Assembly (NCBI GenBank): GCA_016841425.1
Contig: JAENZE010000008.1
Coordinates: 1 to 64,000, forward strand
DNA length: 64,000 nt
DNA from: Syntrophomonas sp.
GTDB taxonomy: Bacteria; Bacillota; Syntrophomonadia; Syntrophomonadales; Syntrophomonadaceae
Direction: 5' to 3'
Part shown: piece by piece, positions 1 to 64,000 of the stretch
Layout: every line of letters begins with the position of its first letter
Numbering within the stretch: position 1 is the first letter of the stretch
Made by a program: the position numbers and the translations under genes
The notes under the pieces: model-generated
Seen by the model: only the letters and a program-made list of their open reading frames with translations
Databases searched by the model: none
What the model was told of the DNA's origin: nothing

Positions 1-140
1 AGGTTTTTTATAAATGGTTTCTGAATTTGTCTCCTGAGTTTTTCAGGGGAAACTATTTAGTAAAAAGGCCCGCCGTGTTGCCCATTTGACCTTTATGGGA
101 GTATCCTGATAAATATTTACAATGATGTAATTGGCTAATT

Positions 141-878
141 TTACTTAATCGCTTGTTGTCTGAGTATTTCATAAATAAGAAGAGCTGCCGCCACCGATGC
201 GTTTAATGAACCTACCCTGCCCTTCATGGGTATTTTGAGCAGCAGATCACAATTTTCCTTCACCAGCCGCCTCAATCCTTTACCCTCTCCTCCGATAACC
301 AGAACCGTTGGACTAGGAATTGAAGCACTAAAATAGTTGTCCCTGGCATCCATATCTGCACCAATTATCCACATACCTTGCCCTTTAAGTGCTTTGATCA
401 TATTAACCAGATTAGTTTCCTGGATAACATGTATATATTCAACCGCACCTGCAGAAGCCCTTGATACCACTTCATTCACCTGTACCGAATTATGGCGGGG
501 AATAATGATTCCGTGCACTCCAGCACTTTCGGCAGTTCTTACTATAGCTCCAAAATTTCTGGGATCCTCTATGCCATCCAGGATTATTAGAAAGGGGGGT
601 TCGTTCCTCAAAGCAGCATACTCCAAGACTTCATCCAGGGTACTATAACTATAGGCATCAACTACAGCAATGATACCCTGATGGTTTGAGATGGTATAAA
701 TCTTGTCCAGACGAGTTTTTTCTACCATCTGGACATAAACCCCTTTTTTCTGAGCCAATTTAATGAGTTCATCTATTCTTTTACCCTGCCGTCCCTCTTG
801 AATCAGTATCTTTTCGATTTTCCTTCTGCCTTTTAAGGCTTCCATTACACTATTTATACCAGCAAGTTTTTCTTTCAT
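141..878 (-). CDS. rlmB: 23S rRNA 2'-O-methyltransferase, RlmB/TrmH (SpoU) family
   Basis: The 245-residue protein has the normal length for RlmB, which 2'-O-methylates a guanosine in the peptidyl-transferase region of 23S rRNA using S-adenosylmethionine. An N-terminal substrate-binding domain (about 1-75) precedes the SPOUT domain. SPOUT motifs are visible: NFGAIVRTAESAG near 110, VIGGEGKGLRRLV near 195, and the knot-forming IPMKGRVGSLNAS near 218. The start is supported by AGGAGG six bases before ATG. It is the last gene of the cysE-cysS-mrnC-thyX-rlmB run, a common Firmicutes order. The gap to thyX holds a long hairpin repeat, so transcription may be attenuated there. The family is certain; assignment to RlmB rather than a paralogous TrmH enzyme rests mainly on the neighbourhood. 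Confidence 0.93.
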   Translation of the reverse strand: MKEKLAGINSVMEALKGRRKIEKILIQEGRQGKRIDELIKLAQKKGVYVQMVEKTRLDKIYTISNHQGIIAVVDAYSYSTLDEVLEYAALRNEPPFLIILDGIEDPRNFGAIVRTAESAGVHGIIIPRHNSVQVNEVVSRASAGAVEYIHVIQETNLVNMIKALKGQGMWIIGADMDARDNYFSASIPSPTVLVIGGEGKGLRRLVKENCDLLLKIPMKGRVGSLNASVAAALLIYEILRQQAIK

Positions 879-912
879 TTAATGCCTCCTGTATCTATTT
901 CATGTATGTCAC

Positions 913-1004
913 GGAAACCAGGGGGACGGGAAACCAGGGGGACGGTTCTTGTGGTCACTTTGGCGCCTTTGGGGTGACCACAAGAACCGTCCCCCTGGTT
1001 TCCC
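913..1004. repeat. REP-like long inverted repeat
   Basis: Perfect 31-bp inverted arms at 928-958 and 974-1004 flank a 15-base loop. The left side also carries a tandem copy of the outer motif (GAAACCAGGGGGACGG occurs at about 914 and again at about 930). The arms contain GGGGACGGTTCTTGTG, a GC-rich hairpin type I recall as dispersed in clostridial genomes, often with REP-associated tyrosine transposases. No transposase is present here. It lies just past the thyX stop and could also act as a transcription terminator or mRNA stabiliser between thyX and rlmB. Confidence 0.75.
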
Positions 1005-1039
1005 ATGTATCAGGTGAAACCGTCCCGTTACGCGCACTT

Positions 1040-1726
1040 TTATACATTAAACAGGTCGTCGCTTATAAGTACTTGTGCATAATGTTCCACTGGAAAGACA
1101 GTATCATACGGAATAATGTCAAACAATACCTTAAACTTATCCTGAAACAGCAAAAGTAACGGAATGGCTACCTGTCTCATTTGTGGATGGGCGGCGGGAG
1201 AACATCTCATGTAGAAAAAGTGCCTCCATTCCCTGATATTATAAGTAACTGCGATCTCTGTCTTCAAACATGTTGGCAATATAGCCCGAGCTTCCTGAGG
1301 AGTAGAACCCTGGCCCAATAAATCCAGGTAGTTTTTTTCGGCCAGAAGACAGCTCTGCTCCCATAAAGAATAATTCTCAGTTCCTGGAATATAAAAAAAT
1401 GGTTTTATAACCGTGATTTCACTGCCAAACTTGTCCTTAGCGTAATTGCAGTAACGGGTTGATTCCTGACTGTAACTGCCAATCCGATGTCTTACCAGTT
1501 CATGAGATATCCCCCGGTCTATGATAAACAGGACGGTAACTTTCTCGTGTTCAATTACCGATTCGTGTCCACTATTTACTATTCGCTGGAGAAAGGCTTC
1601 ATTATAGTCATCATCCATTTTATCCTCTGATTTATAACAAATTCTGGCACAGCGCTCTAATCGAAGCATTATCGTTTCATCCAGCTGTGAGGCAGGCACC
1701 CTTATTTCTGGTGGTATTACAAGCAT
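1040..1726 (-). CDS. thyX: Flavin-dependent thymidylate synthase ThyX
   Basis: ThyX makes dTMP from dUMP using methylenetetrahydrofolate, FAD and NADPH, replacing ThyA. The signature RHRxxSxxxxSxRY is present (RHRIGSYSQESTRY, about residues 79-92). A C-terminal REWRHFFYMR segment and an Arg-rich end (about 165-190) form the nucleotide and flavin site. The length of 228 residues is typical. The reading frame could open nine bases earlier at TTG (1735), but GGGAG lies only two bases before that TTG, so the ATG at 1726 fits better. It sits inside the cysS-mrnC-thyX-rlmB run, as in other Clostridia. Confidence 0.95.
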   Translation of the reverse strand: MLVIPPEIRVPASQLDETIMLRLERCARICYKSEDKMDDDYNEAFLQRIVNSGHESVIEHEKVTVLFIIDRGISHELVRHRIGSYSQESTRYCNYAKDKFGSEITVIKPFFYIPGTENYSLWEQSCLLAEKNYLDLLGQGSTPQEARAILPTCLKTEIAVTYNIREWRHFFYMRCSPAAHPQMRQVAIPLLLLFQDKFKVLFDIIPYDTVFPVEHYAQVLISDDLFNV

Positions 1727-1756
1727 GAACTCCAAGTCTCCCTTCCCTTTATATCT

Positions 1757-2146
1757 TTAGTTCTCCTCCAGCACTTTTCCGGTCAGGTACAGTAAGCGTT
1801 CCCCATCTCCTTTTAAATAAAGATATCCCAGCAGGGCTTCAAACCCGGTACTCATTCGGTATTCTATTACGTCTGCATGTTTAGGGGGTGAGCCTTTGGC
1901 ATTTCTCCCCCTCCTGGCTATATTCTTTTCTTCTTCGCTGAGTTCTTCATACAATAGTCTGATAGCCTGGGCCTGATTCTTAGCCTTAACCATAGCCACG
2001 GTATCGTGATGTATATCCTTCATCTTTCGTGGGCCTGCGGCGATAATATGTTCCCTTACTATTAGTTCAAATACTGCATCTCCTATATAAGCCAGTATAA
2101 CCGCCGGATATTCGTTAATTTTATTTATATCCGGCCTTTCATGCAT
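1757..2146 (-). CDS. mrnC: Mini-ribonuclease III
   Basis: This is an RNase III catalytic domain without a double-stranded-RNA-binding domain; in Bacillus it matures 23S rRNA ends. The conserved core is visible: AYIGDAVFELIVREH near the start, RRGRNAKGSPPKHAD in the middle, and EYRMSTGFEALLGYLYL near the end, with the acidic metal ligands in the GDAVFE and FEALLG segments. The start at ATG 2146 overlaps the cysS stop by 8 bp, suggesting translational coupling. A TTG at 2185 is possible but would put the AAGGAG motif inside the gene. Length (129 residues) is right for the family. Confidence 0.92.
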   Translation of the reverse strand: MHERPDINKINEYPAVILAYIGDAVFELIVREHIIAAGPRKMKDIHHDTVAMVKAKNQAQAIRLLYEELSEEEKNIARRGRNAKGSPPKHADVIEYRMSTGFEALLGYLYLKGDGERLLYLTGKVLEEN

Positions 2147-3731
2147 TAACAAATTTCCACCGAACTCCTTCCCTGGTATCTTCAATGATTATTCCATGTT
2201 CTAACAGGGTGTCTCTTATATAATCAGCCCGCTCATACTTCCTATTCTGTTTATACGCAGCTCTCATCTCCAGCACTTTGTCTATCAATATATCCAGGTC
2301 CGGTTGTTGCTGATATCTAATTCTGCTGCCCTTGCTGGTATCTTCTATACTTACCTCCAGCTGGGTCAAAAAGTCCCGCAGGTTATCTGCTATCTGATAA
2401 TCTTTTTCCTGGCGGGCGGTTTGTCTCAGGCTGACCAGAATATCTAATATTTTATCAACTAGACCCTCTTCATGAGACCTGGACTCAATAAAAATGCCCA
2501 GTACTTCCCCCAATTCCTTTAATGTACTCCTGCCCTGTTCTACTGCGCTCTGTGCCGTAAGACTGTCCCCATCAGATCTAGCTATATAGGAGTTAATCTG
2601 GTGAGCCATTTCAAACAGAAAACCGAGCGCTTTAGCGGTATTGAAGTCATCTTCCATGGCGGTTATGAATTCTTCTTTCAATACTGCCAGAGAATCCAGA
2701 AATTCCCCGGACTGCTCTCCTGTTATAACCTGCTCAGGTTCTTGTTTAATAAATTCATCAGCCAGCATAAGAGTTGTTTTGAGCCTGCCCAGGGCTTTAC
2801 GTGCTTCCTCCAGTTTACCGTCATCAAAATCCAGCGGGCTTCTATAGTGAGTTGATATCAGATAATATCTAATCACATCGGCAGGGTAACGAGCCAGTAT
2901 ATCCCGGAGAATAAAGAAATTCCCCACTGATTTGGACATTTTCTCATTGTTCACGGTGATAAAACCATTGTGTATCCAGTATTTAACAAATTCCTGCCCG
3001 GTCAGTGCCTCTGCCTGGGCTATTTCATTCTCATGGTGGGGAAAGATAAGATCACTTCCTCCTCCATGAATATCAAATGTGTCTCCTAAATATTTAGTGG
3101 ACATTACCGAGCATTCTATATGCCAGCCCGGCCTTCCTTTGCCCCATGGACTATCCCATGCTGGTTCACCCTCTTTAGCCGCCTTCCAGAGCGCAAAATC
3201 AACTGCTTCTTCCTTCCGTTCATCTACTTCTACCCTGGCTCCTGCCATCATGTCGTCCAGGGATCGTCCAGATAGTTTACCGTATCCTGCAAATGACCTT
3301 ACCCTGAAGTATACATCGCCGTCAACTTCATAAGCATACCCTTTCTCAATTAATGCTTGAACCGCTTCTACTATATCCGGTATGTGTTCACTTACACAGG
3401 GGTGGACATCGGCCCTTAAAACATTAAGTCTATCTGCATCCTGAAAATATTCTTCAATATATTTGCGGCCCAGCTCCAGTGCATCTATTCCTTCTTCTTT
3501 AGCCCGGTTTATTATCTTGTCGTCTACATCGGTAAAATTCTGTACATAAGTTACATCATAGCCTTTATAAATGAAATATCGTCTCACTGTATCGAATACC
3601 ACCAGGGGCCTGGCGTTTCCCAGATGAATATAGTTATAGGTGGTAGGACCACACACATAGATATTTACTTTATCTGGATTAAGCGTTACTAATTCTTCTT
3701 TTCTCCCACCTAGGGTATTGTATATCTTCAT
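2139..3731 (-). CDS. cysS: Cysteinyl-tRNA synthetase
   Basis: This cytosolic class I aminoacyl-tRNA synthetase charges tRNA-Cys. The HIGH-type motif is IHLGN (about residue 35), the KMSKS loop is intact ([10 protein letters not shown], about 263), and zinc-ligand Cys/His residues occur in CGPTTYN, the ECSVM region and HHENE. The C-terminal helical anticodon-binding region is complete. I use the ATG at 3731 because AGAAGGAGG lies nine bases upstream and family members usually begin MKIYNTL; an upstream ATG at 3752 adds seven Arg-rich residues. With this start cysS overlaps the end of cysE by 53 bp in another frame. Confidence 0.96.
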
Positions 3732-4386
3732 CCTGCTCAGCCTCCTTCTCATAAGCTTCTATCCTATCTTCCAGGTTCATGATCTTTTCTTGGAGAGCAG
3801 CCAGCATATCTGCTACTGGATCAGGCAGCATATGATGCTCCAGATCTACTCCTTCAGGGTTTATTTTGGCTCCTTCTCTGACCACTATCCTTCCCGGAAC
3901 TCCCACTACGGTACAATCTGGAGGAACGCTATTCAATACTACCGAACCTCCACCTATTTTAACATTATCTCCCACGTTAAAAGAACCCAGTACTTTGGCC
4001 CCAGCACTGATAGTAACATTATTACCTATAGTAGGATGTCTTTTCCCTTTTTCTTTTCCTGTACCTCCCAGGGTAACCCCCTGGTATATGGTAACATTAT
4101 CTCCTACTTCTGCCGTTTCGCCAATAACTACTCCGCCACCATGATCAATAAAAAATCCTCTGCCTATCCTGGCTCCAGGATGGATCTCGATACCGGTCAA
4201 AAAACGGCTTAGGTGTGAAATCAACCGGGCCATAAAAAACCATCTTTTTCTATAGAAAAAGTGTGCGATGCGATGATGAATAACCGCATGAAATCCCGGA
4301 TAACAGAATATTACTTCCAGTACGCTTCTGGCCGCCGGATCCCTCTCAAAAACAACATTGATTTCATTCTTCAATGTTCTAAACAT
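3679..4386 (-). CDS. cysE: Serine O-acetyltransferase
   Basis: CysE acetylates serine with acetyl-CoA, the first step of cysteine synthesis. The protein has an N-terminal helical part (about 1-65), then left-handed beta-helix hexapeptide repeats (about 66-175) including [10 protein letters not shown], which carries the catalytic Asp-His pair, and [16 protein letters not shown]. The C-terminal tail beyond residue 185 (acidic, coiled-coil-like) is longer than in short forms. GAAGGAGG precedes the ATG. A T-box leader lies directly upstream, so expression should rise when tRNA-Cys is uncharged, co-regulating cysE and cysS. Confidence 0.95.
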
Positions 4387-4399
4387 GGCTGTCCTCCTT

Positions 4400-4668
4400 C
4401 TAACATAAAAAAGCCTTTCATCTCCCTAGAGACGAAAGGCTTCACTTCCGTGGTTCCACTCTACTTGAGCACATACAAAACTTATACACTCCACTTCATT
4501 CAATAACGGTTATACCGGATATGCCTAATATTATTTTCAGCATACCTGCTCCCGGGCGCAAATTCAGACGATTTCTTACTATGAAAAGGCTCTCAGCCGG
4601 TGACCTCTTCTCTCTGGCAGCGATAACCGCCCTACTTATCCCGTTCTCTGCATTTAATTATTAGATTA
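4400..4668 (-). ncRNA. T-box riboswitch leader of cysE-cysS
   Basis: On the minus strand the leader has the T-box core TGGAACCACGG (around 4448-4458) and an intrinsic terminator hairpin at 4407-4441 ending in a T run. Stem I elements are recognisable (GATAAGTA near 4640 and GGCTGAGAGCC near 4590). A likely specifier is TGC (Cys) at 4560-4558, just after GAATT. Uncharged tRNA-Cys should favour the antiterminator and permit cysE transcription. The specifier is read by eye from the Stem I context, so cysteine specificity rests partly on the downstream genes. Confidence 0.92.
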
Positions 4669-4673
4669 CTGTT

Positions 4674-4702
4674 ATTATATGCAGGTATTAACACAATGTC
4701 AA
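4674..4702 (-). promoter_or_regulatory. Sigma-A promoter of the T-box-cysE operon
   Basis: On the minus strand a perfect -35 TTGACA (4702-4697) and a perfect -10 TATAAT (4679-4674) are separated by exactly 17 bases. Transcription should start near 4667, right at the beginning of the T-box leader. This contrasts with the sigma-54 promoters in the catabolic region. Confidence 0.93.
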
Positions 4703-4750
4703 CGCGTATTATCACTGTTTCTTTTTCCCAGTATAATTTATTTTTATTGA

Positions 4751-4790
4751 ATATTATCCTATTAGAGCTTGAGCTCTAATAGGATAATAT
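4751..4790. terminator. Perfect 40-bp palindrome, probable terminator
   Basis: Arms of 19 bases (4751-4769 and 4772-4790) are exact inverted copies with only two bases between them. It lies between the cysE promoter and the stop of the chemoreceptor gene, so it probably ends the latter's transcript. The AT-rich outer stem and lack of a strict U run leave a protein-binding role open. Confidence 0.6.
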
Positions 4791-4832
4791 GTATTTGGCC
4801 TGCCTGGACGTCAGCACCTGCTGACTTAATCA

Positions 4833-5663
4833 TTATATTTCCGCTGCTACTTCCTGCAGTTTATCTATAAGCGCAGTTAATTCCTGAATGCTGGCTACTA
4901 TTTCCTGGGCTGCAGCCGCTTGTTCCTCCGTAGCATGCAAAGAGATGCCTGAACTATCTACTACCGAGTTGATACTGCTCTCTATTTCCCTGGTAAATTC
5001 ACCGATCTGCTTGGCAGCATCTTTGGATACTTCTGCCAGTTTGCGAATTTCTGAAGCTACAATATCAAATCCCCGGCCAGCTTCACCGGCCCGGGCAGCT
5101 TCAATGGCAGCATTTAATCCCAGCATTTTGGTCTGATCAGCCATGTTTCGAATTAACTCCAGTATTTTGCCTATATTTTCGGTAGTGCTGCTGATTTGTT
5201 TAATTCTTTCATTCAGAATCTTCTGACTGCTGCTGATCTCTCCTGCTGATACAGCTGTTTGCTGTATAGCTGCCGATATCTCTTGCATCCCTTTATCATA
5301 GGTATCAGCTATATCCCGAAGTTGGAAAGCATTATTGCGCCTGATGTTTACCCCGATAGTTCCTACTACCTGTGTGGGGTCTTCATCATCAAAGATTGGT
5401 ATACAAACCATTTTCAATGCAATTCCGTATAAGGCGGGGTCAACTTCAATTTCCACTCTTCTTTTAGATTCGATAACCTTTAAAGCAGTGGAATTTTTCT
5501 GCAGCTCCATACCGGGCTTTGCATTTTCTCGAGCCTCCCAATGGGTTTGGTCTACAAAAAGTATTTTACTTAAATCGGTAGAATAAAAAATATAATCGGT
5601 AGGTATAAGCTGGTTAATGCATGTGGATATGCCTGGAAAATTATCTAAGATCCAACTTGCCAT
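4833..5663 (-). CDS. Soluble methyl-accepting chemotaxis protein
   Basis: The 276-residue receptor has no membrane segment. Residues 1-115 form a small sensor region (PAS/cache-like, uncertain) with the conserved-looking stretch [12 protein letters not shown]. The rest is an MCP signalling hairpin whose tip [19 protein letters not shown] (about 182-200) should contact CheA and CheW. The helical hairpin is short, so it is a compact cytoplasmic receptor that would sense an internal metabolite or redox state. AAGGATGTGAG precedes the ATG. No chemotaxis genes are adjacent, so its partners must be encoded elsewhere. Ligand unknown. Confidence 0.88.
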
Positions 5664-5708
5664 TCACTCACATCCTTATATATAAAATAGCGGATTTCAC
5701 AACAGATA

Positions 5709-5741
5709 GCTTCCTGCTGGTATTAATATCCAGCAGGAAGC
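5709..5741. terminator. Terminator-like hairpin
   Basis: Twelve-base perfect arms (GCTTCCTGCTGG and its complement, 5709-5720 and 5730-5741) with a 9-base AT-rich loop. It lies between the membrane-protein gene and the chemoreceptor gene, both on the minus strand, and should separate their transcripts. Confidence 0.6.
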
Positions 5742-5881
5742 CTTTATGAAAGACCTGATTTCTCTCATTTAAGATTTTTATCCAATAGTTTAAGTCTTGC
5801 CTACCAGAATCTAACCAGGCGGAGTATTAACATCCCTTCTTGGAATTGCTGGTTTCTGGTTGTACTAAAACTAATAGAATT

Positions 5882-6571
5882 CTAATGATGAGCTGATGGC
5901 GGCTGAGCACCTGCTCCCATGATTTTACCAACCAGTACACCACCGTAATGAAGGGCCAGGATGATTAATCCGCCGCCAATTATACAAATCGCCATCCACT
6001 CGAATACGTTGGTTACCGGTACCACTGAGGCCAAGGCCTTATCCAAAGCTCCCTGCATACCAGCAATAAGTGCTTCATTTTCGGTAGCAGCTACAACCGC
6101 CGTAGCATAACCAGCAACAGTTTTTGCTGCTACAGCAATGGATGTATGAGCACCTGCAGCTATGCCAGCTGCGATAAAGAACATGAAAGTAAAGTCATTG
6201 AAGAGATGCGGTATAGTGTCTTTTAACAAAACAATTAAAGCTACGAATATCAGTATATATATAAGTTTGGAAGTAAACAGAGCATGCTGGGTATGGGGAT
6301 CAGTATATTTAGCCAAATCTCCGCCAAATACAGGAACCATAACTGCATACCATTTCTTAATTAACCAGATCTGAAAAATTCCGAAGGCCCCTCCTATTAG
6401 AATATGGGGCATTTGCTTAAAATCTCTGTGCACACAGAAGAAGAAAACCATACACATAAAAGCCGGCCAGGTATCCCAATGATTGGGATGCAAAATGTAT
6501 TCACCTACAACGATGGTAAGTAGTATTACGACCATAAACAACATTCTGGGCTTGGCAAAAATTTGATCCAT
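5882..6571 (-). CDS. Polytopic membrane protein of unknown function
   Basis: I do not recognise this 229-residue protein. It has about six hydrophobic segments: residues 10-30, 37-48, 57-72, 97-118, 124-145 and 187-212, the last ending in a glycine-rich stretch (IIGGGLIILALHYGGVLVGK). The tail is short and His/Pro-rich. A conserved-looking Trp/His cluster sits near the N terminus (HPNHWDTWPAF). AAGGAGG precedes the ATG. A sigma-54 promoter with clustered palindromes lies about 410 bp upstream, so it is probably made under the same control as the catabolic genes and could be a transporter or small-molecule channel. That role is inference only. Confidence 0.75.
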   Translation of the reverse strand: MDQIFAKPRMLFMVVILLTIVVGEYILHPNHWDTWPAFMCMVFFFCVHRDFKQMPHILIGGAFGIFQIWLIKKWYAVMVPVFGGDLAKYTDPHTQHALFTSKLIYILIFVALIVLLKDTIPHLFNDFTFMFFIAAGIAAGAHTSIAVAAKTVAGYATAVVAATENEALIAGMQGALDKALASVVPVTNVFEWMAICIIGGGLIILALHYGGVLVGKIMGAGAQPPSAHH

Positions 6572-6711
6572 TGGTTTGTTACCTCCTTAATTTTAGATAA
6601 ATGCTGCTGAAATGAAAGTTTCCAGTATGCAACATGTTCTTGGCTGAAAGATTACTGGATACCATGCTTATGCCTGGTTTTAATCACCTCAGCAACCATA
6701 TTCGGCCGCAT

Positions 6712-6901
6712 TCAAGGTTTCTCCCCCCATGCAATGCCGCATTGCTGCACCGATCTGATAGCCCACTTCGTCTCTTCATCGAGTTTCCAGTGCTGCTAAT
6801 CTCTGCCCACAGGCTGTATATCTCCCGGGCGTTCTTCTGCTCAGGTCCTGAGGAAACTTGATTTATTAATACCCTTTTTACAGCCTGTCTCACCAGTGCA
6901 T
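6712..6901 (-). pseudogene. Possible broken small gene
   Basis: An excellent ribosome-binding site (AGGAGGAG, 6918-6911) is followed by ATG at 6901, but the frame reads ATG-CAC-TGG-TGA and stops. Two other frames carry protein-like stretches: from GTG 6893 (RQAVKRVLINQ...REIYSLWAEIS), then in another frame HWKLDEETKWAIRSVQQCG up to a stop at 6714-6712. This is what a short gene with two frameshifts would look like. It lies between a sigma-54 promoter and the membrane-protein gene. The alternative is a leader region with a minimal ORF. No family is recognised. Confidence 0.3.
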
Positions 6902-6993
6902 TCTCTTATACTCCTCCTATTCTCCTATCCTCCTTCCTCACGGCCTTTACAGACCACTCAACACTTTTTCGGGGACTTACGGTTATTAAAATA

Positions 6994-7008
6994 GCAAAAT
7001 CTATGCCA
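6994..7008 (-). promoter_or_regulatory. Sigma-54 promoter
   Basis: Read on the minus strand, TGGCAT-N7-TGC has GG and GC separated by exactly 10 bases. The start would be near 6983. Downstream are the broken small ORF and the membrane-protein gene (5882-6571). Activator-like palindromes lie 155-215 bp upstream. Confidence 0.75.
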
Positions 7009-7162
7009 GCTATTTGAATATAAACAGTTCATGGAGCTTGGTCTGCCGGTAAAATTTTCAGCATTTAGCTCAGCAGCTAGCAATTTTCGGCAATTTAACC
7101 TGGCTCATGATCCGTATTATTTACTGAGTTGGTCTCCTGGCCTTTATTCTGCCAGGCAGACT

Positions 7163-7223
7163 GGTAAACAATTGTGTAGTCATGGTAAACACTATTGTTT
7201 ACCCAGTAGCAATATTGTTTACC
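7163..7223. promoter_or_regulatory. Clustered activator sites, type B (GGTAAACA-N4-TGTTTACC)
   Basis: A perfect palindrome with arms GGTAAACA and TGTTTACC and four bases between them is at 7184-7203. Single half sites flank it (GGTAAACA at 7163-7170, TGTTTACC at 7216-7223). Near-identical sequence recurs in front of the EBP3 gene (47241-47258), where GGTAACAATTGTGTA parallels GGTAAACAATTGTGTA here. Spacing suits enhancer sites for the sigma-54 promoter at 6994-7008. Confidence 0.65.
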
Positions 7224-7510
7224 GTTGACTGTATCCTATAAACCAGGAAAATCTGCTTGAATTGATACTGTATAATCCTTATACACCGGGTGTGCGAATT
7301 ACAATCACATTGTCCATTAATTATCATCGAGAATATAAGCAATTATCCAGGTACAGCATACTGTTGACATGGACACGGTATCGGGAACAATACATGCGGG
7401 TATGGGGAAGTTTAAATCCGGCCATCATGATGCGTTAAGTCATCCTGCTGCAGAATCTAAGAATATATCTGCGCCAATATGTACCGATGCTGTCATAGAA
7501 AGCAGAAAGG

Positions 7511-7543
7511 CAAGAGGATGGTTTTCTAAGAACCATCCTCTTG
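7511..7543 (-). terminator. Terminator of the acyl-CoA dehydrogenase gene
   Basis: Thirteen-base perfect arms (CAAGAGGATGGTT and its complement) with a 7-base loop, about 30 bases past the stop of the gene at 7575. Confidence 0.65.
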
Positions 7544-7574
7544 TCCCGAAGTCTATTTCTTTCACTTTCCCTCT

Positions 7575-9398
7575 CTAGCTAATCAGCAATGCCTCTTCTG
7601 CTACTTCCAGAACCGTAGTATCAGCATTCTTAATCACTTCGCTCAGCGCAAATATGACCGGCAGAGAGTTGTTCACATAGTAGCGGGCACTGGCTACTTT
7701 GCCTTTATAGAAATTCATATCAAAATGGTCTGCAGGTAAGCTGGCAAGGGTCTTATTAGCCAGTATGGCCTGGTCTATAAGCATCATAGCTACATACAGC
7801 TGGGCGAAGACAAACAGGATGCGAATAGCATACAGGCTGATAAGATCACCTGTTTCAGCTTTGTTGGCCTGCCAGGTGTAGCAAAGGTTCATAATTTCTT
7901 CCGCGGAAGCGTAAGCTTTTTCCAGCACCGATATCTCGTTTTCTAACCCGGCACTGTTCTTATTTTCATCAATGAAGGTACGGATGTTTTTCATCCATTT
8001 CTTAAATGGTTCGCCATTCTCCATGTTCATCTTCCGGCCGGTCAAGTCGTTAGCATGGATAAAGGATGTCCCTTCCCATATAGTTAGTATTTTGGAATCA
8101 CGCATGTACTGCTCTACCGGATATTCCTTGGTGTATCCTACACCGCCCAGAACCTGTATAGCCTCGGAGGTCATGGCTACTGCAGTTTCACTACCATAGC
8201 ACTTGATTATGGGGGTCAGTATGGCGGCCATATCAGCACATTCTTTAGCCAGTGCTTTATCGTTGGAGTTTTCTGCTATATCCAGGTACCAGAACCCCTT
8301 TAATATCATGGCCCTTATTCCTTCAGTATGAGCTTTCATATCCATTAACATCCGGCGTACATCAGCATGTTTTATTATCGGTACCCTTTCTCCCTTTATA
8401 TATCCCTGAACCCTTTCCGGAGCATACTGGGAAGCAAAGGCATATGCTGCTGAGGCCTGGTAATTCGCATTATGGCCGGTTCCAATACGGGATTCATTCA
8501 TCATATTAAACATCATGGCCAGACCTTTGGAACGCCCTTTCTCATCTGGAGAATCTCCCAGCATAATGCCGTAGCATTCATCGTTTTCACCATAATTTAG
8601 CATACAGGTAGCTGACCCGTTCATACCCATTTTATGTTCAACGGCAATGGTGGTAACGTCATTAGGTTTACCCATACTGCCATCTTCATTTACCCATATT
8701 TTGGGCACAATATATAAACCCAGCCCGGCTGATCCTTTAGCTCCCTGGGGAGGACGGGCCAGAACCATATGAATGGTGTTATCACATATGGAACCATCTC
8801 CAGCGGTAATAAACATCTTGGTTCCTTTAATCTTGTAAACGCGAGGATCTTCAGTTGGATAAGCACGGGCCAGAGCATCACCAACATCTGAACCGGCGGA
8901 AGGTTCGGTAAGGTTCATGGTCCCCTGCCAGTCACCGCTCAGCAGCTTGGGAAGAAACCGGTTTTTATCGTCCTCGGTGCCGAACTTAATTATCAGATTT
9001 GCTACCCCCGTGGTCAACTTAACATTAGAACCCATGGCAGGACAAGCGGCACCAATTATTTCGAAAACGGCCTTGTACAGAGTCAGCGGCATAGCTCCTT
9101 CGATCTCAACACATTCGCTGTTAGACCCCCATCCATTTTCATGAATAAATTTATATACTTCCTTGTATCCTGGAGGATTAGTTACTATCCCGTCTTCAAA
9201 TTTAACTGGTTCTTTATCACCTGCCGCATTAATGGGACTTACAACCTGTCTGGCAACTTTATATCCCTCGGTTATTATAGGATCAACATCATCAATGCTG
9301 TAGAAGTCTTTAAAACGATCGCAGGCCAGTACTTCTTCCAGTCCTACCCATTCCTTTAGTATAAATTTTAGATCACGTATATCATATTTAAATTCCAT
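7575..9398 (-). CDS. Large acyl-CoA dehydrogenase (about 600-residue class)
   Basis: The enzyme oxidises acyl-CoA to trans-2-enoyl-CoA with FAD, passing electrons to electron-transfer flavoprotein. It is about 200 residues longer than classical acyl-CoA dehydrogenases because of an extra C-terminal helical domain (residues about 465-607), as in DmdC-like enzymes. Visible motifs are the FAD/substrate stretch MNLTEPSAGSDVG and the catalytic-base segment ILTIWEGTSFIHAND, where the Glu of WEGT is the expected base. The ATG at 9398 follows GGGAGG by ten bases; an upstream ATG at 9443 lacks a site. A sigma-54 promoter lies 260 bp upstream. Chain-length specificity cannot be read from the sequence. 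Confidence 0.9.
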   Translation of the reverse strand: MEFKYDIRDLKFILKEWVGLEEVLACDRFKDFYSIDDVDPIITEGYKVARQVVSPINAAGDKEPVKFEDGIVTNPPGYKEVYKFIHENGWGSNSECVEIEGAMPLTLYKAVFEIIGAACPAMGSNVKLTTGVANLIIKFGTEDDKNRFLPKLLSGDWQGTMNLTEPSAGSDVGDALARAYPTEDPRVYKIKGTKMFITAGDGSICDNTIHMVLARPPQGAKGSAGLGLYIVPKIWVNEDGSMGKPNDVTTIAVEHKMGMNGSATCMLNYGENDECYGIMLGDSPDEKGRSKGLAMMFNMMNESRIGTGHNANYQASAAYAFASQYAPERVQGYIKGERVPIIKHADVRRMLMDMKAHTEGIRAMILKGFWYLDIAENSNDKALAKECADMAAILTPIIKCYGSETAVAMTSEAIQVLGGVGYTKEYPVEQYMRDSKILTIWEGTSFIHANDLTGRKMNMENGEPFKKWMKNIRTFIDENKNSAGLENEISVLEKAYASAEEIMNLCYTWQANKAETGDLISLYAIRILFVFAQLYVAMMLIDQAILANKTLASLPADHFDMNFYKGKVASARYYVNNSLPVIFALSEVIKNADTTVLEVAEEALLIS

Positions 9399-9656
9399 TC
9401 GTCTATTCCTCCCATTAGCTGTAACAGTATGCTCCGAAAACATATCTATAGCCTGTCAGTACGTTCTCCTGACCCTGACTGCACCGGAGCCAATTATTTT
9501 TACATTTAATAAACAACTCTTATATTTTCGAAAAATATTAATGCCTGTTTTGCTCCCTGGTATAGCTGGCTTGCCTCCTTTCGAACTATATTATCTGCGT
9601 ACTTAAATCATTTATTAATTTTGCTGCGTTTAAATACAAATCTATATAAAAAGCAA

Positions 9657-9672
9657 AGCAAAAAGCATGCCA
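9657..9672 (-). promoter_or_regulatory. Sigma-54 promoter of the acyl-CoA dehydrogenase gene
   Basis: TGGCATGC-N4-TTGC on the minus strand, with GG and GC 10 bases apart. The next gene downstream is the acyl-CoA dehydrogenase starting at 9398. Two type-A activator sites (9748-9763 and 9780-9786) lie 75-115 bp upstream. Confidence 0.8.
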
Positions 9673-9747
9673 TATTGACAGAAGCCTGTATATAGGACAT
9701 TACATAACATGTTCGCTGCTGCCTCCCGCTTGGAGTTGTAGTCTTTT

Positions 9748-9786
9748 CCATACAGGTGTACGTCATACTTATCTGCGATCCATACA
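9748..9786. promoter_or_regulatory. Activator sites, type A (CCATACA-N2-TGTAYGG)
   Basis: CCATACAGGTGTACGT at 9748-9763 and a half site CCATACA at 9780-9786, 32 bases (three helical turns) apart, so on the same DNA face. Closely similar palindromes occur at 27936, 60748 and 63457, each next to a sigma-54 promoter. Confidence 0.6.
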
Positions 9787-10184
9787 CCCTTAGCAATTGG
9801 GCATAATGATAGAACAGAAAATTTATTGAACAGGAATGATGGGAACAATAAGAGGAATTTATGTCCTGGGCACAGAGTAAAATGTTAAGGGTCAAGCTTT
9901 TATAATGAAAAATTGAGTAGGAAAATAGCTTCTTGGGGGTGAAAACTTAAGGTTAGTGCAGGAAGTAAAGGCGATTCGTTTAGCGGGAACATAACTTGTT
10001 TTAGCCCATCAATCTAAAGCATCACTAGCAAACTTATATGGAGAAAGTAAGACCGGACCCAGGCGGTCTTAAGTATTTATCCGTAATAATTTTGGTCTGC
10101 ACTTGTGTCATACAGACATGTTTGGTTAATTATTAATATTGAAATATAAATCTTATTAGGTAGGTGGGGTCCAGGGAAAATAAT

Positions 10185-10224
10185 CAGGGAACCGCTGACA
10201 ATAACTATTATCAACAGTTCCCTG
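10185..10224 (-). terminator. Hairpin past the EBP1 gene
   Basis: CAGGGAAC at 10185-10192 and GTTCCCTG at 10217-10224 can pair with further partial pairing inside. It lies about 110 bases past the EBP1 stop and may terminate that transcript. The rest of 9787-10336 shows no convincing gene. Confidence 0.4.
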
Positions 10225-10336
10225 TAATAGACTATTTGGAGCTCGGGTTAATGAAATAGAATATCTATCCTGTTAGCATCAGCTGCTGAGAATGGCAATG
10301 CCAATTTTTATTTAAGAACAGCGTAAATATCCACGC

Positions 10337-12448
10337 TTACTTGATTCCATATTTAGCTAACTTTTCATAAAAGGCAGATCGGCTTATATTTAACATCCGG
10401 GCAGCTGCACTCTTATTTCCTTCTGTCTTTCTTAAAGTATCCAGAATGATTTCTCTGTCGATATCATCTAATACCATCCGATAGGATGACTGTCCTTTAT
10501 GTTCTTCCTGGGACTGTAATATATGCGCCGGGAGATGTTCGATCCTGATTTCTCCCTCCCATACATAATTGGCTGCTCTTTCAATGGCATTTTCCAGTTC
10601 GCGTATATTGCCGGCCCATGAATAACGCTGTAATGCTTCTTTAGCTTCTTTACTTATACCGGTTACTTGAGTATGCAGTATTGAATTGTATTTTTCTATG
10701 AACATCTCTGCCAGGGGTATTATATCTTCAAAACGCACCCGCAGGGGAGGCAAATAGAATTCTATAACATTTAGACGATAATAAAGGTCTTCTCTGAACT
10801 CTCCCCGGCTCATAGCTTCGCGCAAGTTACGGTTGGTAGCCGCTATAATTCTTACATCCACGGTCTGAGTTTTAGTTCCTCCAACTCGCATAAACTGCTT
10901 CTCCTGCAGGACCTGTAATATTTTAACCTGGATTGATAACGGAGTATCCCCGATCTCATCCAGGAAAATAGTACCTTCATGAGCCTGTTCAAAATAACCT
11001 GGCTTGCCTTTTTTTGATGCGCCAGTAAACGATCCGGGTGCATATCCAAATAGTTCGGATTCCAACAGGCTTTCGGGAATGGCTGCACAATTTACTTTTA
11101 TAAATGGCCTTCTGGCCCTGGGACTAGCGGCATGTATGGCCCGGGCAAACATGTCCTTGCCAACTCCGCTTTCCCCGGTTAGAAGAACGGTAGAACTGCT
11201 CTGGGCAATCCGCTGTCCTTCCTTTTTCATGGCGATAAAATGAACATTCTGAGTTACTATCTCGTCAAAGTTATTTTTTTCGCTTCCACCCTGTTTTTCT
11301 AACTCATCCCGATAATATTGAACCTGCTGCTGAAGAGAAAACCATTTCCTGGTTATTTCCTCGGTGAGTTTATTATCGGCCAGATATAATGTACTAACCG
11401 TCCCTACCGGGCTACTGTCCATTCTGTTGCCGGCTTTTATTGGCACATGGGAGACTACGCAGTTTCTTCCTTTAATATTGCATACATCAACTTCGGCAAT
11501 TCCAGTCCGGGCTACCTGAATGGGACAGGCGGTGCGTAAAATATTCTCTATCGGTGTACCGGTCAGTTGCTCAGGAGTAGACCCTATCAACTGGACTGCC
11601 ATCTCGTTGGCATATTTTATGGTTCCAGAACGGTCGGTAACAAAGACTCCATCCGAAGAAGCACTGAGAACTCCACTGAGTGTGGTTTGCAGTTCTTTTA
11701 CCGATTCAAGTTCTTGAGCTATCTTCTCTATATCTGATATATCCAAAAAAACAAAATTAGTACCGCTCTGCTGCTGGTCTTCTATTATGGGTACCTGGTT
11801 AATTATTACCGGTACGCCCCCTAAAGTATTTCTTACCCCCAGTCTAAATTCGCTGCTGTAATTTATTTCCGGAAATACTTCTTCCAGGTGCATGCCAACA
11901 ACTTCTTCGCCTGAAATATTAAACATTTTTTCTATAGCGTTATTTACCCGGATAATATAACCGTCTTTATTAGTTGCTATCATACCCTCATGCATAGCCT
12001 CAAATATGGATTCAAGGACTGCGCTGGTTGCGGTCGCCATATGCAAACCGGCTCTCATATACTCTACTTTTCCCGCCATTCCCAGCACTTTGCCCTGTTT
12101 ATCTAACACTGGTACGGTACCCACTTGACTGCGATTGACCCTAACTCCCAGGGAAACCTCATCATAACTGAGATCTGACTGAACAGTTATTGGAGATGTT
12201 ACAATGTAAGGGGTGCTGGGGTCATCAATGCTGGCACCCTCCAACAGGGCTTTATAAAGCCTGCCCTTGGGCATCACCCCTACTAGAACTCCCTCATCAT
12301 CAACTACCGGCAGAGTGTCAAGTTTGGTTTCCTTATAAATCTTAATTACGGTCCTTAAAGTATCATCGGGATGAATAACCTCATAATCTGTATTCATCAT
12401 GTGCTTTACAGAGAGCCAGATACTCCCAGTCTTGCTTTTCGCGTTCAT
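10337..12448 (-). CDS. Sigma-54 activator with CBS pair and PAS domains (EBP1)
   Basis: This 703-residue bacterial enhancer-binding protein has a CBS pair (about 10-135), two PAS domains (about 142-245 and 258-365), a short linker helix, and an AAA+ domain (about 398-640). Walker A is GESGVGKD at 425-432, the sigma-54 contact loop is GSFTGA at 472-477, and Walker B is GTIFLDEIGD at 492-501. A Fis-type helix-turn-helix closes it (KSAAARMLNISRSAFYEKL). CBS pairs usually bind adenosyl nucleotides, so the signal could be energy charge or CoA/SAM-type ligands, combined with a PAS redox or metabolite signal. It sits directly upstream of the sigma-54-promoted acyl-CoA dehydrogenase gene, its most likely local target. 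Confidence 0.93.
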   Translation of the reverse strand: MNAKSKTGSIWLSVKHMMNTDYEVIHPDDTLRTVIKIYKETKLDTLPVVDDEGVLVGVMPKGRLYKALLEGASIDDPSTPYIVTSPITVQSDLSYDEVSLGVRVNRSQVGTVPVLDKQGKVLGMAGKVEYMRAGLHMATATSAVLESIFEAMHEGMIATNKDGYIIRVNNAIEKMFNISGEEVVGMHLEEVFPEINYSSEFRLGVRNTLGGVPVIINQVPIIEDQQQSGTNFVFLDISDIEKIAQELESVKELQTTLSGVLSASSDGVFVTDRSGTIKYANEMAVQLIGSTPEQLTGTPIENILRTACPIQVARTGIAEVDVCNIKGRNCVVSHVPIKAGNRMDSSPVGTVSTLYLADNKLTEEITRKWFSLQQQVQYYRDELEKQGGSEKNNFDEIVTQNVHFIAMKKEGQRIAQSSSTVLLTGESGVGKDMFARAIHAASPRARRPFIKVNCAAIPESLLESELFGYAPGSFTGASKKGKPGYFEQAHEGTIFLDEIGDTPLSIQVKILQVLQEKQFMRVGGTKTQTVDVRIIAATNRNLREAMSRGEFREDLYYRLNVIEFYLPPLRVRFEDIIPLAEMFIEKYNSILHTQVTGISKEAKEALQRYSWAGNIRELENAIERAANYVWEGEIRIEHLPAHILQSQEEHKGQSSYRMVLDDIDREIILDTLRKTEGNKSAAARMLNISRSAFYEKLAKYGIK

Positions 12449-12789
12449 CTACTCACCCCTCTAATGTATATACTATTTATTATTATAACCTATCCTGTGG
12501 TAATCACGAGTTTGAAAACTGCCGGTCAAAAACAAAACACGTACTCCTTCATAAGGAGAACTCTGTTAATAATGATAGAGCCATCCCCTCTACTCTGGCA
12601 TGATTGAAGATATTAAGTCAATGCCAAATATTTCAGAAATGGCTCACAATGCGAAGGCTCTCGTATTTGAAAGCATCCGGGCTGGATAACCGTATATCGA
12701 TAATGTTACCATCTTAACTGGTTTAAAAACTCTGTTTGGCCACCTCTACCTGCTTTGATCACCTGATGCAAGTTGGTGTTGATCATCTG
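12449..12789. other. Gap between EBP1 and the carboxyltransferase gene
   Basis: No gene, sigma-54 element or strong terminator was seen. A weak inverted repeat (GATCACCTGATGC against GTTGATCA) lies near 12757-12785, just past the carboxyltransferase stop. The EBP1 promoter must lie here but has no clear match. Confidence 0.4.
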
Positions 12790-14328
12790 CTATAACGGAA
12801 TATTACCATGCTTCTTCCGGGGCAGTTCCCAGGTTTTATTCTCCAGGAGCTTCAAAGCGTTTATAATAACCGGGCGCGTATCCTTCGGTTCAATAATCTG
12901 ATCCACAAATCCCCTTTGTGCTGCCTGGTAGGGCGTGGAGAAATTTTTAATATATTCTTCGATTTTAGCCTCTTTCTCTTCCTCAGATTCGCTGCGGAAG
13001 ATAATATTCGCTGCCCCAGCAGCTCCCATAACCGCAATCTCAGCAGTAGGCCAGGCAATTACCATATCTGCGCCCGCTTGAGCGGAACACATACCCAGGA
13101 AAGACCCACCATACGCTTTCCTCAGTACCACAGTTATCTTAGGCACGGTCGCCTCTGGATAAACATACAGTAACTTGGCACCATGCCTTATAATCCCTCC
13201 AAATTCCTGACTGGTACCCGGGAGATATCCCGGTACATCCACCAGGGTTATCAGGGGTATATTAAAGCAGTCGCAGAAGTTTATAAAACGGGCTGCTTTA
13301 TCTGAAGCATTAATATCAAGAGAGCCTGCCATAACCATAGGCTGGTTAGCGATGATACCCACTGTAGTTCCATTCATACGGGCGAAACAGGTTATTATAT
13401 TTTTTGCATAGTGCTGTTGATTTTCATAGAACTCGCTATCATCCACGATCATTTTTATCACTTTCTTCATATCGTAAGGACGATTGCTTTTATCCGGAAT
13501 GATGGTATTGAGTTTTTCCTCCCGGCGGTCGATAGGGTCTATACATTCCAATCTAACTGGATCAGCCTGAAAGCTGGAGGGAAGGTAACTCAATAAAATC
13601 TTGATTTGTTCTATGCAATCAGCATCGTCTTCGGCTGCAAAATGAGCTACACCGCTCTTACTGTTATGAGTCATGGCTCCACCCAGTTCAATGGCTCCTA
13701 TCTCTTCTCCGGTAGTGGCCTGAATTACCTGAGGACCGGTGATGAACATCTGGGCATAATCCTGTTTGACCATGTATATGAAATCCATCAAAGCAGGGGA
13801 ATAGACTGCGCCTCCTGCTGATGGACCCATAATGGCTGCTATTTGTGGTATCACTCCTGAAGCCATGGTGTTTTTGTAAAATACCCGCCCATAACCAGCC
13901 AGTGAGTCTACCGCTTCTTGGATGCGGGCCCCGCCAGAATCACATAAAGCCACAATGGGATGTCCTGCCGTCATAGCCTTGTCCATGCATTTTACTATCT
14001 TAGCAGCATGCATCTCACCCAGTGATCCCCCCATAACGCTGAAATCCTGGGCGTATGCAAATACGGTACGGCCATTAACTAAACCGTAGCCGGTCACTAC
14101 TCCCTCTCCAGGGATTTCCATCTGGTCCATGCCAAAATTAGTGCAGCGATGCTCCACGAATTTATCCAGTTCTACAAAAGTGCCCTGGTCAAAAAGCAGA
14201 TCTATTCTTTCTCGGGTCGTCAGGCGGCCTTTAGCCTTCAGTTTAGCTAAAGCAGCTTCTCCGCCACCCTGTTCTATATGCTGGGCTTTTTCTTGAAACT
14301 GTTCTATTTTTTCTTGATTGGTTAACAC
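12790..14328 (-). CDS. mmdA: Biotin-dependent acyl-CoA carboxyltransferase (methylmalonyl-CoA decarboxylase alpha or propionyl-CoA carboxylase beta)
   Basis: The 512-residue carboxyltransferase moves a carboxyl group between an acyl-CoA and biotin. It shows both crotonase-fold halves: GGSLGEMHAAKIV and CDSGGARIQEAVDSLAG in the N half (about 100-150) and VDVPGYLPGTSQEFGGIIRHGAKLL in two parts in the C half (about 365-390). The GTG start at 14328 follows AGGAGG by eight bases. It closes the cobO-meaB-acd-mutase-epimerase run, so methylmalonyl-CoA or propionyl-CoA is the expected substrate. No biotin carboxylase, carrier or membrane beta subunit is adjacent. It could share those of the glutaconyl-CoA decarboxylase at 58-62 kb, which would make it a decarboxylase alpha subunit. 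Confidence 0.88.
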   Translation of the reverse strand: MLTNQEKIEQFQEKAQHIEQGGGEAALAKLKAKGRLTTRERIDLLFDQGTFVELDKFVEHRCTNFGMDQMEIPGEGVVTGYGLVNGRTVFAYAQDFSVMGGSLGEMHAAKIVKCMDKAMTAGHPIVALCDSGGARIQEAVDSLAGYGRVFYKNTMASGVIPQIAAIMGPSAGGAVYSPALMDFIYMVKQDYAQMFITGPQVIQATTGEEIGAIELGGAMTHNSKSGVAHFAAEDDADCIEQIKILLSYLPSSFQADPVRLECIDPIDRREEKLNTIIPDKSNRPYDMKKVIKMIVDDSEFYENQQHYAKNIITCFARMNGTTVGIIANQPMVMAGSLDINASDKAARFINFCDCFNIPLITLVDVPGYLPGTSQEFGGIIRHGAKLLYVYPEATVPKITVVLRKAYGGSFLGMCSAQAGADMVIAWPTAEIAVMGAAGAANIIFRSESEEEKEAKIEEYIKNFSTPYQAAQRGFVDQIIEPKDTRPVIINALKLLENKTWELPRKKHGNIPL

Positions 14329-14371
14329 CTTGGCATCCTCCTCGCCCTTGTAATTCTCCTATCTCCTGGAT

Positions 14372-14782
14372 TTACTCAGGATCTCGCTGGCACAATTCCA
14401 GCAGTACCCCGCCAGTAGCTTTCGGGTGGATAAAGGCAATTTTAGCCCCCCCTGCTCCATATCGGGGTTTTTCGTCAATCAACTTGACTCCTTTATTCTT
14501 TAGTTCTTCCAGCGCGGCTTCAATGTCGTCCACCCGCAGAGCAATATGTTGAATTCCCTCACCATTTTTTTCAATAAACTTGCCAATCGGTCCGTCAGGA
14601 GATAGAGATTCCAAAAGCTCGATCTCTGATTCACCGGCTGGAATAAAAGCCGTTCTTACCTTTTGTTCTGTTACCTCCTCGGTTCCGGTAAGCTTTAAAC
14701 CGAGCAGATCGGTATAAAATTTTGCACTTTGATCTATGTTCTTAACAGCAATGCCGATGTGATCAACACATATGACCTTCAT
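14372..14782 (-). CDS. mce: Methylmalonyl-CoA epimerase
   Basis: The protein interconverts (R)- and (S)-methylmalonyl-CoA. It is a 136-residue vicinal-oxygen-chelate protein with paired beta-alpha-beta-beta-beta modules. Metal ligands are visible in [10 protein letters not shown] (His near 8), [13 protein letters not shown] (His near 81) and GVLLELCQ (Glu near 131). The ATG at 14782 follows GGGAGG by seven bases; the upstream ATG at 14797 has none. It lies between the mutase small subunit and the carboxyltransferase, giving a complete succinyl-CoA to propionyl-CoA route. Confidence 0.94.
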
Positions 14783-14823
14783 TTTATTACCTCCCATTTT
14801 TTAAATGGTATCCAGGCATATAA

Positions 14824-15228
14824 CTATGCTTTTTCAGTAACGTTGTTTTTTACGTATTCCACACAGGTACTGGTAGGGGTGCCGGGCGTAAATATCTCTG
14901 CAATCCCCGCTTCTTTAAGCAGGGGGATATCTTCGCCAGGAATAACTCCCCCTCCAATTACCAGGATATCGTCCATCTCCTTTTCTTTCAGCAAACGAGT
15001 GACTTTAGGCATTAAAGTGAGGTGCGAGCCCGAGAGCATGCTCATGGCTATGCAATCGACATCTTCCTGCTCCGCTGTGGCTACAATGCTTTCCGGTGTC
15101 TGCCTGAGTCCGGTATAAATAACCTCAAATCCTGCATCTCTGAAGGCCTGGGCTATTACTTTTGCTCCCCGGTCGTGTCCATCCAGACCAGGTTTCGCCA
15201 CCAATACTCTTATTCTCCTTTGTGTCAT
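14824..15228 (-). CDS. mcmA2: Methylmalonyl-CoA mutase small (B12-binding) subunit
   Basis: This 134-residue flavodoxin-like cobalamin domain carries the base-off B12 motif DxHxxG (GLDGHDRG, His near residue 19), the SxL motif (SMLSGS), and the GG motif ([11 protein letters not shown]). It pairs with the separate 558-residue catalytic subunit encoded just upstream. AGGAGG lies before the ATG. Split mutases of this size are known for both methylmalonyl-CoA and isobutyryl-CoA substrates; the large subunit's active-site residues point to methylmalonyl-CoA. Confidence 0.94.
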
Positions 15229-15259
15229 TTGACAACCCTCCTATATTTACGGTCAGGTC

Positions 15260-16936
15260 TTACAATGAAACCGCGGCAACGTATTCGCCCCATTCTTCAC
15301 GCAGAGTACCGCATATTTCTCCTTCAGTGGCATAAGCTTTCACCGCGTTTAGAATATACGGCATAATATTTTCATCACCCCGGGCCGCCTGGCGCAGTTC
15401 ATCTAACCGAGCAGCTACGGCTGCGTTATCACGCTTACTTTTCAGTTCATTCAATTTATCGATCTGGGTTTTCTGAACTGAAGGATCTACCCTTAGTAAC
15501 CCGGATGGTTCTGGTTCTTGAACCTGGAACTTATTTACCCCGACGATTATTCTTTCGCCGGATTCAACGTCCTTCTGCCACTGGTAGGCGGCTTTCTGAA
15601 TCTCACTCTGAATATATCCAATCTCAATGGCCTTTTCAGCGCCACCCATTTCTTCAATCTTTTGTATCTTTTCCCAGGCTTCGTTGTATATTTTATCAGT
15701 CAGGGCTTCAATGTAATAAGAACCAGCCAGAGGATCAATAGTATCAGCTACCCCTGATTCATAAGCTATAACCTGCTGGGTTCTTAAGGCAGTCATTACG
15801 GATTCTTCTGAAGGCAGGGCCAGAGCTTCATCTCGGGAATTGGTATGCAAAGACTGGGTCCCTCCCAGTACTGCCGCCAGCGCTTGGATACAGACCCGAA
15901 CGATATTATTGTTTACCTGCTGCGCAGTCAACATCGAACCGGCGGTCTGGGAATGGGTTCTAAACATCCAGGAACGTGGGTCCTTGGCCTTGAAATATTC
16001 TTTCATGATGTAGCCCCATAGTCTTCTGGCAGCTCTAAACTTGGATACTTCCTCCAGTAAATCATTATGGGCATTTAAGAAGAAAGACAGGCGGCCAGCA
16101 AATTTATCTACGTCCATACCCGCCTTAATTGCAGCTTTAACGTAAGCCATACCATTGGCAAAGGTAAAAGCAATCTCATCTACAGCCGTAGAACCAGCTT
16201 CTCTGATGTGATAGCCGGAAATGCTTATGGTGTTCCACTGCGGTACATGTTCCGAACAGAACTCAAATATGTTAGTTATAAGGCGCATGGAAGGCTGTAC
16301 GGGAAAAATATATGTTCCCCGAGCTGAATATTCCTTCAATATATCGTTCTGGATAGTTCCTCTCAGTTTATCAAAAGGAACTCCTTGTTGTTCCGCCACA
16401 GCCATATACATGGCCAACAGAACAGCAGCCGGGGCATTGATAGTCATGGAAGTGGATACTTTATCCAGCGGAATGCTATCGAATAATATCTCCATATCTG
16501 CCAGGGAGTCGATAGCTACCCCAACTTTACCAACTTCCCCTTCGCTCATGGGATGGTCTGAATCATATCCAATCTGGGTGGGTAAATCGAATGCTACTGA
16601 CAGCCCTGAACTGCCGTTGGCCAGCAAATATTTGTATCGTTTATTCGACTCTTCCGCAGTGGAAAATCCGGCATACATGCGCATGGTCCAAAGTTTGCCC
16701 CGATACATGGTGGGCTGTGGTCCGCGGGTAAAGGGATATTCACCAGGAAACCCCAGTTTTTCCATATAGTCACCGAAAGTATCCAGGGGAGTATATAAGC
16801 GGTCTATTTCGTTAAAACCACTGGAATAAAAAGTTTCTTTTCTTTCGCCCTGTTTGGCAATCGTCTTATCTACACTAACCTGCCATTTATCCATGGCCTG
16901 CTGAATTGCGCTTAATTCTTCTTTGCTATAAGACAC
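15260..16936 (-). CDS. mcmA1: Methylmalonyl-CoA mutase large subunit
   Basis: This is the catalytic TIM-barrel subunit that isomerises succinyl-CoA and (R)-methylmalonyl-CoA with adenosylcobalamin. Substrate-selecting residues match methylmalonyl-CoA mutase: Tyr88 in RMYAGFS (Phe in isobutyryl-CoA mutase) and Arg206 in [10 protein letters not shown] (Gln in isobutyryl-CoA mutase). Other conserved stretches are [11 protein letters not shown] near 70 and [14 protein letters not shown] near 365. The start is GTG at 16936, eight bases after GGAGG. It forms a run with cobO and meaB, which supply and protect the cofactor. Confidence 0.95.
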
Positions 16937-16992
16937 CTTCTTGGCCTCCTTTATACTTTAATTCCAAGTTAACAGCCGGAACACTTGAATAG

Positions 16993-18150
16993 TTATGCCC
17001 GGTTGGCGGAGAATCCCAGGGTGGCATTGGCAACAATCTGGGTATGCATATTGGAAGTGCCTTCCAGGGTCTCAAACTGCTTGCAGTCTCTCAGGAACCT
17101 TCCACAGGGATATTCGGTGGAGTAACCAAACGAACCATGCAGTTTCATACACTCGTTAGCGCCATGAACAGCTGCTTTAGCTCCAAATAGTTTGGCCATG
17201 GAAGTTTCCATTTGATTAGGCAGGTTGTTGTCCTTTAACCAAGCTGCTTTATAAACCATTGCCTCCAGGGCCGCATGCTCCATCTTCATCTCGGCAATCT
17301 GCTGCTGAATTAATTGGTATTTGCCAATTTGCTTACCAAATTGACTGCGCTCATTAGCATAACGGATGGAAGCGTCCAGACAGGCTTGAGACAGCCCTAG
17401 TGCACCAGCAGCACAGCCCAGACGGGTGGCATTAAGCTGGGTCATACACATGCTAAACCCCTGACCTACTTTGCCTAAAATAAGTTCCTTGGGTACTTTT
17501 ACATTTTCAAATACGATTTCTGCAGTATCGGATGCCCACAGACCGACCTTAGTTTTAATGGCGTTCCTGGTTATTCCGGGAAGACTGTAGTCCATTATAA
17601 AACAGGTAATTCCTTTGGCTCCTCCATCCTTGTCGGTTTTAACGTATAGAAGTCCATGGTCACAGACGGTTCCATTGGTAATCCACATTTTATGACCATT
17701 AAGCAGATAATAATCACCTTTATCTTCGGCACGGCATTTCATAGCAGCAACATCCGATCCCACATCAGCTTCAGTCATAGCAAAACTTCCAATATATTCT
17801 CCATTTACAAACTTGGGAATATAGTGATCCTTTTGCTCCTGGGTGCCAAATTTCTGAATAGTCAAAGCCGGTCCCCAGTCCTGCATATTGAAAGCCATAC
17901 GCCAGGAGGTATGAACTCTGGATATCTGTTCAATAACCAGGGCTCCTTCTAGAAATCCCATCCCATTACCGCCATATTGCTCATCAATGCAAAAACCAAA
18001 TAAACCCAATTCGGCCATCTTGTCAAAAATCTCTTTTCTCCAATAGTGGTTTTCCTCATCCTGATCCACGTAAGGAGCTATCTCGTTGTCAGCAAAATCT
18101 CTGGCCATAATCTGTACCATTTTCTGTTCTTCTGTCAATGCAAAATCCAT
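16993..18150 (-). CDS. Acyl-CoA dehydrogenase, glutaryl-CoA-dehydrogenase-like
   Basis: This 385-residue classical acyl-CoA dehydrogenase has the FAD site SFAMTEADVGSD (about 122-133) and the catalytic Glu363 in ETLEGTSNMH. Arg84 in TSWRMAFNMQ aligns with the Arg of glutaryl-CoA dehydrogenase (human Arg94) that binds the distal carboxylate, so a dicarboxylic acyl-CoA such as glutaryl-CoA is a candidate substrate. However, the residue before the catalytic Glu is Leu rather than Tyr, and the human Glu87 position is Ser, so substrate and decarboxylating ability are open. It lies between meaB and the mutase genes with GAGGAGG before its ATG, so it probably feeds or drains the methylmalonyl-CoA module. 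Confidence 0.85.
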   Translation of the reverse strand: MDFALTEEQKMVQIMARDFADNEIAPYVDQDEENHYWRKEIFDKMAELGLFGFCIDEQYGGNGMGFLEGALVIEQISRVHTSWRMAFNMQDWGPALTIQKFGTQEQKDHYIPKFVNGEYIGSFAMTEADVGSDVAAMKCRAEDKGDYYLLNGHKMWITNGTVCDHGLLYVKTDKDGGAKGITCFIMDYSLPGITRNAIKTKVGLWASDTAEIVFENVKVPKELILGKVGQGFSMCMTQLNATRLGCAAGALGLSQACLDASIRYANERSQFGKQIGKYQLIQQQIAEMKMEHAALEAMVYKAAWLKDNNLPNQMETSMAKLFGAKAAVHGANECMKLHGSFGYSTEYPCGRFLRDCKQFETLEGTSNMHTQIVANATLGFSANRA

Positions 18151-18284
18151 TTATAATGCCTCCTCTTTATCATTAAAATAGTAAATTATCTTAAACTATT
18201 GCTTATTGCTCTTCTTTACCTCCTTCTGCTGTTGTTTAAATGGCTGATAAATCATCTGTCAGCTAATCATCCCCATCCCGTCCA

Positions 18285-19256
18285 TTAAATCAGGGTTTGT
18301 CCCAGATATTTTAGAACTGCCTCCCGGGCTGCCGAATGGGGGTCACTCTTTCTACTGATAACTTGATCAATCATATCTTCCAGGCTATTCTCGGCAGCTA
18401 ATCGCTTCATTAGGAACTGCATGACTATGCCCTGCAGAGCTGCCTGTATTTCGAAAAGGGCCTTCCGTCTCTGTCTTTTCTTCAATGCCTTGTAATTACC
18501 TGAATAGTATTCATTATGCTGCATAATCTGTAAGGCTATCTCTTGGATACCTTTAACAAATTGCCGTTTATCCTCTTTACTGCCAACCCGGGTGATCGGA
18601 GGTCTCCAGTCACAATCAGCTGCTAAAGCCATATCCAGCAGTATGTTTATCTCACTTTTAAGCATTTCGGCTCCATCACGGTCAGCTTTGTTGATAACGA
18701 ATATATCTGCTATCTCCATTATCCCAGCTTTTAGGGTTTGTACTGCATCACCCATGCCTGGGACCAAAACCAGGATAACTGTATCAGCGTAGTTCATGAT
18801 TTCAACTTCCTGCTGACCTGTCCCCACTGTTTCGATGATTATAATGTCCTTTCCCATGCTATCAAGGATGTGAATACTATCGCCCACTGCTCTTGACAAT
18901 CCCCCCAGGGCTCCCCTGGTAGCCAGACTCCGGATAAAAACCTCCGGATCCTCAGCATGGCGCTGCATTCTAACCCGATCACCAAGTATTGCCCCTCCGG
19001 TAAAAGGACTGGAAGGGTCCACTGCCAGTACCCCTACAGTTTTTCCCTCTTTCCTGAACGCTGCAATTAAGCCATCGGTAAGGGTGCTTTTGCCCGCCCC
19101 CGGAGATCCAGTTAAGCCTATTACATGAGCATTACCGGTGTACGGATAAATTTTAGCAATACTCTCTTTAGCTTGTGGGAAATCGTCCTCGATGTTTCTT
19201 ATTAAACGCGAAGCAGCTCGCACGTTGCCTTGTAAAATTTTTTCATATAATTCCAT
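18285..19256 (-). CDS. meaB: Methylmalonyl-CoA mutase chaperone GTPase MeaB
   Basis: MeaB is a G3E-family P-loop GTPase that gates cofactor loading and protects the B12 mutase. Walker A is GLTGSPGAGKSTL (about 48-60), switch regions include VLAVDPSSPFTGG and GDRVRMQRH, the ETVGTGQQEVE segment is present, and the base-recognition NKAD motif is near 192. Length (323 residues) is normal. It is encoded between cobO and the acyl-CoA dehydrogenase/mutase genes on the same strand, as expected for a mutase partner. Confidence 0.95.
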   Translation of the reverse strand: MELYEKILQGNVRAASRLIRNIEDDFPQAKESIAKIYPYTGNAHVIGLTGSPGAGKSTLTDGLIAAFRKEGKTVGVLAVDPSSPFTGGAILGDRVRMQRHAEDPEVFIRSLATRGALGGLSRAVGDSIHILDSMGKDIIIIETVGTGQQEVEIMNYADTVILVLVPGMGDAVQTLKAGIMEIADIFVINKADRDGAEMLKSEINILLDMALAADCDWRPPITRVGSKEDKRQFVKGIQEIALQIMQHNEYYSGNYKALKKRQRRKALFEIQAALQGIVMQFLMKRLAAENSLEDMIDQVISRKSDPHSAAREAVLKYLGQTLI

Positions 19257-19281
19257 AATTGCATCCCTCTACTCACTGCTA

Positions 19282-19812
19282 TTAGAATTCAAATCCCTTT
19301 CGACCCGCAAAACCTTTGGTATAAGGATGCTTGATCTCTTTCATTTCTGTTACCAGATCAGCCAGTTCAATAAATTCCGGTGGAGCATATCTTCCTGTCA
19401 AACCAAGATATAGTTCTTTCGGTTTATTCTTGATCAAATCAAGTACGGCATCCAAAGGGATAAGTTTATAATCTACTGCCACATTAATCTCATCAAGAAT
19501 TACCATGTCATACTTCCCTGAATACATGGCTGTCTTTGCTGCTTCCAGACCTTCAAGAGCCAATTCTATGTCTATCGGAGAGAGATCACCTTTAATTACA
19601 AAACTGTCCCGTCCGCATTTATGCAATACCAGATCAGGCAGGTATTTCTCCGCGGCCAGCCATTCACCATAATCTCGCCCTTTCATAAACTGGGCCATAA
19701 ATACTCGCTTTCCATGTCCAACCGCCCGCAGTGCTAATCCAAGAGCAGCAGTAGTTTTTCCTTTACCGTTTCCGGTGTGTAAAAAAACGTAACCATGATT
19801 ATTATCCGGCAT
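19282..19812 (-). CDS. cobO: Cob(I)alamin adenosyltransferase, CobA/CobO type
   Basis: The enzyme makes adenosylcobalamin, the mutase cofactor, from reduced corrinoid and ATP. It carries a P-loop LHTGNGKGKTTAALG (about 11-25), AQFMKGRDYGEW (about 40-51) and the DEINVAVDY motif (about 107-115). The 176 residues match the family. GGGGAGAG lies seven bases before the ATG. It is the first well-supported gene of the methylmalonyl-CoA run, linking cofactor supply to the mutase. Confidence 0.95.
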   Translation of the reverse strand: MPDNNHGYVFLHTGNGKGKTTAALGLALRAVGHGKRVFMAQFMKGRDYGEWLAAEKYLPDLVLHKCGRDSFVIKGDLSPIDIELALEGLEAAKTAMYSGKYDMVILDEINVAVDYKLIPLDAVLDLIKNKPKELYLGLTGRYAPPEFIELADLVTEMKEIKHPYTKGFAGRKGFEF

Positions 19813-20116
19813 GATCTCTCCCCTTCCAATTGAAAGACTCCATACTGAACAGCGTATTCTCCCAATAACATGATATGCAGATATCGTGCCAACCCGAGCA
19901 GATATAGAGCATCTCCTTCATTACCTGAATCAGCTCGTTGGTATCTGTTGAACTACGGCTTGTATTACCTGCCCTGTCCTGTACCCCGCTAAGCAAATAC
20001 CATTTATCTGCTGCCTCGAAATACATCAACTTTATTGTCCAGTTATATGTACATGTGTACGGGCATACGAACAATGATTTGTGTAAAAACTCTTCTAAAA
20101 TTAATTGTCGTATCAA
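19802..20116 (-). CDS. Possible small protein upstream of cobO
   Basis: An open frame from TTG 20116 overlaps the cobO start by 11 bp. An internal ATG near 20023 would give about 74 residues. Neither start has a good ribosome-binding site. The sequence has several Cys/Trp residues and no recognisable domain. It may be only the leader of the cobO operon. Weak call. Confidence 0.25.
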   Translation of the reverse strand: MIRQLILEEFLHKSLFVCPYTCTYNWTIKLMYFEAADKWYLLSGVQDRAGNTSRSSTDTNELIQVMKEMLYICSGWHDICISCYWENTLFSMESFNWKGRDHAG

Positions 20117-20262
20117 CCTGAATGAAGTTTTTAATATGCGGTTTTATCAGGCTTATAGTTGATTAGCTTAATTTATTGTTAATTATATTGATTAAGCCAA
20201 GTTCATTCCCATCATGCTTCAATTACCTCCAGACACATAAAAAGATATACCCCTTTTTCTCC

Positions 20263-21144
20263 TTATATTCGGTAATAGAGGTCTGTGTCTGGTTCTTTTT
20301 GTACCAATCCCTGCCTTATTAATCTTTGCAGGTGCAAATACACACCTTGCTTCTCCCAGAACTGCAGATATCTGTCAGATTTGATCTTGAATCCATAGAA
20401 TAGTCTCAGTAAACTCAGTTCTTCCAGAGATATAGGTCTATCCAGGGCACCCAGTACTTCTTCTTCCTTGTGTAATATCTGATCCCGATAAGCTATAAAA
20501 CGAGCCCCGAGGTCAGGCTCAATTATCCCCTTATGGCCGGATATTACCAAACCTGGCTTTAATTCCATACATTTCTCAATAGAGTTAAGGTAATCGTCCA
20601 GGTCACTGCATATGTGCAGGTACCAGGGCCCCCAGGCACTTAAATCGATATCACCGCTGATCAATATACCGCTGTGCTCTTCGAACAGGACACAGTGACC
20701 GGGAGTATGACCCGGTGTGTGAATAACTTTTAAGCGCACTTTCCCCAGATCCAGGATTTCATTGTCCTTAAGCTCACGATGCACAGGGCGATCCGTTATT
20801 CCGTTGACCTGAATAAAAAGTCGTCCCATGTCTTCTTCTGCAAAGGCATTAAACCCATATCTTTCCATATGCACATTTGCGGATCGAATACCGGCAGCAT
20901 CAAGGCCGTGGCACCATATCTGAACCTGCCCTATGTTCTGGTTCTGTCTGGTATGATCCCAGTGGAAGTGAGTATTGATCACTATATCAAGTCCCTGTTC
21001 CCGAAGCTCTGCAGCTATATTAGAGCTGCAGCCGCTATCTATTAAAACTCGAGTTTGATCTTTTATTAACACGCAGTAACAGTAAGGGAATCCAGCCCGT
21101 TTAGATTTAACTAAATTAAGATGCTTGTTTATGGGAATAATCAT
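20263..21144 (-). CDS. Metallo-beta-lactamase-fold hydrolase
   Basis: The 293-residue protein has the MBL zinc signature THFHWDH (about 72-78), the second-site HTPGHTPGH (about 145-153) and GDID(L) (about 165). A C-terminal winged-helix-like region follows (residues about 225-293). I use ATG 21144, just after GAGAGGAG; ATG 21162 lies six codons upstream. Such proteins include thioesterase-like and glyoxalase-like hydrolases; substrate is unknown. A second MBL protein is encoded at 46148 next to a sigma-54 promoter. Its neighbours suggest an acyl-CoA-related role, which is inference. Confidence 0.82.
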   Translation of the reverse strand: MIIPINKHLNLVKSKRAGFPYCYCVLIKDQTRVLIDSGCSSNIAAELREQGLDIVINTHFHWDHTRQNQNIGQVQIWCHGLDAAGIRSANVHMERYGFNAFAEEDMGRLFIQVNGITDRPVHRELKDNEILDLGKVRLKVIHTPGHTPGHCVLFEEHSGILISGDIDLSAWGPWYLHICSDLDDYLNSIEKCMELKPGLVISGHKGIIEPDLGARFIAYRDQILHKEEEVLGALDRPISLEELSLLRLFYGFKIKSDRYLQFWEKQGVYLHLQRLIRQGLVQKEPDTDLYYRI

Positions 21145-21347
21145 GCTTCTCCTCTCAGCCATTGGCTTGATATTCCAACCATACCATTGGCTTTCTTTGT
21201 GTGTTTCCTGGCTGTAGTTGAATACTGCCGCCCCAGGTTCGAATAGATGCTGCCCATGGTATCTACACCATTACGGCAGACCATAACGTTGATAATATTA
21301 TGAAACCACTTGGTACGACTGGTTTTCCTCTTTGGCTTCTTAGCTTA

Positions 21348-21758
21348 TTAACCCCTTCTTATGTAGGTAACCGTAGAGTGTGAAATGCTCTTACCCTCCT
21401 CATCCAGCACCTTTACATCACCAAAAATAAGTCTTCTCCCATTCTTTATGACCCTGGCTTCTGCATAGAGATCAGTCTGGCTAGTGGGGTTAAGAAAGTT
21501 CGTCTTCAGTTCTGCGGTTGAAAGATTTCCAGTAGCCTCTAGACCTGTCATGGTTGCCATAGCAAAATAGAAAGCTATATCGGCCAGAGTCAGCAAGGCA
21601 CCCCCATGCGTATTTTTCCAGGAGTTGGTAAATACTGGATTGTAGGGCATCTTAATCTTACTGTAGCCTTCTCGAATATCTATAAACTGTATGTTGAAAT
21701 ACTGGTTAACAGGAACCCGGTTCATATGCATCTGGCAGTCTTCCAGGGTAATCTGCAT
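21348..21758 (-). CDS. PaaI-type hotdog thioesterase
   Basis: This 136-residue single hotdog domain has the signature HGGALLTLADIAFYFAM (about 51-67), in which the His-Gly-Gly helix forms the active site with a downstream Asp. It would hydrolyse an acyl-CoA, probably to release CoA from dead-end products. AGGAGGAG precedes the ATG. It lies downstream of the thiolase-crotonase-hbd run, separated from it by a hairpin at 21798-21835, so it may be transcribed separately. Confidence 0.88.
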   Translation of the reverse strand: MQITLEDCQMHMNRVPVNQYFNIQFIDIREGYSKIKMPYNPVFTNSWKNTHGGALLTLADIAFYFAMATMTGLEATGNLSTAELKTNFLNPTSQTDLYAEARVIKNGRRLIFGDVKVLDEEGKSISHSTVTYIRRG

Positions 21759-21797
21759 GGCTTAGCTCCTCCTATCTTTGATCTTTCCATATAATAA

Positions 21798-21835
21798 ACG
21801 ATTTCCCCTCCTGCCAGAGCAGGGGAGGAAATCGT
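21798..21835 (-). terminator. Terminator of the beta-oxidation run
   Basis: Sixteen- to seventeen-base GC-rich arms with two wobble positions (ACGATTTCCCCTCC pairing across a short loop), followed on the minus strand by TTTATTAT. It lies after the thiolase-like gene ending at 21911. Confidence 0.7.
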
Positions 21836-21910
21836 ATTTCTTTGAGGCAGGCTAAATTTAATTAGTGCAATTTAGAGTGCTTTCCTGGTAATGTAGCCTC
21901 AAATATCTAT

Positions 21911-23095
21911 TTAACGTTTAATGATGATGGTGAACGATTGTCCTCCCAGGGCTCCTACATTTATCAGCCCGGTGGTGGCTCCCATCTGCTGCAGCCGGTA
22001 AATCATGTTAACGACCATAGCTCCGCCGGTAGCTGCTCCAGCATGCCCAAAGGCCAGGCTTGAACCGTTTACATTGATTTTGCCAGCTGCGTCCGGCCCC
22101 AGCTGTTCGGCTACAGCTAATGCGTATGCTGCAGAGGGTTCATGAATGTCAATGAAATTTACATCTTTAAGGGTCAGATTGGCAAATTTCAAAGCTTTTT
22201 CTATAGATTTAATTGTTGTTCTTTCTATCAATTTGGGATTTCCTGCCGTGATAGCAAACCCGGCCATACTAGCCATCAGGCTGGCTCCCCATTCTTTAGC
22301 TTTATCAGCAGAGGCTAGAATGACCGATGCCGATCCATCAGCTAGCGGAGCAGTGTTTCCCGGGGTGGCAGTACCATCCTGGTTTATTGAGGGCAGGGCC
22401 ATTAACTCTTCGATAGATGCTGTGACGGGACCCTGATCCATATCAACAATTACTTCTTTTTTCTTAACTTTTTTAGTTAAAGCTACCATAGCGTCTTTCA
22501 TCAATCCGTTCTTAACTGCCTCTACTGCTCTGGACTTGCTGTCCAGTGCATATTCGTCCAGCAGTGCACGGCGCAATCCATAATTGCGGGCGATAAAGTC
22601 AGCAATGTCGGCAGCGCTCTGACTTCCGTATATCTCCACCGGCTGGGCATTAGTCTCTATTTCAACCCTTTGATCATGGAAACAGAAATTATGCGGTCCA
22701 AAATTATACCTGGGATGTTCAATGTAGTAAGGTGCCTGACTGTTAGTCTCGACCCCACCGGCTAAAATAGACTGGTATTCTCCTGCTACGATTTTGCTGA
22801 ATCCGCTGATCATGGTTTCAAGTGCTCCAGCGCACAAAGCGTTTAATGTATATCCGGCTGGATTCTCATCCAGTCCGGCCAGCAGCCATCCGTGTCTTCC
22901 CACATTAGCGGGTAGGCTGGTCTGGATAGATTCGCTGAAAATACTGGTATCCAACTGCGATGAGTCAATCCCAGCACGTATTACGGCTTCCTTCATTGAA
23001 CTGGCGGCCAGGTCCTGGCTTCTTAGATCCGCTATCGAGCCCTTGTACAGTCCAAATGGTGTTCGCGCCGCACCGATTATTACGACTTCCTGCAT
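21911..23095 (-). CDS. Divergent thiolase-superfamily protein lacking the second catalytic Cys
   Basis: The 394-residue protein has the thiolase fold and the nucleophile Cys88 (NALCAGALE). It also has GHAGAATGG with His351. The canonical NEAF motif is replaced by HEPSA (318-322), and the C-terminal CxG loop that supplies the second catalytic Cys reads NVGALGGQS (379-387) with no Cys. It could be a non-thiolytic or condensing variant, a thiolase with altered chemistry, or a CoA-binding partner of the full thiolase encoded next to it (23113). It starts 17 bases after that gene's stop, so the two are co-expressed. Sequence quality elsewhere is normal, so this is not a decaying gene. Confidence 0.82.
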   Translation of the reverse strand: MQEVVIIGAARTPFGLYKGSIADLRSQDLAASSMKEAVIRAGIDSSQLDTSIFSESIQTSLPANVGRHGWLLAGLDENPAGYTLNALCAGALETMISGFSKIVAGEYQSILAGGVETNSQAPYYIEHPRYNFGPHNFCFHDQRVEIETNAQPVEIYGSQSAADIADFIARNYGLRRALLDEYALDSKSRAVEAVKNGLMKDAMVALTKKVKKKEVIVDMDQGPVTASIEELMALPSINQDGTATPGNTAPLADGSASVILASADKAKEWGASLMASMAGFAITAGNPKLIERTTIKSIEKALKFANLTLKDVNFIDIHEPSAAYALAVAEQLGPDAAGKINVNGSSLAFGHAGAATGGAMVVNMIYRLQQMGATTGLINVGALGGQSFTIIIKR

Positions 23096-23112
23096 AGCAA
23101 ACCCTCACTTTC

Positions 23113-24339
23113 CTAATCCAAACGTTCGATGATGCTGGCCACGCCAATACCACCGCCGCAGCACATAGTTGACAGGCCATAGCGTCCTCCGGTCCGTTCC
23201 AGTCCATACAACAATTTAGTGGTAATGATGGCTCCGCTGCCACCCAGGGGATGTCCGATGGCAATAGCTCCACCCCAGAGATTGATGTGCTTGTCACACC
23301 ACTCCGAATCAATCCCATAGTCTTTTTCCCACTCCCGTAGAACAGCTATACTCTGGCCGGCAAATGCTTCATTAAGTTCTATTACATCAATATCTTTTAG
23401 GGTGAGACCGGCCTTTTCCAGAGCAATTTTCGTTGCCGGAACTGGCCCGCGGCCCATGATAGTTGGGTCTACTCCAGCTACACCGGCAGTTAAGAATCTA
23501 GCCCGAGGTTTTATCCCTAATTCATCCGCTTTCTCCCGGGACATAATCAAGGCTACCGCTGCACCGTCGTTTCTTCCCGATGAATTACCTGCCGTTACTG
23601 AGCCATCCTTTTTGAAGGCAGGTTTAAGCTTGGCCAGAGCTTCCGGGGTAGTTGCACGGGGGTATTCATCCACCTGATAAACCCCGATACTCCCATCGGT
23701 TTTTTGATAGGTTACAGGCACTATCTCAGCCTTAAAATCCCCGTTAGCGATAGCTTTAAGAGCCAGTTCCTGGCTGCGAAAACCAAATTGGTCCTGTTCT
23801 TCACGAGGTATCTGATGAATATCCACCAAGTTTTCAGCAGTTATACCCATAGGAATATTCCCATATCTCTCTACTGGAGCTGCTCCCGGTCCGCCGGTAG
23901 TGATGGAGTCCCTGAGGGCTACATCTCCATTGCCAAAGGCGTAATTGGTCCCATAGGTTAAAAAGAACTCCCCACCGCTCATTACTTCAACGCCTCCGGC
24001 CAGCACCACATCGGCAAAACCGTTCTTAATAAACTCGTATCCTTCAACAATGGACTGCAAACCAGATCCGCAGGCAATAGTAACACTGATTCCGGGAACA
24101 GTATCTGGCAGCCCTGCTTTTAAAGCCAGGTTTCTGGCGATATTAGCGCAGCTGGAATTCTGTTTAACTTGCCCTAGAAACACGTAATCATAGTCCTGGG
24201 GCTTAACTTTTCCCTTATTGCGGTCTATAACTGCTTTAGCTATCTGGGAAACAAGATCAATGGGCGGAACGTCCTTTATGGTCCCGCCATGTTTCCCGAC
24301 AGCGCTTCTTGCCATATCTACTATGACAACTTCTCGCAT
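23113..24339 (-). CDS. Acetyl-CoA acetyltransferase (thiolase)
   Basis: The enzyme cleaves 3-ketoacyl-CoA to acetyl-CoA in beta-oxidation. All catalytic elements are present: Cys in ACGSGLQSIVEG (near 90), NEAFAGQ (near 325), GHPLGGSGA (His near 362), and Cys in MCCGGGIG (near 392). The length of 408 residues is typical. AGGAGGG precedes the ATG. It lies between a crotonase gene and the divergent thiolase gene on the same strand, consistent with a butyrate or longer fatty-acid degradation operon. Confidence 0.94.
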   Translation of the reverse strand: MREVVIVDMARSAVGKHGGTIKDVPPIDLVSQIAKAVIDRNKGKVKPQDYDYVFLGQVKQNSSCANIARNLALKAGLPDTVPGISVTIACGSGLQSIVEGYEFIKNGFADVVLAGGVEVMSGGEFFLTYGTNYAFGNGDVALRDSITTGGPGAAPVERYGNIPMGITAENLVDIHQIPREEQDQFGFRSQELALKAIANGDFKAEIVPVTYQKTDGSIGVYQVDEYPRATTPEALAKLKPAFKKDGSVTAGNSSGRNDGAAVALIMSREKADELGIKPRARFLTAGVAGVDPTIMGRGPVPATKIALEKAGLTLKDIDVIELNEAFAGQSIAVLREWEKDYGIDSEWCDKHINLWGGAIAIGHPLGGSGAIITTKLLYGLERTGGRYGLSTMCCGGGIGVASIIERLD

Positions 24340-24382
24340 ATATAATCCCTCCTAATCTAACCTGGAGAAAACTGTGTGCAAA

Positions 24383-25165
24383 TTATTTACCTGTATAAAC
24401 AGGTTTCCTCTTTTCCAGGAATGCTGTCATTCCTTCTTTTTGATCGCTGCTGGCAAATGCCAGGGAGAAACAAGCATTTTCTATTGATTCAGCAGTGTTT
24501 ATGTCCATATTAATAGCGTTATTAATACCATATTTAGCCAGCCCAATTGCAACAGGACTGTGCTGGGATATAGTTCGGGCCATTTTCAATGCTTCTTCCA
24601 TCAACTGATCATCAGGAACTACTTTATTCACCATGTTGATTCTTAAAGCCTCATCCGCCTTGACCGGCTTACCGGTTAATACGAGTTCCTTGGCTTTGCC
24701 TATACCAACCAGCTTGGGCAGACGAGAAAGTCCTCCTCCTCCTGGCAGTATGCCTATGTTGATCTCAGTTTGTCCCATGACCGCACTCTCTGCGGCTATA
24801 CGTATATCACAGGCCAGTGCCAATTCGCAGCCGCCACCCAGTGCAAAGCCAGCCACAGCAGCAATTATCGGTTTTCTTGATCTTTCCATCTTGGTGGCCA
24901 ATTCCCATAGGGATATCCGGTTAAAAGCCTCGTGAGCAGTTTGTTTAACCATGGCAGCTATATCGGCTCCAGCTGAAAATACTTTTGGCCCCCCGGTAAT
25001 GATGATTGCTCGCACATCCGGGTCATGCTCCCATTCAACTATTGCCTGGTACACCTCTTGCCGCAGAACATAGTCTATTGCATTACGTACTTCCGGCCGA
25101 TTTAAAGTGATCAGCCCTACCTTATCCTGCTCAAGCTTTTCTACCAGAATGGTAGTGTAAGCCAT
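24383..25165 (-). CDS. Enoyl-CoA hydratase (crotonase)
   Basis: The protein hydrates 2-enoyl-CoA to 3-hydroxyacyl-CoA. The oxyanion-hole motifs SAGADIAAM and GFALGGGCELALACD are present, and both catalytic Glu residues are in place (GGGCEL near 114 and TEINIGILPG near 134, numbered from the ATG at 25165). That start follows GAGGTG; a GTG nine bases upstream is less likely. With the downstream thiolase and upstream 3-hydroxybutyryl-CoA dehydrogenase it completes a beta-oxidation set. Confidence 0.94.
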   Translation of the reverse strand: MAYTTILVEKLEQDKVGLITLNRPEVRNAIDYVLRQEVYQAIVEWEHDPDVRAIIITGGPKVFSAGADIAAMVKQTAHEAFNRISLWELATKMERSRKPIIAAVAGFALGGGCELALACDIRIAAESAVMGQTEINIGILPGGGGLSRLPKLVGIGKAKELVLTGKPVKADEALRINMVNKVVPDDQLMEEALKMARTISQHSPVAIGLAKYGINNAINMDINTAESIENACFSLAFASSDQKEGMTAFLEKRKPVYTGK

Positions 25166-25185
25166 TTTGTTCACCTCTTTTATCT

Positions 25186-26073
25186 TTAGAACTTCACGTC
25201 AGTTCTGGGTTTTTTCTCTCCACTGCTGTAGTCATACCAGCCCTTGCCGGTCTTTCTGCCCAGGTCGCCGGAGATGTTTAGTTTCTCAAGAGTTGCATTT
25301 GGTGCAAAACGAGCATCCTTATAACCAGCATATAAAGTGCTAGCCACGTTGAAGCCTACGTCCAAACCAACAAAATCAGCCAGTTCGAATGGTCCCATGG
25401 GGTGATTTAATCCAAACTTAATGGCTTTGTCGATATCTTCAATAGTTGCTACGCCCTCTTCCATACAGCGATAGGCTTCGTTCCTGAATGCTGCATTAAT
25501 ACGGTTTACAATAAATCCAGGAACGTCTTTGGAGATTACGGTTACTTTGCCCATTTTTTCGGCTACTTCAATGGTTGTTGCTACACATTCATCGGAAGTC
25601 TTGATGCCACGAATGATTTCACACAGTCTCATAACCGGTACCGGGCTGAAGAAATGCATTCCGATAAAATTGGCAGGACTCTTCACTGCTGCTGCAATCT
25701 TGGTGATAGGAATTGAAGAGGTGTTGGTGGCCAAAACAGCTCCAGCAGGGCAGATTGCTTCTAACTTCTGGAAGATTTCCTTTTTCAGTTCAAAGTTCTC
25801 AAAAACGGCTTCAATGGCCATTTCACAATCTTTTGCATCTTCAAGTTTGGTGCTGGGAACGATTAAGGCCATGGCTGCATCCATATCAGCCTGGGACATT
25901 TTGCCTTTTTCAACGTTTCTGCTTAATATCTTCTTAATACCAGCGATGCCTTTTTCTACAGCTGCCTCTGAAATATCATAAAGATGCATCTTATAACCAG
26001 CCTGAGCTCCCACTTGAGCAATACCGGCTCCCATGAATCCAGCGCCTACGACCATGATTGTTTTAACTTCCAT
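25186..26073 (-). CDS. hbd: 3-hydroxybutyryl-CoA dehydrogenase
   Basis: This NAD-dependent enzyme oxidises (S)-3-hydroxybutyryl-CoA to acetoacetyl-CoA. The N-terminal Rossmann motif is GAGFMGAGIAQV (about 9-20) with Asp32 favouring NAD. The catalytic segment is IGMHFFSPVPVMRLCEI (His near 138). The C-terminal domain includes NHPMGPFELADFVGLDV. The length of 295 residues is close to clostridial Hbd. AAAGGAGAGAG precedes the ATG. It is followed by crotonase and thiolase genes. Confidence 0.95.
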   Translation of the reverse strand: MEVKTIMVVGAGFMGAGIAQVGAQAGYKMHLYDISEAAVEKGIAGIKKILSRNVEKGKMSQADMDAAMALIVPSTKLEDAKDCEMAIEAVFENFELKKEIFQKLEAICPAGAVLATNTSSIPITKIAAAVKSPANFIGMHFFSPVPVMRLCEIIRGIKTSDECVATTIEVAEKMGKVTVISKDVPGFIVNRINAAFRNEAYRCMEEGVATIEDIDKAIKFGLNHPMGPFELADFVGLDVGFNVASTLYAGYKDARFAPNATLEKLNISGDLGRKTGKGWYDYSSGEKKPRTDVKF

Positions 26074-26133
26074 TTTTCTCTCTCCTTTTCTGGTAATTTT
26101 CCTTATTATGTCAGAATATTCCCGATATTATGC

Positions 26134-26172
26134 CAGGAAGGAGTTCCATCATACCTGGATAACTCCTTCCTG
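26134..26172 (-). terminator. Hairpin between thiolase and hbd genes
   Basis: Twelve-base perfect arms (CAGGAAGGAGTT and its complement) with a 15-base loop. It may end or attenuate the thiolase transcript (26195-27376) before hbd. Confidence 0.55.
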
Positions 26173-26194
26173 TACAACGGTTAAAACACTTATG

Positions 26195-27376
26195 CTATCC
26201 AACCCATTCCCAAACAGCAGCTGCGCCCTGTCCATGTCCAATGCACATACTTTCAACTGCATATTTAACTCCGTAATAAGGCATTTCATGCATTATGGTG
26301 GTAGCTATACGAGCTCCAGTACATCCCAGAGGATGACCTAAAGATATTCCGCTGCCTTTTGGATTCAGAAGTTCATGATTCCTGATGCCCAGGAATTCTG
26401 TACAATACACAGCCTGGGAAGCAAAAGCTTCATTTATTTCCCACAGTTGTATATCTTTGACTTCCATTCCAGCCCGCTTGAGTGCCAGAGGTACTGCCAG
26501 GGTCGGTCCTATTCCCATTTCCGCCGGGTTACATCCTATTGCCGCATAGGATACTAACTTCATAAGCGGCTTTAAGCCCAATTCCTGACATTTTTCTTTA
26601 CTGGCCAGCAACACGCAAGCAGCAGCATCGTTAGTCTGACTGGAATTACCTGCAGTTACAGTTGCCAGCTCATCCTGCATAAAAACAGGTTGCAGCTTGG
26701 CCAGGCTTTCCATAGTGGTCTGCGGTCTGATTCCCTGATCCTTATCAACTACCAATTTTTCAGTGCCTCCGTCCTTGGTTGGAGCGTCAACTTCTATCGG
26801 CAGTATTTCATCTTTAAAGAGTCCATCGACCGTTGCTTTATGAGCCTTGGCATGACTTTCTACCGCCATCTGGTCCTGTTTTTCCCGGCTAACTCCATAT
26901 TTGCGGGCCACTACTTCAGCTGTATATCCCATGCTGGACATTTTAGGATCGGCAAATTCAACCAGACGGGGATTAGGTTCGGCCATGAAACCCATCGGTA
27001 TGTGGGTCATGTGCTGAACTCCACCGGCCAGCATGATCTCTCCCCAACCCATGTTAATGGCGGCTATGGCAAAAGCGATAGACTGCAAACCAGAAGAACA
27101 AAAGCGGTCTACTGTACATCCTGCTACACTGTAGGGCAGGCCAGCCATAATATTAGCATAGCGACCAATGTTGGCTCCCATGTCTTTCATCAATGCTGTT
27201 CCACCCCATACTACGTCATCAATCTGTTCTTTATTGTTTTCCAACCCGGCCCTGCGTATGGCCTCATTCATAACCAGGGCTGACATATCATCAGCTCTCA
27301 GGTTGGCAAACCATGAATTCTTGCCAGCTTTGGCCAGTCCTGTCCTGGCACTTGAAACAACATATACTTCTCTCAT
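26195..27376 (-). CDS. Acetyl-CoA acetyltransferase (thiolase)
   Basis: This complete thiolase has the nucleophile Cys in DRFCSSGLQSIA (near 89), NEAFASQAV (near 343), GHPLGCTGAR (near 370), and the second Cys in SMCIGHGQG (near 382). GGGG lies seven bases before the ATG at 27376; another ATG at 27382 is very close to the site. A sigma-54 promoter lies about 445 bp upstream, so it leads the 26-21 kb beta-oxidation run, with a hairpin before hbd. It differs in the C-terminal loop from the thiolase at 23113, so the two probably differ in chain length. Confidence 0.93.
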   Translation of the reverse strand: MREVYVVSSARTGLAKAGKNSWFANLRADDMSALVMNEAIRRAGLENNKEQIDDVVWGGTALMKDMGANIGRYANIMAGLPYSVAGCTVDRFCSSGLQSIAFAIAAINMGWGEIMLAGGVQHMTHIPMGFMAEPNPRLVEFADPKMSSMGYTAEVVARKYGVSREKQDQMAVESHAKAHKATVDGLFKDEILPIEVDAPTKDGGTEKLVVDKDQGIRPQTTMESLAKLQPVFMQDELATVTAGNSSQTNDAAACVLLASKEKCQELGLKPLMKLVSYAAIGCNPAEMGIGPTLAVPLALKRAGMEVKDIQLWEINEAFASQAVYCTEFLGIRNHELLNPKGSGISLGHPLGCTGARIATTIMHEMPYYGVKYAVESMCIGHGQGAAAVWEWVG

Positions 27377-27820
27377 TACCATTCCCCTTTTCTGTTGTAG
27401 ATTAGAGTTAAACCAAATATAGCTACAAAAGTTTCTATACTAAAAGCCTCAGGGTGAAGATGTTGACTTTTTGTTCCGCCCCTGGACCCTACCTTTGGTT
27501 CGCACCTCCCTGGTTAGGTCTCTCGGTTTTGAAATTAAAAGACATTCCGGCATTTAATCCAGGCCAGGCTGGATAAATTATAAGATTAATCTATAGGCAT
27601 CGTTGTACCACCCGATTATATTTAAGTTTTTAGGTATTTACCTACCCCATTTTCTAAAATTCACCAGTAATATTAATATCAATGCTTAAAACATCATTAT
27701 AAGATAATCGAACGCTGCTCAATATAGATGTTATTCTGCTAAGATTGCCGTGTTACCACCCTCTTTCTTACTAGTACAACGGTATATAAACATACATTAC
27801 GTTCCTGTTATCACTAAAAC

Positions 27821-27835
27821 GCAATTTATATGCCA
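27821..27835 (-). promoter_or_regulatory. Sigma-54 promoter of the thiolase run
   Basis: TGGCATATAAATTGC on the minus strand, GG to GC spacing 10. The same 15 bases recur at 30346-30360. It drives the thiolase gene at 26195-27376 through a leader of about 430 bases. A type-A palindrome lies about 100 bp upstream. Confidence 0.82.
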
Positions 27836-27935
27836 ACTATTTCACATAGGATTATACCCGGCAAAAAAGGCATAAATGAGGCTTTTAGAAAGATACCCGG
27901 CTGATTTTCTTATTGCAAAACCACTGTTCATTAAC

Positions 27936-27951
27936 CCGCACATATGTATGG
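27936..27951. promoter_or_regulatory. Activator site, type A, shared by divergent sigma-54 promoters
   Basis: CCGCACATATGTATGG, a 16-base palindrome-like site of the CCRYACA-N2-TGTATGG type. It lies 100 bp from the leftward promoter at 27821 and 130 bp from the rightward promoter at 28082, so one site could serve both the thiolase operon and EBP2. Confidence 0.55.
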
Positions 27952-28081
27952 GTTGGTGGACAATTTTAGGCTTCATAACCAGCATTGCATGAGTCCTGCA
28001 ATATTGAGTGTATCATTAAGGTAAACCTGACTGGGGGAACAAGGAAGAAGCTGTACCGATGGTTTATTATTCATACTGCTT

Positions 28082-28097
28082 TGGCATAAGACTTGCA
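28082..28097 (+). promoter_or_regulatory. Sigma-54 promoter of the EBP2 gene
   Basis: TGGCATAAGACTTGCA, GG to GC spacing 10. The start would be near 28108. An activator gene with its own sigma-54 promoter implies autoregulation or control by another activator. An inverted repeat (ATACAGATT at 28134-28142 and AATCTGTAT at 28149-28157) lies in the leader. Confidence 0.78.
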
Positions 28098-28208
28098 ACG
28101 TGTATTATAAAAATACAGCAAGATAGATAAATGATACAGATTGGAGCTAATCTGTATTGTTAATGCAGGTTTTTCAGAGTTGTACACCAGTAATAAGGGG
28201 GGGGGGTT

Positions 28209-30098
28209 ATTCTGACTGATCAAGAAGTTGGATCTCAGATTATAAAACAAGCCTGGCATTCCTTTGTCACAAAGGGGGTCGTTGGGGTTGATGTAGTACG
28301 GCCAGAAATAGTTAAATCATGGTATCGCAGCAAGCATATTGATCCTCTCGAAGGGCTCCAACCCAGATTATCCAACGGAATGCTGTTAGTGAAGCAGACT
28401 CAACATCGTGAACTCCTATCAACTGCCCGCCCCATTATGGAAGAGTTATTTGCTATGATGGATAGAGGTCTGGTATGTATCGCTGATAATGAAGGGTTTG
28501 TTTTGGAGGTAATAGGCAATACCGAATTTGTTCCTCCGGGAACTTTATGCAGCGAAGCACACGCTGGCACTAATTGCATAGGAACTTCCCTGGTGGAAGA
28601 AAAACCTCTGGAGATTATAGGATTTGAGCACTACCGTCGTTGTTTGCATGCGCTTAATAGTGCTGCTGCACCAGTAAAGGCTGATTCTGAAATCATCGGA
28701 GTACTATGCGCCATCAGTCCTTTTCATGACTTACCAAAGGATGTTTTGCAGATCATTAGTTTTGCTGCTAAAACTATTGGCAGTCAGGTTAGTGAAAAGA
28801 CGAAAATCGATTCTATTATTGATTGTCTGCAATATGGTCTTTTTATTATCAATGGAAATGGGATCATAGTTAATATAAACAAGAGAACCCAAGAATTATT
28901 AGGGTTTGAGCATAGAAAGGACATTATTAGTCAACCATTAAGCACTTACGTTCCTAATGCCAGGGAACTGTTGGAAATCCTTATGGAAGAGGATGAAAAT
29001 AAAATCTTGTTTGAAATAATTACCAAAAATAAAATCTTAACCTGTACCCTGCGGGTGAAAAAGAAACTTCGTAAGTCCGCCAATCGGCAGGATACAGTAA
29101 TCCTGTTTTCTTTCTCTGATAATTCCAGTATTACTAGAAAACCAGTCCGTCCAAAGACCGACCATCATCTTTTTACTTTTGATGATCTGGTGGGATGTAG
29201 TACCGCCTGGCAGTATGTTGTTGCATTAGGATTAAAGGCTGCTAGGGTGAAGTCAACCATTTTGATAACGGGCGAAAGTGGGACAGGAAAAGAGATGTTT
29301 GCCCAGGCTATTCACTATGCCAGTAATCGAAAAGGCCCTCTGGTACCAATCAATTGTGGAGCAATTCCTAAAGAATTATTACAGAGTGAACTGTTTGGAT
29401 ATGCCGAAGGTTCTTTTACCGGAGCCAAAAAGGGTGGTTCAATGGGAAAATTCGAAATGGCGGATGGTGGGACGCTTTTTTTAGATGAGATAGGCGAAAT
29501 GCCGATGGAGATGCAGGTTAGCTTACTCCGATTCTTGCAGGATAAGAAGGTTATTCGAGTCGGGGCCGCTAATCCCAAAATTGTCGACGTGCGTATAATT
29601 GCTGCCACCAATATTGATTTAGCAGAAGCTGTTATGGAAAATAAATTCCGAGACGATCTTTACTATCGTCTTAATGTCATAAATATTGAATTGCCAGCCC
29701 TGCGTGATCGGAAGGAAGATATACCTTTGCTGGTTAGTAGTATTATCCAGGATCTATGTCAGGAAGTATATCAGGATATAACACAGCTGGAAAATGAAAC
29801 CCTGGAGATTCTTATGGGATACAACTGGCCGGGAAATGTAAGAGAGCTGCGGAATGTTATAGAACATGCGGTAGTATTTGCAGAAGGTGCTCCTATTACA
29901 CCTGCCTGTCTGCCGCTGCGTTTACTTGACTTCAAGGAGACCGATCAAGCTAAAGATTTAAAAGGTCACGAGCTGGAAATAATAAAGAAGTTTTTGAACC
30001 AAAATAATGGTAATATTTCAGAAACAGCCCGGGCTCTAGGTATCACCCGCAGTACTTTATACCGAAAACTAAATAATATCAAAAAGGTTCCTACCTAG
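28209..30098 (+). CDS. Sigma-54 activator with GAF-type and PAS domains (EBP2)
   Basis: The frame is open and protein-like well upstream of the first in-frame ATG (28380): it runs from a ten-G tract at 28197-28206, through RPEIVKSWYRS, typical of AcoR-like activators. No ATG, GTG or TTG exists in this frame before 28380, so initiation is at ATT 28209 or CTG 28212, or the G tract is miscounted. With nine G, the ATG at 28163 would be in frame. Counting from ATG 28380: GAF-like sensor about 15-140, PAS about 145-250, AAA+ about 265-510 (Walker A GESGTGKE 298-305, GSFTGA 345-350), and Fis-type helix-turn-helix at the end (SETARALGITRSTLYRKL). It probably controls the adjacent thiolase run. Confidence 0.9.
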   Translation: MLTDQEVGSQIIKQAWHSFVTKGVVGVDVVRPEIVKSWYRSKHIDPLEGLQPRLSNGMLLVKQTQHRELLSTARPIMEELFAMMDRGLVCIADNEGFVLEVIGNTEFVPPGTLCSEAHAGTNCIGTSLVEEKPLEIIGFEHYRRCLHALNSAAAPVKADSEIIGVLCAISPFHDLPKDVLQIISFAAKTIGSQVSEKTKIDSIIDCLQYGLFIINGNGIIVNINKRTQELLGFEHRKDIISQPLSTYVPNARELLEILMEEDENKILFEIITKNKILTCTLRVKKKLRKSANRQDTVILFSFSDNSSITRKPVRPKTDHHLFTFDDLVGCSTAWQYVVALGLKAARVKSTILITGESGTGKEMFAQAIHYASNRKGPLVPINCGAIPKELLQSELFGYAEGSFTGAKKGGSMGKFEMADGGTLFLDEIGEMPMEMQVSLLRFLQDKKVIRVGAANPKIVDVRIIAATNIDLAEAVMENKFRDDLYYRLNVINIELPALRDRKEDIPLLVSSIIQDLCQEVYQDITQLENETLEILMGYNWPGNVRELRNVIEHAVVFAEGAPITPACLPLRLLDFKETDQAKDLKGHELEIIKKFLNQNNGNISETARALGITRSTLYRKLNNIKKVPT

Positions 30099-30345
30099 GT
30101 ACGGCTTTTCAATTTAAGCTTTATAAGCTTTACTTCATCCGATCCATTAAAATTACTCAATCTATATATCCATTGCTTATAATGATGTTCTTGATATACA
30201 TTGGCTGGGTAAATACCTGTGCCAAGTCCATTAATGTTTACCAGCAGTAACATCCTGCTGATGCTTATATGTTGCTTCCCACCTCCATTAGCAATATCTA
30301 AGTTCATTTTGGGAACAAAAACTAATCTTGACAAGCATTATAAGA

Positions 30346-30360
30346 GCAATTTATATGCCA
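30346..30360 (-). promoter_or_regulatory. Sigma-54 promoter with no clear target gene
   Basis: TGGCATATAAATTGC on the minus strand, identical to the thiolase-run promoter at 27821. Transcription would start near 30335 and run antisense into the 3' end of the EBP2 gene. A 79-codon frame (30095-30334, TTG start, no ribosome-binding site) follows but is not convincing. Confidence 0.65.
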
Positions 30361-30506
30361 GGTGATTAAGACGCTACCATGCCAATATATCGCTATTCTT
30401 TTTTGCAAATAATCTGGGTCAGAGTTTCAAATATTTAGAGTTTATTTTTCAAATCGTTATAACTCGCTCTTGGACACTTATGTCGGCAGAACAATGAAAT
30501 TACAGC

Positions 30507-30540
30507 AAGAAGCTGCTGACATTATGTCAACAGCTTCTTT
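30507..30540. terminator. Terminator hairpin past nfnB
   Basis: Fourteen-base arms with one mismatch (AAGAAGCTGCTGAC pairing across ATTAT), T-rich on both sides. It lies about 30 bases past the nfnB stop and could work in both directions. The rest of 30099-30570 has no gene. Confidence 0.7.
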
Positions 30541-30570
30541 AATCTTTATCGAAAATATAAAGCCTATTTC

Positions 30571-31965
30571 TTATCCTTGCAGATATTCATGAATAGCCTC
30601 TGCTGCTTTTTTCCCGGCGCCCATAGCCAGAATAACTGTTGCTGCTCCGGTAACAATATCCCCACCAGCAAATACTCCTGGCTTGGAAGTTCGGCCGCAT
30701 TCATCAGCCACAATGTTGCCCCACTTGTTAGTTTCTAAATCTGGGGTAGTCTGTTGAACCAGAGGATTAGGTCCCTGTCCGATAGACATTACCACAGTAT
30801 CTATTGGAATCTCATATTCAGATCCCTTAATGGGAACAGGTCTTCTTCGCCCTGATTCATCTGGTTCTCCCAGTTCATAACGCTGGCAAACTATTGAAAC
30901 TACGCGCCCCTCTTCATTACCCTTGATTTCAATAGGACTGGTTAGCAGTTCAAAGTTTACCCCTTCTTCCTTAGCATGTTCCATTTCTTCCAGCCGGGCT
31001 GGCATCTCTTCAAATGACCGCCGGTAAATAATGTAGGACTCCGCACCCAAACGCAAGGCAGTACGTGCTGCGTCCATAGCAACGTTTCCTCCGCCAATAA
31101 CAGCTACCCGCTTACCTACTCTAATAGGTGTCTGATATTCTGGAAAACGATAAGCTTTCATAAGGTTATTTCGGGTAAGAAATTCATTGGCTGAATATAC
31201 TCCGTTAAGATTTTCTCCAGGAATATTCATGAAACTGGGCAGCCCTGCTCCTGTACCTATGTAAACCGCATCGTAACCTTCCTGCATCAATTCATCAACA
31301 CTGCTAAGTTTACCTACTACATAGTTGGTTTTTATTTCTACCCCAAGTGCAGCAATATTATCGATTTCTTTCTGTACAATTGCTTTGGGCAACCGAAATT
31401 CTGGAATTCCGTATACCAATACCCCACCAGCTACATGCAAGGCTTCCAGGACACTAACCTTATACCCAAGTCCGGCTAGATTGGCAGCAGCTGTCAGACC
31501 AGATGGGCCTGAGCCAACAATGGCTACCTTTTTACCATTAGTTTCTGGAATTTTGACCGATTCAGTACCCTTGGCCAATTCCCAATCAGCAACATATCGT
31601 TCTAACCTCCCAATCGCAACCGGCTCATTTTTCTTTCCTAATGTACATAGTTTTTCACACTGATTTTCCTGAGGGCATACCCTTCCACATATAGCAGGCA
31701 GGTTATTTTTCTCTTTGATTTTTCCTATAGCTCCAGTAAAATCTTTCTCAGCAATCATTTTAATAAAAGCCGGAATATCAATCCCAACCGGGCATCCATC
31801 TATACATGGAGTATTCTTGCATTGGATGCAGCGGTTGGCCTCCAGTATTGCGGTTTCCTCAGAGTATCCCAGAGCCACTTCTTCGAAATTAGTACTGCGC
31901 ACTTTTGCTTCCTGATGTGGCATCGGATGCTTTTTCGGTATTATTTTTCGTTTTTCCTGTGACAT
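30571..31965 (-). CDS. nfnB: NfnB-like large subunit of bifurcating transhydrogenase (glutamate synthase small-chain family)
   Basis: The protein has two N-terminal [4Fe-4S] cluster motifs (CIQCKNTPCIDGCP near 45-60 and CGRVCPQENQCEKLC near 95-110). It also has two dinucleotide-binding domains (GSGPSGLTAAANLAG near 150 and VIGGGNVAMDAAR near 285) and the C-terminal FAD segment GVFAGGDIVTGAATVI. Length of 464 residues and pairing with an NfnA-like subunit favour NADH-dependent ferredoxin:NADP oxidoreductase over glutamate synthase, whose large chain is absent. ATG 31965 follows GGGGAAGGAG by seven bases and overlaps nfnA by 25 bp. Role: couple NADH and ferredoxin with NADPH during fatty-acid oxidation. 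Confidence 0.85.
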   Translation of the reverse strand: MSQEKRKIIPKKHPMPHQEAKVRSTNFEEVALGYSEETAILEANRCIQCKNTPCIDGCPVGIDIPAFIKMIAEKDFTGAIGKIKEKNNLPAICGRVCPQENQCEKLCTLGKKNEPVAIGRLERYVADWELAKGTESVKIPETNGKKVAIVGSGPSGLTAAANLAGLGYKVSVLEALHVAGGVLVYGIPEFRLPKAIVQKEIDNIAALGVEIKTNYVVGKLSSVDELMQEGYDAVYIGTGAGLPSFMNIPGENLNGVYSANEFLTRNNLMKAYRFPEYQTPIRVGKRVAVIGGGNVAMDAARTALRLGAESYIIYRRSFEEMPARLEEMEHAKEEGVNFELLTSPIEIKGNEEGRVVSIVCQRYELGEPDESGRRRPVPIKGSEYEIPIDTVVMSIGQGPNPLVQQTTPDLETNKWGNIVADECGRTSKPGVFAGGDIVTGAATVILAMGAGKKAAEAIHEYLQG

Positions 31966-32792
31966 TGACATTCTCCTTCCCCGCACTTGTGACTGAGTGC
32001 TATCTTTTCCTCATTTATAAACATGTTAGCTCGCATTTTAACTATTTCCCAGTTTACTTGATGTCCATCAAATTCAGGACCATCAACGCAGGCAAATTTA
32101 GTCTCGCTGTTTACCTCTACCCGACAGGCGCCACACATACCGGTACCATCTACCATAATCGTATTCAAACTGACCATAGTAGTAATATTCTTAGGTGCTA
32201 CGCGGCAGACAGCCTCCATCATCGGAACCGGTCCAATAGCGATGATCCGATCAACACTAGTCTGACTGAGGATCTCTGCCAAAACGTCACTAACAAATCC
32301 TTTTTCTCCAGCGCTTCCATCGTCAGTAGTAACATGAAGCTTGGAACTAATCCCGCTCATTTCCTGTTTCCAGATGAGCATTTCGGAATTTCTAGCACCG
32401 ATGATTGAGATAACAGTATTTCCTGCTTCCTTTAAGGCTCGGGCTATAGGAAAAACCGGTGCCACCCCTACGCCGCCTCCAATGCATACCACGGTTCCAT
32501 AGTTTTCAATCTCAGATTCCATTCCCAGGGGGCCTACAAAATCCAGCAGGAAATCACCCTGCTCCATCAGTCCCAGTAAATCGGTGGTTTTGCCGACTTC
32601 CTGGAATATTATAGTTATAGTCCCAGCATCAGCATCAAAATTGGCGATAGTCAGTGGAATCCGTTCTCCCTCCTCGTCAATACGCAGTATGATAAATTGA
32701 CCAGGTCGGGCTTTCCGTGCTATTTCTGGTGCTAATACTTTGAATAGCTTAATTTTAGGGGCTAGTTCCTCCTTTAAGACAATCTTAAACAT
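31941..32792 (-). CDS. nfnA: NfnA-like small subunit of bifurcating transhydrogenase
   Basis: This ferredoxin-NADP reductase-family protein has an FAD-binding domain (RPGQFIILRIDEEGERIPLTI, seen in two parts near 35-55) and an NAD-binding motif GGGVGVAPVFPIA (near 108). The C-terminal [2Fe-2S] ligands are in DGTGMCGACRVE plus a later Cys (FACVDGPEFDGH). An extra Cys-rich tail (CGEGECQCH) follows, which I do not recall in well-studied NfnA. ATG 32792 follows GGGAGG by seven bases. Sulfide dehydrogenase and dihydroorotate-dehydrogenase electron-transfer subunits share this fold, but the partner gene supports Nfn. Confidence 0.85.
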   Translation of the reverse strand: MFKIVLKEELAPKIKLFKVLAPEIARKARPGQFIILRIDEEGERIPLTIANFDADAGTITIIFQEVGKTTDLLGLMEQGDFLLDFVGPLGMESEIENYGTVVCIGGGVGVAPVFPIARALKEAGNTVISIIGARNSEMLIWKQEMSGISSKLHVTTDDGSAGEKGFVSDVLAEILSQTSVDRIIAIGPVPMMEAVCRVAPKNITTMVSLNTIMVDGTGMCGACRVEVNSETKFACVDGPEFDGHQVNWEIVKMRANMFINEEKIALSHKCGEGECQCHRKNEK

Positions 32793-33003
32793 AATCTTTC
32801 CTCCCATCCTCTTTTGTCAACGTGTGCTATTTATACTACCCTTATCGTTACAGCACTGACTATCTTATGGCTGTCATTCTATCTGCTGACAATGATTGCC
32901 GATTTCAATGGTATCATAGTTTTGATCCACCATCGATTTGTATACAGAATTCTAGATAAACTGAATTACTAAATCTGATTATTCATAGACTGCAGCCCCG
33001 ATA

Positions 33004-34803
33004 TCAATCAAGAAATAGCTCCGTCTTCATCTCTACTGTTATCGCATCACTATTTTTAAGAACTGCAACCAGACCCTCAATCTTTGGCAGCTCATACTTA
33101 TAATAATACTGGAAAGTATATAATTTTCCATGGTAGAAATTAGAATCGCTTTCGTTTACACCGGAGGCTAGCGCTCTGGCTGCTGTTGTGGCTTGCAGCA
33201 GCCACTGCCAGGCAACAACCACCACTCCAGCCATTTCCAGATAAATAGCGGCGTCCGCTTCAAATTTCTCCAGATCACCCCTTTGCTTAATTTCAAGCAG
33301 GAAGCCAGTGACTTCCTTAAATGCATCCAAAGCTTCGGTGAGTTTCTCGGCATATGCTTTCAAGTCAGGTATAGCTTGTGCTTGACCAATAGTTTTACTG
33401 ACCTCTTCTATAACCAGTTGATAAGCCTTACCACCCTTCATGGTAACTTTCCTGCCCAGAAGATCCTTGGCCTGGATGCCAGTAGTCCCCTCATGCAGAG
33501 TGTCGATCCTAATGTCTCGATAATACTGCTCTACCGGGAAATCACGGCAGAAACCGTATCCACCCAAACACTGTATGGCTGCGCTGGCAGATAGGATCCC
33601 CATCTCAGAAGGATAAGTCTTTACTATGGGAATGAGCAGGTCAGAAATCAGGTCATATTTTTCAGATTCCTCACCTACCGTTGCCAGATCGAGATATTTG
33701 GCAGCCTGAACAGCCAGTGACAGGGCACCCTCACATATAGCCCGCTGGAACAGCAGCATGCGCTTAACATCGGCATGTTCAGTGATAGGGATCTGAGCAG
33801 ACAGAGGGTCATTCTCAGTTATCTTCCGGCCCTGCAGACGCTGCTGCGCATATTCCAGGGCCGCATAATAAGCTGCAGTAGCCTTAGCCGTGGCGCCGAT
33901 TCCAACTGCCACTCGCTTTTCATTCATCATATGAAACATATATGACAATCCCTTATTGGGATCGCCTACTAAATACCCATGGCAGTCGCCATTTTCGCCC
34001 ATAGCCAGCTGGCATATAGGAGACCCTTTATAACCCAGCTTGTGCTCCATTCCGGTACAGGTTAAATCATTAAACTCAAATTCACCATTTTTATTGCTGC
34101 GGTATTTTGGTACGATAAACAAGGAAATTCCTTTTACTCCGGCTGGAGCGCCTTTTATCCTGGCCAGCATCATGTGAATGGTGTTATCTACCGCATCGGT
34201 GTCTCCTGCCGAGATAAATATTTTTGTACCCTTTATTTTATAATAACCCAGACCTGTATCTTCCGCCGAGGTTCTTATATCAGCCAGTGAGCTTCCTGCA
34301 TCTGGTTCCGTCAAGGCCATGGTTCCCTGCCAATAACCGGAAAACATCTTTTCCAGATATTGATCCTTTTGTTCCCGAGAGCCAAAGTGGACAATCAGGT
34401 TGGCTGCTCCCCGGGTCAGCCCCGGGTAGGCATTTAAAGAATAGTTGGCCGCACAAAAGATGAACTGCAGCACATTCTGGATAACCGTAGGTATCTGCTG
34501 CCCGCCATATTCATAGGATTGATTGGCGTTGATCCATCCACCCTTACCGAATTCCCTCATGGTAGTCTTCACTATCGGGTGAGTTTTAACTATTCCGTCT
34601 ATGTATTGAGGAGGATTAGTATCCATCTCTTGAAATACCGGATACATCATATCTGTACCAATTTTTATCGCAGTATCTATAATCATATCAAAAGTGTCCC
34701 GGCTGTGATCCTGAAAATATTCATACTTATTCAACTCATCTACACTGAAGACTTCGTATAACAAAAATTTCAGGTTGCGCTTACTTAAAAATTTATCTGC
34801 CAT
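33004..34803 (-). CDS. Large acyl-CoA dehydrogenase (about 600-residue class)
   Basis: The 599-residue flavoenzyme is paralogous to those at 7575 and 38003. It has the FAD/substrate stretch MALTEPDAGSSLAD, KIFISAGD, and the catalytic-base motif DTLHEGTTGIQAKD (Glu of HEGT). An extra C-terminal helical domain fills the last 140 residues. The start is supported by GAGAGGG at a long spacing. It is the last gene of the 43.8-33.0 kb run and is followed after 200 bp by nfnA. Its C-terminal domain has diverged from the other two large enzymes, suggesting another chain length or a branched substrate. Confidence 0.9.
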   Translation of the reverse strand: MADKFLSKRNLKFLLYEVFSVDELNKYEYFQDHSRDTFDMIIDTAIKIGTDMMYPVFQEMDTNPPQYIDGIVKTHPIVKTTMREFGKGGWINANQSYEYGGQQIPTVIQNVLQFIFCAANYSLNAYPGLTRGAANLIVHFGSREQKDQYLEKMFSGYWQGTMALTEPDAGSSLADIRTSAEDTGLGYYKIKGTKIFISAGDTDAVDNTIHMMLARIKGAPAGVKGISLFIVPKYRSNKNGEFEFNDLTCTGMEHKLGYKGSPICQLAMGENGDCHGYLVGDPNKGLSYMFHMMNEKRVAVGIGATAKATAAYYAALEYAQQRLQGRKITENDPLSAQIPITEHADVKRMLLFQRAICEGALSLAVQAAKYLDLATVGEESEKYDLISDLLIPIVKTYPSEMGILSASAAIQCLGGYGFCRDFPVEQYYRDIRIDTLHEGTTGIQAKDLLGRKVTMKGGKAYQLVIEEVSKTIGQAQAIPDLKAYAEKLTEALDAFKEVTGFLLEIKQRGDLEKFEADAAIYLEMAGVVVVAWQWLLQATTAARALASGVNESDSNFYHGKLYTFQYYYKYELPKIEGLVAVLKNSDAITVEMKTELFLD

Positions 34804-34844
34804 GTTCTATCTTTACCCTCTCCGTTAATCTACATCTTGATATG

Positions 34845-35582
34845 CTAGGGCATGTACCTTCCACCATCAACATGAATTACCTGGCCGGTTATAAACGATG
34901 ATTCATCAGAAGCCAGGAATAAGCATGTACTTGCCACTTCTTCTACCGTACCCTGTCGGAGCATCGGAATGATCTTCACCTTTTCTTTTAGGATCTCAGG
35001 TGGAACAGCTTTACTCATGGCAGTTTCAATGAAACCAGGAGCAACAGCATTTACGTTGATACCTTTAGCCCCCACTTCCTTGGCCAATGAACGGGTAAGG
35101 CCCACAATACCTTCTTTGGATGCAGCATAATTAACCTGTCCTGGATTGCCAAATCGAGCAGCTGAAGATATATTCACTATCTTACCATAATTTTTATCCC
35201 TCATGGTTGGGAGGACTGCCTGGCAGCAGAGGAAGCTGCCCTTAAGATTAATGTCAATAACTAAATCCCACTGCTCCTCACTCATCCTGTGGGACATTAC
35301 ATCTCTGGTTATACCTGCATTATTGATCAGAATATCGATTGTTCCAAAATGATCAAGTACTTTTTCAACCAAATTCTTAATATCTGCTGCCTTGGTGACA
35401 TCTGTCATTACCCCCAGAGCTATTCCATTTTGTTCTATTATTCGTTTTTCGACCTGTTTAACCAGGTCTTCCTTCATATCGCATATTACGACTTTGGCAC
35501 CTTCCCGAGCAAATCTACAGGCTATACCTTTTCCAATACCCTGACCAGAACCTGTTATAATGGCTACCTTGCCTTTCAGCAT
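34845..35582 (-). CDS. Short-chain dehydrogenase, FabG/PhaB-like
   Basis: The 245-residue Rossmann enzyme has TGSGQGIG (about 10-17), INNAG (about 86-90) and the Ser-Tyr-Lys triad (NISSAARFG; NYAASKEG). Its C-terminal segment APGFIETAMSK is typical of 3-oxoacyl reductases. It probably interconverts 3-hydroxyacyl-CoA and 3-ketoacyl-CoA. It is closely similar to the gene at 37188, and the pair flanks a CoA-transferase gene. AGGAGTG precedes the ATG. Confidence 0.9.
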   Translation of the reverse strand: MLKGKVAIITGSGQGIGKGIACRFAREGAKVVICDMKEDLVKQVEKRIIEQNGIALGVMTDVTKAADIKNLVEKVLDHFGTIDILINNAGITRDVMSHRMSEEQWDLVIDINLKGSFLCCQAVLPTMRDKNYGKIVNISSAARFGNPGQVNYAASKEGIVGLTRSLAKEVGAKGINVNAVAPGFIETAMSKAVPPEILKEKVKIIPMLRQGTVEEVASTCLFLASDESSFITGQVIHVDGGRYMP

Positions 35583-35667
35583 TATATAATCACTCCTATT
35601 TGTCAGCTTCCAGTCCTACTAGACCCGGTATTTTATTCGAACTTAACCAGAAACAGCGTACAATCAA

Positions 35668-35697
35668 AGTATCCGGGTCATGCAGGACCCGGATACT
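35668..35697 (-). terminator. Hairpin between CoA-transferase and SDR genes
   Basis: Twelve-base perfect arms (AGTATCCGGGTC and its complement) with a 6-base loop, downstream of the CoA-transferase stop at 35777. It may terminate or attenuate before the SDR gene. Confidence 0.6.
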
Positions 35698-35776
35698 ATT
35701 AGCCATGCATATAAACATGTACTAGACAAGCTTATTATCCAAGGAAACGCTGTATACTGCCTGTTATACAAGTCAT

Positions 35777-37153
35777 CTATAAAGGTCTTCTGTTGGTGCG
35801 TTTCCATATTCCCATTTTTGCGGCTTCTGCCATCAGTTCGTCGCGGAAATCTGGATGCGCTATCTTTACTATCTCCTCAACTCTTTCCCACACGGACAAA
35901 CCTTTAAGCTGAACCTTTCCATATTCGGTTACAATCCAGTGGATGCTGTGACGCGGGGTGGTTACAACGGCACCGGGGGTCAATATAGGCTTGATCCGGG
36001 ATACCAACGAACCATCTTTTCTTGTCCGGGTAGAGGTGAAGGCCAGGAAGCTCTTGCCGCCGTTGGAGTCAAATGCGCCAGAAACCCAGTCTAATTGTCC
36101 GCCGGAACCAGATACCTGCCTTAATCCCATGGTTTCTGAACAGGCCTGGGTTAGAAGGTCGATCTCCAGTAAGTTGTTGATGGAAATAATCTTGGGCTGC
36201 ATACAGACCCGCTGGGGAGCGTTGACGTATTCCACCGGGCAGGAAGCCAGCCTGGGATTGTCATCGATAAAATCATAAGTTCTCTTATTACCCAGGGCAA
36301 AGGTATAGGTAGTTTTATACTGGTCATAGTATTTATTGGCATTGGTGACTTTGCCGTTTTCATACATGTCAACCATGGCCGGGCAGAACATTTCGGTCTG
36401 AATTCCTATATCCTGCAGGTCCGAGTTGGCAATCATCATACCAATAGCATTGGGCATTGTGCCTATTCCCAATTGAATGTTGCATCCATCGGTTATTTCT
36501 TCCATGATCAGCTCAGCAATCTTTGTTTCTTCAGGGCTTGCTGAAGGAATTTCACCGGTATCATGGAGCGGCCGGTTGGGACCTTCAATAATATGATCCA
36601 CCATGCTGATATGAACAAATTCCTGATAACCACCCAGGCAGCGGGGCAGAGTCTCGTTGACTTCTACTATAACACAGGGAGCTTCCATGGCTTTCACATA
36701 GGCATCGGTGTTAGTAATACCGATGTTGAAATTGCCGTGTTTATCCATGGGACCAACCTGGGCTACCCAGAAATCTCCTCTTCTGGAAGCGGGGGACCGG
36801 TCCTTACGATAGGTCATCTGGTTGGTATCATGGTAATTCAAGGGCAGGAAGTCAAGTATTCCCTTATCACCAAAATACCGGTCCTGGGCATTAAAAAACC
36901 AGCTAGCAACCTGAAAAGTCTTCATTTCCGGGTCTTTCAGCAATACATGGGGCGCAGGCGGCATCTGCCCGCTCAATTTAATGTATACTTTTTCCAGGCC
37001 GGGTTCACCGGCGCGAGCACCCAGTGCCTCGTCGTATGCGATTGGTTTGAGATTAAACGCACCATAGTTTACAATGTCTCCGCTTTTTACCATTGATGCT
37101 GCTTTTTCGGCGGTGATTAATTTACTCTTATACTCCTCCAAATAACTCTTCAC
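35777..37153 (-). CDS. Acyl-CoA:carboxylate CoA-transferase (acetyl-CoA hydrolase/transferase family)
   Basis: The 458-residue enzyme of the butyryl-CoA:acetate or 4-hydroxybutyrate CoA-transferase type activates a carboxylic acid by CoA exchange, saving ATP. Family motifs are IQLGIGTMPNAIG (about 226-238), the catalytic Glu254 in IQTEMFCPAMVD, and the CoA-binding loop VSGSGGQLDW in the C half. GTG start at 37153 follows GGAGG by eight bases. It lies between two near-identical SDR genes and two large acyl-CoA dehydrogenase genes, so it probably activates the substrate of that module. Confidence 0.9.
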   Translation of the reverse strand: MKSYLEEYKSKLITAEKAASMVKSGDIVNYGAFNLKPIAYDEALGARAGEPGLEKVYIKLSGQMPPAPHVLLKDPEMKTFQVASWFFNAQDRYFGDKGILDFLPLNYHDTNQMTYRKDRSPASRRGDFWVAQVGPMDKHGNFNIGITNTDAYVKAMEAPCVIVEVNETLPRCLGGYQEFVHISMVDHIIEGPNRPLHDTGEIPSASPEETKIAELIMEEITDGCNIQLGIGTMPNAIGMMIANSDLQDIGIQTEMFCPAMVDMYENGKVTNANKYYDQYKTTYTFALGNKRTYDFIDDNPRLASCPVEYVNAPQRVCMQPKIISINNLLEIDLLTQACSETMGLRQVSGSGGQLDWVSGAFDSNGGKSFLAFTSTRTRKDGSLVSRIKPILTPGAVVTTPRHSIHWIVTEYGKVQLKGLSVWERVEEIVKIAHPDFRDELMAEAAKMGIWKRTNRRPL

Positions 37154-37187
37154 TCGAATTTCCTCCTTTTATTGTTTTATTCAATAG

Positions 37188-37928
37188 TTAGAACATGAAT
37201 CTTCCGCCATCGGCGTGAATAACCTGCCCGTTCACAAAAGCTGATTCGTCCGAGGCCAGGAATAAACATACATTGGCTACTTCTTCAATAGTGCCCTGAC
37301 GGAGCATAGGAATGTTCTTGATCAGGGTCTTTAGTATGTCTTCCGGGACTTTTTTGCTCATTTCAGTTTCAATGAAACCTGGAGCTACTGCATTTACATT
37401 TACTTGCTTGGGTGCCAGTTCTTTGGCCAGGGCGCGGGTCAAACCAACAACACCTGCTTTAGATGCAGCATAATTAGTCTGTCCTACATTACCAAACCTG
37501 GCAGCGGAAGTAATGTTAACAATCTTGCCGTAACCTTTTTCCCGCATTATAGGGGCTACTGCCTGGCACAGGTTAAATGTACCCTTAAGATTTACATTGA
37601 TTACCGCATCCCACTTATCTTCAGTCATTTTATGTACCAGCGCATCCCGGGTGATACCTGCATTATTCACTACAATATCTACTGTGCCAAATTCTTGTAC
37701 CACTTTCTCAACCAGATTCTTCATATCCGTTACACTAGAAACATCAGCAACCAGTGCCAGGGCGGTTCCACCATGATTTTTAATTTCGTCTTCAACCTTC
37801 TTAATCTGGCTGTCATTAACATCCACCAGGACTACTTTGGCTCCTTCCCGGGCAAACTTATGAGCTATTCCTTCTCCTATACCCTGACCGGATCCAGTAA
37901 TAATGGCTACTTTGTCTTTAACCCTCAT
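37188..37928 (-). CDS. Short-chain dehydrogenase, FabG/PhaB-like
   Basis: The protein has TGSGQGIGEGIA near the N terminus, VNNAG, and the Ser/Tyr-x-x-x-Lys pair (NITSAARFG; NYAASKAG), ending in HADGGRFMF. It is strongly similar along its whole length to the SDR at 34845, pointing to duplication. ATG 37928 follows AGGAG by eleven bases; a GTG four codons earlier is less likely. It probably acts as a 3-hydroxyacyl-CoA dehydrogenase/3-ketoacyl reductase within the run. Confidence 0.9.
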   Translation of the reverse strand: MRVKDKVAIITGSGQGIGEGIAHKFAREGAKVVLVDVNDSQIKKVEDEIKNHGGTALALVADVSSVTDMKNLVEKVVQEFGTVDIVVNNAGITRDALVHKMTEDKWDAVINVNLKGTFNLCQAVAPIMREKGYGKIVNITSAARFGNVGQTNYAASKAGVVGLTRALAKELAPKQVNVNAVAPGFIETEMSKKVPEDILKTLIKNIPMLRQGTIEEVANVCLFLASDESAFVNGQVIHADGGRFMF

Positions 37929-37952
37929 GAAAATAATCACTCCTAATACTCC

Positions 37953-37992
37953 TATAATCTCCGGGGATGATATTCATCCCCGGGTGATTATA
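37953..37992 (-). terminator. Hairpin past the large acyl-CoA dehydrogenase gene
   Basis: Eighteen-base arms with one bulge (TATAATCTCCGGGGATGA against its complement) across a 3-base loop, ten bases past the stop at 38003. It may attenuate or process the transcript before the SDR gene. Confidence 0.55.
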
Positions 37993-38002
37993 AGCAATTA
38001 CT

Positions 38003-39838
38003 TTAGTATTCAAAGATTTCTTCACTTGCTTCCAGAATCGAGGTATCCGCCATCTTGACGATTTCTTCTACATGCCATACATTGGGAACCACATTGGTCA
38101 AGTAGTAGCGGATAGAAAGCATCTTACCCTTATAGAAGGTATACTCTGGATCTTCTTCGGTAATTTCAGCCAGGCGTTTGGTAACTACCAGAGCCTGTTC
38201 CATCAGCAGCCAGCCACAGTATAGTTGTGCGGTAGCAGTAAGGGTGCGCCGTGCATATACGCCCATGAAACCCAGGGTTTCAGGTGATTTCATGTATCCC
38301 CAGATAGTCTTCTGAATGGAGCGGTAGGAAGCCAGAGCTTTTTCCAGGTGCTCCATCTCGCGGTCCATTCCGGGTATTTTGCCCTTGTTAGCAGTTATAA
38401 ATTCTTCGATCTCCTTAAGGGTGGCAGCAAAAGCGGTGCCTTTCTTCTGGCTCCACTTGCGCCCCATCAAATCCAGGGCCTGGATATAATTGGTGCCTTC
38501 CCAAATAGACCAGATCTTGCAGTCCCGGGCAGCATTGGCGGCAGGATAGTCTTCACAGTAGCCATATCCACCGTAGGACTGCAGTGATTCAGCGATCAAG
38601 CCCCATGCTTCATCACTGGGATAAGCCTTGCAGAGCGGGGTAACCATATCGATTCTATCCTGAGCCCAGGCTTTGCGTTCTGGATCTGGATCGTTATGGG
38701 CTACATCCTGGTAGTAGTAACACTTGTAGAGCAGGGCGCGGCTGGCCTCAGTGGTGGCCTTATTCAGCATATACATGCGCTTAACGTCTTCGTGTTTATT
38801 AATAGTCTGACGCCCGGCTTTGGGGTTGGTTAATAGATGGCCCTGGACGCGCTCTTTACCATATTCCTTGGCATTCCAGTAAGCGTTGGCGGTTACAGCC
38901 AGAGAAAGTCTTCCTGTATCAAGACGAGCTCCGTTCATCATATTGAACATCTGGGCCATACCCTGGGCATTGCCTTCGGCATCAGGCGGATCTCCTACCA
39001 GCCAGCCACGGCAGTTGTTGTTTTCACCCACTACCAGGGCTGCAGTTGCTGACCCCTTCAATCCCAGTTTGTGTTCAATACCTATGCACTGAACGTCATT
39101 GTCGGAAAGGGAGCCATCTTCATTAACCCACTGTTTAGGAACAACAAACATGGATAAGCCCTTGGTTCCGCCTTTGGCACCCTCTACACGGGCCAGGTAC
39201 ATGTGCACAATGTTCTCTACATCATCCCGGTCTCCGCAGGTTATGAATATTTTCTGGCCTTTGATTTTATAAATCCTGGGATCATCGGTGGGAAACGCTT
39301 TAGAGAGCATGTCTCCGGCATCGGACCCCGCGGTAGGCTCGGTTATGCACATGGTTCCGCCCCAGATACCAGCTAACAGCTTTTCAAAAAAAATGGCCTT
39401 TATATCATCAGAACAGTATTCCTGCATCATACGGGCTGCACCGGATGCGGTTCCGATATAAGGCATAAAAGCGGGATTGGCAGCTGCCAGGATTTCACAC
39501 ACTGCACCAAACAGGCTGGTGGGCAGTGCGCCTTCGGTTTCGCGGCCCATATTGGTGGTGCCCCAACCATTATCCTGCAGGTAACGATATACCTTATGGA
39601 ATGACGGGGGAATGTAAACCTGCCCGTCTGCCCATTTAGCTCCGATATTTTCTCCATCTTCGGCAGTGGGAGCTAAAACTTCAGCAGCAATTTTGCGAAT
39701 TTGGTCGACAATCATATCCACATCGTCAACCCCGTAATAATCTTTATAACGATCATAGCTTAATACTTCCCCGGTGGGCAGCCATTCTTTTAAGCAAAAT
39801 TTTATATCTCTGGTGTTATAAGCGTATTTATAAGACAT
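38003..39838 (-). CDS. Large acyl-CoA dehydrogenase (about 600-residue class)
   Basis: This 611-residue flavoenzyme resembles the protein at 7575 more than that at 33004. Motifs are MCITEPTAGSDAGD, KIFITCGDRDD and the catalytic-base segment SIWEGTNYIQALD. The C-terminal helical domain is complete. GAGGAAGAAGG precedes the ATG. It would pass electrons to electron-transfer flavoprotein, which is encoded outside the window. It is part of the run driven by the sigma-54 promoter at 43934. Confidence 0.91.
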   Translation of the reverse strand: MSYKYAYNTRDIKFCLKEWLPTGEVLSYDRYKDYYGVDDVDMIVDQIRKIAAEVLAPTAEDGENIGAKWADGQVYIPPSFHKVYRYLQDNGWGTTNMGRETEGALPTSLFGAVCEILAAANPAFMPYIGTASGAARMMQEYCSDDIKAIFFEKLLAGIWGGTMCITEPTAGSDAGDMLSKAFPTDDPRIYKIKGQKIFITCGDRDDVENIVHMYLARVEGAKGGTKGLSMFVVPKQWVNEDGSLSDNDVQCIGIEHKLGLKGSATAALVVGENNNCRGWLVGDPPDAEGNAQGMAQMFNMMNGARLDTGRLSLAVTANAYWNAKEYGKERVQGHLLTNPKAGRQTINKHEDVKRMYMLNKATTEASRALLYKCYYYQDVAHNDPDPERKAWAQDRIDMVTPLCKAYPSDEAWGLIAESLQSYGGYGYCEDYPAANAARDCKIWSIWEGTNYIQALDLMGRKWSQKKGTAFAATLKEIEEFITANKGKIPGMDREMEHLEKALASYRSIQKTIWGYMKSPETLGFMGVYARRTLTATAQLYCGWLLMEQALVVTKRLAEITEEDPEYTFYKGKMLSIRYYLTNVVPNVWHVEEIVKMADTSILEASEEIFEY

Positions 39839-39865
39839 AGTATTTCCTTCTTCCTCTCCTAGTTT

Positions 39866-40633
39866 TTACCAGGCAGTTACACCGCCATCGACGATTAATA
39901 ACTGACCGGTCATATAGTCAGACGCCTTGGATGCCAGCAATACTGTTACACCCTTCAAATCATCTTCGCCGCCGTAACGCTCCAGAGGAATAGCTGAATT
40001 GCGACCGCCGATTTTAAGAAACCTGTCGGTCATGTGGGTTACAAACCATCCTGGTAGCACGGCATTAACGTTGATATTATACTTGGCTAATTTTACACCC
40101 AGTTCTTTGGTCATGGAAACAACCGCAGCTTTGCTGGCGCCGTATCCGATGGCTTCCAGGGATGGTGATCCTTGGATAGCACCGATGGATGCAACGTTAA
40201 TGATCTTGCCCGGTTTTTTCTGCTCTACCATAACCTTGGCTGCCTCTGCAGCGCAGGTATAGGTGCCGATTGCATTTATTTTGAACATGTACTCCATCTT
40301 GTCAATTGGATAGTCCAGGGTAGGATATCCCCAGCTTAAGCCGGCGTTGTTGACCATTATATCTACAGTGCCAAACTCATTTACTGTAGCAGCAATCAAG
40401 TTTCTGCAATCTTCGGTAACAGCCACGTCGCACTTAACGGCCAGCGTCTTAACTCCGAATTCCTTGGCTATTTCGTTGGCTACTTCCTGGCATCTGTCTA
40501 CCTTGCGAGCTGCAATTACAATATTGGCACCCTGCTCAGCTAAAGCCTCAGCCATTTGATGGCCCAGTCCAATGGATCCTCCGGTTACTATAGCTACTTT
40601 ACCCTTTAAACTAAAAAGTTCCGCTACTTTCAT
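39866..40633 (-). CDS. Short-chain dehydrogenase
   Basis: The 255-residue SDR has TGGSIGLGHQMA, VNNAGLSWG, active-site Ser in NVASIGAIQG and Tyr-Lys in GYGASKAAV. The opening LFSLKGKVAIVTGG resembles gluconate-5-dehydrogenase-like SDRs. It is similar to the next gene (40684), suggesting a tandem duplication. GGAGGTGA precedes the ATG. Substrate is probably a hydroxyacyl-CoA by context. Confidence 0.88.
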   Translation of the reverse strand: MKVAELFSLKGKVAIVTGGSIGLGHQMAEALAEQGANIVIAARKVDRCQEVANEIAKEFGVKTLAVKCDVAVTEDCRNLIAATVNEFGTVDIMVNNAGLSWGYPTLDYPIDKMEYMFKINAIGTYTCAAEAAKVMVEQKKPGKIINVASIGAIQGSPSLEAIGYGASKAAVVSMTKELGVKLAKYNINVNAVLPGWFVTHMTDRFLKIGGRNSAIPLERYGGEDDLKGVTVLLASKASDYMTGQLLIVDGGVTAW

Positions 40634-40683
40634 CTCTTCACCTCCAAATATCTTTACCTACCACAGCAATTGATCCTCTAATA

Positions 40684-41463
40684 TTAGAGCGTAGCCCCAC
40701 CGTCAAATACCAGATACTGGCCGATTACATAATCTGAAGCCCTGGAACAGAAGAAAGCCACTGCTCCTTTAAGGTCATCTTCACCACCAAATCTTCTGAG
40801 GGGTATAATGGCCTTGGCTGCTTTTTCCGTCTTTTCATCCAAAGCTCTTCCGGAGAAATCAGTAGGGAAGTAACCAGGAGTCAGGCAATTTACATAGATT
40901 CCATACGGGGCCCACTTATAGGCCAGATCTCTGGTCAGCATTATCAATGCGGATTTAGTCGCAGTATAGGCGGGGGTGGATTGTCTTTTGGATGCTACCA
41001 GCCCGGCCAAAGAAGACATAAATAGAATTTTGCCGCCATTACCATTTTCTTTCATAGTTTTGGCTACTTTTCCGGTTAGGAAAAAAGTTCCAGTCAGATT
41101 GAGATCTATTACTTTTTTCCATCCGTCAAGGTCATGATCCATAGGATCGGAACCCCAGGCGGTGCCGGCGTTATTAATCAGGATATCGATTTTCCCAAAA
41201 CGTTTAATAGCTGCATCCACCAAGTTGGTACCGTCGTCAAGATTAGCCACGTCGCAAGCTACTGGCAAAGCCTCGATATTATATTTTTTTTCCAATTCAT
41301 CACAAAGTTTTTGGCAGCCTTCAATTTTGCGTGCTGCAATTACCACATTACAGCCCATTTCTGCCAGAGCATCCGCACACTGTGCTCCCAGTCCCTTCGA
41401 CCCGCCAGTAATAACTGCAGTTTTTCCTTTAATATCAAATAATTCTTTTACGCTTAAGGTCAC
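40684..41463 (-). CDS. Short-chain dehydrogenase
   Basis: This SDR has TGGSKGLGAQCADA, INNAGTAWG, Ser in LFMSSLAGL and Tyr-Lys in AYTATKSAL. I choose GTG 41463 (259 residues; AAAGGTG upstream) because the sequence from there, LSVKELFDIKGKTAVITGG, matches the neighbouring SDR. The frame extends 38 codons further upstream with low-complexity Asn/Cys-rich sequence that is unlikely to be translated. Probable paralogue of the gene at 39866. Confidence 0.87.
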   Translation of the reverse strand: MTLSVKELFDIKGKTAVITGGSKGLGAQCADALAEMGCNVVIAARKIEGCQKLCDELEKKYNIEALPVACDVANLDDGTNLVDAAIKRFGKIDILINNAGTAWGSDPMDHDLDGWKKVIDLNLTGTFFLTGKVAKTMKENGNGGKILFMSSLAGLVASKRQSTPAYTATKSALIMLTRDLAYKWAPYGIYVNCLTPGYFPTDFSGRALDEKTEKAAKAIIPLRRFGGEDDLKGAVAFFCSRASDYVIGQYLVFDGGATL

Positions 41464-41590
41464 ATTATCCACACCTTTCTCACAATATTGCAAGTAACAG
41501 TTGGAAAGGGCCATACAAAAACTGATCATATCACAGTTATTGTTATCATTTATGGAGTTCTGGTTCTTTGTTATCACCAGCTTAATAATG

Positions 41591-41625
41591 GGGAAAGGGC
41601 AAGCCGGTAAGGTTTGTCCTTTCCC
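41591..41625 (-). terminator. Terminator-like hairpin after the SDR gene at 41703
   Basis: GGGAAAGGGCAA and TTGTCCTTTCCC pair over twelve bases with one wobble, about 80 bases past the SDR stop. Confidence 0.55.
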
Positions 41626-41702
41626 GTGAAGGGGAGGGTGTTGATAGTAACTTAACCCTGGTTTTACTAATTATTCCAACTGTCGCTGAAACCTAATAAT
41701 AC

Positions 41703-42461
41703 TTAGACCATGCGAATGCCGCCGTCGCAGCGAATATTTTCAGAATTAATGTAAGGATTTAGTACTATTTGTTCTACTAACATCGCAAACTCATCGGGTT
41801 CGCCCAGTCTCTTTGGATGTGGAACCACTGCCTCAAGTGCTTTACGTCCAGCTTCAGGCATCTTAGCCATCATCGGAGTATTAAAGACGCCAGGAGCAAT
41901 AGTATTTACTCTAATCTTATCTCTGGCCAGGTCTTTAGATATGGGAAGAGTCATAGCCATTACTCCGCCCTTGGAAGCTGAATAGGCTGCTTGTCCGATC
42001 TGACCGTCGTAGGCAGCGATAGAGGAAACATTAATAATAACGCCCTTTTCATCATCAACTGCTTCATTCTTGGCCATAACGGCGGCTACCTGGCTAATTA
42101 CGTTGAATGTTCCGATTAGGTTAACATTTACTACCATAGCAAAGTTCTCTAGCGCCAGTGGTCCTTCTTTACCTAGAGTTCTTCCGGGTTTGGCTATACC
42201 GGCAGTATTGAGCAAAATTTGAACGGAGCCAAATTTGGCCACTGCTGCATCAACTACCGCTTTAACATCATCAACAGAAGTTACGTTGGCCTTAACAAAT
42301 AAAGCATTAGCTCCTATTTTGGCTTCCAGAGCTTTACCCAGATCTTCCTGCAGGTCAACTATAACAACATTTGCACCTGCCTTGGCTAAACGAAGAACTG
42401 TTGCTTCTCCCAGACCTGATGCACCACCAGTAATGATTGCTGTTTTACCACTAATATTCAT
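41703..42461 (-). CDS. Short-chain dehydrogenase, type II 3-hydroxyacyl-CoA dehydrogenase-like
   Basis: The 252-residue SDR has TGGASGLGEATV, LNTAGIAKPG (a variant of NNAG), Ser in INVSSIAAYDG and Tyr-Lys in AAYSASKGG. The insertion around the nucleotide site and the ending NPYINSENIRCDGG resemble HSD17B10/type II 3-hydroxyacyl-CoA dehydrogenases, which oxidise 3-hydroxyacyl-CoA with NAD. ATG 42461 follows GGGAGG by nine bases. It lies next to the thiolase gene, fitting the last two beta-oxidation steps. Confidence 0.88.
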   Translation of the reverse strand: MNISGKTAIITGGASGLGEATVLRLAKAGANVVIVDLQEDLGKALEAKIGANALFVKANVTSVDDVKAVVDAAVAKFGSVQILLNTAGIAKPGRTLGKEGPLALENFAMVVNVNLIGTFNVISQVAAVMAKNEAVDDEKGVIINVSSIAAYDGQIGQAAYSASKGGVMAMTLPISKDLARDKIRVNTIAPGVFNTPMMAKMPEAGRKALEAVVPHPKRLGEPDEFAMLVEQIVLNPYINSENIRCDGGIRMV

Positions 42462-42594
42462 TCTTTTTGACCTCCCTAAAATAATCTTTAATGACTGGAA
42501 TTTATTCACTATCACGAATATTGATCATGATATACGGCTCCATGTATTGATGTAAGTTCTATGTTCCGTTCCCCTCACATCCTAAGCTGGAGTA

Positions 42595-43770
42595 TTATTT
42601 AATTCTTTCGAACAATACGGCATTGGCATTGCCGAACCCACCACAAAGAGTAGCCATACCATATTTTGCATCCGGCTTGTCAGTCTTCATAATATTCATT
42701 AAGGTGATACAAATTCTGGCTCCTGATTCACCCAGCGGATGTCCAAGTGCTAATGCTCCGCCCCAGAGGTTAACTTTTTTAAACGGTGCATTTTCTTCGA
42801 TCCCAAGTTCTCTCAGTACAGCCAGAGACTGACTTGAAAATGCTTCGTTGAGTTCTATTACATCAACCTGATCCAGGCTGATACCAGTTCTTTCCACTAA
42901 CTTTTGAACCGCAAAAATCGGTCCAACGCCCATCATGGTTGGATCATTACCAGCCATTGCGCCGCCCACATATTTGAAGTTATAGTCAAGTCCCAATTCA
43001 TCAGCTTTGTCGCGGCTCATAATTATCATTGCACAGGCGCCCTGAGTCAGCGGTGAGGACATGGCAGCGGTGATTACGCCATTTTCTTTGAAGGGTGATT
43101 TCATTTTTTCCATACTCTCAAGGGTGATGTCATCTCTGATCCACTGGTCAGTCTTGACCATGAACTTGTTACCCTCTTCATCTTCCCCTTCAATAGGAAT
43201 TATTTCACTGTCAAATTTACCGGCATCTCTGGCAGCAGCCGCATTTTTGTTGCTCCATAAAGCTACTTGACGCATATCTGCAGGGTCAACATTATATACT
43301 TCGGCAACCTTTTCAGCTGTTGCACCCATGGTTATTGATCCGGGAGGATATCTTTTGCCCAGTCTGGGAGCAAAATCGATTCCCATCGCCATAGGAACAT
43401 GCAGCATATCTTCGCAACCAGCCACAATATAGGTATCCCCGTCTCCGACCATGATGGCTCTGGCAGCATGCTCTAACGCTGACATCCCTGAAGGACACTG
43501 CTGACATATAGTGTTAGCAGCAACATGTTCTGGATATCCACCAGCTAACCAGGCCAGACGCCCAATATCCAGAGTCTGTCCAACCTGTTTAGCAGTACCA
43601 CAGAATATTGCTTCAACAGATCCGGGATCCACTTTGGGATTGCGGGCAAATAATCCGTCTAATACTCCGGTCAAGAGTTCGTCTGCCCTTACATTACGGA
43701 ACCAACCTTTTTCTTTGTGTGCTCTGCCGTTAGCTGAACGACAACCATCAATTATTACTACTTCTTTCAT
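42595..43770 (-). CDS. Acetyl-CoA acetyltransferase (thiolase)
   Basis: This complete thiolase has the nucleophile Cys in CQQCPSGMSAL (near 92), NEAFSSQSL, GHPLGESGAR and the second Cys in TLCGGFGNAN. It diverges from the other thiolases around the nucleophile (CPSG), suggesting a separate subfamily and substrate. It is the first gene after the sigma-54 promoter at 43934 and so leads a run that may extend to 33004. Confidence 0.93.
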   Translation of the reverse strand: MKEVVIIDGCRSANGRAHKEKGWFRNVRADELLTGVLDGLFARNPKVDPGSVEAIFCGTAKQVGQTLDIGRLAWLAGGYPEHVAANTICQQCPSGMSALEHAARAIMVGDGDTYIVAGCEDMLHVPMAMGIDFAPRLGKRYPPGSITMGATAEKVAEVYNVDPADMRQVALWSNKNAAAARDAGKFDSEIIPIEGEDEEGNKFMVKTDQWIRDDITLESMEKMKSPFKENGVITAAMSSPLTQGACAMIIMSRDKADELGLDYNFKYVGGAMAGNDPTMMGVGPIFAVQKLVERTGISLDQVDVIELNEAFSSQSLAVLRELGIEENAPFKKVNLWGGALALGHPLGESGARICITLMNIMKTDKPDAKYGMATLCGGFGNANAVLFERIK

Positions 43771-43933
43771 CAAATTGTCATCTGCCTTTCTTTTAATTAG
43801 TCTTGAATTTATCTTCTGTGATAATTTCCTCTCACTGCTGGGATCATCTAACCTTCAAATATCCCTCCTAACCTCTTAATTAGCTTTTTCCATCAGCTAC
43901 AATGTTCTAATGCATTTATATGGACTCACTGAT

Positions 43934-43948
43934 GCAAATTCAATGCCA
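43934..43948 (-). promoter_or_regulatory. Sigma-54 promoter of the 43.8-33.0 kb run
   Basis: TGGCATTGAATTTGC on the minus strand, GG to GC spacing 10, about 150 bases before the thiolase start. Two TGTTACC half-site-like motifs lie upstream at 44081 and 44124 but form no full palindrome. Confidence 0.8.
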
Positions 43949-44328
43949 ATAAAGAGAAGTGTCTTAAAAATGTAGAAAAAATACCGCCAGTGAGCCTCCC
44001 GCAGCGAAAATGTCCTGGTTTTGAAGAAAAATGCAATTCTCTATGGTCTCAGACTCATAGCTTTATGCTATGTATCCCATTGTTACCACTAATCAACAAG
44101 GGTGGCACCGGAGGTCACACTTCTGTTACCCCCCCTGGCTGCAATCGTAAGAAATCCGATTCTCATAAGAGAAGATTAAATCCACTGGTCAGAGGAAATA
44201 CAAATGATGCATTATCCCTGAAGCAGCTTCTACCTTTCCGCCCTCATTTTTGAGCATTGATTCTTTAGAGACGCTGTAAGAATCAATAATTTCGGCCTCT
44301 CTTTACCAGGTTTCAGAATCAGAAAAGG
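43949..44328. other. Gap upstream of the thiolase promoter
   Basis: No gene seen. The stretch GGGTGGCACCGG at 44100-44111 resembles a T-box core on the plus strand, but no Stem I, terminator or downstream gene supports a riboswitch. Confidence 0.3.
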
Positions 44329-44369
44329 AAATCAGGAAACCGGCAATTATATCGCCAATTTCCTGATTT
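44329..44369 (-). terminator. Terminator of the alcohol dehydrogenase gene
   Basis: Eleven-base outer arms (AAATCAGGAAA and its complement) with further pairing inside, followed on the minus strand by a T-rich run. It lies about 40 bases past the stop at 44410. Confidence 0.7.
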
Positions 44370-44409
44370 AACTGCTTAAGATTGTTGTTTATAAATCAAA
44401 TCCCTGTTG

Positions 44410-45486
44410 TTATCTGTCCTCCCATGGGGTTATAGCATACTTGATACATCCATCCTGTTTCTTGGAGAAGATTTCATAAGCCTGTTCGATATCATTTAAC
44501 GGCGCATAATGGGTCAACATAAATTTGGGATCAATAATCTTTCCAAGTCTGCTATATTCAAATAACATGTCCCGTCCGGCGCTCTCCTGTATTCCCATGA
44601 ATATTTTCAGATTTTTTACTACCGCTGCATTCATCACCGGTACATTGATAGGTTCGGAGAATAATGCTACTGAGCAGAAACGTCCATGGAAGCCGGCTAC
44701 CTGTATGGCCATATTAAAGGTGACATTCAATCCAACCGTCTCTATAACTACTGATGCCATTGCGCCTCCGGTAATCTCTCTGACTCTTTCCACAACGTTT
44801 TCTTTGGCTGAATTTATGGTATAGTCGGCTACTCCATTTTTTACGGCTGCATCAAGCAGGTAATCTACTACATCTATTGCGATAATGGTCTTAGGATTAT
44901 ATAAGCGACCTACCAGACAGGTGCTCATACCTACCGGTCCGCAGCCGATGACTACCATAGTATCGCCCAATCCTAGCCCAACTTCTGTTACCCCATAGTG
45001 CCCGGTACAAAGCATATCTGGAATCAATATTACATCTTCATCAGTCTGACCTTCGGGGATAAGATTCATATAAACTGCACCCTTGGGCAGCTTGACATAC
45101 TCAGCCTGGGCTCCATCCTGACCGCCGCCGCCGAAAACACCATTGCCCGGAGTCAGGCAGAAGCGTGCCGGTTTTCCTTTTTTACAATTAGCACACTCAC
45201 CGCATTTTGATGCTGCATTTACTACTACCCGGTCTCCTAGCTTGAATCCTTTAACCGCGGGTCCCATCTCTTCTATTACTCCACAGAACTCATGCCCCTG
45301 GATTTTAGGCGGTGTAACTGTTGCCATGTGACCCTGACAGATATGAACATCGCTAGTGCAAATTAAGTTGAGTGTAGGTTTAAGAATAACATCATCTGGT
45401 GCAGTAATTTGGGGTAATGGAACATCTGTTAGACCGTAGTCGCCTGGTGCCCGGTAAACCATCGCTTTCATTGTGTCCTTTGCCAT
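44410..45486 (-). CDS. Zinc-dependent alcohol dehydrogenase, MDR family
   Basis: The 358-residue medium-chain dehydrogenase has catalytic zinc ligands in LICTSDVH (Cys near 43) and QGHEFCG (His-Glu near 64). Four structural-zinc Cys occur in CGECANCKKGKPARFC (about 95-110). The NAD site is GCGPVGMS (about 180). It resembles threonine dehydrogenase/secondary alcohol dehydrogenase members. GGGAGG precedes the ATG. A sigma-54 promoter lies 220 bp upstream, divergent from another that serves an MBL hydrolase. Substrate uncertain. Confidence 0.9.
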   Translation of the reverse strand: MAKDTMKAMVYRAPGDYGLTDVPLPQITAPDDVILKPTLNLICTSDVHICQGHMATVTPPKIQGHEFCGVIEEMGPAVKGFKLGDRVVVNAASKCGECANCKKGKPARFCLTPGNGVFGGGGQDGAQAEYVKLPKGAVYMNLIPEGQTDEDVILIPDMLCTGHYGVTEVGLGLGDTMVVIGCGPVGMSTCLVGRLYNPKTIIAIDVVDYLLDAAVKNGVADYTINSAKENVVERVREITGGAMASVVIETVGLNVTFNMAIQVAGFHGRFCSVALFSEPINVPVMNAAVVKNLKIFMGIQESAGRDMLFEYSRLGKIIDPKFMLTHYAPLNDIEQAYEIFSKKQDGCIKYAITPWEDR

Positions 45487-45709
45487 GTAATATTACCTCC
45501 CTCAATTTTCTCTTACTTTTGATTAATACTTTCGGGTGGATCATATCCCCCTGCCACTCACATGACCCGTATACGAAACTTAACTCTCTCTATAAGACTG
45601 TGGCATAAAACGCTTGATAAAAGGAGATCGCTTATGTTTCATAACATGGTTATTAGGATGATTGCAGGGTAGGATTCCCTCCCCCATTTATACCTGCTAA
45701 TTCCAAATT

Positions 45710-45724
45710 GCAAAATTGATGCCA
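45710..45724 (-). promoter_or_regulatory. Sigma-54 promoter of the alcohol dehydrogenase gene
   Basis: TGGCATCAATTTTGC on the minus strand, GG to GC spacing 10. The next gene is the dehydrogenase starting at 45486. Confidence 0.8.
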
Positions 45725-45817
45725 GCAAAGGGTATGGAAACGAATGACCCTGGACTATCTATCAAACCCCAAACTTGTAACCCTTATGCTTACCCAGGCA
45801 ACAAAACTGTCACTTTA

Positions 45818-45834
45818 GGTAACAACTTTGTTTC
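45818..45834. promoter_or_regulatory. Candidate activator site, type B
   Basis: GGTAACAACTTTGTTTC matches the GGTAAACA-N4-TGTTTACC pattern imperfectly. It lies 95 bp from the leftward sigma-54 promoter (45710) and 230 bp from the rightward one (46063). A TTACCC half site lies near 45790. Confidence 0.45.
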
Positions 45835-46062
45835 TTTTATATTTTCTATCAATTAGTAATTTCATTCCTGATCAACTTAGCATAACCACCCGCTTCTGGA
45901 TTAGCCTCATTTATTTAGCTTTTGACCTGACTGGTGATAAGCTCATTTGAGTATGCTCATCTGCCGCAATTTATACCTGTTAAGCAGATTCCCTCTTTGT
46001 CTACAATTAGCTGCAGTACCCCCATCCATAAGTTCTTAATAGTTAATCATTCTTATTATGAC

Positions 46063-46078
46063 TGGCATATTGTTTGCT
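46063..46078 (+). promoter_or_regulatory. Sigma-54 promoter of the MBL hydrolase gene
   Basis: TGGCATATTGTTTGCT, GG to GC spacing 10, about 70 bases before the ATG at 46148. Divergent from the promoter at 45710. Confidence 0.8.
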
Positions 46079-46147
46079 TGTAGTCTAGAGTTGAGCTAAC
46101 TTCTTAAGATATGCAGCTTAAGCTCTTGTATAGGAAAGGAGACTATC

Positions 46148-46969
46148 ATGATTAAGACCAATCAAATCGGTCCGGTAACCAGGTTCTTGATGGGACGTGT
46201 TATTAATGGCCAGTTAATCCGGGCTATGGCTTGTTATTATGTGGATGGACTGTTGATAGATAGTGGTCCGGTTCACGTAATCGATGAGCTGCCGCAAGCA
46301 TTTGCGGGTATATTGGTCCAAACCCTTATCAATACTCATCATCACGAGGACCATATTGGAAACAATATTTGGTTTCAGCAAAACCAGAAACTAGGACCTG
46401 CCCTGGCTCATAGATTGGCGGTGCCAATCATAGAAAAACGTTCAGGGCAGCACATACCTCTACCCGCTTATCGGCTTACAACCTGGGGAGAACCCCCTGC
46501 CTCACGGGCAGAAAACATTGGTCTTGAAATAAGAAGTGAAAACTATCGATTTACGGTCATAGAAACTCCAGGACACAGCCCGGATCACATTAGCCTGCTT
46601 GAACCGCAGCAGGGCTGGCTGTTTGCAGGCGATCTATATTTTGGAGAAAAAGTATGTGAAATACATATGGATGAAGATCCCAACATTATGCTTAACTCTT
46701 TGATGAGATTACTGCGCTATGATTTTGATATACTTTTTTGTTCCTCTGGAAAAGTTCTGCAGGAAAATCCTCGTCAGGCCATAGTTGACAAAATTGCTTT
46801 CTGGGAGGAAGAAAGGGACAAAGTTCGTTATCTTTTCAAGCAGGGACTGGAGCCAGAAGAAATTAGAAATCGGCTCTATGGCCCGGAATCACCCCGCTTT
46901 GAACGCTGTAATCAGGAGCTGGGTAAAATTCATCTAGTTAAAGCATTCATCAAAGGGGTAAAACTTTAA
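46148..46969 (+). CDS. Metallo-beta-lactamase-fold hydrolase
   Basis: The 273-residue MBL protein has THHHEDH (about 58-64), ETPGHSPDH (about 139-147) and AGDLYFG (about 160-166), a complete zinc site. AAAGGAG precedes the ATG. The C-terminal part (about 215-273) is helical and resembles the winged extension of thioesterase-type MBL proteins. Divergent sigma-54 promoters tie it to the alcohol dehydrogenase. A thioesterase or lactonase role is plausible but unproven. Confidence 0.85.
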   Translation: MIKTNQIGPVTRFLMGRVINGQLIRAMACYYVDGLLIDSGPVHVIDELPQAFAGILVQTLINTHHHEDHIGNNIWFQQNQKLGPALAHRLAVPIIEKRSGQHIPLPAYRLTTWGEPPASRAENIGLEIRSENYRFTVIETPGHSPDHISLLEPQQGWLFAGDLYFGEKVCEIHMDEDPNIMLNSLMRLLRYDFDILFCSSGKVLQENPRQAIVDKIAFWEEERDKVRYLFKQGLEPEEIRNRLYGPESPRFERCNQELGKIHLVKAFIKGVKL

Positions 46970-47082
46970 GAATTTGTTTGATAGCCTGTTTTCCTGCTTA
47001 TTGCCCTCCTCCAAACCCCTGCTTCAGGGTAACCAACAGGTGGGCAGAGGAAGTTCTTTAAATAGGCTAACTTTTTCAGGCC

Positions 47083-47101
47083 GGGGCTGTGCTTCAGCCC
47101 C
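47083..47101 (+). terminator. Small hairpin after the MBL gene
   Basis: GGGGCTG and CAGCCCC pair across a 5-base loop, followed by a T/C-rich stretch, about 115 bases past the stop at 46969. Confidence 0.45.
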
Positions 47102-47240
47102 CCTTCCGTTCATTCCTGCACTTATCTCCCAGGAGATTTTCAACATAATATGACATATGTGGCTCCTTTATCAGATTTTATATTAAATTTCAACTTTTTA
47201 TTATTTCGATTCAATTAAATTGTGCTAAAATGAATTGTGA

Positions 47241-47290
47241 GGTAACAATTGTGTATCCAAGTAACATTGTTGTGTACAAGATTGTTTCCC
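47241..47290. promoter_or_regulatory. Type-B sites in front of the EBP3 gene
   Basis: GGTAACAATTGTGTATCC (47241), GTAACATTGTTGTG (47261) and ATTGTTTCCC (47281) repeat the type-B half sites at 20-base spacing, 50-100 bases before the EBP3 start. A weak sigma-70-like -10 (TAAAAT, 47226-47231) lies just upstream, so an activator bound here would block its own promoter. No sigma-54 element is present. Confidence 0.5.
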
Positions 47291-47341
47291 AAGAGACAAC
47301 CGGCCTGTACCTGATTGATATGTACCAGAGGAGGAGCATAT

Positions 47342-49282
47342 ATGGATGTCCATCAAAACAGACAATATTGGCAACGACTGCACCAGGATCCTGATCTGCG
47401 CGATACCCTCTCTCCAGAAATAAGAGCATCCTGGGAGAGAAGTTATAACTACGGAGTGTCTCCTGAATTGCTATCCCCTTTGAAAGTCAGCCATTCAGAA
47501 CTCGATGTTCACCCTAATCTAGGTTATATGCTGGATATAGCCCAGCCCCTAACTGAACATATGCGTAAATTCCTGCCTGAAGATCATTCCATACTCCTTT
47601 TCAGCAACCAAGCATATATTATGGATATTATTGCCTCTGATGAAATCAAAACTGCTTTGGAAAGATACGGTATCCAAGAAGGAGGCTGTCTGGCTGAAAA
47701 TGTAGCCGGTACTAATGCTGCTTCTTTAGGAATAGTCCTGGGTAAACCAGTTCAGGTAATGGGATATGAAAGCTTCTGCAAGTTTGGCATTAATTATGCG
47801 GCATCCTTCGCTCCTATTATCGATAGAAAAAAGGTAATAGGTGGTATAGCCATTCTCGGTCCTCTCGAAGCCTATGACCCTAAACTGCTAGGCATGGCCG
47901 ATCTGGCTGCTTATTCCATTGGGGCCCGAATTGGAGTTCAGAGATGGTCCTACATGATTGACCAATCTGTCCGAGATGGTGTACTAGCGGTGAATGAAGA
48001 AGGCAACATATTCTATATGAGTAAACAATGTCATCGCATTCTAAAATTTCCAGAGCAGCCTACTTACAAACTTCCACTTACTGCTGTTATCGATCCGGGC
48101 AGGCCAGAAAATCAATACTTCTGGAATGTACTTAACAATAATCTGGCCATAATTGACGAATCGGTTCTTATTTCGGTAGGGGATAACAAGGAACCTATTA
48201 ACTGTAATATGACTATCACCCCATTTGATGCCTCGGTTGGAGGATGGTCGGTTAAAATCATCGTATTGCAGGAGATGGAGCGCATAAACCGGTTGATCAG
48301 AAATTACTCTGGTAATAGTGCCCGTCTTACTTTTAATGATATTGTTGGTTCCCACCCCCAGTTTATTAATACTGTTAACCATGCCAGACGTTCGGCCGGT
48401 ACCCGTTCCAATATACTTCTGCTGGGTGAAAGTGGAACCGGCAAAGATGTAATAGCCCAGGCTATACACAATGAAAGTCCTAGAAGAAATGGTCCTTTCA
48501 TTGCCATCAACTGTGCGGCCCTGCCTAGAGAACTTATTGCCAGCGAGTTGTTTGGATATGATGAAGGAGCTTTTACTGGAGCTAAAAGGAGCGGAAATAT
48601 CGGAAAATTTGAACTGGCTCACCAGGGTACGATTTTCCTGGACGAAATAGGTGACATGCCCCTGGACTTACAGGCCATGCTGTTAAGGGTAATCGAAGAG
48701 AAGAACATCGTCCGTTTAGGCGGAAACAAGTCCATTTCAGTTAATGTACGTATTATCGCCGCTACCAACAAGGATTTGGAAACGGAAGTAGAACGAAACA
48801 ACTTTCGTCGGGATCTTTATTATCGTCTGGGCGTCATTAAAATAGTTATACCTACTTTGCGCGAAAGAGGGGATGACATTTTACAGCTGAGTCAGCATTT
48901 TGTGCACCTGCTCTGCCGGCGCTTTAATTTGCCCAAAAAGACGCTGGCCCCAGAGGTAACATATGCTTTTCAGCAGTATCATTGGCCTGGGAATATCAGG
49001 GAATTACAGAATGTACTGGAAAGCGCTATCCAATGGTCTTCTGAACCAGTAATCACCAGAGACCAGATCGAGCACTTACTGCCGATTTCAAAACCCGTAA
49101 CCCTGGCGGAATTCGATACTATATCCCCCATCCCGGATGAACCATCCGAGTTACAGTCAATTAAAGCCTGTCTGGAAAAGTATGATAATAATAAATCCAA
49201 AACGGCTAAAGCTCTGGGAATATCCCGTAAAACATTATATAAACGCCTGGTCAAGTATGGGCTAAACCTCAATGGTCAATGA
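47342..49282 (+). CDS. Sigma-54 activator with GAF-type and PAS domains (EBP3)
   Basis: The 646-residue enhancer-binding protein has an AcoR-like N-terminal sensor (about 20-205, with RASWERSYNYGV and a GAF-like region), a PAS domain (about 210-310), and AAA+ (about 330-570). Walker A is GESGTGKD (362-369), the sigma-54 loop is exact GAFTGA, and the Walker B segment is GTIFLDEIGD. A Fis-type helix-turn-helix closes it (SKTAKALGISRKTLYKRL). ATG 47342 follows GAGGAG by five bases; an upstream ATG at 47315 is less likely. Type-B palindromes occur before its gene, in the dehydrogenase/MBL gap and near 7.2 kb, so those are its best candidate targets. Confidence 0.93.
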   Translation: MDVHQNRQYWQRLHQDPDLRDTLSPEIRASWERSYNYGVSPELLSPLKVSHSELDVHPNLGYMLDIAQPLTEHMRKFLPEDHSILLFSNQAYIMDIIASDEIKTALERYGIQEGGCLAENVAGTNAASLGIVLGKPVQVMGYESFCKFGINYAASFAPIIDRKKVIGGIAILGPLEAYDPKLLGMADLAAYSIGARIGVQRWSYMIDQSVRDGVLAVNEEGNIFYMSKQCHRILKFPEQPTYKLPLTAVIDPGRPENQYFWNVLNNNLAIIDESVLISVGDNKEPINCNMTITPFDASVGGWSVKIIVLQEMERINRLIRNYSGNSARLTFNDIVGSHPQFINTVNHARRSAGTRSNILLLGESGTGKDVIAQAIHNESPRRNGPFIAINCAALPRELIASELFGYDEGAFTGAKRSGNIGKFELAHQGTIFLDEIGDMPLDLQAMLLRVIEEKNIVRLGGNKSISVNVRIIAATNKDLETEVERNNFRRDLYYRLGVIKIVIPTLRERGDDILQLSQHFVHLLCRRFNLPKKTLAPEVTYAFQQYHWPGNIRELQNVLESAIQWSSEPVITRDQIEHLLPISKPVTLAEFDTISPIPDEPSELQSIKACLEKYDNNKSKTAKALGISRKTLYKRLVKYGLNLNGQ

Positions 49283-49318
49283 ATATACCCGGGTAAGCCT
49301 CACCTATTGTTGACAGAT

Positions 49319-49344
49319 GCTGTGGAAGAATATTTTTCCACAGC
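49319..49344 (+). terminator. Terminator of the EBP3 gene
   Basis: GCTGTGGAA and TTCCACAGC pair across 8 bases, about 35 bases past the stop. The gap continues to the convergent gene ending at 49444. Confidence 0.65.
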
Positions 49345-49443
49345 TCAGACCGAGTGCAAAAAGACCCCCGGATTTTAATTGAGGTTTTACTGCTTTAGCT
49401 GCATTGATACTAAACTTGATCATCCCTTGCTATCAAGGCATGG

Positions 49444-50619
49444 TTATATTATTTCCTGGTCCAGAAAATGGTTAATCTCTTCTGAAGTGTAACCTATCGC
49501 TTCTAATACCTCCTGGTTATGCTGACCCAATTCTGGGCATATAAAATTAATCTCACCCGGACTGGCAGAAAACTTAATCGGCAGGCCAGGCAGTACTATG
49601 GGATGATTGGATTCACAAAAATTCTCCACCTTAATAAGCATCTCTCTGTTCAAGACCTGGGGATGGCAGCTGACTTCGTCCAGGCTCAAAACAGGGGCAA
49701 AACAGATATCAGCATCGCCAAATATTTCCACCCATTCAGCCTGGCTTTTTTGTTTCATTATTCTCCTGATATCTTTTATCATACTGGGCTGAACTTCGGG
49801 CTTTTTGTGAATCGGAATATATTCAGGCCTGCCTATGGTCTGGCAGAACTTGGTCCAGAACTTTTTCTCTGAGGCTCCTAGGCTCACATATTGATTATCA
49901 CTGGTTTCATAAACGTTGAAATAAGCATAACCTCCAGTGTTTAATTCATTTCCTCTTTGCGGCAGCCGGCCCCAGCCTGACCATTCAGCCAACGTATATA
50001 CTAAAAGACTTATGGAACCATCCAGCATGGAGACATCGCAGAATTGTCCCTGACCGCTATGGTTACGTTGGTTCAGTGCCATTAATATAGCTATTATAGA
50101 ATATAAAGAACCTCCGGCCAGGGCAGCAATTTGTATTGGCGACATGGCCGGCTGATCAATCGTTCCAGTGAGACCAGCAACTCCAGCCAGGCTCAAGACA
50201 TTTATATCGTGGGCTGGAACTTTACTTAATGGGCCGGTTGCCCCAAATGCATTTACCGCACAGTAGATAATCCGCCCATTGATCTCCTTCAATACCCGGT
50301 AATCCAAGCCCCATTTGTCCATAGTCCCTGGCCTAAATCCATCTACTATGACATCGCTGACAGCGGTCAGCCTTTTAAATATCTCCTGACCTGCTTTTTC
50401 TCGCAGATCCAGGGTAATGCTTTTCTTGTTCCTGTTTACTTCATAAAACCGAATACTCTGGCCTCCGATAAGGGGTTGAAGTTGTCGAACTGGATCACCA
50501 GTCCTATCTTCAATTTTTATTATTTCAGCTCCATAATTGGCCAAAATCTGGGTACAAAATGAGCCTGGCAAAGTCTTGGATAAATCTAATACTTTGATTC
50601 CCTCCAGGGGCAATTTCAC
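49444..50619 (-). CDS. Family III CoA-transferase (CaiB/BaiF)
   Basis: The enzyme transfers CoA between acids through a catalytic Asp. The start motif GIKVLDLSKTLPGSFC and the GAEIIKIE, GDPVRQL and NRNKKSITLDL segments are family hallmarks. The Asp in GQFCDVSMLDG (near 175-180) is the expected nucleophile. The length (391 residues) is normal when counted from GTG 50619, which lies seven bases after GGAGG; the frame runs 49 codons further upstream without a good site. It is downstream of a crotonase gene, from which it is separated by a strong terminator. Substrate unknown; carnitine- or aromatic-type acyl groups are typical. Confidence 0.87.
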   Translation of the reverse strand: MKLPLEGIKVLDLSKTLPGSFCTQILANYGAEIIKIEDRTGDPVRQLQPLIGGQSIRFYEVNRNKKSITLDLREKAGQEIFKRLTAVSDVIVDGFRPGTMDKWGLDYRVLKEINGRIIYCAVNAFGATGPLSKVPAHDINVLSLAGVAGLTGTIDQPAMSPIQIAALAGGSLYSIIAILMALNQRNHSGQGQFCDVSMLDGSISLLVYTLAEWSGWGRLPQRGNELNTGGYAYFNVYETSDNQYVSLGASEKKFWTKFCQTIGRPEYIPIHKKPEVQPSMIKDIRRIMKQKSQAEWVEIFGDADICFAPVLSLDEVSCHPQVLNREMLIKVENFCESNHPIVLPGLPIKFSASPGEINFICPELGQHNQEVLEAIGYTSEEINHFLDQEII

Positions 50620-50686
50620 AATCATTCCTCCATTTCCTATTTCTAAACCCGTGTTTATTCCGATTAATACTTTTTCAGGCCAGCTG

Positions 50687-50722
50687 AAAAAAATCAGCTC
50701 CCATTTACTAAAAGGAGCCGAT
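50687..50722 (-). terminator. Intrinsic terminator after the crotonase gene
   Basis: On the minus strand ATCGGCTCC pairs with GGAGCTGAT, followed directly by seven T. It separates the crotonase at 50827 from the CoA-transferase. A second hairpin (12-base perfect arms, 50739-50750 and 50764-50775) lies just before it. Confidence 0.8.
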
Positions 50723-50826
50723 ATTGTATATTCTTGCCCTCCAGGAGATGAACTAAGGTAGTCCATCTCCTGGAGAGTATGAAAAATATAGTTTAGATGA
50801 ATTAAGGAGATTCGATTTATGGGAGA

Positions 50827-51621
50827 TTATCTCCCTTTATAATTTGGTTTTCTCTTTTCAATAAAGGCAGTCATACCTTCCACCTGATCCTCGGTACCAT
50901 AGCACATAGCCCAGCCATGGGTTTCAATCTGAAGTCCTTTTTCTAAGCTGGTGCTCCAGGCCGCATTCAAGGCTTCCTTGGCCATTCTTAAAGAGAAAGC
51001 CGGCTTCTTTGCTAATTTCTTCGCCCATTTCATGGTGGTTTCTTCCAGTTCTGCCAGGGGCACAACTTTGTTAACTAAACCTACTTCCAGAGCGGTTTGG
51101 GCATCAAATGGTTCACCAAAGAAAACAAGTTCCTTGGCTTTATTGAGCGGCATAATTTGCGGCAATTTTTGCGTTCCCCCGCCACCGGGAAAGATTCCTA
51201 CATTAATTTCAGGTACAGCAAATTTAGCATTATCTGCACAGATTCTTAGATCATGATTGAGAAGGCTTTCCATACCACCGCCCATAGCAACTCCTGCTAC
51301 CATGGCAATAGTGGGTTTAGACATGTCAGCAACGATAGCACAAGTCTTTACCACACCATCAGCAAATTCTCGGGCTTCTTTAACTCCAAAGGAAACAAAG
51401 GACTTTAAGTCTCCACCTGCACAGTATGCACGTTCGTTACCAGTTGATATCATTACCTTTACGTCAGGATCCTTGGCAATGGCTTCATATATTTCTGCTC
51501 TTTCTTGCATCATTTCCCAATTAACGGCATTCAGAGCTTCGGGGCGATTCATCTGTACGATGGCAATTCCATCTTCTACCTTGACTATCATGGTATTGTA
51601 CTTTTTGTCTCTATATGACAT
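50827..51621 (-). CDS. Enoyl-CoA hydratase (crotonase)
   Basis: This 264-residue crotonase has oxyanion-hole motifs CAGGDLKSF and GVAMGGGMESLLNHD, and both catalytic Glu (118 and 138; GGGMES, PEINVGIFPG). AGGAGG precedes the ATG. The stop codon lies inside a GGGAGATAATCTCCC palindrome. It has its own sigma-54 promoter 200 bp upstream, divergent from that of a CoA-transferase/crotonase pair. Confidence 0.93.
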   Translation of the reverse strand: MSYRDKKYNTMIVKVEDGIAIVQMNRPEALNAVNWEMMQERAEIYEAIAKDPDVKVMISTGNERAYCAGGDLKSFVSFGVKEAREFADGVVKTCAIVADMSKPTIAMVAGVAMGGGMESLLNHDLRICADNAKFAVPEINVGIFPGGGGTQKLPQIMPLNKAKELVFFGEPFDAQTALEVGLVNKVVPLAELEETTMKWAKKLAKKPAFSLRMAKEALNAAWSTSLEKGLQIETHGWAMCYGTEDQVEGMTAFIEKRKPNYKGR

Positions 51622-51821
51622 GTATTTACCTCCTATTATTTAACTGAATTTCTTCGGAGATCAAGCTTTCTTGCTCCTATTTCCTTAACTGAAAACTCCT
51701 CCAGGTCGCTGCCTGGGGTTGTCTTTCTTTCCCCCCTTTATTCTTTAATTGCCGTGGCTGACTACCGGCTGTTTATAGATCTGGTCATCACCTGACCCAT
51801 TATTACTCCTAAATTTTATAA

Positions 51822-51836
51822 GCAAATTCTATGCCA
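51822..51836 (-). promoter_or_regulatory. Sigma-54 promoter of the crotonase gene
   Basis: TGGCATAGAATTTGC on the minus strand, GG to GC spacing 10, about 200 bases before the start at 51621. No clear palindrome was found in the 255 bp between this and the divergent promoter at 52092. Confidence 0.8.
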
Positions 51837-52091
51837 ACTCAGTACTAGTACCCCCGTAATAATCAAAACGCTTTCTAAAAAACGATAAACCATTAACCTG
51901 CTCATGTATCTTTTTAATACAAAGCTGCCCCCAAATAATACACTCCTGCCGCTGCCCAATAAATGCCTATATAGACTCAAATTCCAATTTTGCGGTCTTA
52001 CTCCGTTTTCAGCTACATAAAATAAGTGGTTTAAGCTAGCTGCAGCCATTTCACCCTTCTCTTAGGGCTATAAATGCCAATATATCCGCTG

Positions 52092-52108
52092 TGGCATCGT
52101 TCTTGCAA
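52092..52108 (+). promoter_or_regulatory. Sigma-54 promoter of the CoA-transferase/crotonase pair
   Basis: TGGCATCGTTCTTGCAA, GG to GC spacing 10, about 125 bases before the start at 52232. Confidence 0.82.
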
Positions 52109-52231
52109 ATTAGTAATTATTAATACGCAGAAGCGCCCAGGAGGTGATCTATATACTGCACTTTTTAGTGCCGTTGTTTTCCAATTTTTAATTTAAATGA
52201 TGCAGGGTTAATATATTGAAGGAGGTTAAAT

Positions 52232-53569
52232 ATGGGAACTTATATGAATGAATACCAGAATAAATTACGTACTCCAGATGAAGCTGTTCAAATTGTTAAA
52301 TCAGGTGATTATATCAGCTACAGCCATTTTGCCATGACCCCCCCGGCGCTGGATGAAGCCCTGGCCAAAAGAGCCGGAGAGTTGAAAGATGTTAAAGTAA
52401 AAGGGGTATGTCCTCTCATGCTCCCTAAAGTAGCTACTGATCCACGGTCTTTTACCTACTACAGCGGTTTTTTCAGTCCAGTAGATAGAAAACTTAGAGA
52501 AAAAGGCCTTGCCTACTTCATTCCTTCCAATTATGGCAACACCCCATTAATGGCCAGGCAGGGTTATTCGAATAGAACCGATGTGCTTATGATCATGACT
52601 ACCCCTATGGATAATAATGGATATTTTAATTTTGGGCCAGCCTGTTCAGAGATAAGAGCTTTAGCTGATATATCTGACCAGATAATTGTGGAAGTAAATG
52701 AAAATGCTCCCTGGTGTTTTGGAGGAGAACAAGAAACTATACACATTTCCGAAGTTGATTACATAGTAGAACACAGTGGTCCCCTGCCTGCTATACCAGG
52801 TGATATTCCGGCCAGTGAGATAGATAAAAAAATCGCCGCTCTTATTGCCGAAGAAATCGAGGACGGTGCTTGCCTGCAATTGGGAATTGGCGCTATGCCC
52901 GGTATGATTGGCAAGATCTTGGCAAACAGTGATTTAAAAGACCTGGGAGTCCAATCAGAAATGATGGCTGATTGTTTTATCGATATGTTTGAAAAAGGCA
53001 TTATAACCGGTAGAAATAAGCGAATAGATAGAGATAAAATGACTTATACTTTCGCCCTGGGCAGTCAGAGGCTTTATGATTTTCTCAACCGAAATCCAGC
53101 TTGTGCCATATTACCGGTTGATATGACCAACCAGCCGGCCAGGATTGCCATGAATGATAAGGTAGTAGCAGTAAACAACGCGGTGGAAATAGATTTATAC
53201 GGGCAGGTGAATTCCGAGTCCTCCGGCATGAAACATATTTCCGGTACCGGTGGGCAGCTTGATTTTACCTGCGGCGCTACCCTGTCCAAAGGCGGCAAGG
53301 CTTTTATATGCATGTCCTCTACCAAGGTCGTAGACGGACAGACCCTATCCCGCATTGTCCCCTGGCTAGCCCCGGGATCAGCGGTTACAGTCCCTAAAAC
53401 CTGGGTTTCACGGGTGGTAACAGAAAATGGTATTGCTAACCTGATGGGCAAACCTGATTGGGTAAGAGCAGAAATGTTGATTGAAATCGCTCATCCGGAT
53501 TTCCAGGATGACTTAGTCAAGACAGCCAAAGAGCAGGGTATCTGGACCAGGACCAATAAGATAGAATAG
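52232..53569 (+). CDS. Acyl-CoA:carboxylate CoA-transferase
   Basis: The 445-residue enzyme belongs to the 4-hydroxybutyrate/butyryl-CoA:acetate CoA-transferase family, with LQLGIGAMPGMIG (about 215-228), the catalytic Glu243 in VQSEMMADCFID, and the CoA loop ISGTGGQLDF in the C half. GGAGG lies before the ATG. It is paralogous to the protein at 35777 but well diverged. It pairs with the crotonase at 53720 under the sigma-54 promoter at 52092. It would activate a fatty acid with CoA from acetyl-CoA. Confidence 0.92.
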   Translation: MGTYMNEYQNKLRTPDEAVQIVKSGDYISYSHFAMTPPALDEALAKRAGELKDVKVKGVCPLMLPKVATDPRSFTYYSGFFSPVDRKLREKGLAYFIPSNYGNTPLMARQGYSNRTDVLMIMTTPMDNNGYFNFGPACSEIRALADISDQIIVEVNENAPWCFGGEQETIHISEVDYIVEHSGPLPAIPGDIPASEIDKKIAALIAEEIEDGACLQLGIGAMPGMIGKILANSDLKDLGVQSEMMADCFIDMFEKGIITGRNKRIDRDKMTYTFALGSQRLYDFLNRNPACAILPVDMTNQPARIAMNDKVVAVNNAVEIDLYGQVNSESSGMKHISGTGGQLDFTCGATLSKGGKAFICMSSTKVVDGQTLSRIVPWLAPGSAVTVPKTWVSRVVTENGIANLMGKPDWVRAEMLIEIAHPDFQDDLVKTAKEQGIWTRTNKIE

Positions 53570-53575
53570 CATTTT

Positions 53576-53603
53576 CAAAGCCGGTCTGCTAAGGCCGGCT
53601 TTG
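53576..53603 (+). terminator. Hairpin between CoA-transferase and crotonase genes
   Basis: CAAAGCCGG and CCGGCTTTG pair across a 10-base loop directly after the CoA-transferase stop. It may attenuate the downstream crotonase. Confidence 0.6.
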
Positions 53604-53719
53604 TATTCCCTGCTTAACAGCATACTAGATTTATACAACACACTAATGGAAGTACTGGAAATAATATTTCTATCTTTCCATTTCCAAACATCAAGGCAGA
53701 TAGGAGAGAATAATATTTT

Positions 53720-54505
53720 ATGACAGAATACCAGCACTTATTGGTGAGAAAAGAGAGTAGAGTAGCCATCCTGACTATTAATCGTCCGGATAAAATGAAT
53801 ACTTTCAATCGAGAAGTTTGGAGGGAAATTATAAAAGCCAGTGACGAAATTGAAGAAATGGAAGACCTGGGTGCAGTAATTGTTAACAGCAGCGGAAAGA
53901 ACTTTTCAGCTGGCGTAGACCTCAATCATCTCAAATCAGCAGCAAATTCAGATACTATACGAAAGAACCTGCCCTGGGAACAAGCGATGTACAACAGGTT
54001 TGAGGATTTTCCTGTGCCTGTCATTGCTGCCGTTCAGGGATTATGTTACGGCTCAGGAACCGAATTGATCTTAGCCTGTGATATCAGGGTTGCATCTAGG
54101 GATGCCCGAATCGCTATTCCCGAGGTAAGATTTGGCCTCTCACCCGATATGGGAGGAACAACAAGACTGCCTCGATTGGTAGGACCCGGTCAAGCCAAGC
54201 GGTTGATCCTGGCATGTGAAGAAGTGGACGCTGAAGAAGCTAGAGCAATTGGATTAGTAGAAATAGTTGTTGAACCGGAAGAACTTATAGAACGTGCTAT
54301 GAAACTGGCCAAGCGTATAGCTGCAATGCCCCCTGCTGGGGTTTGGATGGCTAAAAAGGGGATCAACCTGGCGGTTGAAAGCGGACGTATGGCCAGCCAG
54401 CTATTCGAACAAGCCCAATCGGTATATTGTTGTGGTACCGAAGATAAACAGGAAGCTATCGATGCCTGGTTTCAGAAAAGAAAGCCAGATTTTAAGGGAA
54501 GATAA
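53720..54505 (+). CDS. Crotonase-family protein, possible dienoyl-CoA isomerase
   Basis: The 261-residue protein carries Glu115 (GSGTEL), Glu135 (PEVRFG) and Asp143 (GLSPDMGG). Two Glu fit a hydratase, but the extra Asp aligns with the third acidic residue of delta-3,5/delta-2,4-dienoyl-CoA isomerase, whose first position is Asp instead of Glu. So either hydratase or dienoyl-CoA isomerase is possible; the latter would let the organism use unsaturated fatty acids. AGGAGAG precedes the ATG. It follows a CoA-transferase under a shared sigma-54 promoter. Confidence 0.87.
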   Translation: MTEYQHLLVRKESRVAILTINRPDKMNTFNREVWREIIKASDEIEEMEDLGAVIVNSSGKNFSAGVDLNHLKSAANSDTIRKNLPWEQAMYNRFEDFPVPVIAAVQGLCYGSGTELILACDIRVASRDARIAIPEVRFGLSPDMGGTTRLPRLVGPGQAKRLILACEEVDAEEARAIGLVEIVVEPEELIERAMKLAKRIAAMPPAGVWMAKKGINLAVESGRMASQLFEQAQSVYCCGTEDKQEAIDAWFQKRKPDFKGR

Positions 54506-54603
54506 TCGATATTTAAGCAAGCAACTGACCCGGGATGCTTCCAATAAATCGATATATCTATCCAAGTTATCATCTCATATCCATTTAATAGTACTTGCCG
54601 AAT

Positions 54604-54647
54604 AAAAAGGTAGCAGAGATTCTTATTGAAATCTCCGCTACCTTTTT
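54604..54647. terminator. Bidirectional intrinsic terminator
   Basis: GGTAGC-GAGATT type stem (54609-54642) flanked by five A on the left and five T on the right, so it works in both directions. It separates the crotonase gene from the convergent acyl-CoA dehydrogenase gene. Confidence 0.85.
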
Positions 54648-54788
54648 CTCATACCGTTGGTCTACGACGATCCGTGTTGAGCCACCTTGGCATCTGGGGT
54701 GAACGACCATTTAGCCTTTCTTCCTTAATGTCCGACAGATTCCGTTAATATACGCCACTTTCAGCTGTTTATGACTAAAGATTATTTT

Positions 54789-55928
54789 TTAATCATGAAG
54801 CAAAATTCCTGCAATTATCATCTTTTGCATATCAGTTACGCCTTCAACTATTGGCCCGGTAATGGCATCCCGATAGCTCTTGGAAACTTTGTAGTCCGCC
54901 ATTAAGCCATAAGAGCCATGTACATCTACAGCCAGCCGCGAGGCCTGCCAGGCTGCTTCGGTCACGAAGGTCTTGGTTAAGGCCGCGGTCTTAATAAATT
55001 CGGCCTGATCCTGTATATCATTGGCCATACATCCCAACCGATAGGTAAGCCAGCGAGCTGCTTCCAGGCTAATAGCCAGATCCGCTAGTTTAACCTGGAT
55101 AGTAGGGAATTTGGCAATTACTCCATCACGATGCATTTTGTTCCTGGCATATTTTAGGCTTTCCTCCAGGGCAGATCCCAGTCCTCCCAACGCGCTGGCT
55201 GACATCCCGATTTTACCAAAGCCTATACCATATTGCAGAATAGGATAACCATGTCCCATTTCTCCCAACAAGTTCTCAGCCGGCACCTGCACATCCTTAA
55301 GATAAACATCTAATAAAATCTGACCATGTAATCCAATCTTGTCCCATGGTTCCGATACTGAATAACCTTCACAGAATTTATCTACAATAAATCCAGTAGG
55401 TTTTCCACTTTCTGCATCCCGGGCAAATACTACCATTGGTCCTTTATAACTAGCATTAGATATGAAGCGTTTGGTTCCGTTGAGGATAAAGTAATCCCCC
55501 TTTTTAACCGCAGTAGTAGTAATCTGTTTAGGATCAGAACCGGTACCAGGTTCGGTAAAAGCAAAAGAAGCCAGCCATTCTCCTTTACAGCAGGGAACCA
55601 GATATTTTTGTTTCTGTGCTTCGGTGCCAAATTTGGTAATGGCGCCTAAACCCAACGTATTTACCGATATTAAAGAGCAAACCGGCTTGCATACCTTACT
55701 CAGCTGTTCCAGGACCAGTACGTATCCATCATAACCAGCTCCAGCTCCCCCATACTTTTCTTCATATGGTAAAGCGAAGAAATCATATTCTGCCAGTCGG
55801 CTTATAATGTCTTCAGGAATGCGATTTTCCCGCTCAATAAGGTCAACTACTGGCTCCAAATATTTTTCAGCAAACTCCCGAGCACTAGACTGTATCATCA
55901 GCTGTTCCTTACTTAGCTTAAAATCCAT
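54789..55928 (-). CDS. Acyl-CoA dehydrogenase, classical length
   Basis: The 379-residue flavoenzyme has ASFAFTEPGTGSDPKQ (about 114-129), KRFISNAS, and the catalytic base in the variant motif GPIVEGVTDMQK, where Glu is followed by Gly-Val-Thr rather than Gly-Thr. AAAGGAG precedes the ATG. It is downstream of an isomerase-like crotonase gene (56020) and shares the sigma-54 promoter at 56909. The variant base motif suggests a substrate other than straight short chains. Confidence 0.9.
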   Translation of the reverse strand: MDFKLSKEQLMIQSSAREFAEKYLEPVVDLIERENRIPEDIISRLAEYDFFALPYEEKYGGAGAGYDGYVLVLEQLSKVCKPVCSLISVNTLGLGAITKFGTEAQKQKYLVPCCKGEWLASFAFTEPGTGSDPKQITTTAVKKGDYFILNGTKRFISNASYKGPMVVFARDAESGKPTGFIVDKFCEGYSVSEPWDKIGLHGQILLDVYLKDVQVPAENLLGEMGHGYPILQYGIGFGKIGMSASALGGLGSALEESLKYARNKMHRDGVIAKFPTIQVKLADLAISLEAARWLTYRLGCMANDIQDQAEFIKTAALTKTFVTEAAWQASRLAVDVHGSYGLMADYKVSKSYRDAITGPIVEGVTDMQKMIIAGILLHD

Positions 55929-56019
55929 AATTTATGGTCTCCTTTCCGTCTTTCATTCATTCTTGATGTTTTCCGGTATCCAAGGTATTGAAGGAGTTTA
56001 ATTTGGACTTCTATCATTT

Positions 56020-56823
56020 CTAAGTTCCCTGGAATTCAGGGGCCCGCTTCTCCATGAAAGCTCTTACCCCTTCGCGAAAATCATCACTGCTCCAGCATTG
56101 TACCTGTGCGCCCGCTTCCATACTGGCAATAGCTGTAAAATCATTATTTACGCAGGCTCTTAGAAGTTGTTTAATATATCTGAGGGTAATCGTTGGACCC
56201 TTGGCCAGCTTATCTGCCAGCTTATATACTTGAGGGTAAAGCTCGGTGTTTGGCACTACCTGATTAAAAATACCTAATTCCAGGCACTTTGCAGCATTTA
56301 ATATTTTCCCGCTATACAATATTTCCGCCGCTCGATGATGCCCTAATTTCTGAAATAATAAATATGAAGTTCCTCCATCGGGTAATAAGCCAATATTAAT
56401 AAAATTAGCAGCGAAACTGGCTTGCTCCGATGCGATCAACATATCCGCCGCCAGAATTCTTCCCGTAGATACTCCGGCTACCACTCCGTTAACAGCAGCA
56501 ATAACAGGCATAGGCAAATCATAAAACCTCTTATTATGTTTATAGGCTCGTTCGAATATGTCTCGGGCAACGTGTACCTTTTCCGTAGTCATCAGCATAT
56601 TAATGTCGCCCCCGGCAGAAAACGCTGATCCGGCACCGGTAAATACTACAATCTTAATGTCATTTCTCTTCTCTATCTCATCCAGTACCAGCTCAAAAGC
56701 GGATCCCATCTCCCTGTTCAAAGCATTATATATTTCGGGACGGTTTAGAGTTATAGTGGCAACTCCATTATCCTTAATATTGAGCAAAACCAGCCCATCC
56801 AGTACTAAATTTCCGATATCCAT
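56020..56823 (-). CDS. Crotonase-family isomerase-like protein lacking both hydratase Glu residues
   Basis: Counted from ATG 56823 (267 residues, GGGAGAG upstream), the oxyanion-hole motifs are intact (SAGGDINML and VNGVVAGVSTGR). However, the two hydratase glutamates are replaced by Gly121 and Phe141. Asp149 in GLLPDGGT occupies the position used as catalytic base in PaaG-type isomerases. It is therefore probably an isomerase, or acts by another mechanism, rather than an enoyl-CoA hydratase. It is encoded just upstream of an acyl-CoA dehydrogenase. Confidence 0.85.
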   Translation of the reverse strand: MDIGNLVLDGLVLLNIKDNGVATITLNRPEIYNALNREMGSAFELVLDEIEKRNDIKIVVFTGAGSAFSAGGDINMLMTTEKVHVARDIFERAYKHNKRFYDLPMPVIAAVNGVVAGVSTGRILAADMLIASEQASFAANFINIGLLPDGGTSYLLFQKLGHHRAAEILYSGKILNAAKCLELGIFNQVVPNTELYPQVYKLADKLAKGPTITLRYIKQLLRACVNNDFTAIASMEAGAQVQCWSSDDFREGVRAFMEKRAPEFQGT

Positions 56824-56908
56824 CCTACTCTCCCTTTCTCTATTGGTATTCCCTTGCCTGAGTGTCAAGACAAGAACTTTATCTGCAGGCCTATTAACAG
56901 CCGATTTT

Positions 56909-56923
56909 GCAAGAATAATGCCA
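56909..56923 (-). promoter_or_regulatory. Sigma-54 promoter of the isomerase/acyl-CoA dehydrogenase pair
   Basis: TGGCATTATTCTTGC on the minus strand, GG to GC spacing 10, about 85 bases before the ATG at 56823; this also supports that start. No clear palindrome was seen upstream (56924-57380), and no gene was found in that stretch. Confidence 0.82.
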
Positions 56924-57380
56924 GGCTGGTTTTTAGGGGATACTAGCCGCTAAAAGCTATAGGGAGAAGGTTTTCTATGTACAATTCTGATACAACTGTG
57001 GCCTTTATTAATACAAGAACACAATACGATCCGATACCCGAAAGAGAATTATATAATGTTAATTAAGAATAATCTCCAGGCAGTTTAAATTAATGCAGGA
57101 GTAATTTGTCTTAAGTGCGATATTAATACCGTCCTTATAATGCTTGAATTGCATAAAGCCTGGTCGAAGACTAACCCGGTCAGAAGACCTGTAAATAAGT
57201 CGATGACGCTGGGTAAAGGATATTATCTGATTTCTGGGAAAAGAACCGGTAGAATTAGATGCCTTCTGACCATCTATATGCTCATGTCTAGAATACGCGG
57301 TAACATTTACAGATTGTTTCAGAGCATTTATGGTTAGCAACTTATTGCCCTACACAAATATGCAGCAAAATATTGTTTCA

Positions 57381-58283
57381 TTAAGAGTTTTGGTAATAAT
57401 CTCTTCCCAGGTTGACATCATCTGCCAGGAATTCTTCCCTTACCCCGTTGGATAATTTAACTATAAGACCTCCCCGGTCGCTGATATCAACAGCCAACCC
57501 ACTTACAGACTCTGACCCCTTATTAATAGTAATCGTTCGGCCCAGAGTCATATTGTTTTTTATCCAAACCTTACGTACATAACTGTTTCCCATTTCCAAA
57601 AATCCACGATAGTGTCCCTCCCAGGCTACGATAAACTGACTTATCAGGCTCAGCCGAGAAACGAATTGACCCAGCTCCAGTTTTAAAGAGGTGCTCGTTT
57701 CCATACAATCAAGGGGTAAATGCTGCTTATCTAAATTCACGTTTATACCCATGCCAATTATTACGTAGTCCAAAGCTCCTTTAGATGTTATACTGCTTTC
57801 TGCCAGAATACCGCACACTTTTCTACGATTAATGATAACATCGTTTGGCCATTTTATCCCTGCTACACAACCTGTAGCCTTATAGATGGTCTCGGCAACA
57901 ACTGCTCCGGTTAAAAGAGTAAATAGCGGAATATTTTGAAGGTCTACCCGAGGTCTTATTATCATAGACATTAGGATACCCCGACCTGGTGGACATGACC
58001 ACTGCCGTCCCCTTCTTCCTCGTCCGGAGGTCTGCCTTTCACTGATAACGATGGTGCCATCGGGCAGGCCCTCCCCGGCCAAGGACCGGGCTATATTATT
58101 GGTTGAGTCAACAGATCGGTATAAATAGACATCTTTTCCTTGTATATGAATTTTATGGCCTTCCTCGAGATTAACTGGTCTAAGACGAGGATACTGAGGA
58201 TTGTTCCTCTGACGGATGTAGTTCCTAATAGGAATATATCGGCATGTGATATTTTCATATGTTTTAATCTGCTTATTATCCAC
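57381..58283 (-). CDS. birA: Biotin-protein ligase BirA (catalytic type without DNA-binding domain)
   Basis: BirA attaches biotin to carrier proteins. Motifs are DSTNNIARSL (about 59-68), SERQTSGRGRRGRQW (about 82-96) and IKWPNDVIINRRKVCGILAE in two parts (about 144-163). The C-terminal SH3-like domain is present. The first 50 residues do not look like a winged helix, so it is probably a pure ligase, not a repressor. GTG start after GGGAGCG. It lies downstream of gcdA and a biotin carrier, its obvious substrate. Confidence 0.93.
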   Translation of the reverse strand: MDNKQIKTYENITCRYIPIRNYIRQRNNPQYPRLRPVNLEEGHKIHIQGKDVYLYRSVDSTNNIARSLAGEGLPDGTIVISERQTSGRGRRGRQWSCPPGRGILMSMIIRPRVDLQNIPLFTLLTGAVVAETIYKATGCVAGIKWPNDVIINRRKVCGILAESSITSKGALDYVIIGMGINVNLDKQHLPLDCMETSTSLKLELGQFVSRLSLISQFIVAWEGHYRGFLEMGNSYVRKVWIKNNMTLGRTITINKGSESVSGLAVDISDRGGLIVKLSNGVREEFLADDVNLGRDYYQNS

Positions 58284-58343
58284 ATAAACCGCTCCCTTCT
58301 ACTGATTATCCTACTCGGTGCTGCTCTTCCGGCAGAGAAACAT

Positions 58344-58392
58344 CCTGCCACCCCCATGTCCTTCTGCTAACTGAAGTCACAGGGGTGGCAGG
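58344..58392 (-). terminator. Hairpin between gcdA and birA
   Basis: CCTGCCACCCC and GGGGTGGCAGG pair over eleven bases with a 27-base loop, just past the gcdA stop. It may reduce birA expression relative to gcdA. Confidence 0.5.
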
Positions 58393-58409
58393 CGTTAAAA
58401 TAATTCCTC

Positions 58410-60155
58410 TTACCCTTTAATTGTTCTCGGAGTAATCATTTGATGAAATGGACAGATAGAAGTTGGATTCTGATATACCGATCCGACAAATGCTTTACAA
58501 TAACTACGCAGATCCGCATATCTCACAATTTCATCTACGAACCCTTTTTGTGCACAATATATGGGTCTCGATTTATCATAGTAATCCTTGACCATTTCGT
58601 TCATTTTGTCTATCACCGGATCTAATGGTTTGCCAGCCTGTTTTTCTTTCACCAGCCTGCGAGAGAAAGCAGCTGCTGCAGCTGTCTCCCCATGCATTAC
58701 ATAAATTTCTGTGGTTGGTGTACCCAGAGTAAACACATTATTGTTGTTTCCGTTGGGCCCCCCCAGTAAATAATGGGCTGCAGCCGTACCTTTTCTAAGC
58801 ACAATTAGTATCATGGGAAGATCAGTCTGCTCGATAGAATAAATCAACGACATTCCCAGACCAAGCAGTTCAGCTTTTTCAGCTGTATCTCCTACATCAA
58901 TTCCAGTAGTATCCTGCAGCCATATTATAGGAATTCGATCCCTACCACAGAAGGTAACAAATTCACTCATCTTTATCAGGCCCTGTCGGTATAGTTTCCC
59001 TCCAATACCCTGATACTGATCGGTATATTCGGGATAGTTTGAACCCAGTACTCCCTGGTTGTTACCTATAACACCACACAAATAACCATCTATTTTGGCC
59101 AATCCGCAATATACTTCCGGCCCATAATCCGGCCGGTATTCCATATGTTCGCTATTGTCAAACAGCCTGGCCAGTATTTCTTTCATATTATAGACTCTTC
59201 TCTGGTTAAACGGCACCAGACTGTAAAGATCACTAGCAGGATATTTTGGTTCGGTCGGATCGGCTACCCTAAAAAAATCCGGGTGATATGCAGGCATATC
59301 TTTCATATATTGTTTAATTTTATCCAATACCTTTTCTTCTGTTTCACAAATTTCTCTGAAGAACCCTGTATTCATATAATGAATTTCCGCCCTGCCCGGT
59401 GGTGCAGAAGTCAACTTCTGAGTAGCTTCGATGAGGTTTTCTGCCGTCTCCTGATCAATGAATCCTTTAGGAGACATCCCACTAACAATACCCCCTCCAC
59501 CAACAGCTATGTTAGCATCCTGGTGGGCAATCAGGGTGGTAGGGCTTATGCCATGATATCCACCCCCAGCAGGGTTGGTACCATAAATCCCTACGAGAAC
59601 TGGAATACCTAGTTTCTCCAGCTCGGCGTGACGATAAAAAGGAGTCCCATTTCCTCGACGGTTAGCATATACTTCTTCTTGTTCAGTTAGTTTAACTCCG
59701 CTGCAGTTAAGCAGCCAAACCAGAGGTATATGAAGCCTTTTAGCCATATCCGTAACCCGCAGAATATTATCTGCCTGCCCCGGAATCCATGCTCCAGCCA
59801 TTATCTGGTTGTTAGATGCGATAATTACTGCCCATTTCCCAGCTATTTTGCCTAATCCATCGATAACCCCGGTAGTGCCCTCTTCATTATTATCCGGATC
59901 ATATATGGTATGCAGAGGACACCAAGTATCGGGGTCTACCAGATAGTCTATCCGCTGCCATGCGGTCATCTCACCTTTACTATTAATATCCTGCGCCGCT
60001 TTTCCTGCATCTGTAACCCTTCTAACCGCATCGGCTAATTCTCGTTCAACTTTTTTTATCTCGTCTACATTCTGTTTCAGTTCCCTGGGTAAATCTTTGC
60101 CTATTCCGGGCATCTCTTTAAAGTATGGATGCAATGAAAACCCATATTCTCCCAT
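58410..60155 (-). CDS. gcdA: Glutaconyl-CoA decarboxylase alpha (carboxyltransferase) subunit
   Basis: The 581-residue cytosolic subunit moves the carboxyl group of glutaconyl-CoA to biotin. It resembles Acidaminococcus GcdA along its length: GKWAVIIASN, AGAWIPGQADNILR, NRRGNGTPFYRHAEL, GIYGTNPAGGGYHGISP, GIGGKLYRQGLIKMSEF, QDTTGIDVGDTAEKAELLG and the end CPFHQMITPR. AAAGGGAGGAG precedes the ATG. The run is biotin carrier-gcdA-birA, while the membrane beta subunit is divergent. The product crotonyl-CoA enters the hydratase/thiolase pathway, and the decarboxylation energy exports sodium. Confidence 0.94.
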   Translation of the reverse strand: MGEYGFSLHPYFKEMPGIGKDLPRELKQNVDEIKKVERELADAVRRVTDAGKAAQDINSKGEMTAWQRIDYLVDPDTWCPLHTIYDPDNNEEGTTGVIDGLGKIAGKWAVIIASNNQIMAGAWIPGQADNILRVTDMAKRLHIPLVWLLNCSGVKLTEQEEVYANRRGNGTPFYRHAELEKLGIPVLVGIYGTNPAGGGYHGISPTTLIAHQDANIAVGGGGIVSGMSPKGFIDQETAENLIEATQKLTSAPPGRAEIHYMNTGFFREICETEEKVLDKIKQYMKDMPAYHPDFFRVADPTEPKYPASDLYSLVPFNQRRVYNMKEILARLFDNSEHMEYRPDYGPEVYCGLAKIDGYLCGVIGNNQGVLGSNYPEYTDQYQGIGGKLYRQGLIKMSEFVTFCGRDRIPIIWLQDTTGIDVGDTAEKAELLGLGMSLIYSIEQTDLPMILIVLRKGTAAAHYLLGGPNGNNNNVFTLGTPTTEIYVMHGETAAAAAFSRRLVKEKQAGKPLDPVIDKMNEMVKDYYDKSRPIYCAQKGFVDEIVRYADLRSYCKAFVGSVYQNPTSICPFHQMITPRTIKG

Positions 60156-60328
60156 GCCTGCTCCTCCCTTTTAGCCAGGAACACTGCTTAGTATTTTATT
60201 TATCGGATAGCTGATCTACATGTTCCCAACTTCTGAAGTTGACTATCATGTTAACTCATTTTAACTACAGCATTAGCTGCGCTTAGAAATGGGCTGGTTA
60301 GAATTATACTCTGCTAAGAGTCTTTAAC

Positions 60329-60541
60329 TTACTCAATTACCACCAGCACGTCGCCCTCATTGACACGATCTCCAGCCTTAACTTTGATTTCTTTCACTGT
60401 ACCGTCCGCCGGGGCGAAAATGGGGTTTTCCATCTTCATTGCCTCCAGGATGATTACTTCATCATCTTCATTGACTGTCTGCCCTACCGTTATATTGATT
60501 TCTAATATTTTCCCGGCCAGGGGACTTTCTACTACTGCCAT
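60329..60541 (-). CDS. Biotin carboxyl carrier protein of the decarboxylase
   Basis: This 70-residue protein is a bare biotinyl domain with EAMKMEN (biotinylated Lys36). Known glutaconyl-CoA decarboxylase gamma subunits carry an Ala/Pro-rich linker, which is missing here. ATG 60541 follows AAGGAGG. A longer frame to 60628 is ruled out because it would overlap the sigma-54 promoter at 60613-60627. It carries the carboxyl group from GcdA to the membrane beta subunit. Confidence 0.93.
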   Translation of the reverse strand: MAVVESPLAGKILEINITVGQTVNEDDEVIILEAMKMENPIFAPADGTVKEIKVKAGDRVNEGDVLVVIE

Positions 60542-60612
60542 ATTTATTACCTCCTTATATTTTTCAGTACTGGAGTTTATTAATAACTCAACAGTTGATA
60601 ACATTTTTTGAT

Positions 60613-60627
60613 GCAAATATTGTGCCA
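60613..60627 (-). promoter_or_regulatory. Sigma-54 promoter of the biotin carrier-gcdA-birA run
   Basis: TGGCACAATATTTGC on the minus strand, GG to GC spacing 10, with the full TGGCAC -24 consensus. Divergent from the promoter at 60897. Confidence 0.85.
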
Positions 60628-60670
60628 AAACAGCAGCACTTTACGAGTAGCATCCTATATTATATATCCC

Positions 60671-60774
60671 CCGTACACACTGGCAAAACTAAGCAATTCT
60701 ATCCTATTTTCTCATCACTCTTCTATATAGCTTGTCTTGTATATTACCCATACAGGTGTATGGTTATCCGTACA
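60671..60774. promoter_or_regulatory. Activator sites, type A, between divergent gcd promoters
   Basis: A 16-base palindrome CCATACAGGTGTATGG (60748-60763) is flanked by half sites CCGTACA at 60671-60677 and 60768-60774. They lie 45-160 bp from each of the two sigma-54 promoters, so a single activator could drive both gcd units. Confidence 0.65.
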
Positions 60775-60896
60775 GTAATTATTCTATTCGGGAGATTAAC
60801 TGCTCCATCAACTAAATGGACCCGCTTCTATTTATTTCTGCTTCGCATGTAAATAAGCATTAAAATCCTAACGTTCTCCATCCTGCCATTTTTTCT

Positions 60897-60912
60897 TGGC
60901 ACAGTATTTGCT
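60897..60912 (+). promoter_or_regulatory. Sigma-54 promoter of gcdB
   Basis: TGGCACAGTATTTGCT, full TGGCAC consensus, GG to GC spacing 10, about 90 bases before the gcdB ATG. One of the best matches in the window. Confidence 0.88.
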
Positions 60913-61002
60913 TAATATTAGATGAAAATACTTCACAGGGGAAAGGGTGGTTTTCTTGATAGTCTAAGCTCCGTAGTTACTTATTTATAAAGGAGGATTA
61001 TA

Positions 61003-62127
61003 ATGGTTATTATAGACATGTTTGTAGCAATGGCAAAAGGAACTGGAATTGCAAATTTTTCACTGGCCCATATCGTTATGATATGCTTTGGAATTCTATT
61101 TATCTGGTTTGGTATCAAAAAGAAATTTGAACCATTTTTATTGGTACCGCTGGGTATAGGCTGTATCCTGGTTAACGTACCTGGAACCGGCTTGATGGAT
61201 GTGGGGGGACTGCTGCACTTTAACTACCTGGGGATAGCAGCGGTAATTTACCCACCTTTGATATTCTTAGGGGTAGGCGCTATGACCGATTTTGGTCCTC
61301 TAATTGCCAATCCCAGTACCATAGTATTAGGGGCGGCTGCACACCTGGGTATATTCGTAGCTTTAATAGGAGCAAAACTACTTGGATTTGATATCTCCGA
61401 AGCAGGTGCTATCGGCATAATCGGAGGAGCTGACGGGCCTATGGCCATATATGTAGCTACTAAGCTAGCCCCTCATCTGCTCGGGCCGGTGGCAGTGGCA
61501 GCATATTCATATATGGCTCTATTGCCTCTGATTCAGCCACCCATCATGAAAGCCCTGGTTCCTGAAAAAGAGAGAATGATCGCCATGGAGAAGATGAGAC
61601 CCGTATCCCAAATAGAAAAGATAGCCTTTCCGATAATGATGATTCTGGTGGTATTAGTACTGCTTCCGCCGATTGCTCCATTGATATCTTGTCTGATGCT
61701 GGGAAATCTAATTCGTGAGTCAGGTGTTATGGAAAGAGTAGCTAATACTATTGGTGGAGTATTCCTGGATGTTATTACCGTGTTTATAGCAGTAGCTATA
61801 GGTTCGACCATGAGTGCAGAAAACTTCGTAAATATGCAAACTTTAATGATTGTCGTACTCGGTTTAATAGCTTTTTGTATCGGTACCGCCAGTGGGGTTC
61901 TCTGGGCTAGACTGATGTGCTTTATGAGTAAGGGTAAGATCAATCCTTTGATTGGTTCGGCTGGTATAGCGGCTGTGCCTATGGCAGCCCGAGTTTCTCA
62001 TATGGTTGGAATACAGGCTAATAAACGGAATTATTTAATCATGCATGCTATGGGACCAAACCTGGCTGGTGTCTTAGGCACTGCCGTAGCAGGGGGTATT
62101 ATGCTCACTTTATTGGGGGTGATATAA
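61003..62127 (+). CDS. gcdB: Sodium-pumping decarboxylase beta subunit
   Basis: This 374-residue membrane protein of the OadB/GcdB/MmdB family has about nine hydrophobic segments. It couples decarboxylation of carboxybiotin to sodium export. Conserved sodium/carboxybiotin-site stretches are GAMTDFGPLIANPS (about 87-100), GIIGGADGPMAIYVA (about 138-152), and SYMALLPLIQPPIMK, with the conserved Asp in GADGP. AAAGGAGG precedes the ATG. It is the only beta subunit in the window and may serve both GcdA and the carboxyltransferase at 12790. It is followed without a gap by a tiny membrane-protein gene. Confidence 0.95.
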   Translation: MVIIDMFVAMAKGTGIANFSLAHIVMICFGILFIWFGIKKKFEPFLLVPLGIGCILVNVPGTGLMDVGGLLHFNYLGIAAVIYPPLIFLGVGAMTDFGPLIANPSTIVLGAAAHLGIFVALIGAKLLGFDISEAGAIGIIGGADGPMAIYVATKLAPHLLGPVAVAAYSYMALLPLIQPPIMKALVPEKERMIAMEKMRPVSQIEKIAFPIMMILVVLVLLPPIAPLISCLMLGNLIRESGVMERVANTIGGVFLDVITVFIAVAIGSTMSAENFVNMQTLMIVVLGLIAFCIGTASGVLWARLMCFMSKGKINPLIGSAGIAAVPMAARVSHMVGIQANKRNYLIMHAMGPNLAGVLGTAVAGGIMLTLLGVI

Positions 62128-62277
62128 ATGGCCATTATTCAAGATACTTTATCAGGAGCAATCTTTCTGAGTGTATTTGACTTTATTGCTTGCTTTTTCG
62201 TTTTATATTTTATTAGTTTCTTTATTAGAGCCCTTAAGTTTCTAAATAAAGAACCCAAGTCATCCAAGCAGGATTAA
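62128..62277 (+). CDS. 49-residue membrane protein, probable small decarboxylase subunit
   Basis: This gene starts at the ATG directly after the gcdB stop (TAA-ATG). It has a short N terminus, one hydrophobic segment (about 11-33, FLSVFDFIACFFVLYFISFF), and a basic tail ending KEPKSSKQD. Position, single membrane pass and charged tail match the delta/OadG-like subunits that hold such complexes together. It is far shorter than the roughly 100-residue Acidaminococcus form. Start and coupling are clear; function is inference from position. Confidence 0.78.
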   Translation: MAIIQDTLSGAIFLSVFDFIACFFVLYFISFFIRALKFLNKEPKSSKQD

Positions 62278-62311
62278 ACTCTATGCTAAACTCTATACCA
62301 AAGCATTAACG

Positions 62312-62340
62312 GTGTGTCAGGAGTATACCTCCTGACACAC
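62312..62340 (+). terminator. Terminator-like hairpin of the gcdB unit
   Basis: GTGTGTCAGGAG and its complement pair over twelve bases across TATAC, 35 bases past the small subunit gene. No U run follows. Confidence 0.6.
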
Positions 62341-63065
62341 TGCCAGCTTTGGGGAGCCGCCCTTCTCGTTTCTTCAACCTCTTAAACCAACCCAAATGCT
62401 GCAGCTTTGGTTTTGTACTTCCTGACGAGTTACCATTTATCCTCTTATTAACTGGACTGCCCATTTTTTCAAACATAGCTCAGCTGATGTTAATGGCAAG
62501 CTCCATACAGCAGGATGTTATACTTCTCCGACCCTGGCTGACCCGATCAGGAAGTCAATGGATTTCTTCCCGAGCAAATAGAAAAGCTGTTCTCATATCA
62601 AGGAACAGCTTTTCTGACTCTCTATGTCCAATGTATCTTAATTTCTTAATATTGCCTCAAGCAGTCCAGCTTAAAAATGACTAAGGGGTACAGTATGGGA
62701 AATCAGATTTGAGGGGGTAAATCTGATTTAATATTCTTTTAACAACTGTACTGCTTGAGACAGAGTGGATTATTTAATGCCGCAGTCAACGTGATTTATC
62801 CCATTTTCCGCAGCTTTAAAACCGAGTACCTTAATCTTAAACCAGCTTATCTTTTTCCTTCAAAACCGCGATACCCGGGAGCTGTGACTAAAATATATAT
62901 CCGGGTACCAAGGTATTGTTTGAAGGAGGAGTTTCGTTTTTTTGATATCATCCGAATGTCTAATAGCTAAATAGTATTCAGTATTTATATTGCGTTTATC
63001 AAACAACCAAACGCTAACCTTAAGCTTTCATCCCCAAGAAGCTATTTTCGTACTAATTTTCTAAT
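62341..63065. other. Long gap with hairpins, no gene
   Basis: A 12-base hairpin (GAAAAGCTGTTC, 62581-62592 and 62603-62614) and a nested inverted-repeat structure (62656-62759) are present. Several short open frames lack ribosome-binding sites and protein-like composition. A CCATACA half site lies near 62499. Confidence 0.5.
62656..62759. repeat. Nested inverted-repeat element
   Basis: Outer arms CTCAAGCAGT (62656-62665) and ACTGCTTGAG (62750-62759), middle TTAAAA/TTTTAA (62671-62676, 62737-62742), and an 11-base inner hairpin (62700-62710 with 62719-62729). It could be a structured RNA, a small mobile-element remnant, or a terminator cluster. Confidence 0.4.
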
Positions 63066-63278
63066 TTATATTGCTTCATCCTGACTAAAAATGGGTTCGA
63101 CTATCTCCACACATTCACCGGGCAGCCAACTGCTTATTTGCCCATCCACCAATAGTTTATATAAGCAGGTTCTCTCCTGGCGGCTTGTTCGCTGTTCGTC
63201 TCGGACGGCAACGATCATGCCCATTTTTCCATCGTAATATCCAGCTGGTCCCTTTACTAGTGCTAACTTTTTAAGCAT
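63066..63278 (-). CDS. Small protein of unknown function under sigma-54 control
   Basis: The 70-residue protein begins MLKKLALVKGPAGYYDGK and looks like one compact beta-rich domain (V-R-D, LYKLLVDGQ, WLPGECVEIVEP). Its composition suggests an SH3-like fold, but I do not recognise the family. The ATG follows AGGTGATG. A sigma-54 promoter lies 45 bp upstream and a type-A palindrome 120 bp beyond that, so it appears to belong to the same regulon as gcd and the thiolase run. It may be a regulator or accessory factor. Confidence 0.7.
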   Translation of the reverse strand: MLKKLALVKGPAGYYDGKMGMIVAVRDEQRTSRQERTCLYKLLVDGQISSWLPGECVEIVEPIFSQDEAI

Positions 63279-63323
63279 CTAAATCATCACCTAACATATT
63301 TAATATTACGTATATATTATTAA

Positions 63324-63338
63324 GCAAAAATTGTGCCA
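63324..63338 (-). promoter_or_regulatory. Sigma-54 promoter of the small unknown gene
   Basis: TGGCACAATTTTTGC on the minus strand, full TGGCAC consensus, GG to GC spacing 10, about 45 bases before the ATG at 63278. Confidence 0.82.
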
Positions 63339-63456
63339 GCTTTTTTAAATTCTATACTTTTTGTATATATCCGATTTTCATTCATCAGATATCCCATGAA
63401 TCCAGGAAATCTCTATAATGCTGTCTTATTGCTGAAGTTGTTGGTTGTCCGGTTCT

Positions 63457-63472
63457 GCATACAGCTGTACAG
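63457..63472. promoter_or_regulatory. Activator site, type A
   Basis: GCATACAGCTGTACAG matches the CCATACA-N2-TGTAYGG pattern with two changes. It lies about 120 bp upstream of the sigma-54 promoter at 63324. Confidence 0.45.
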
Positions 63473-63589
63473 TATAGTTGATATCGGAACCGGTCAGTGA
63501 GCACCCCACTCTCCCGCTTGCAAAAAGAAAAACGCCCCAGCGGCTACTGTATAATCGATGTTAAAGCGGATTTAATTCAGAAAACACAA

Positions 63590-63620
63590 TAAGGTGCTGA
63601 TCTCGGGGAACAGCACCTTA
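63590..63620 (-). terminator. Terminator of gltX
   Basis: Ten-base perfect arms (TAAGGTGCTG and its complement) about 20 bases past the gltX stop, with a T-rich tail on the minus strand. It shows that gltX is now terminated on its own. Confidence 0.75.
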
Positions 63621-63637
63621 CAGCTAAATTCTATACT

Positions 63638-64000
63638 TTAATTACCCTTATTTATCATCTGCAGTGCGACATCAATTCTGTTCAATGTTTCTTCTTTACC
63701 CCAAATGCTTATGAGACTTGGCAGGTCAGGGCCATGTATCTTTCCACTGACCGCACAGCGCAGGGGCATAAATACATTTTTGGGTTTGGCTCCGGTTTTT
63801 TTCATCACTGCTTTGATATGCTGCTTAATATCTTCAGGCGTTTCAACATCTGGAAATTCCTCGGCAAAGGTCTGCAGTACTCCTGCTACACCCTCACCCT
63901 GCAGGACCTGGACGGTTTCAGATTCATAAGCGATATTATCAAATATTACCGCTACCTCACGGGTTATATCGCTCAAGCATACCAGATGGTCGCGCACAGT
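63638..64000 (-). CDS. gltX: Glutamyl-tRNA synthetase, C-terminal part (gene runs off the window)
   Basis: The 3' portion encodes the helical anticodon-binding domain typical of bacterial GltX: a segment with the usual AKPKNVFMPLRCAVSGK motif (near 71-87 of the visible part), then GPDLPSLISIWGKEE and a C-terminal helix ending in QMINKGN. The 5' part lies beyond 64000. In many Firmicutes gltX is followed directly by cysE and cysS; here the T-box-cysE block is 59 kb away on the same strand. Confidence 0.92.
   Translation of the reverse strand, partial: TVRDHLVCLSDITREVAVIFDNIAYESETVQVLQGEGVAGVLQTFAEEFPDVETPEDIKQHIKAVMKKTGAKPKNVFMPLRCAVSGKIHGPDLPSLISIWGKEETLNRIDVALQMINKGN

Follow-up and report, generated by a model that had tools for sequence, protein, structure and literature searches.

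A Thiolase-Fold Protein Without the Second Catalytic Cysteine, Inherited Beside an Intact Thiolase in the Order of Syntrophomonas

Introduction

What remains for a thiolase to do once residues of thiolysis are gone, and why would such a protein be inherited next to an intact copy? A gene of Syntrophomonas sp. raises this question. Within a stretch of 64,000 nucleotides (hereafter, the window), a β-oxidation gene run encodes a complete thiolase (THL), directly followed by a thiolase-fold protein that has no cysteine in the CxG position (THLX). Plain thiolases generally consist of identical subunits. Among the condensing enzymes of the same superfamily, KS-CLF is a heteromer in which an active subunit of the thiolase fold is joined by a degenerate one. 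In the FabH-like heterodimer PqsB/PqsC, all three catalytic residues are missing from PqsB, which probably serves as a scaffold for PqsC (PMC4807248, in part). Here, we examine which residues THLX has exchanged, how firmly the gene is bound to THL, and whether THLX is best read as a relic, an enzyme in its own right, or a subunit of a mixed thiolase.

Results

The gene run is read from the minus strand in the order FadA-like thiolase, 3-hydroxybutyryl-CoA dehydrogenase, enoyl-CoA hydratase, THL, THLX, and hotdog thioesterase (Table 1). Promoter/terminator consensus scans of positions 19200–28400 gave counts of 11 against a shuffle mean of 18.5 and 9 against 7.8, about the same as or fewer than in the shuffles.

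Table 1. Position of THLX, its altered motifs, and neighboring genes within the window
Feature	Position	Strand	Remark
THLX, thiolase-fold protein lacking a CxG cysteine	21911–23095	−	394 aa plus stop
Cys88-Ala89 codons, nucleophile position	22829–22834	−	CxS loop changed to CAG; counted from ORF start 23095
KKVKK, codons 208–212	22460–22474	−	presumed cationic-loop tip region; counted from ORF start 23095
HEPS, codons 318–321	22133–22144	−	where thiolases have NEAF; counted from ORF start 23095
His351 codon	22043–22045	−	GHP loop changed to GHA; counted from ORF start 23095
GALGG, codons 381–385	21941–21955	−	replaces the CxGGG loop; Cys-free; counted from ORF start 23095
THL–THLX gap	23096–23112	−	17 nt; GTGAGGG is a possible ribosome-binding site; gap 17–23 nt in 12/12 pairs
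THL, complete thiolase	23113–24339	−	408 aa; Cys90/Asn323/His363/Cys393; constant THLX neighbor
Enoyl-CoA hydratase	24383–25174	−	same gene run
3-Hydroxybutyryl-CoA dehydrogenase	25186–26073	−	
Second complete thiolase, FadA-like	26195–27382	−	
Hotdog-fold thioesterase	21348–21758	−	downstream of THLX

The window holds several other genes outside this run. A row at 12790–18150 (−) encodes an acyl-CoA dehydrogenase, a two-part methylmalonyl-CoA mutase, an epimerase, and an mmdA-like carboxyltransferase. The dehydrogenase is nearest to the non-decarboxylating glutaryl-CoA dehydrogenase model NF045552 (406 bits, cutoff 470). The mutase keeps the Tyr of RMYAGF and the Arg of ARGTYIF, like human MCM, and not the Ile/Gln of 2-hydroxyisobutyryl-CoA mutase; we take these two positions to be the ones that tell the two mutases apart. 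The row could serve a propionyl/succinyl-CoA or a glutaryl/ethylmalonyl-type branch. A carboxyltransferase-domain protein (PF01039; 58410–60155, −) and a Na+-transporting decarboxylase β subunit (PF03977; 61003–62127, +) may belong to a sodium-pumping acyl-CoA decarboxylase. Two sigma-54-dependent activators, of the GAF-PAS and CBS-PAS types, are encoded at 28380–30098 (+) and 10337–12448 (−); the former is divergent from the THL–THLX gene run, and relatives of the latter lie near THLX at four other loci (L038, L040, L044, and L046).

By profile, THLX is a thiolase. It matches both Pfam domains, PF00108 (Thiolase_N) with 157.7 bits and PF02803 (Thiolase_C) with 65.7 bits, and its 282.2 bits against the general thiolase model TIGR01930 (acetyl-CoA C-acyltransferase) exceed the cutoff of 240.55. 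For each equivalog model among the 25 families listed (of 45), the score stays far under the cutoff. A single-chain model built from 59 aligned sequences (mean pLDDT 94.9, pTM 0.94) predicts the thiolase fold. The best structural match listed is the thiolase of Clostridium acetobutylicum (4wyr; 33% identity, Z 61.7, and an rmsd of 1.4 across 389 residues), and many thiolases among the matches listed have Z scores no more than 1 to 2 units away. An earlier model, made from 11 alignment rows, was discarded as poor (pLDDT 42.8).

Residues were counted in an alignment of 12 THLX (window copy included), 12 THL, and 37 other thiolases. This 61-row set leaves out L017, repeats and others with identical sequence (L001, L018, L020, and more), the long neighborhood loci L037–L046, and matches with less than 85% query coverage. 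The original prediction, made from the window copy alone, held that Cys88 and His351 were kept, that HEPSA stood in place of NEAF, and that the C-terminal Cys loop had no cysteine. These readings are confirmed, and the changes are shared by the 12 THLX. Cys88 (within LCAGA) and His351 (within FGHAGAATGG) are present in 12/12 THLX, as are His318-Glu319 and Ser321. Position 318 is His in every THLX and Asn in the 49 other thiolases; the loop that it opens reads HEPS in 10 of the 12 and HEQS in two. At position 381, the place of the second Cys, the window copy has Gly (in NVGALGGQ) and the family Gly or Ala (12/12), as opposed to Cys in 49/49 other thiolases.

The alignment showed the changes to be wider than had been claimed. 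CxS, NEAF, GHP, and CxG are the four catalytic fingerprints of thiolases (PMC6790690, in part), and all four are altered in THLX: CxS to CAG/CGG, NEAF to HE[PQ]S, GHP to GHA, and CxG to [GA]A[LF], Gly383 of the last being Leu or Phe. A stand-in for the missing cysteine, which would have spoken against the original prediction, was sought among the remaining cysteines. The window copy has two, 88 and 138, and Cys138 (own numbering) occurs in just 6/12 orthologues; position 88 is the one conserved column, so no conserved Cys could replace the second catalytic one. The Asn-to-His change has a precedent, as structure 2wku is, by its title, the N316H variant of the Zoogloea thiolase; the exchange has therefore already been made artificially in a thiolase.

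The 12 orthologues that share the changes speak against sequencing error as the cause. Of the 17 thiolase-family genes read in the window genome, 16 carry all four catalytic residues and THLX is the sole exception. Because the changes are common to all orthologues and unique to THLX within its own genome, they are not chance: THLX is a conserved family and not a product of decay. The paralogue set of this genome (G000) is large; two members (L004 and L005) are nearly identical, and another, at 42595–43773 (−), is a very divergent thiolase with an end branch of 1.71 and a full tetrad.

The losses reach beyond the catalytic residues. Among 45 columns that are near-invariant in the other thiolases (at least 47/49), THLX keeps 25 (in at least 11/12) and replaces 20, six by one fixed residue and 14 by variable or mixed residues (one of them, Thr244, merely Thr/Ser). 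Met161-Gly162, present in 49/49 other thiolases, vary across THLX, with six different residues at the first position and three at the second; Phe237 is replaced by Ile/Val and Phe321, the NEAF Phe, by Ser. When the segments listed as lining the pantetheine tunnel of human T2 (PMC6790690, in part) are transferred by motif, the start of Lα2, the pantetheine loop, and the NEAF Phe fall among the lost positions. That CoA-tunnel residues are both lost and variable weighs against THLX as an independent acyl-CoA enzyme.

Orthologues of THLX were found in 12 of 63 genomes of the order (E up to 1e-90), and those of THL in the same 12 (E up to 1e-150), with none carrying one gene alone at these thresholds. 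All 12 pairs are adjacent on the same strand, THL first, with 17–23 nt between the genes; the complete thiolase that the original prediction had placed 17 bases upstream is the window's case of this spacing. The pair was not found in the other 51 order genomes, many of the genomes being drafts. A class-level search covers the same 63 genomes and returned the same 12. Among 61 relatives, some of them also in the order set, searches with THLX and with THL picked out one and the same group of 11 genomes, and identity dropped clearly to the next match (62% to 36% for THLX, 68% to 52% for THL). A named-genome scan returned nine loci, two of them orthologues (89% and 66%) and seven at 22–30% identity. 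Across 398 genomes of the phylum, with up to four candidates scored per genome, 11 genomes were over E 1e-85, five of them of the order; the seven matches in the other six are ordinary NEAF/CxG thiolases, leaving no THLX relatives beyond the order in this search.

The surroundings of the pair, compared in the window and ten neighborhoods, vary while THL and THLX stay together. At L038, the hydratase and dehydrogenase are missing upstream, and the two genes are still adjacent. The methylmalonyl-CoA mutase set was seen at 4/11 loci (window, L037, L041, and L042); L043 and L045 end at contig ends and give little information. Inheritance right beside one intact thiolase suggests that THL and THLX form a single mixed enzyme and not two, although the products of adjacent genes may also act in one pathway and yet not associate.

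Could THLX nonetheless be a decaying duplicate without function? It has lost two of the four catalytic residues as well as the CoA tunnel, and its stem branch is long (1.57). Across the same four orthologue pairs, dN/dS (Nei-Gojobori; dS above 1 in two pairs) is 0.058–0.093 for THLX and 0.030–0.073 for THL, so THLX is under strong constraint by purifying selection. With the frame intact in 12/12, the same replacements fixed, and the spacing conserved, we give the idea of a functionless duplicate almost no credence.

Of 66 genome pairs, 65 show greater divergence in THLX than in THL. The distances of the two proteins are correlated (r 0.88), as should be the case for any two genes that are linked and passed on vertically; since THL/THLX is the only gene pair run, the correlation is weak evidence alone. 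Each protein forms one clade with support 100/100, the tree bootstrap being not fully settled. In the best tree, the two clades are not sisters, and the sister topology is not rejected (log-likelihood 0.39 lower, p-AU 0.318; tested with 12 of the 24 pair rows and 17 of the 37 other thiolases). The long branches leave the origin of both proteins unsure. A longer loop (QP...YG or [AG]P...YG) is common to the alignment rows of THL, THLX, and the L070–L076 thiolases. The THL clade is itself unusual: its stem measures 0.94, and 12/12 members have both an Asp at the tip of the cationic loop and CCGGG as the CxG loop.

The invariance of Cys88, His318, Glu319, and His351 keeps the option of a different reaction alive. 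Elongating ketoacyl synthases KAS I/II use Cys-His-His, and Cys88, His318, and His351 presumably occupy the corresponding positions of FabF-type synthases. THLX could then be an active, non-thiolytic enzyme that forms an acyl-enzyme on Cys88 and uses His318/His351 as the elongating β-ketoacyl synthases do, for decarboxylative Claisen condensation, decarboxylation of malonyl/methylmalonyl groups, or acyl relay to a partner. When the THLX alignment was compared with FabF of the same genome by hhalign, His318 was paired with the His of NAHGTGT, and GHAGAATG (His351) with GHMLGAAG; by eye, the last loop of THLX (GALGG or AAFGG) resembles LGFGG of FabF. Ser321 is invariant as well, the window carries a methylmalonyl-CoA mutase/mmdA set downstream of THLX, and the thiolase-like SLP of T. 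brucei is said to decarboxylate malonyl-CoA, at a very low kcat (PMC12329534, in part).

Other observations speak against such an enzyme. With a probability of 5.8 and an E of 0.0065, the match to FabF is weak; it leaves the Cys region outside, whereas THL matches FabF better and with the Cys region included (probability 85.5). At E 0.001, THLX matches neither PF00109 nor PF02801, while THL does match PF00109, and Ser346 stands where FabF has the Lys of STKAAHGH. The mutase set was seen at just 4/11 loci, the CoA tunnel is degraded, and a chemistry of its own, taken alone, would leave the bond to THL unexplained. We regard a non-thiolytic enzyme as the main rival reading, if on balance unlikely.

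A separate role for THLX on a THL product or substrate, for example as a thiolase-fold lyase or aldolase that forms no complex with THL, appears improbable. We take the YDCY and YDHF loops of the aldolases Sal and Ltp2 to correspond to NEAF. Both enzymes are thiolase-like and use such loops (PMC12329534, in part), and THLX has HEPS there; the YDCY/YDHF motifs themselves are absent from THLX, and its CoA site is degraded. Moreover, aldolases of the Sal/Ltp2 type pair with a DUF35 subunit, and a Pfam scan of 15 window proteins gave no DUF35 match.

A further hint comes from the cationic loop. Thiolase active sites require loops from other subunits, and in human T2 the cationic loop points at the CoA of the opposing dimer (PMC6790690, in part). 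We took the loop tip as columns 211–212, the turn between strands 206–210 and 213–217 of the THLX model, an assignment by place in an alignment that does not include human T2. Lys or Arg occurs at 211 or 212 in 12/12 THLX, in 0/12 THL, and in 33/37 other thiolases; THL has Asp212 in 12/12. Loss of the tip lysine is not specific to THL, as 4/37 other thiolases are without K/R, and in the window genome W_26195, W_42595, L083, and L084 have no KK at the tip. The reciprocal pattern is a hint of a mixed THL–THLX enzyme: that the protein without a CoA site keeps the loop serving its neighbor, and the one with a CoA site has lost its own, is the imprint expected from an obligate mixed tetramer.

Discussion

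We consider THLX to be, probably, a CoA-blind, non-thiolytic partner subunit of THL in a two-gene thiolase of β-oxidation. THL–THLX would form an obligate hetero-oligomeric thiolase, most likely α2β2, in the order of Syntrophomonas. THL, with its full Cys/Asn/His/Cys tetrad, would perform thiolysis. THLX, which has lost the acid/base Cys, the catalytic Asn, and the pantetheine/CoA tunnel, would have been retained for completing and shaping the THL active site across subunit contacts. Its lysine-rich cationic loop may cover the CoA bound to THL of the opposing dimer, and the THL loop, facing a CoA-free THLX site, may for that reason have lost its lysines. From the sequences, we infer a physical THL–THLX complex, its stoichiometry and loop exchange, and a THLX that alone would have no thiolase activity.

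Of the two options in the original prediction, a partner subunit gains from the co-occurrence in 12/63 genomes, the fixed order, the 17–23-nt spacing, and the reciprocal loop. A different Claisen-type or acyl-transfer reaction loses ground with the CoA tunnel, though four residues of the site are invariant. The same Cys88-His318-Glu319-His351 set, kept in 12/12, exceeds what a pure scaffold needs and counts against the simplest form of the mixed enzyme. A further reading is a two-site mixed thiolase: THL would thiolyse β-ketoacyl-CoA, and THLX, with a FabF-like Cys-His-His set and no usual CoA uptake, would accept or relay the acyl group or sense acyl load within the same complex, with loops exchanged. 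This version strikes us as distinctly unlikely; if true, a syntrophic catabolic gene run would encode what the ketosynthase/chain-length-factor pair is among ketosynthases, built here from thiolases.

Known systems resemble the pair in part. THLX is like plain thiolases (TIGR01930; e.g., 4wyr) in its fold, both Pfam domains, the nucleophile Cys, the GH His, and its β-oxidation gene run, and differs in having no CxG cysteine, a His for the Asn, and a lost CoA tunnel. With PqsBC and KS-CLF it shares the arrangement of active and degenerate paralogues side by side, co-inherited here in 12/12; in the putative THL–THLX enzyme, however, the active partner is a full-tetrad thiolase, the degenerate one has retained its Cys and His, and the gene run is catabolic. 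The DUF35-dependent complexes likewise hold a thiolase-fold subunit in a mixed complex, although the extra subunit is a DUF35 protein (PMC12329534, in part) and in THL–THLX would be a second plain thiolase. SCP2-thiolases and SLP have an altered NEAF-type loop that begins with His (HDCF) or Tyr (YDCF) (PMC12329534, in part), but carry a Cys inside it, whereas HEPS/HEQS of THLX is Cys-free. BbsCD of anaerobic toluene degradation, a heterotetramer with inactive pseudoenzyme subunits according to a title cited in PMC10818641, is also a β-oxidation enzyme, but a short-chain alcohol dehydrogenase of another fold and step. Syntrophomonas wolfei proteome papers, in the parts available, mention acetyl-CoA acetyltransferases, and the openly licensed literature searched for such pairs yielded no thiolase with a degenerate thiolase subunit.

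THLX is a warning for annotation pipelines: as it passes the TIGR01930 cutoff, it would count as an active thiolase in pathway models. If the conserved pair is mixed, a housekeeping homo-oligomer would have turned into an obligate hetero-oligomer, following the course taken by ketosynthases, and would have done so in organisms that run β-oxidation close to equilibrium.
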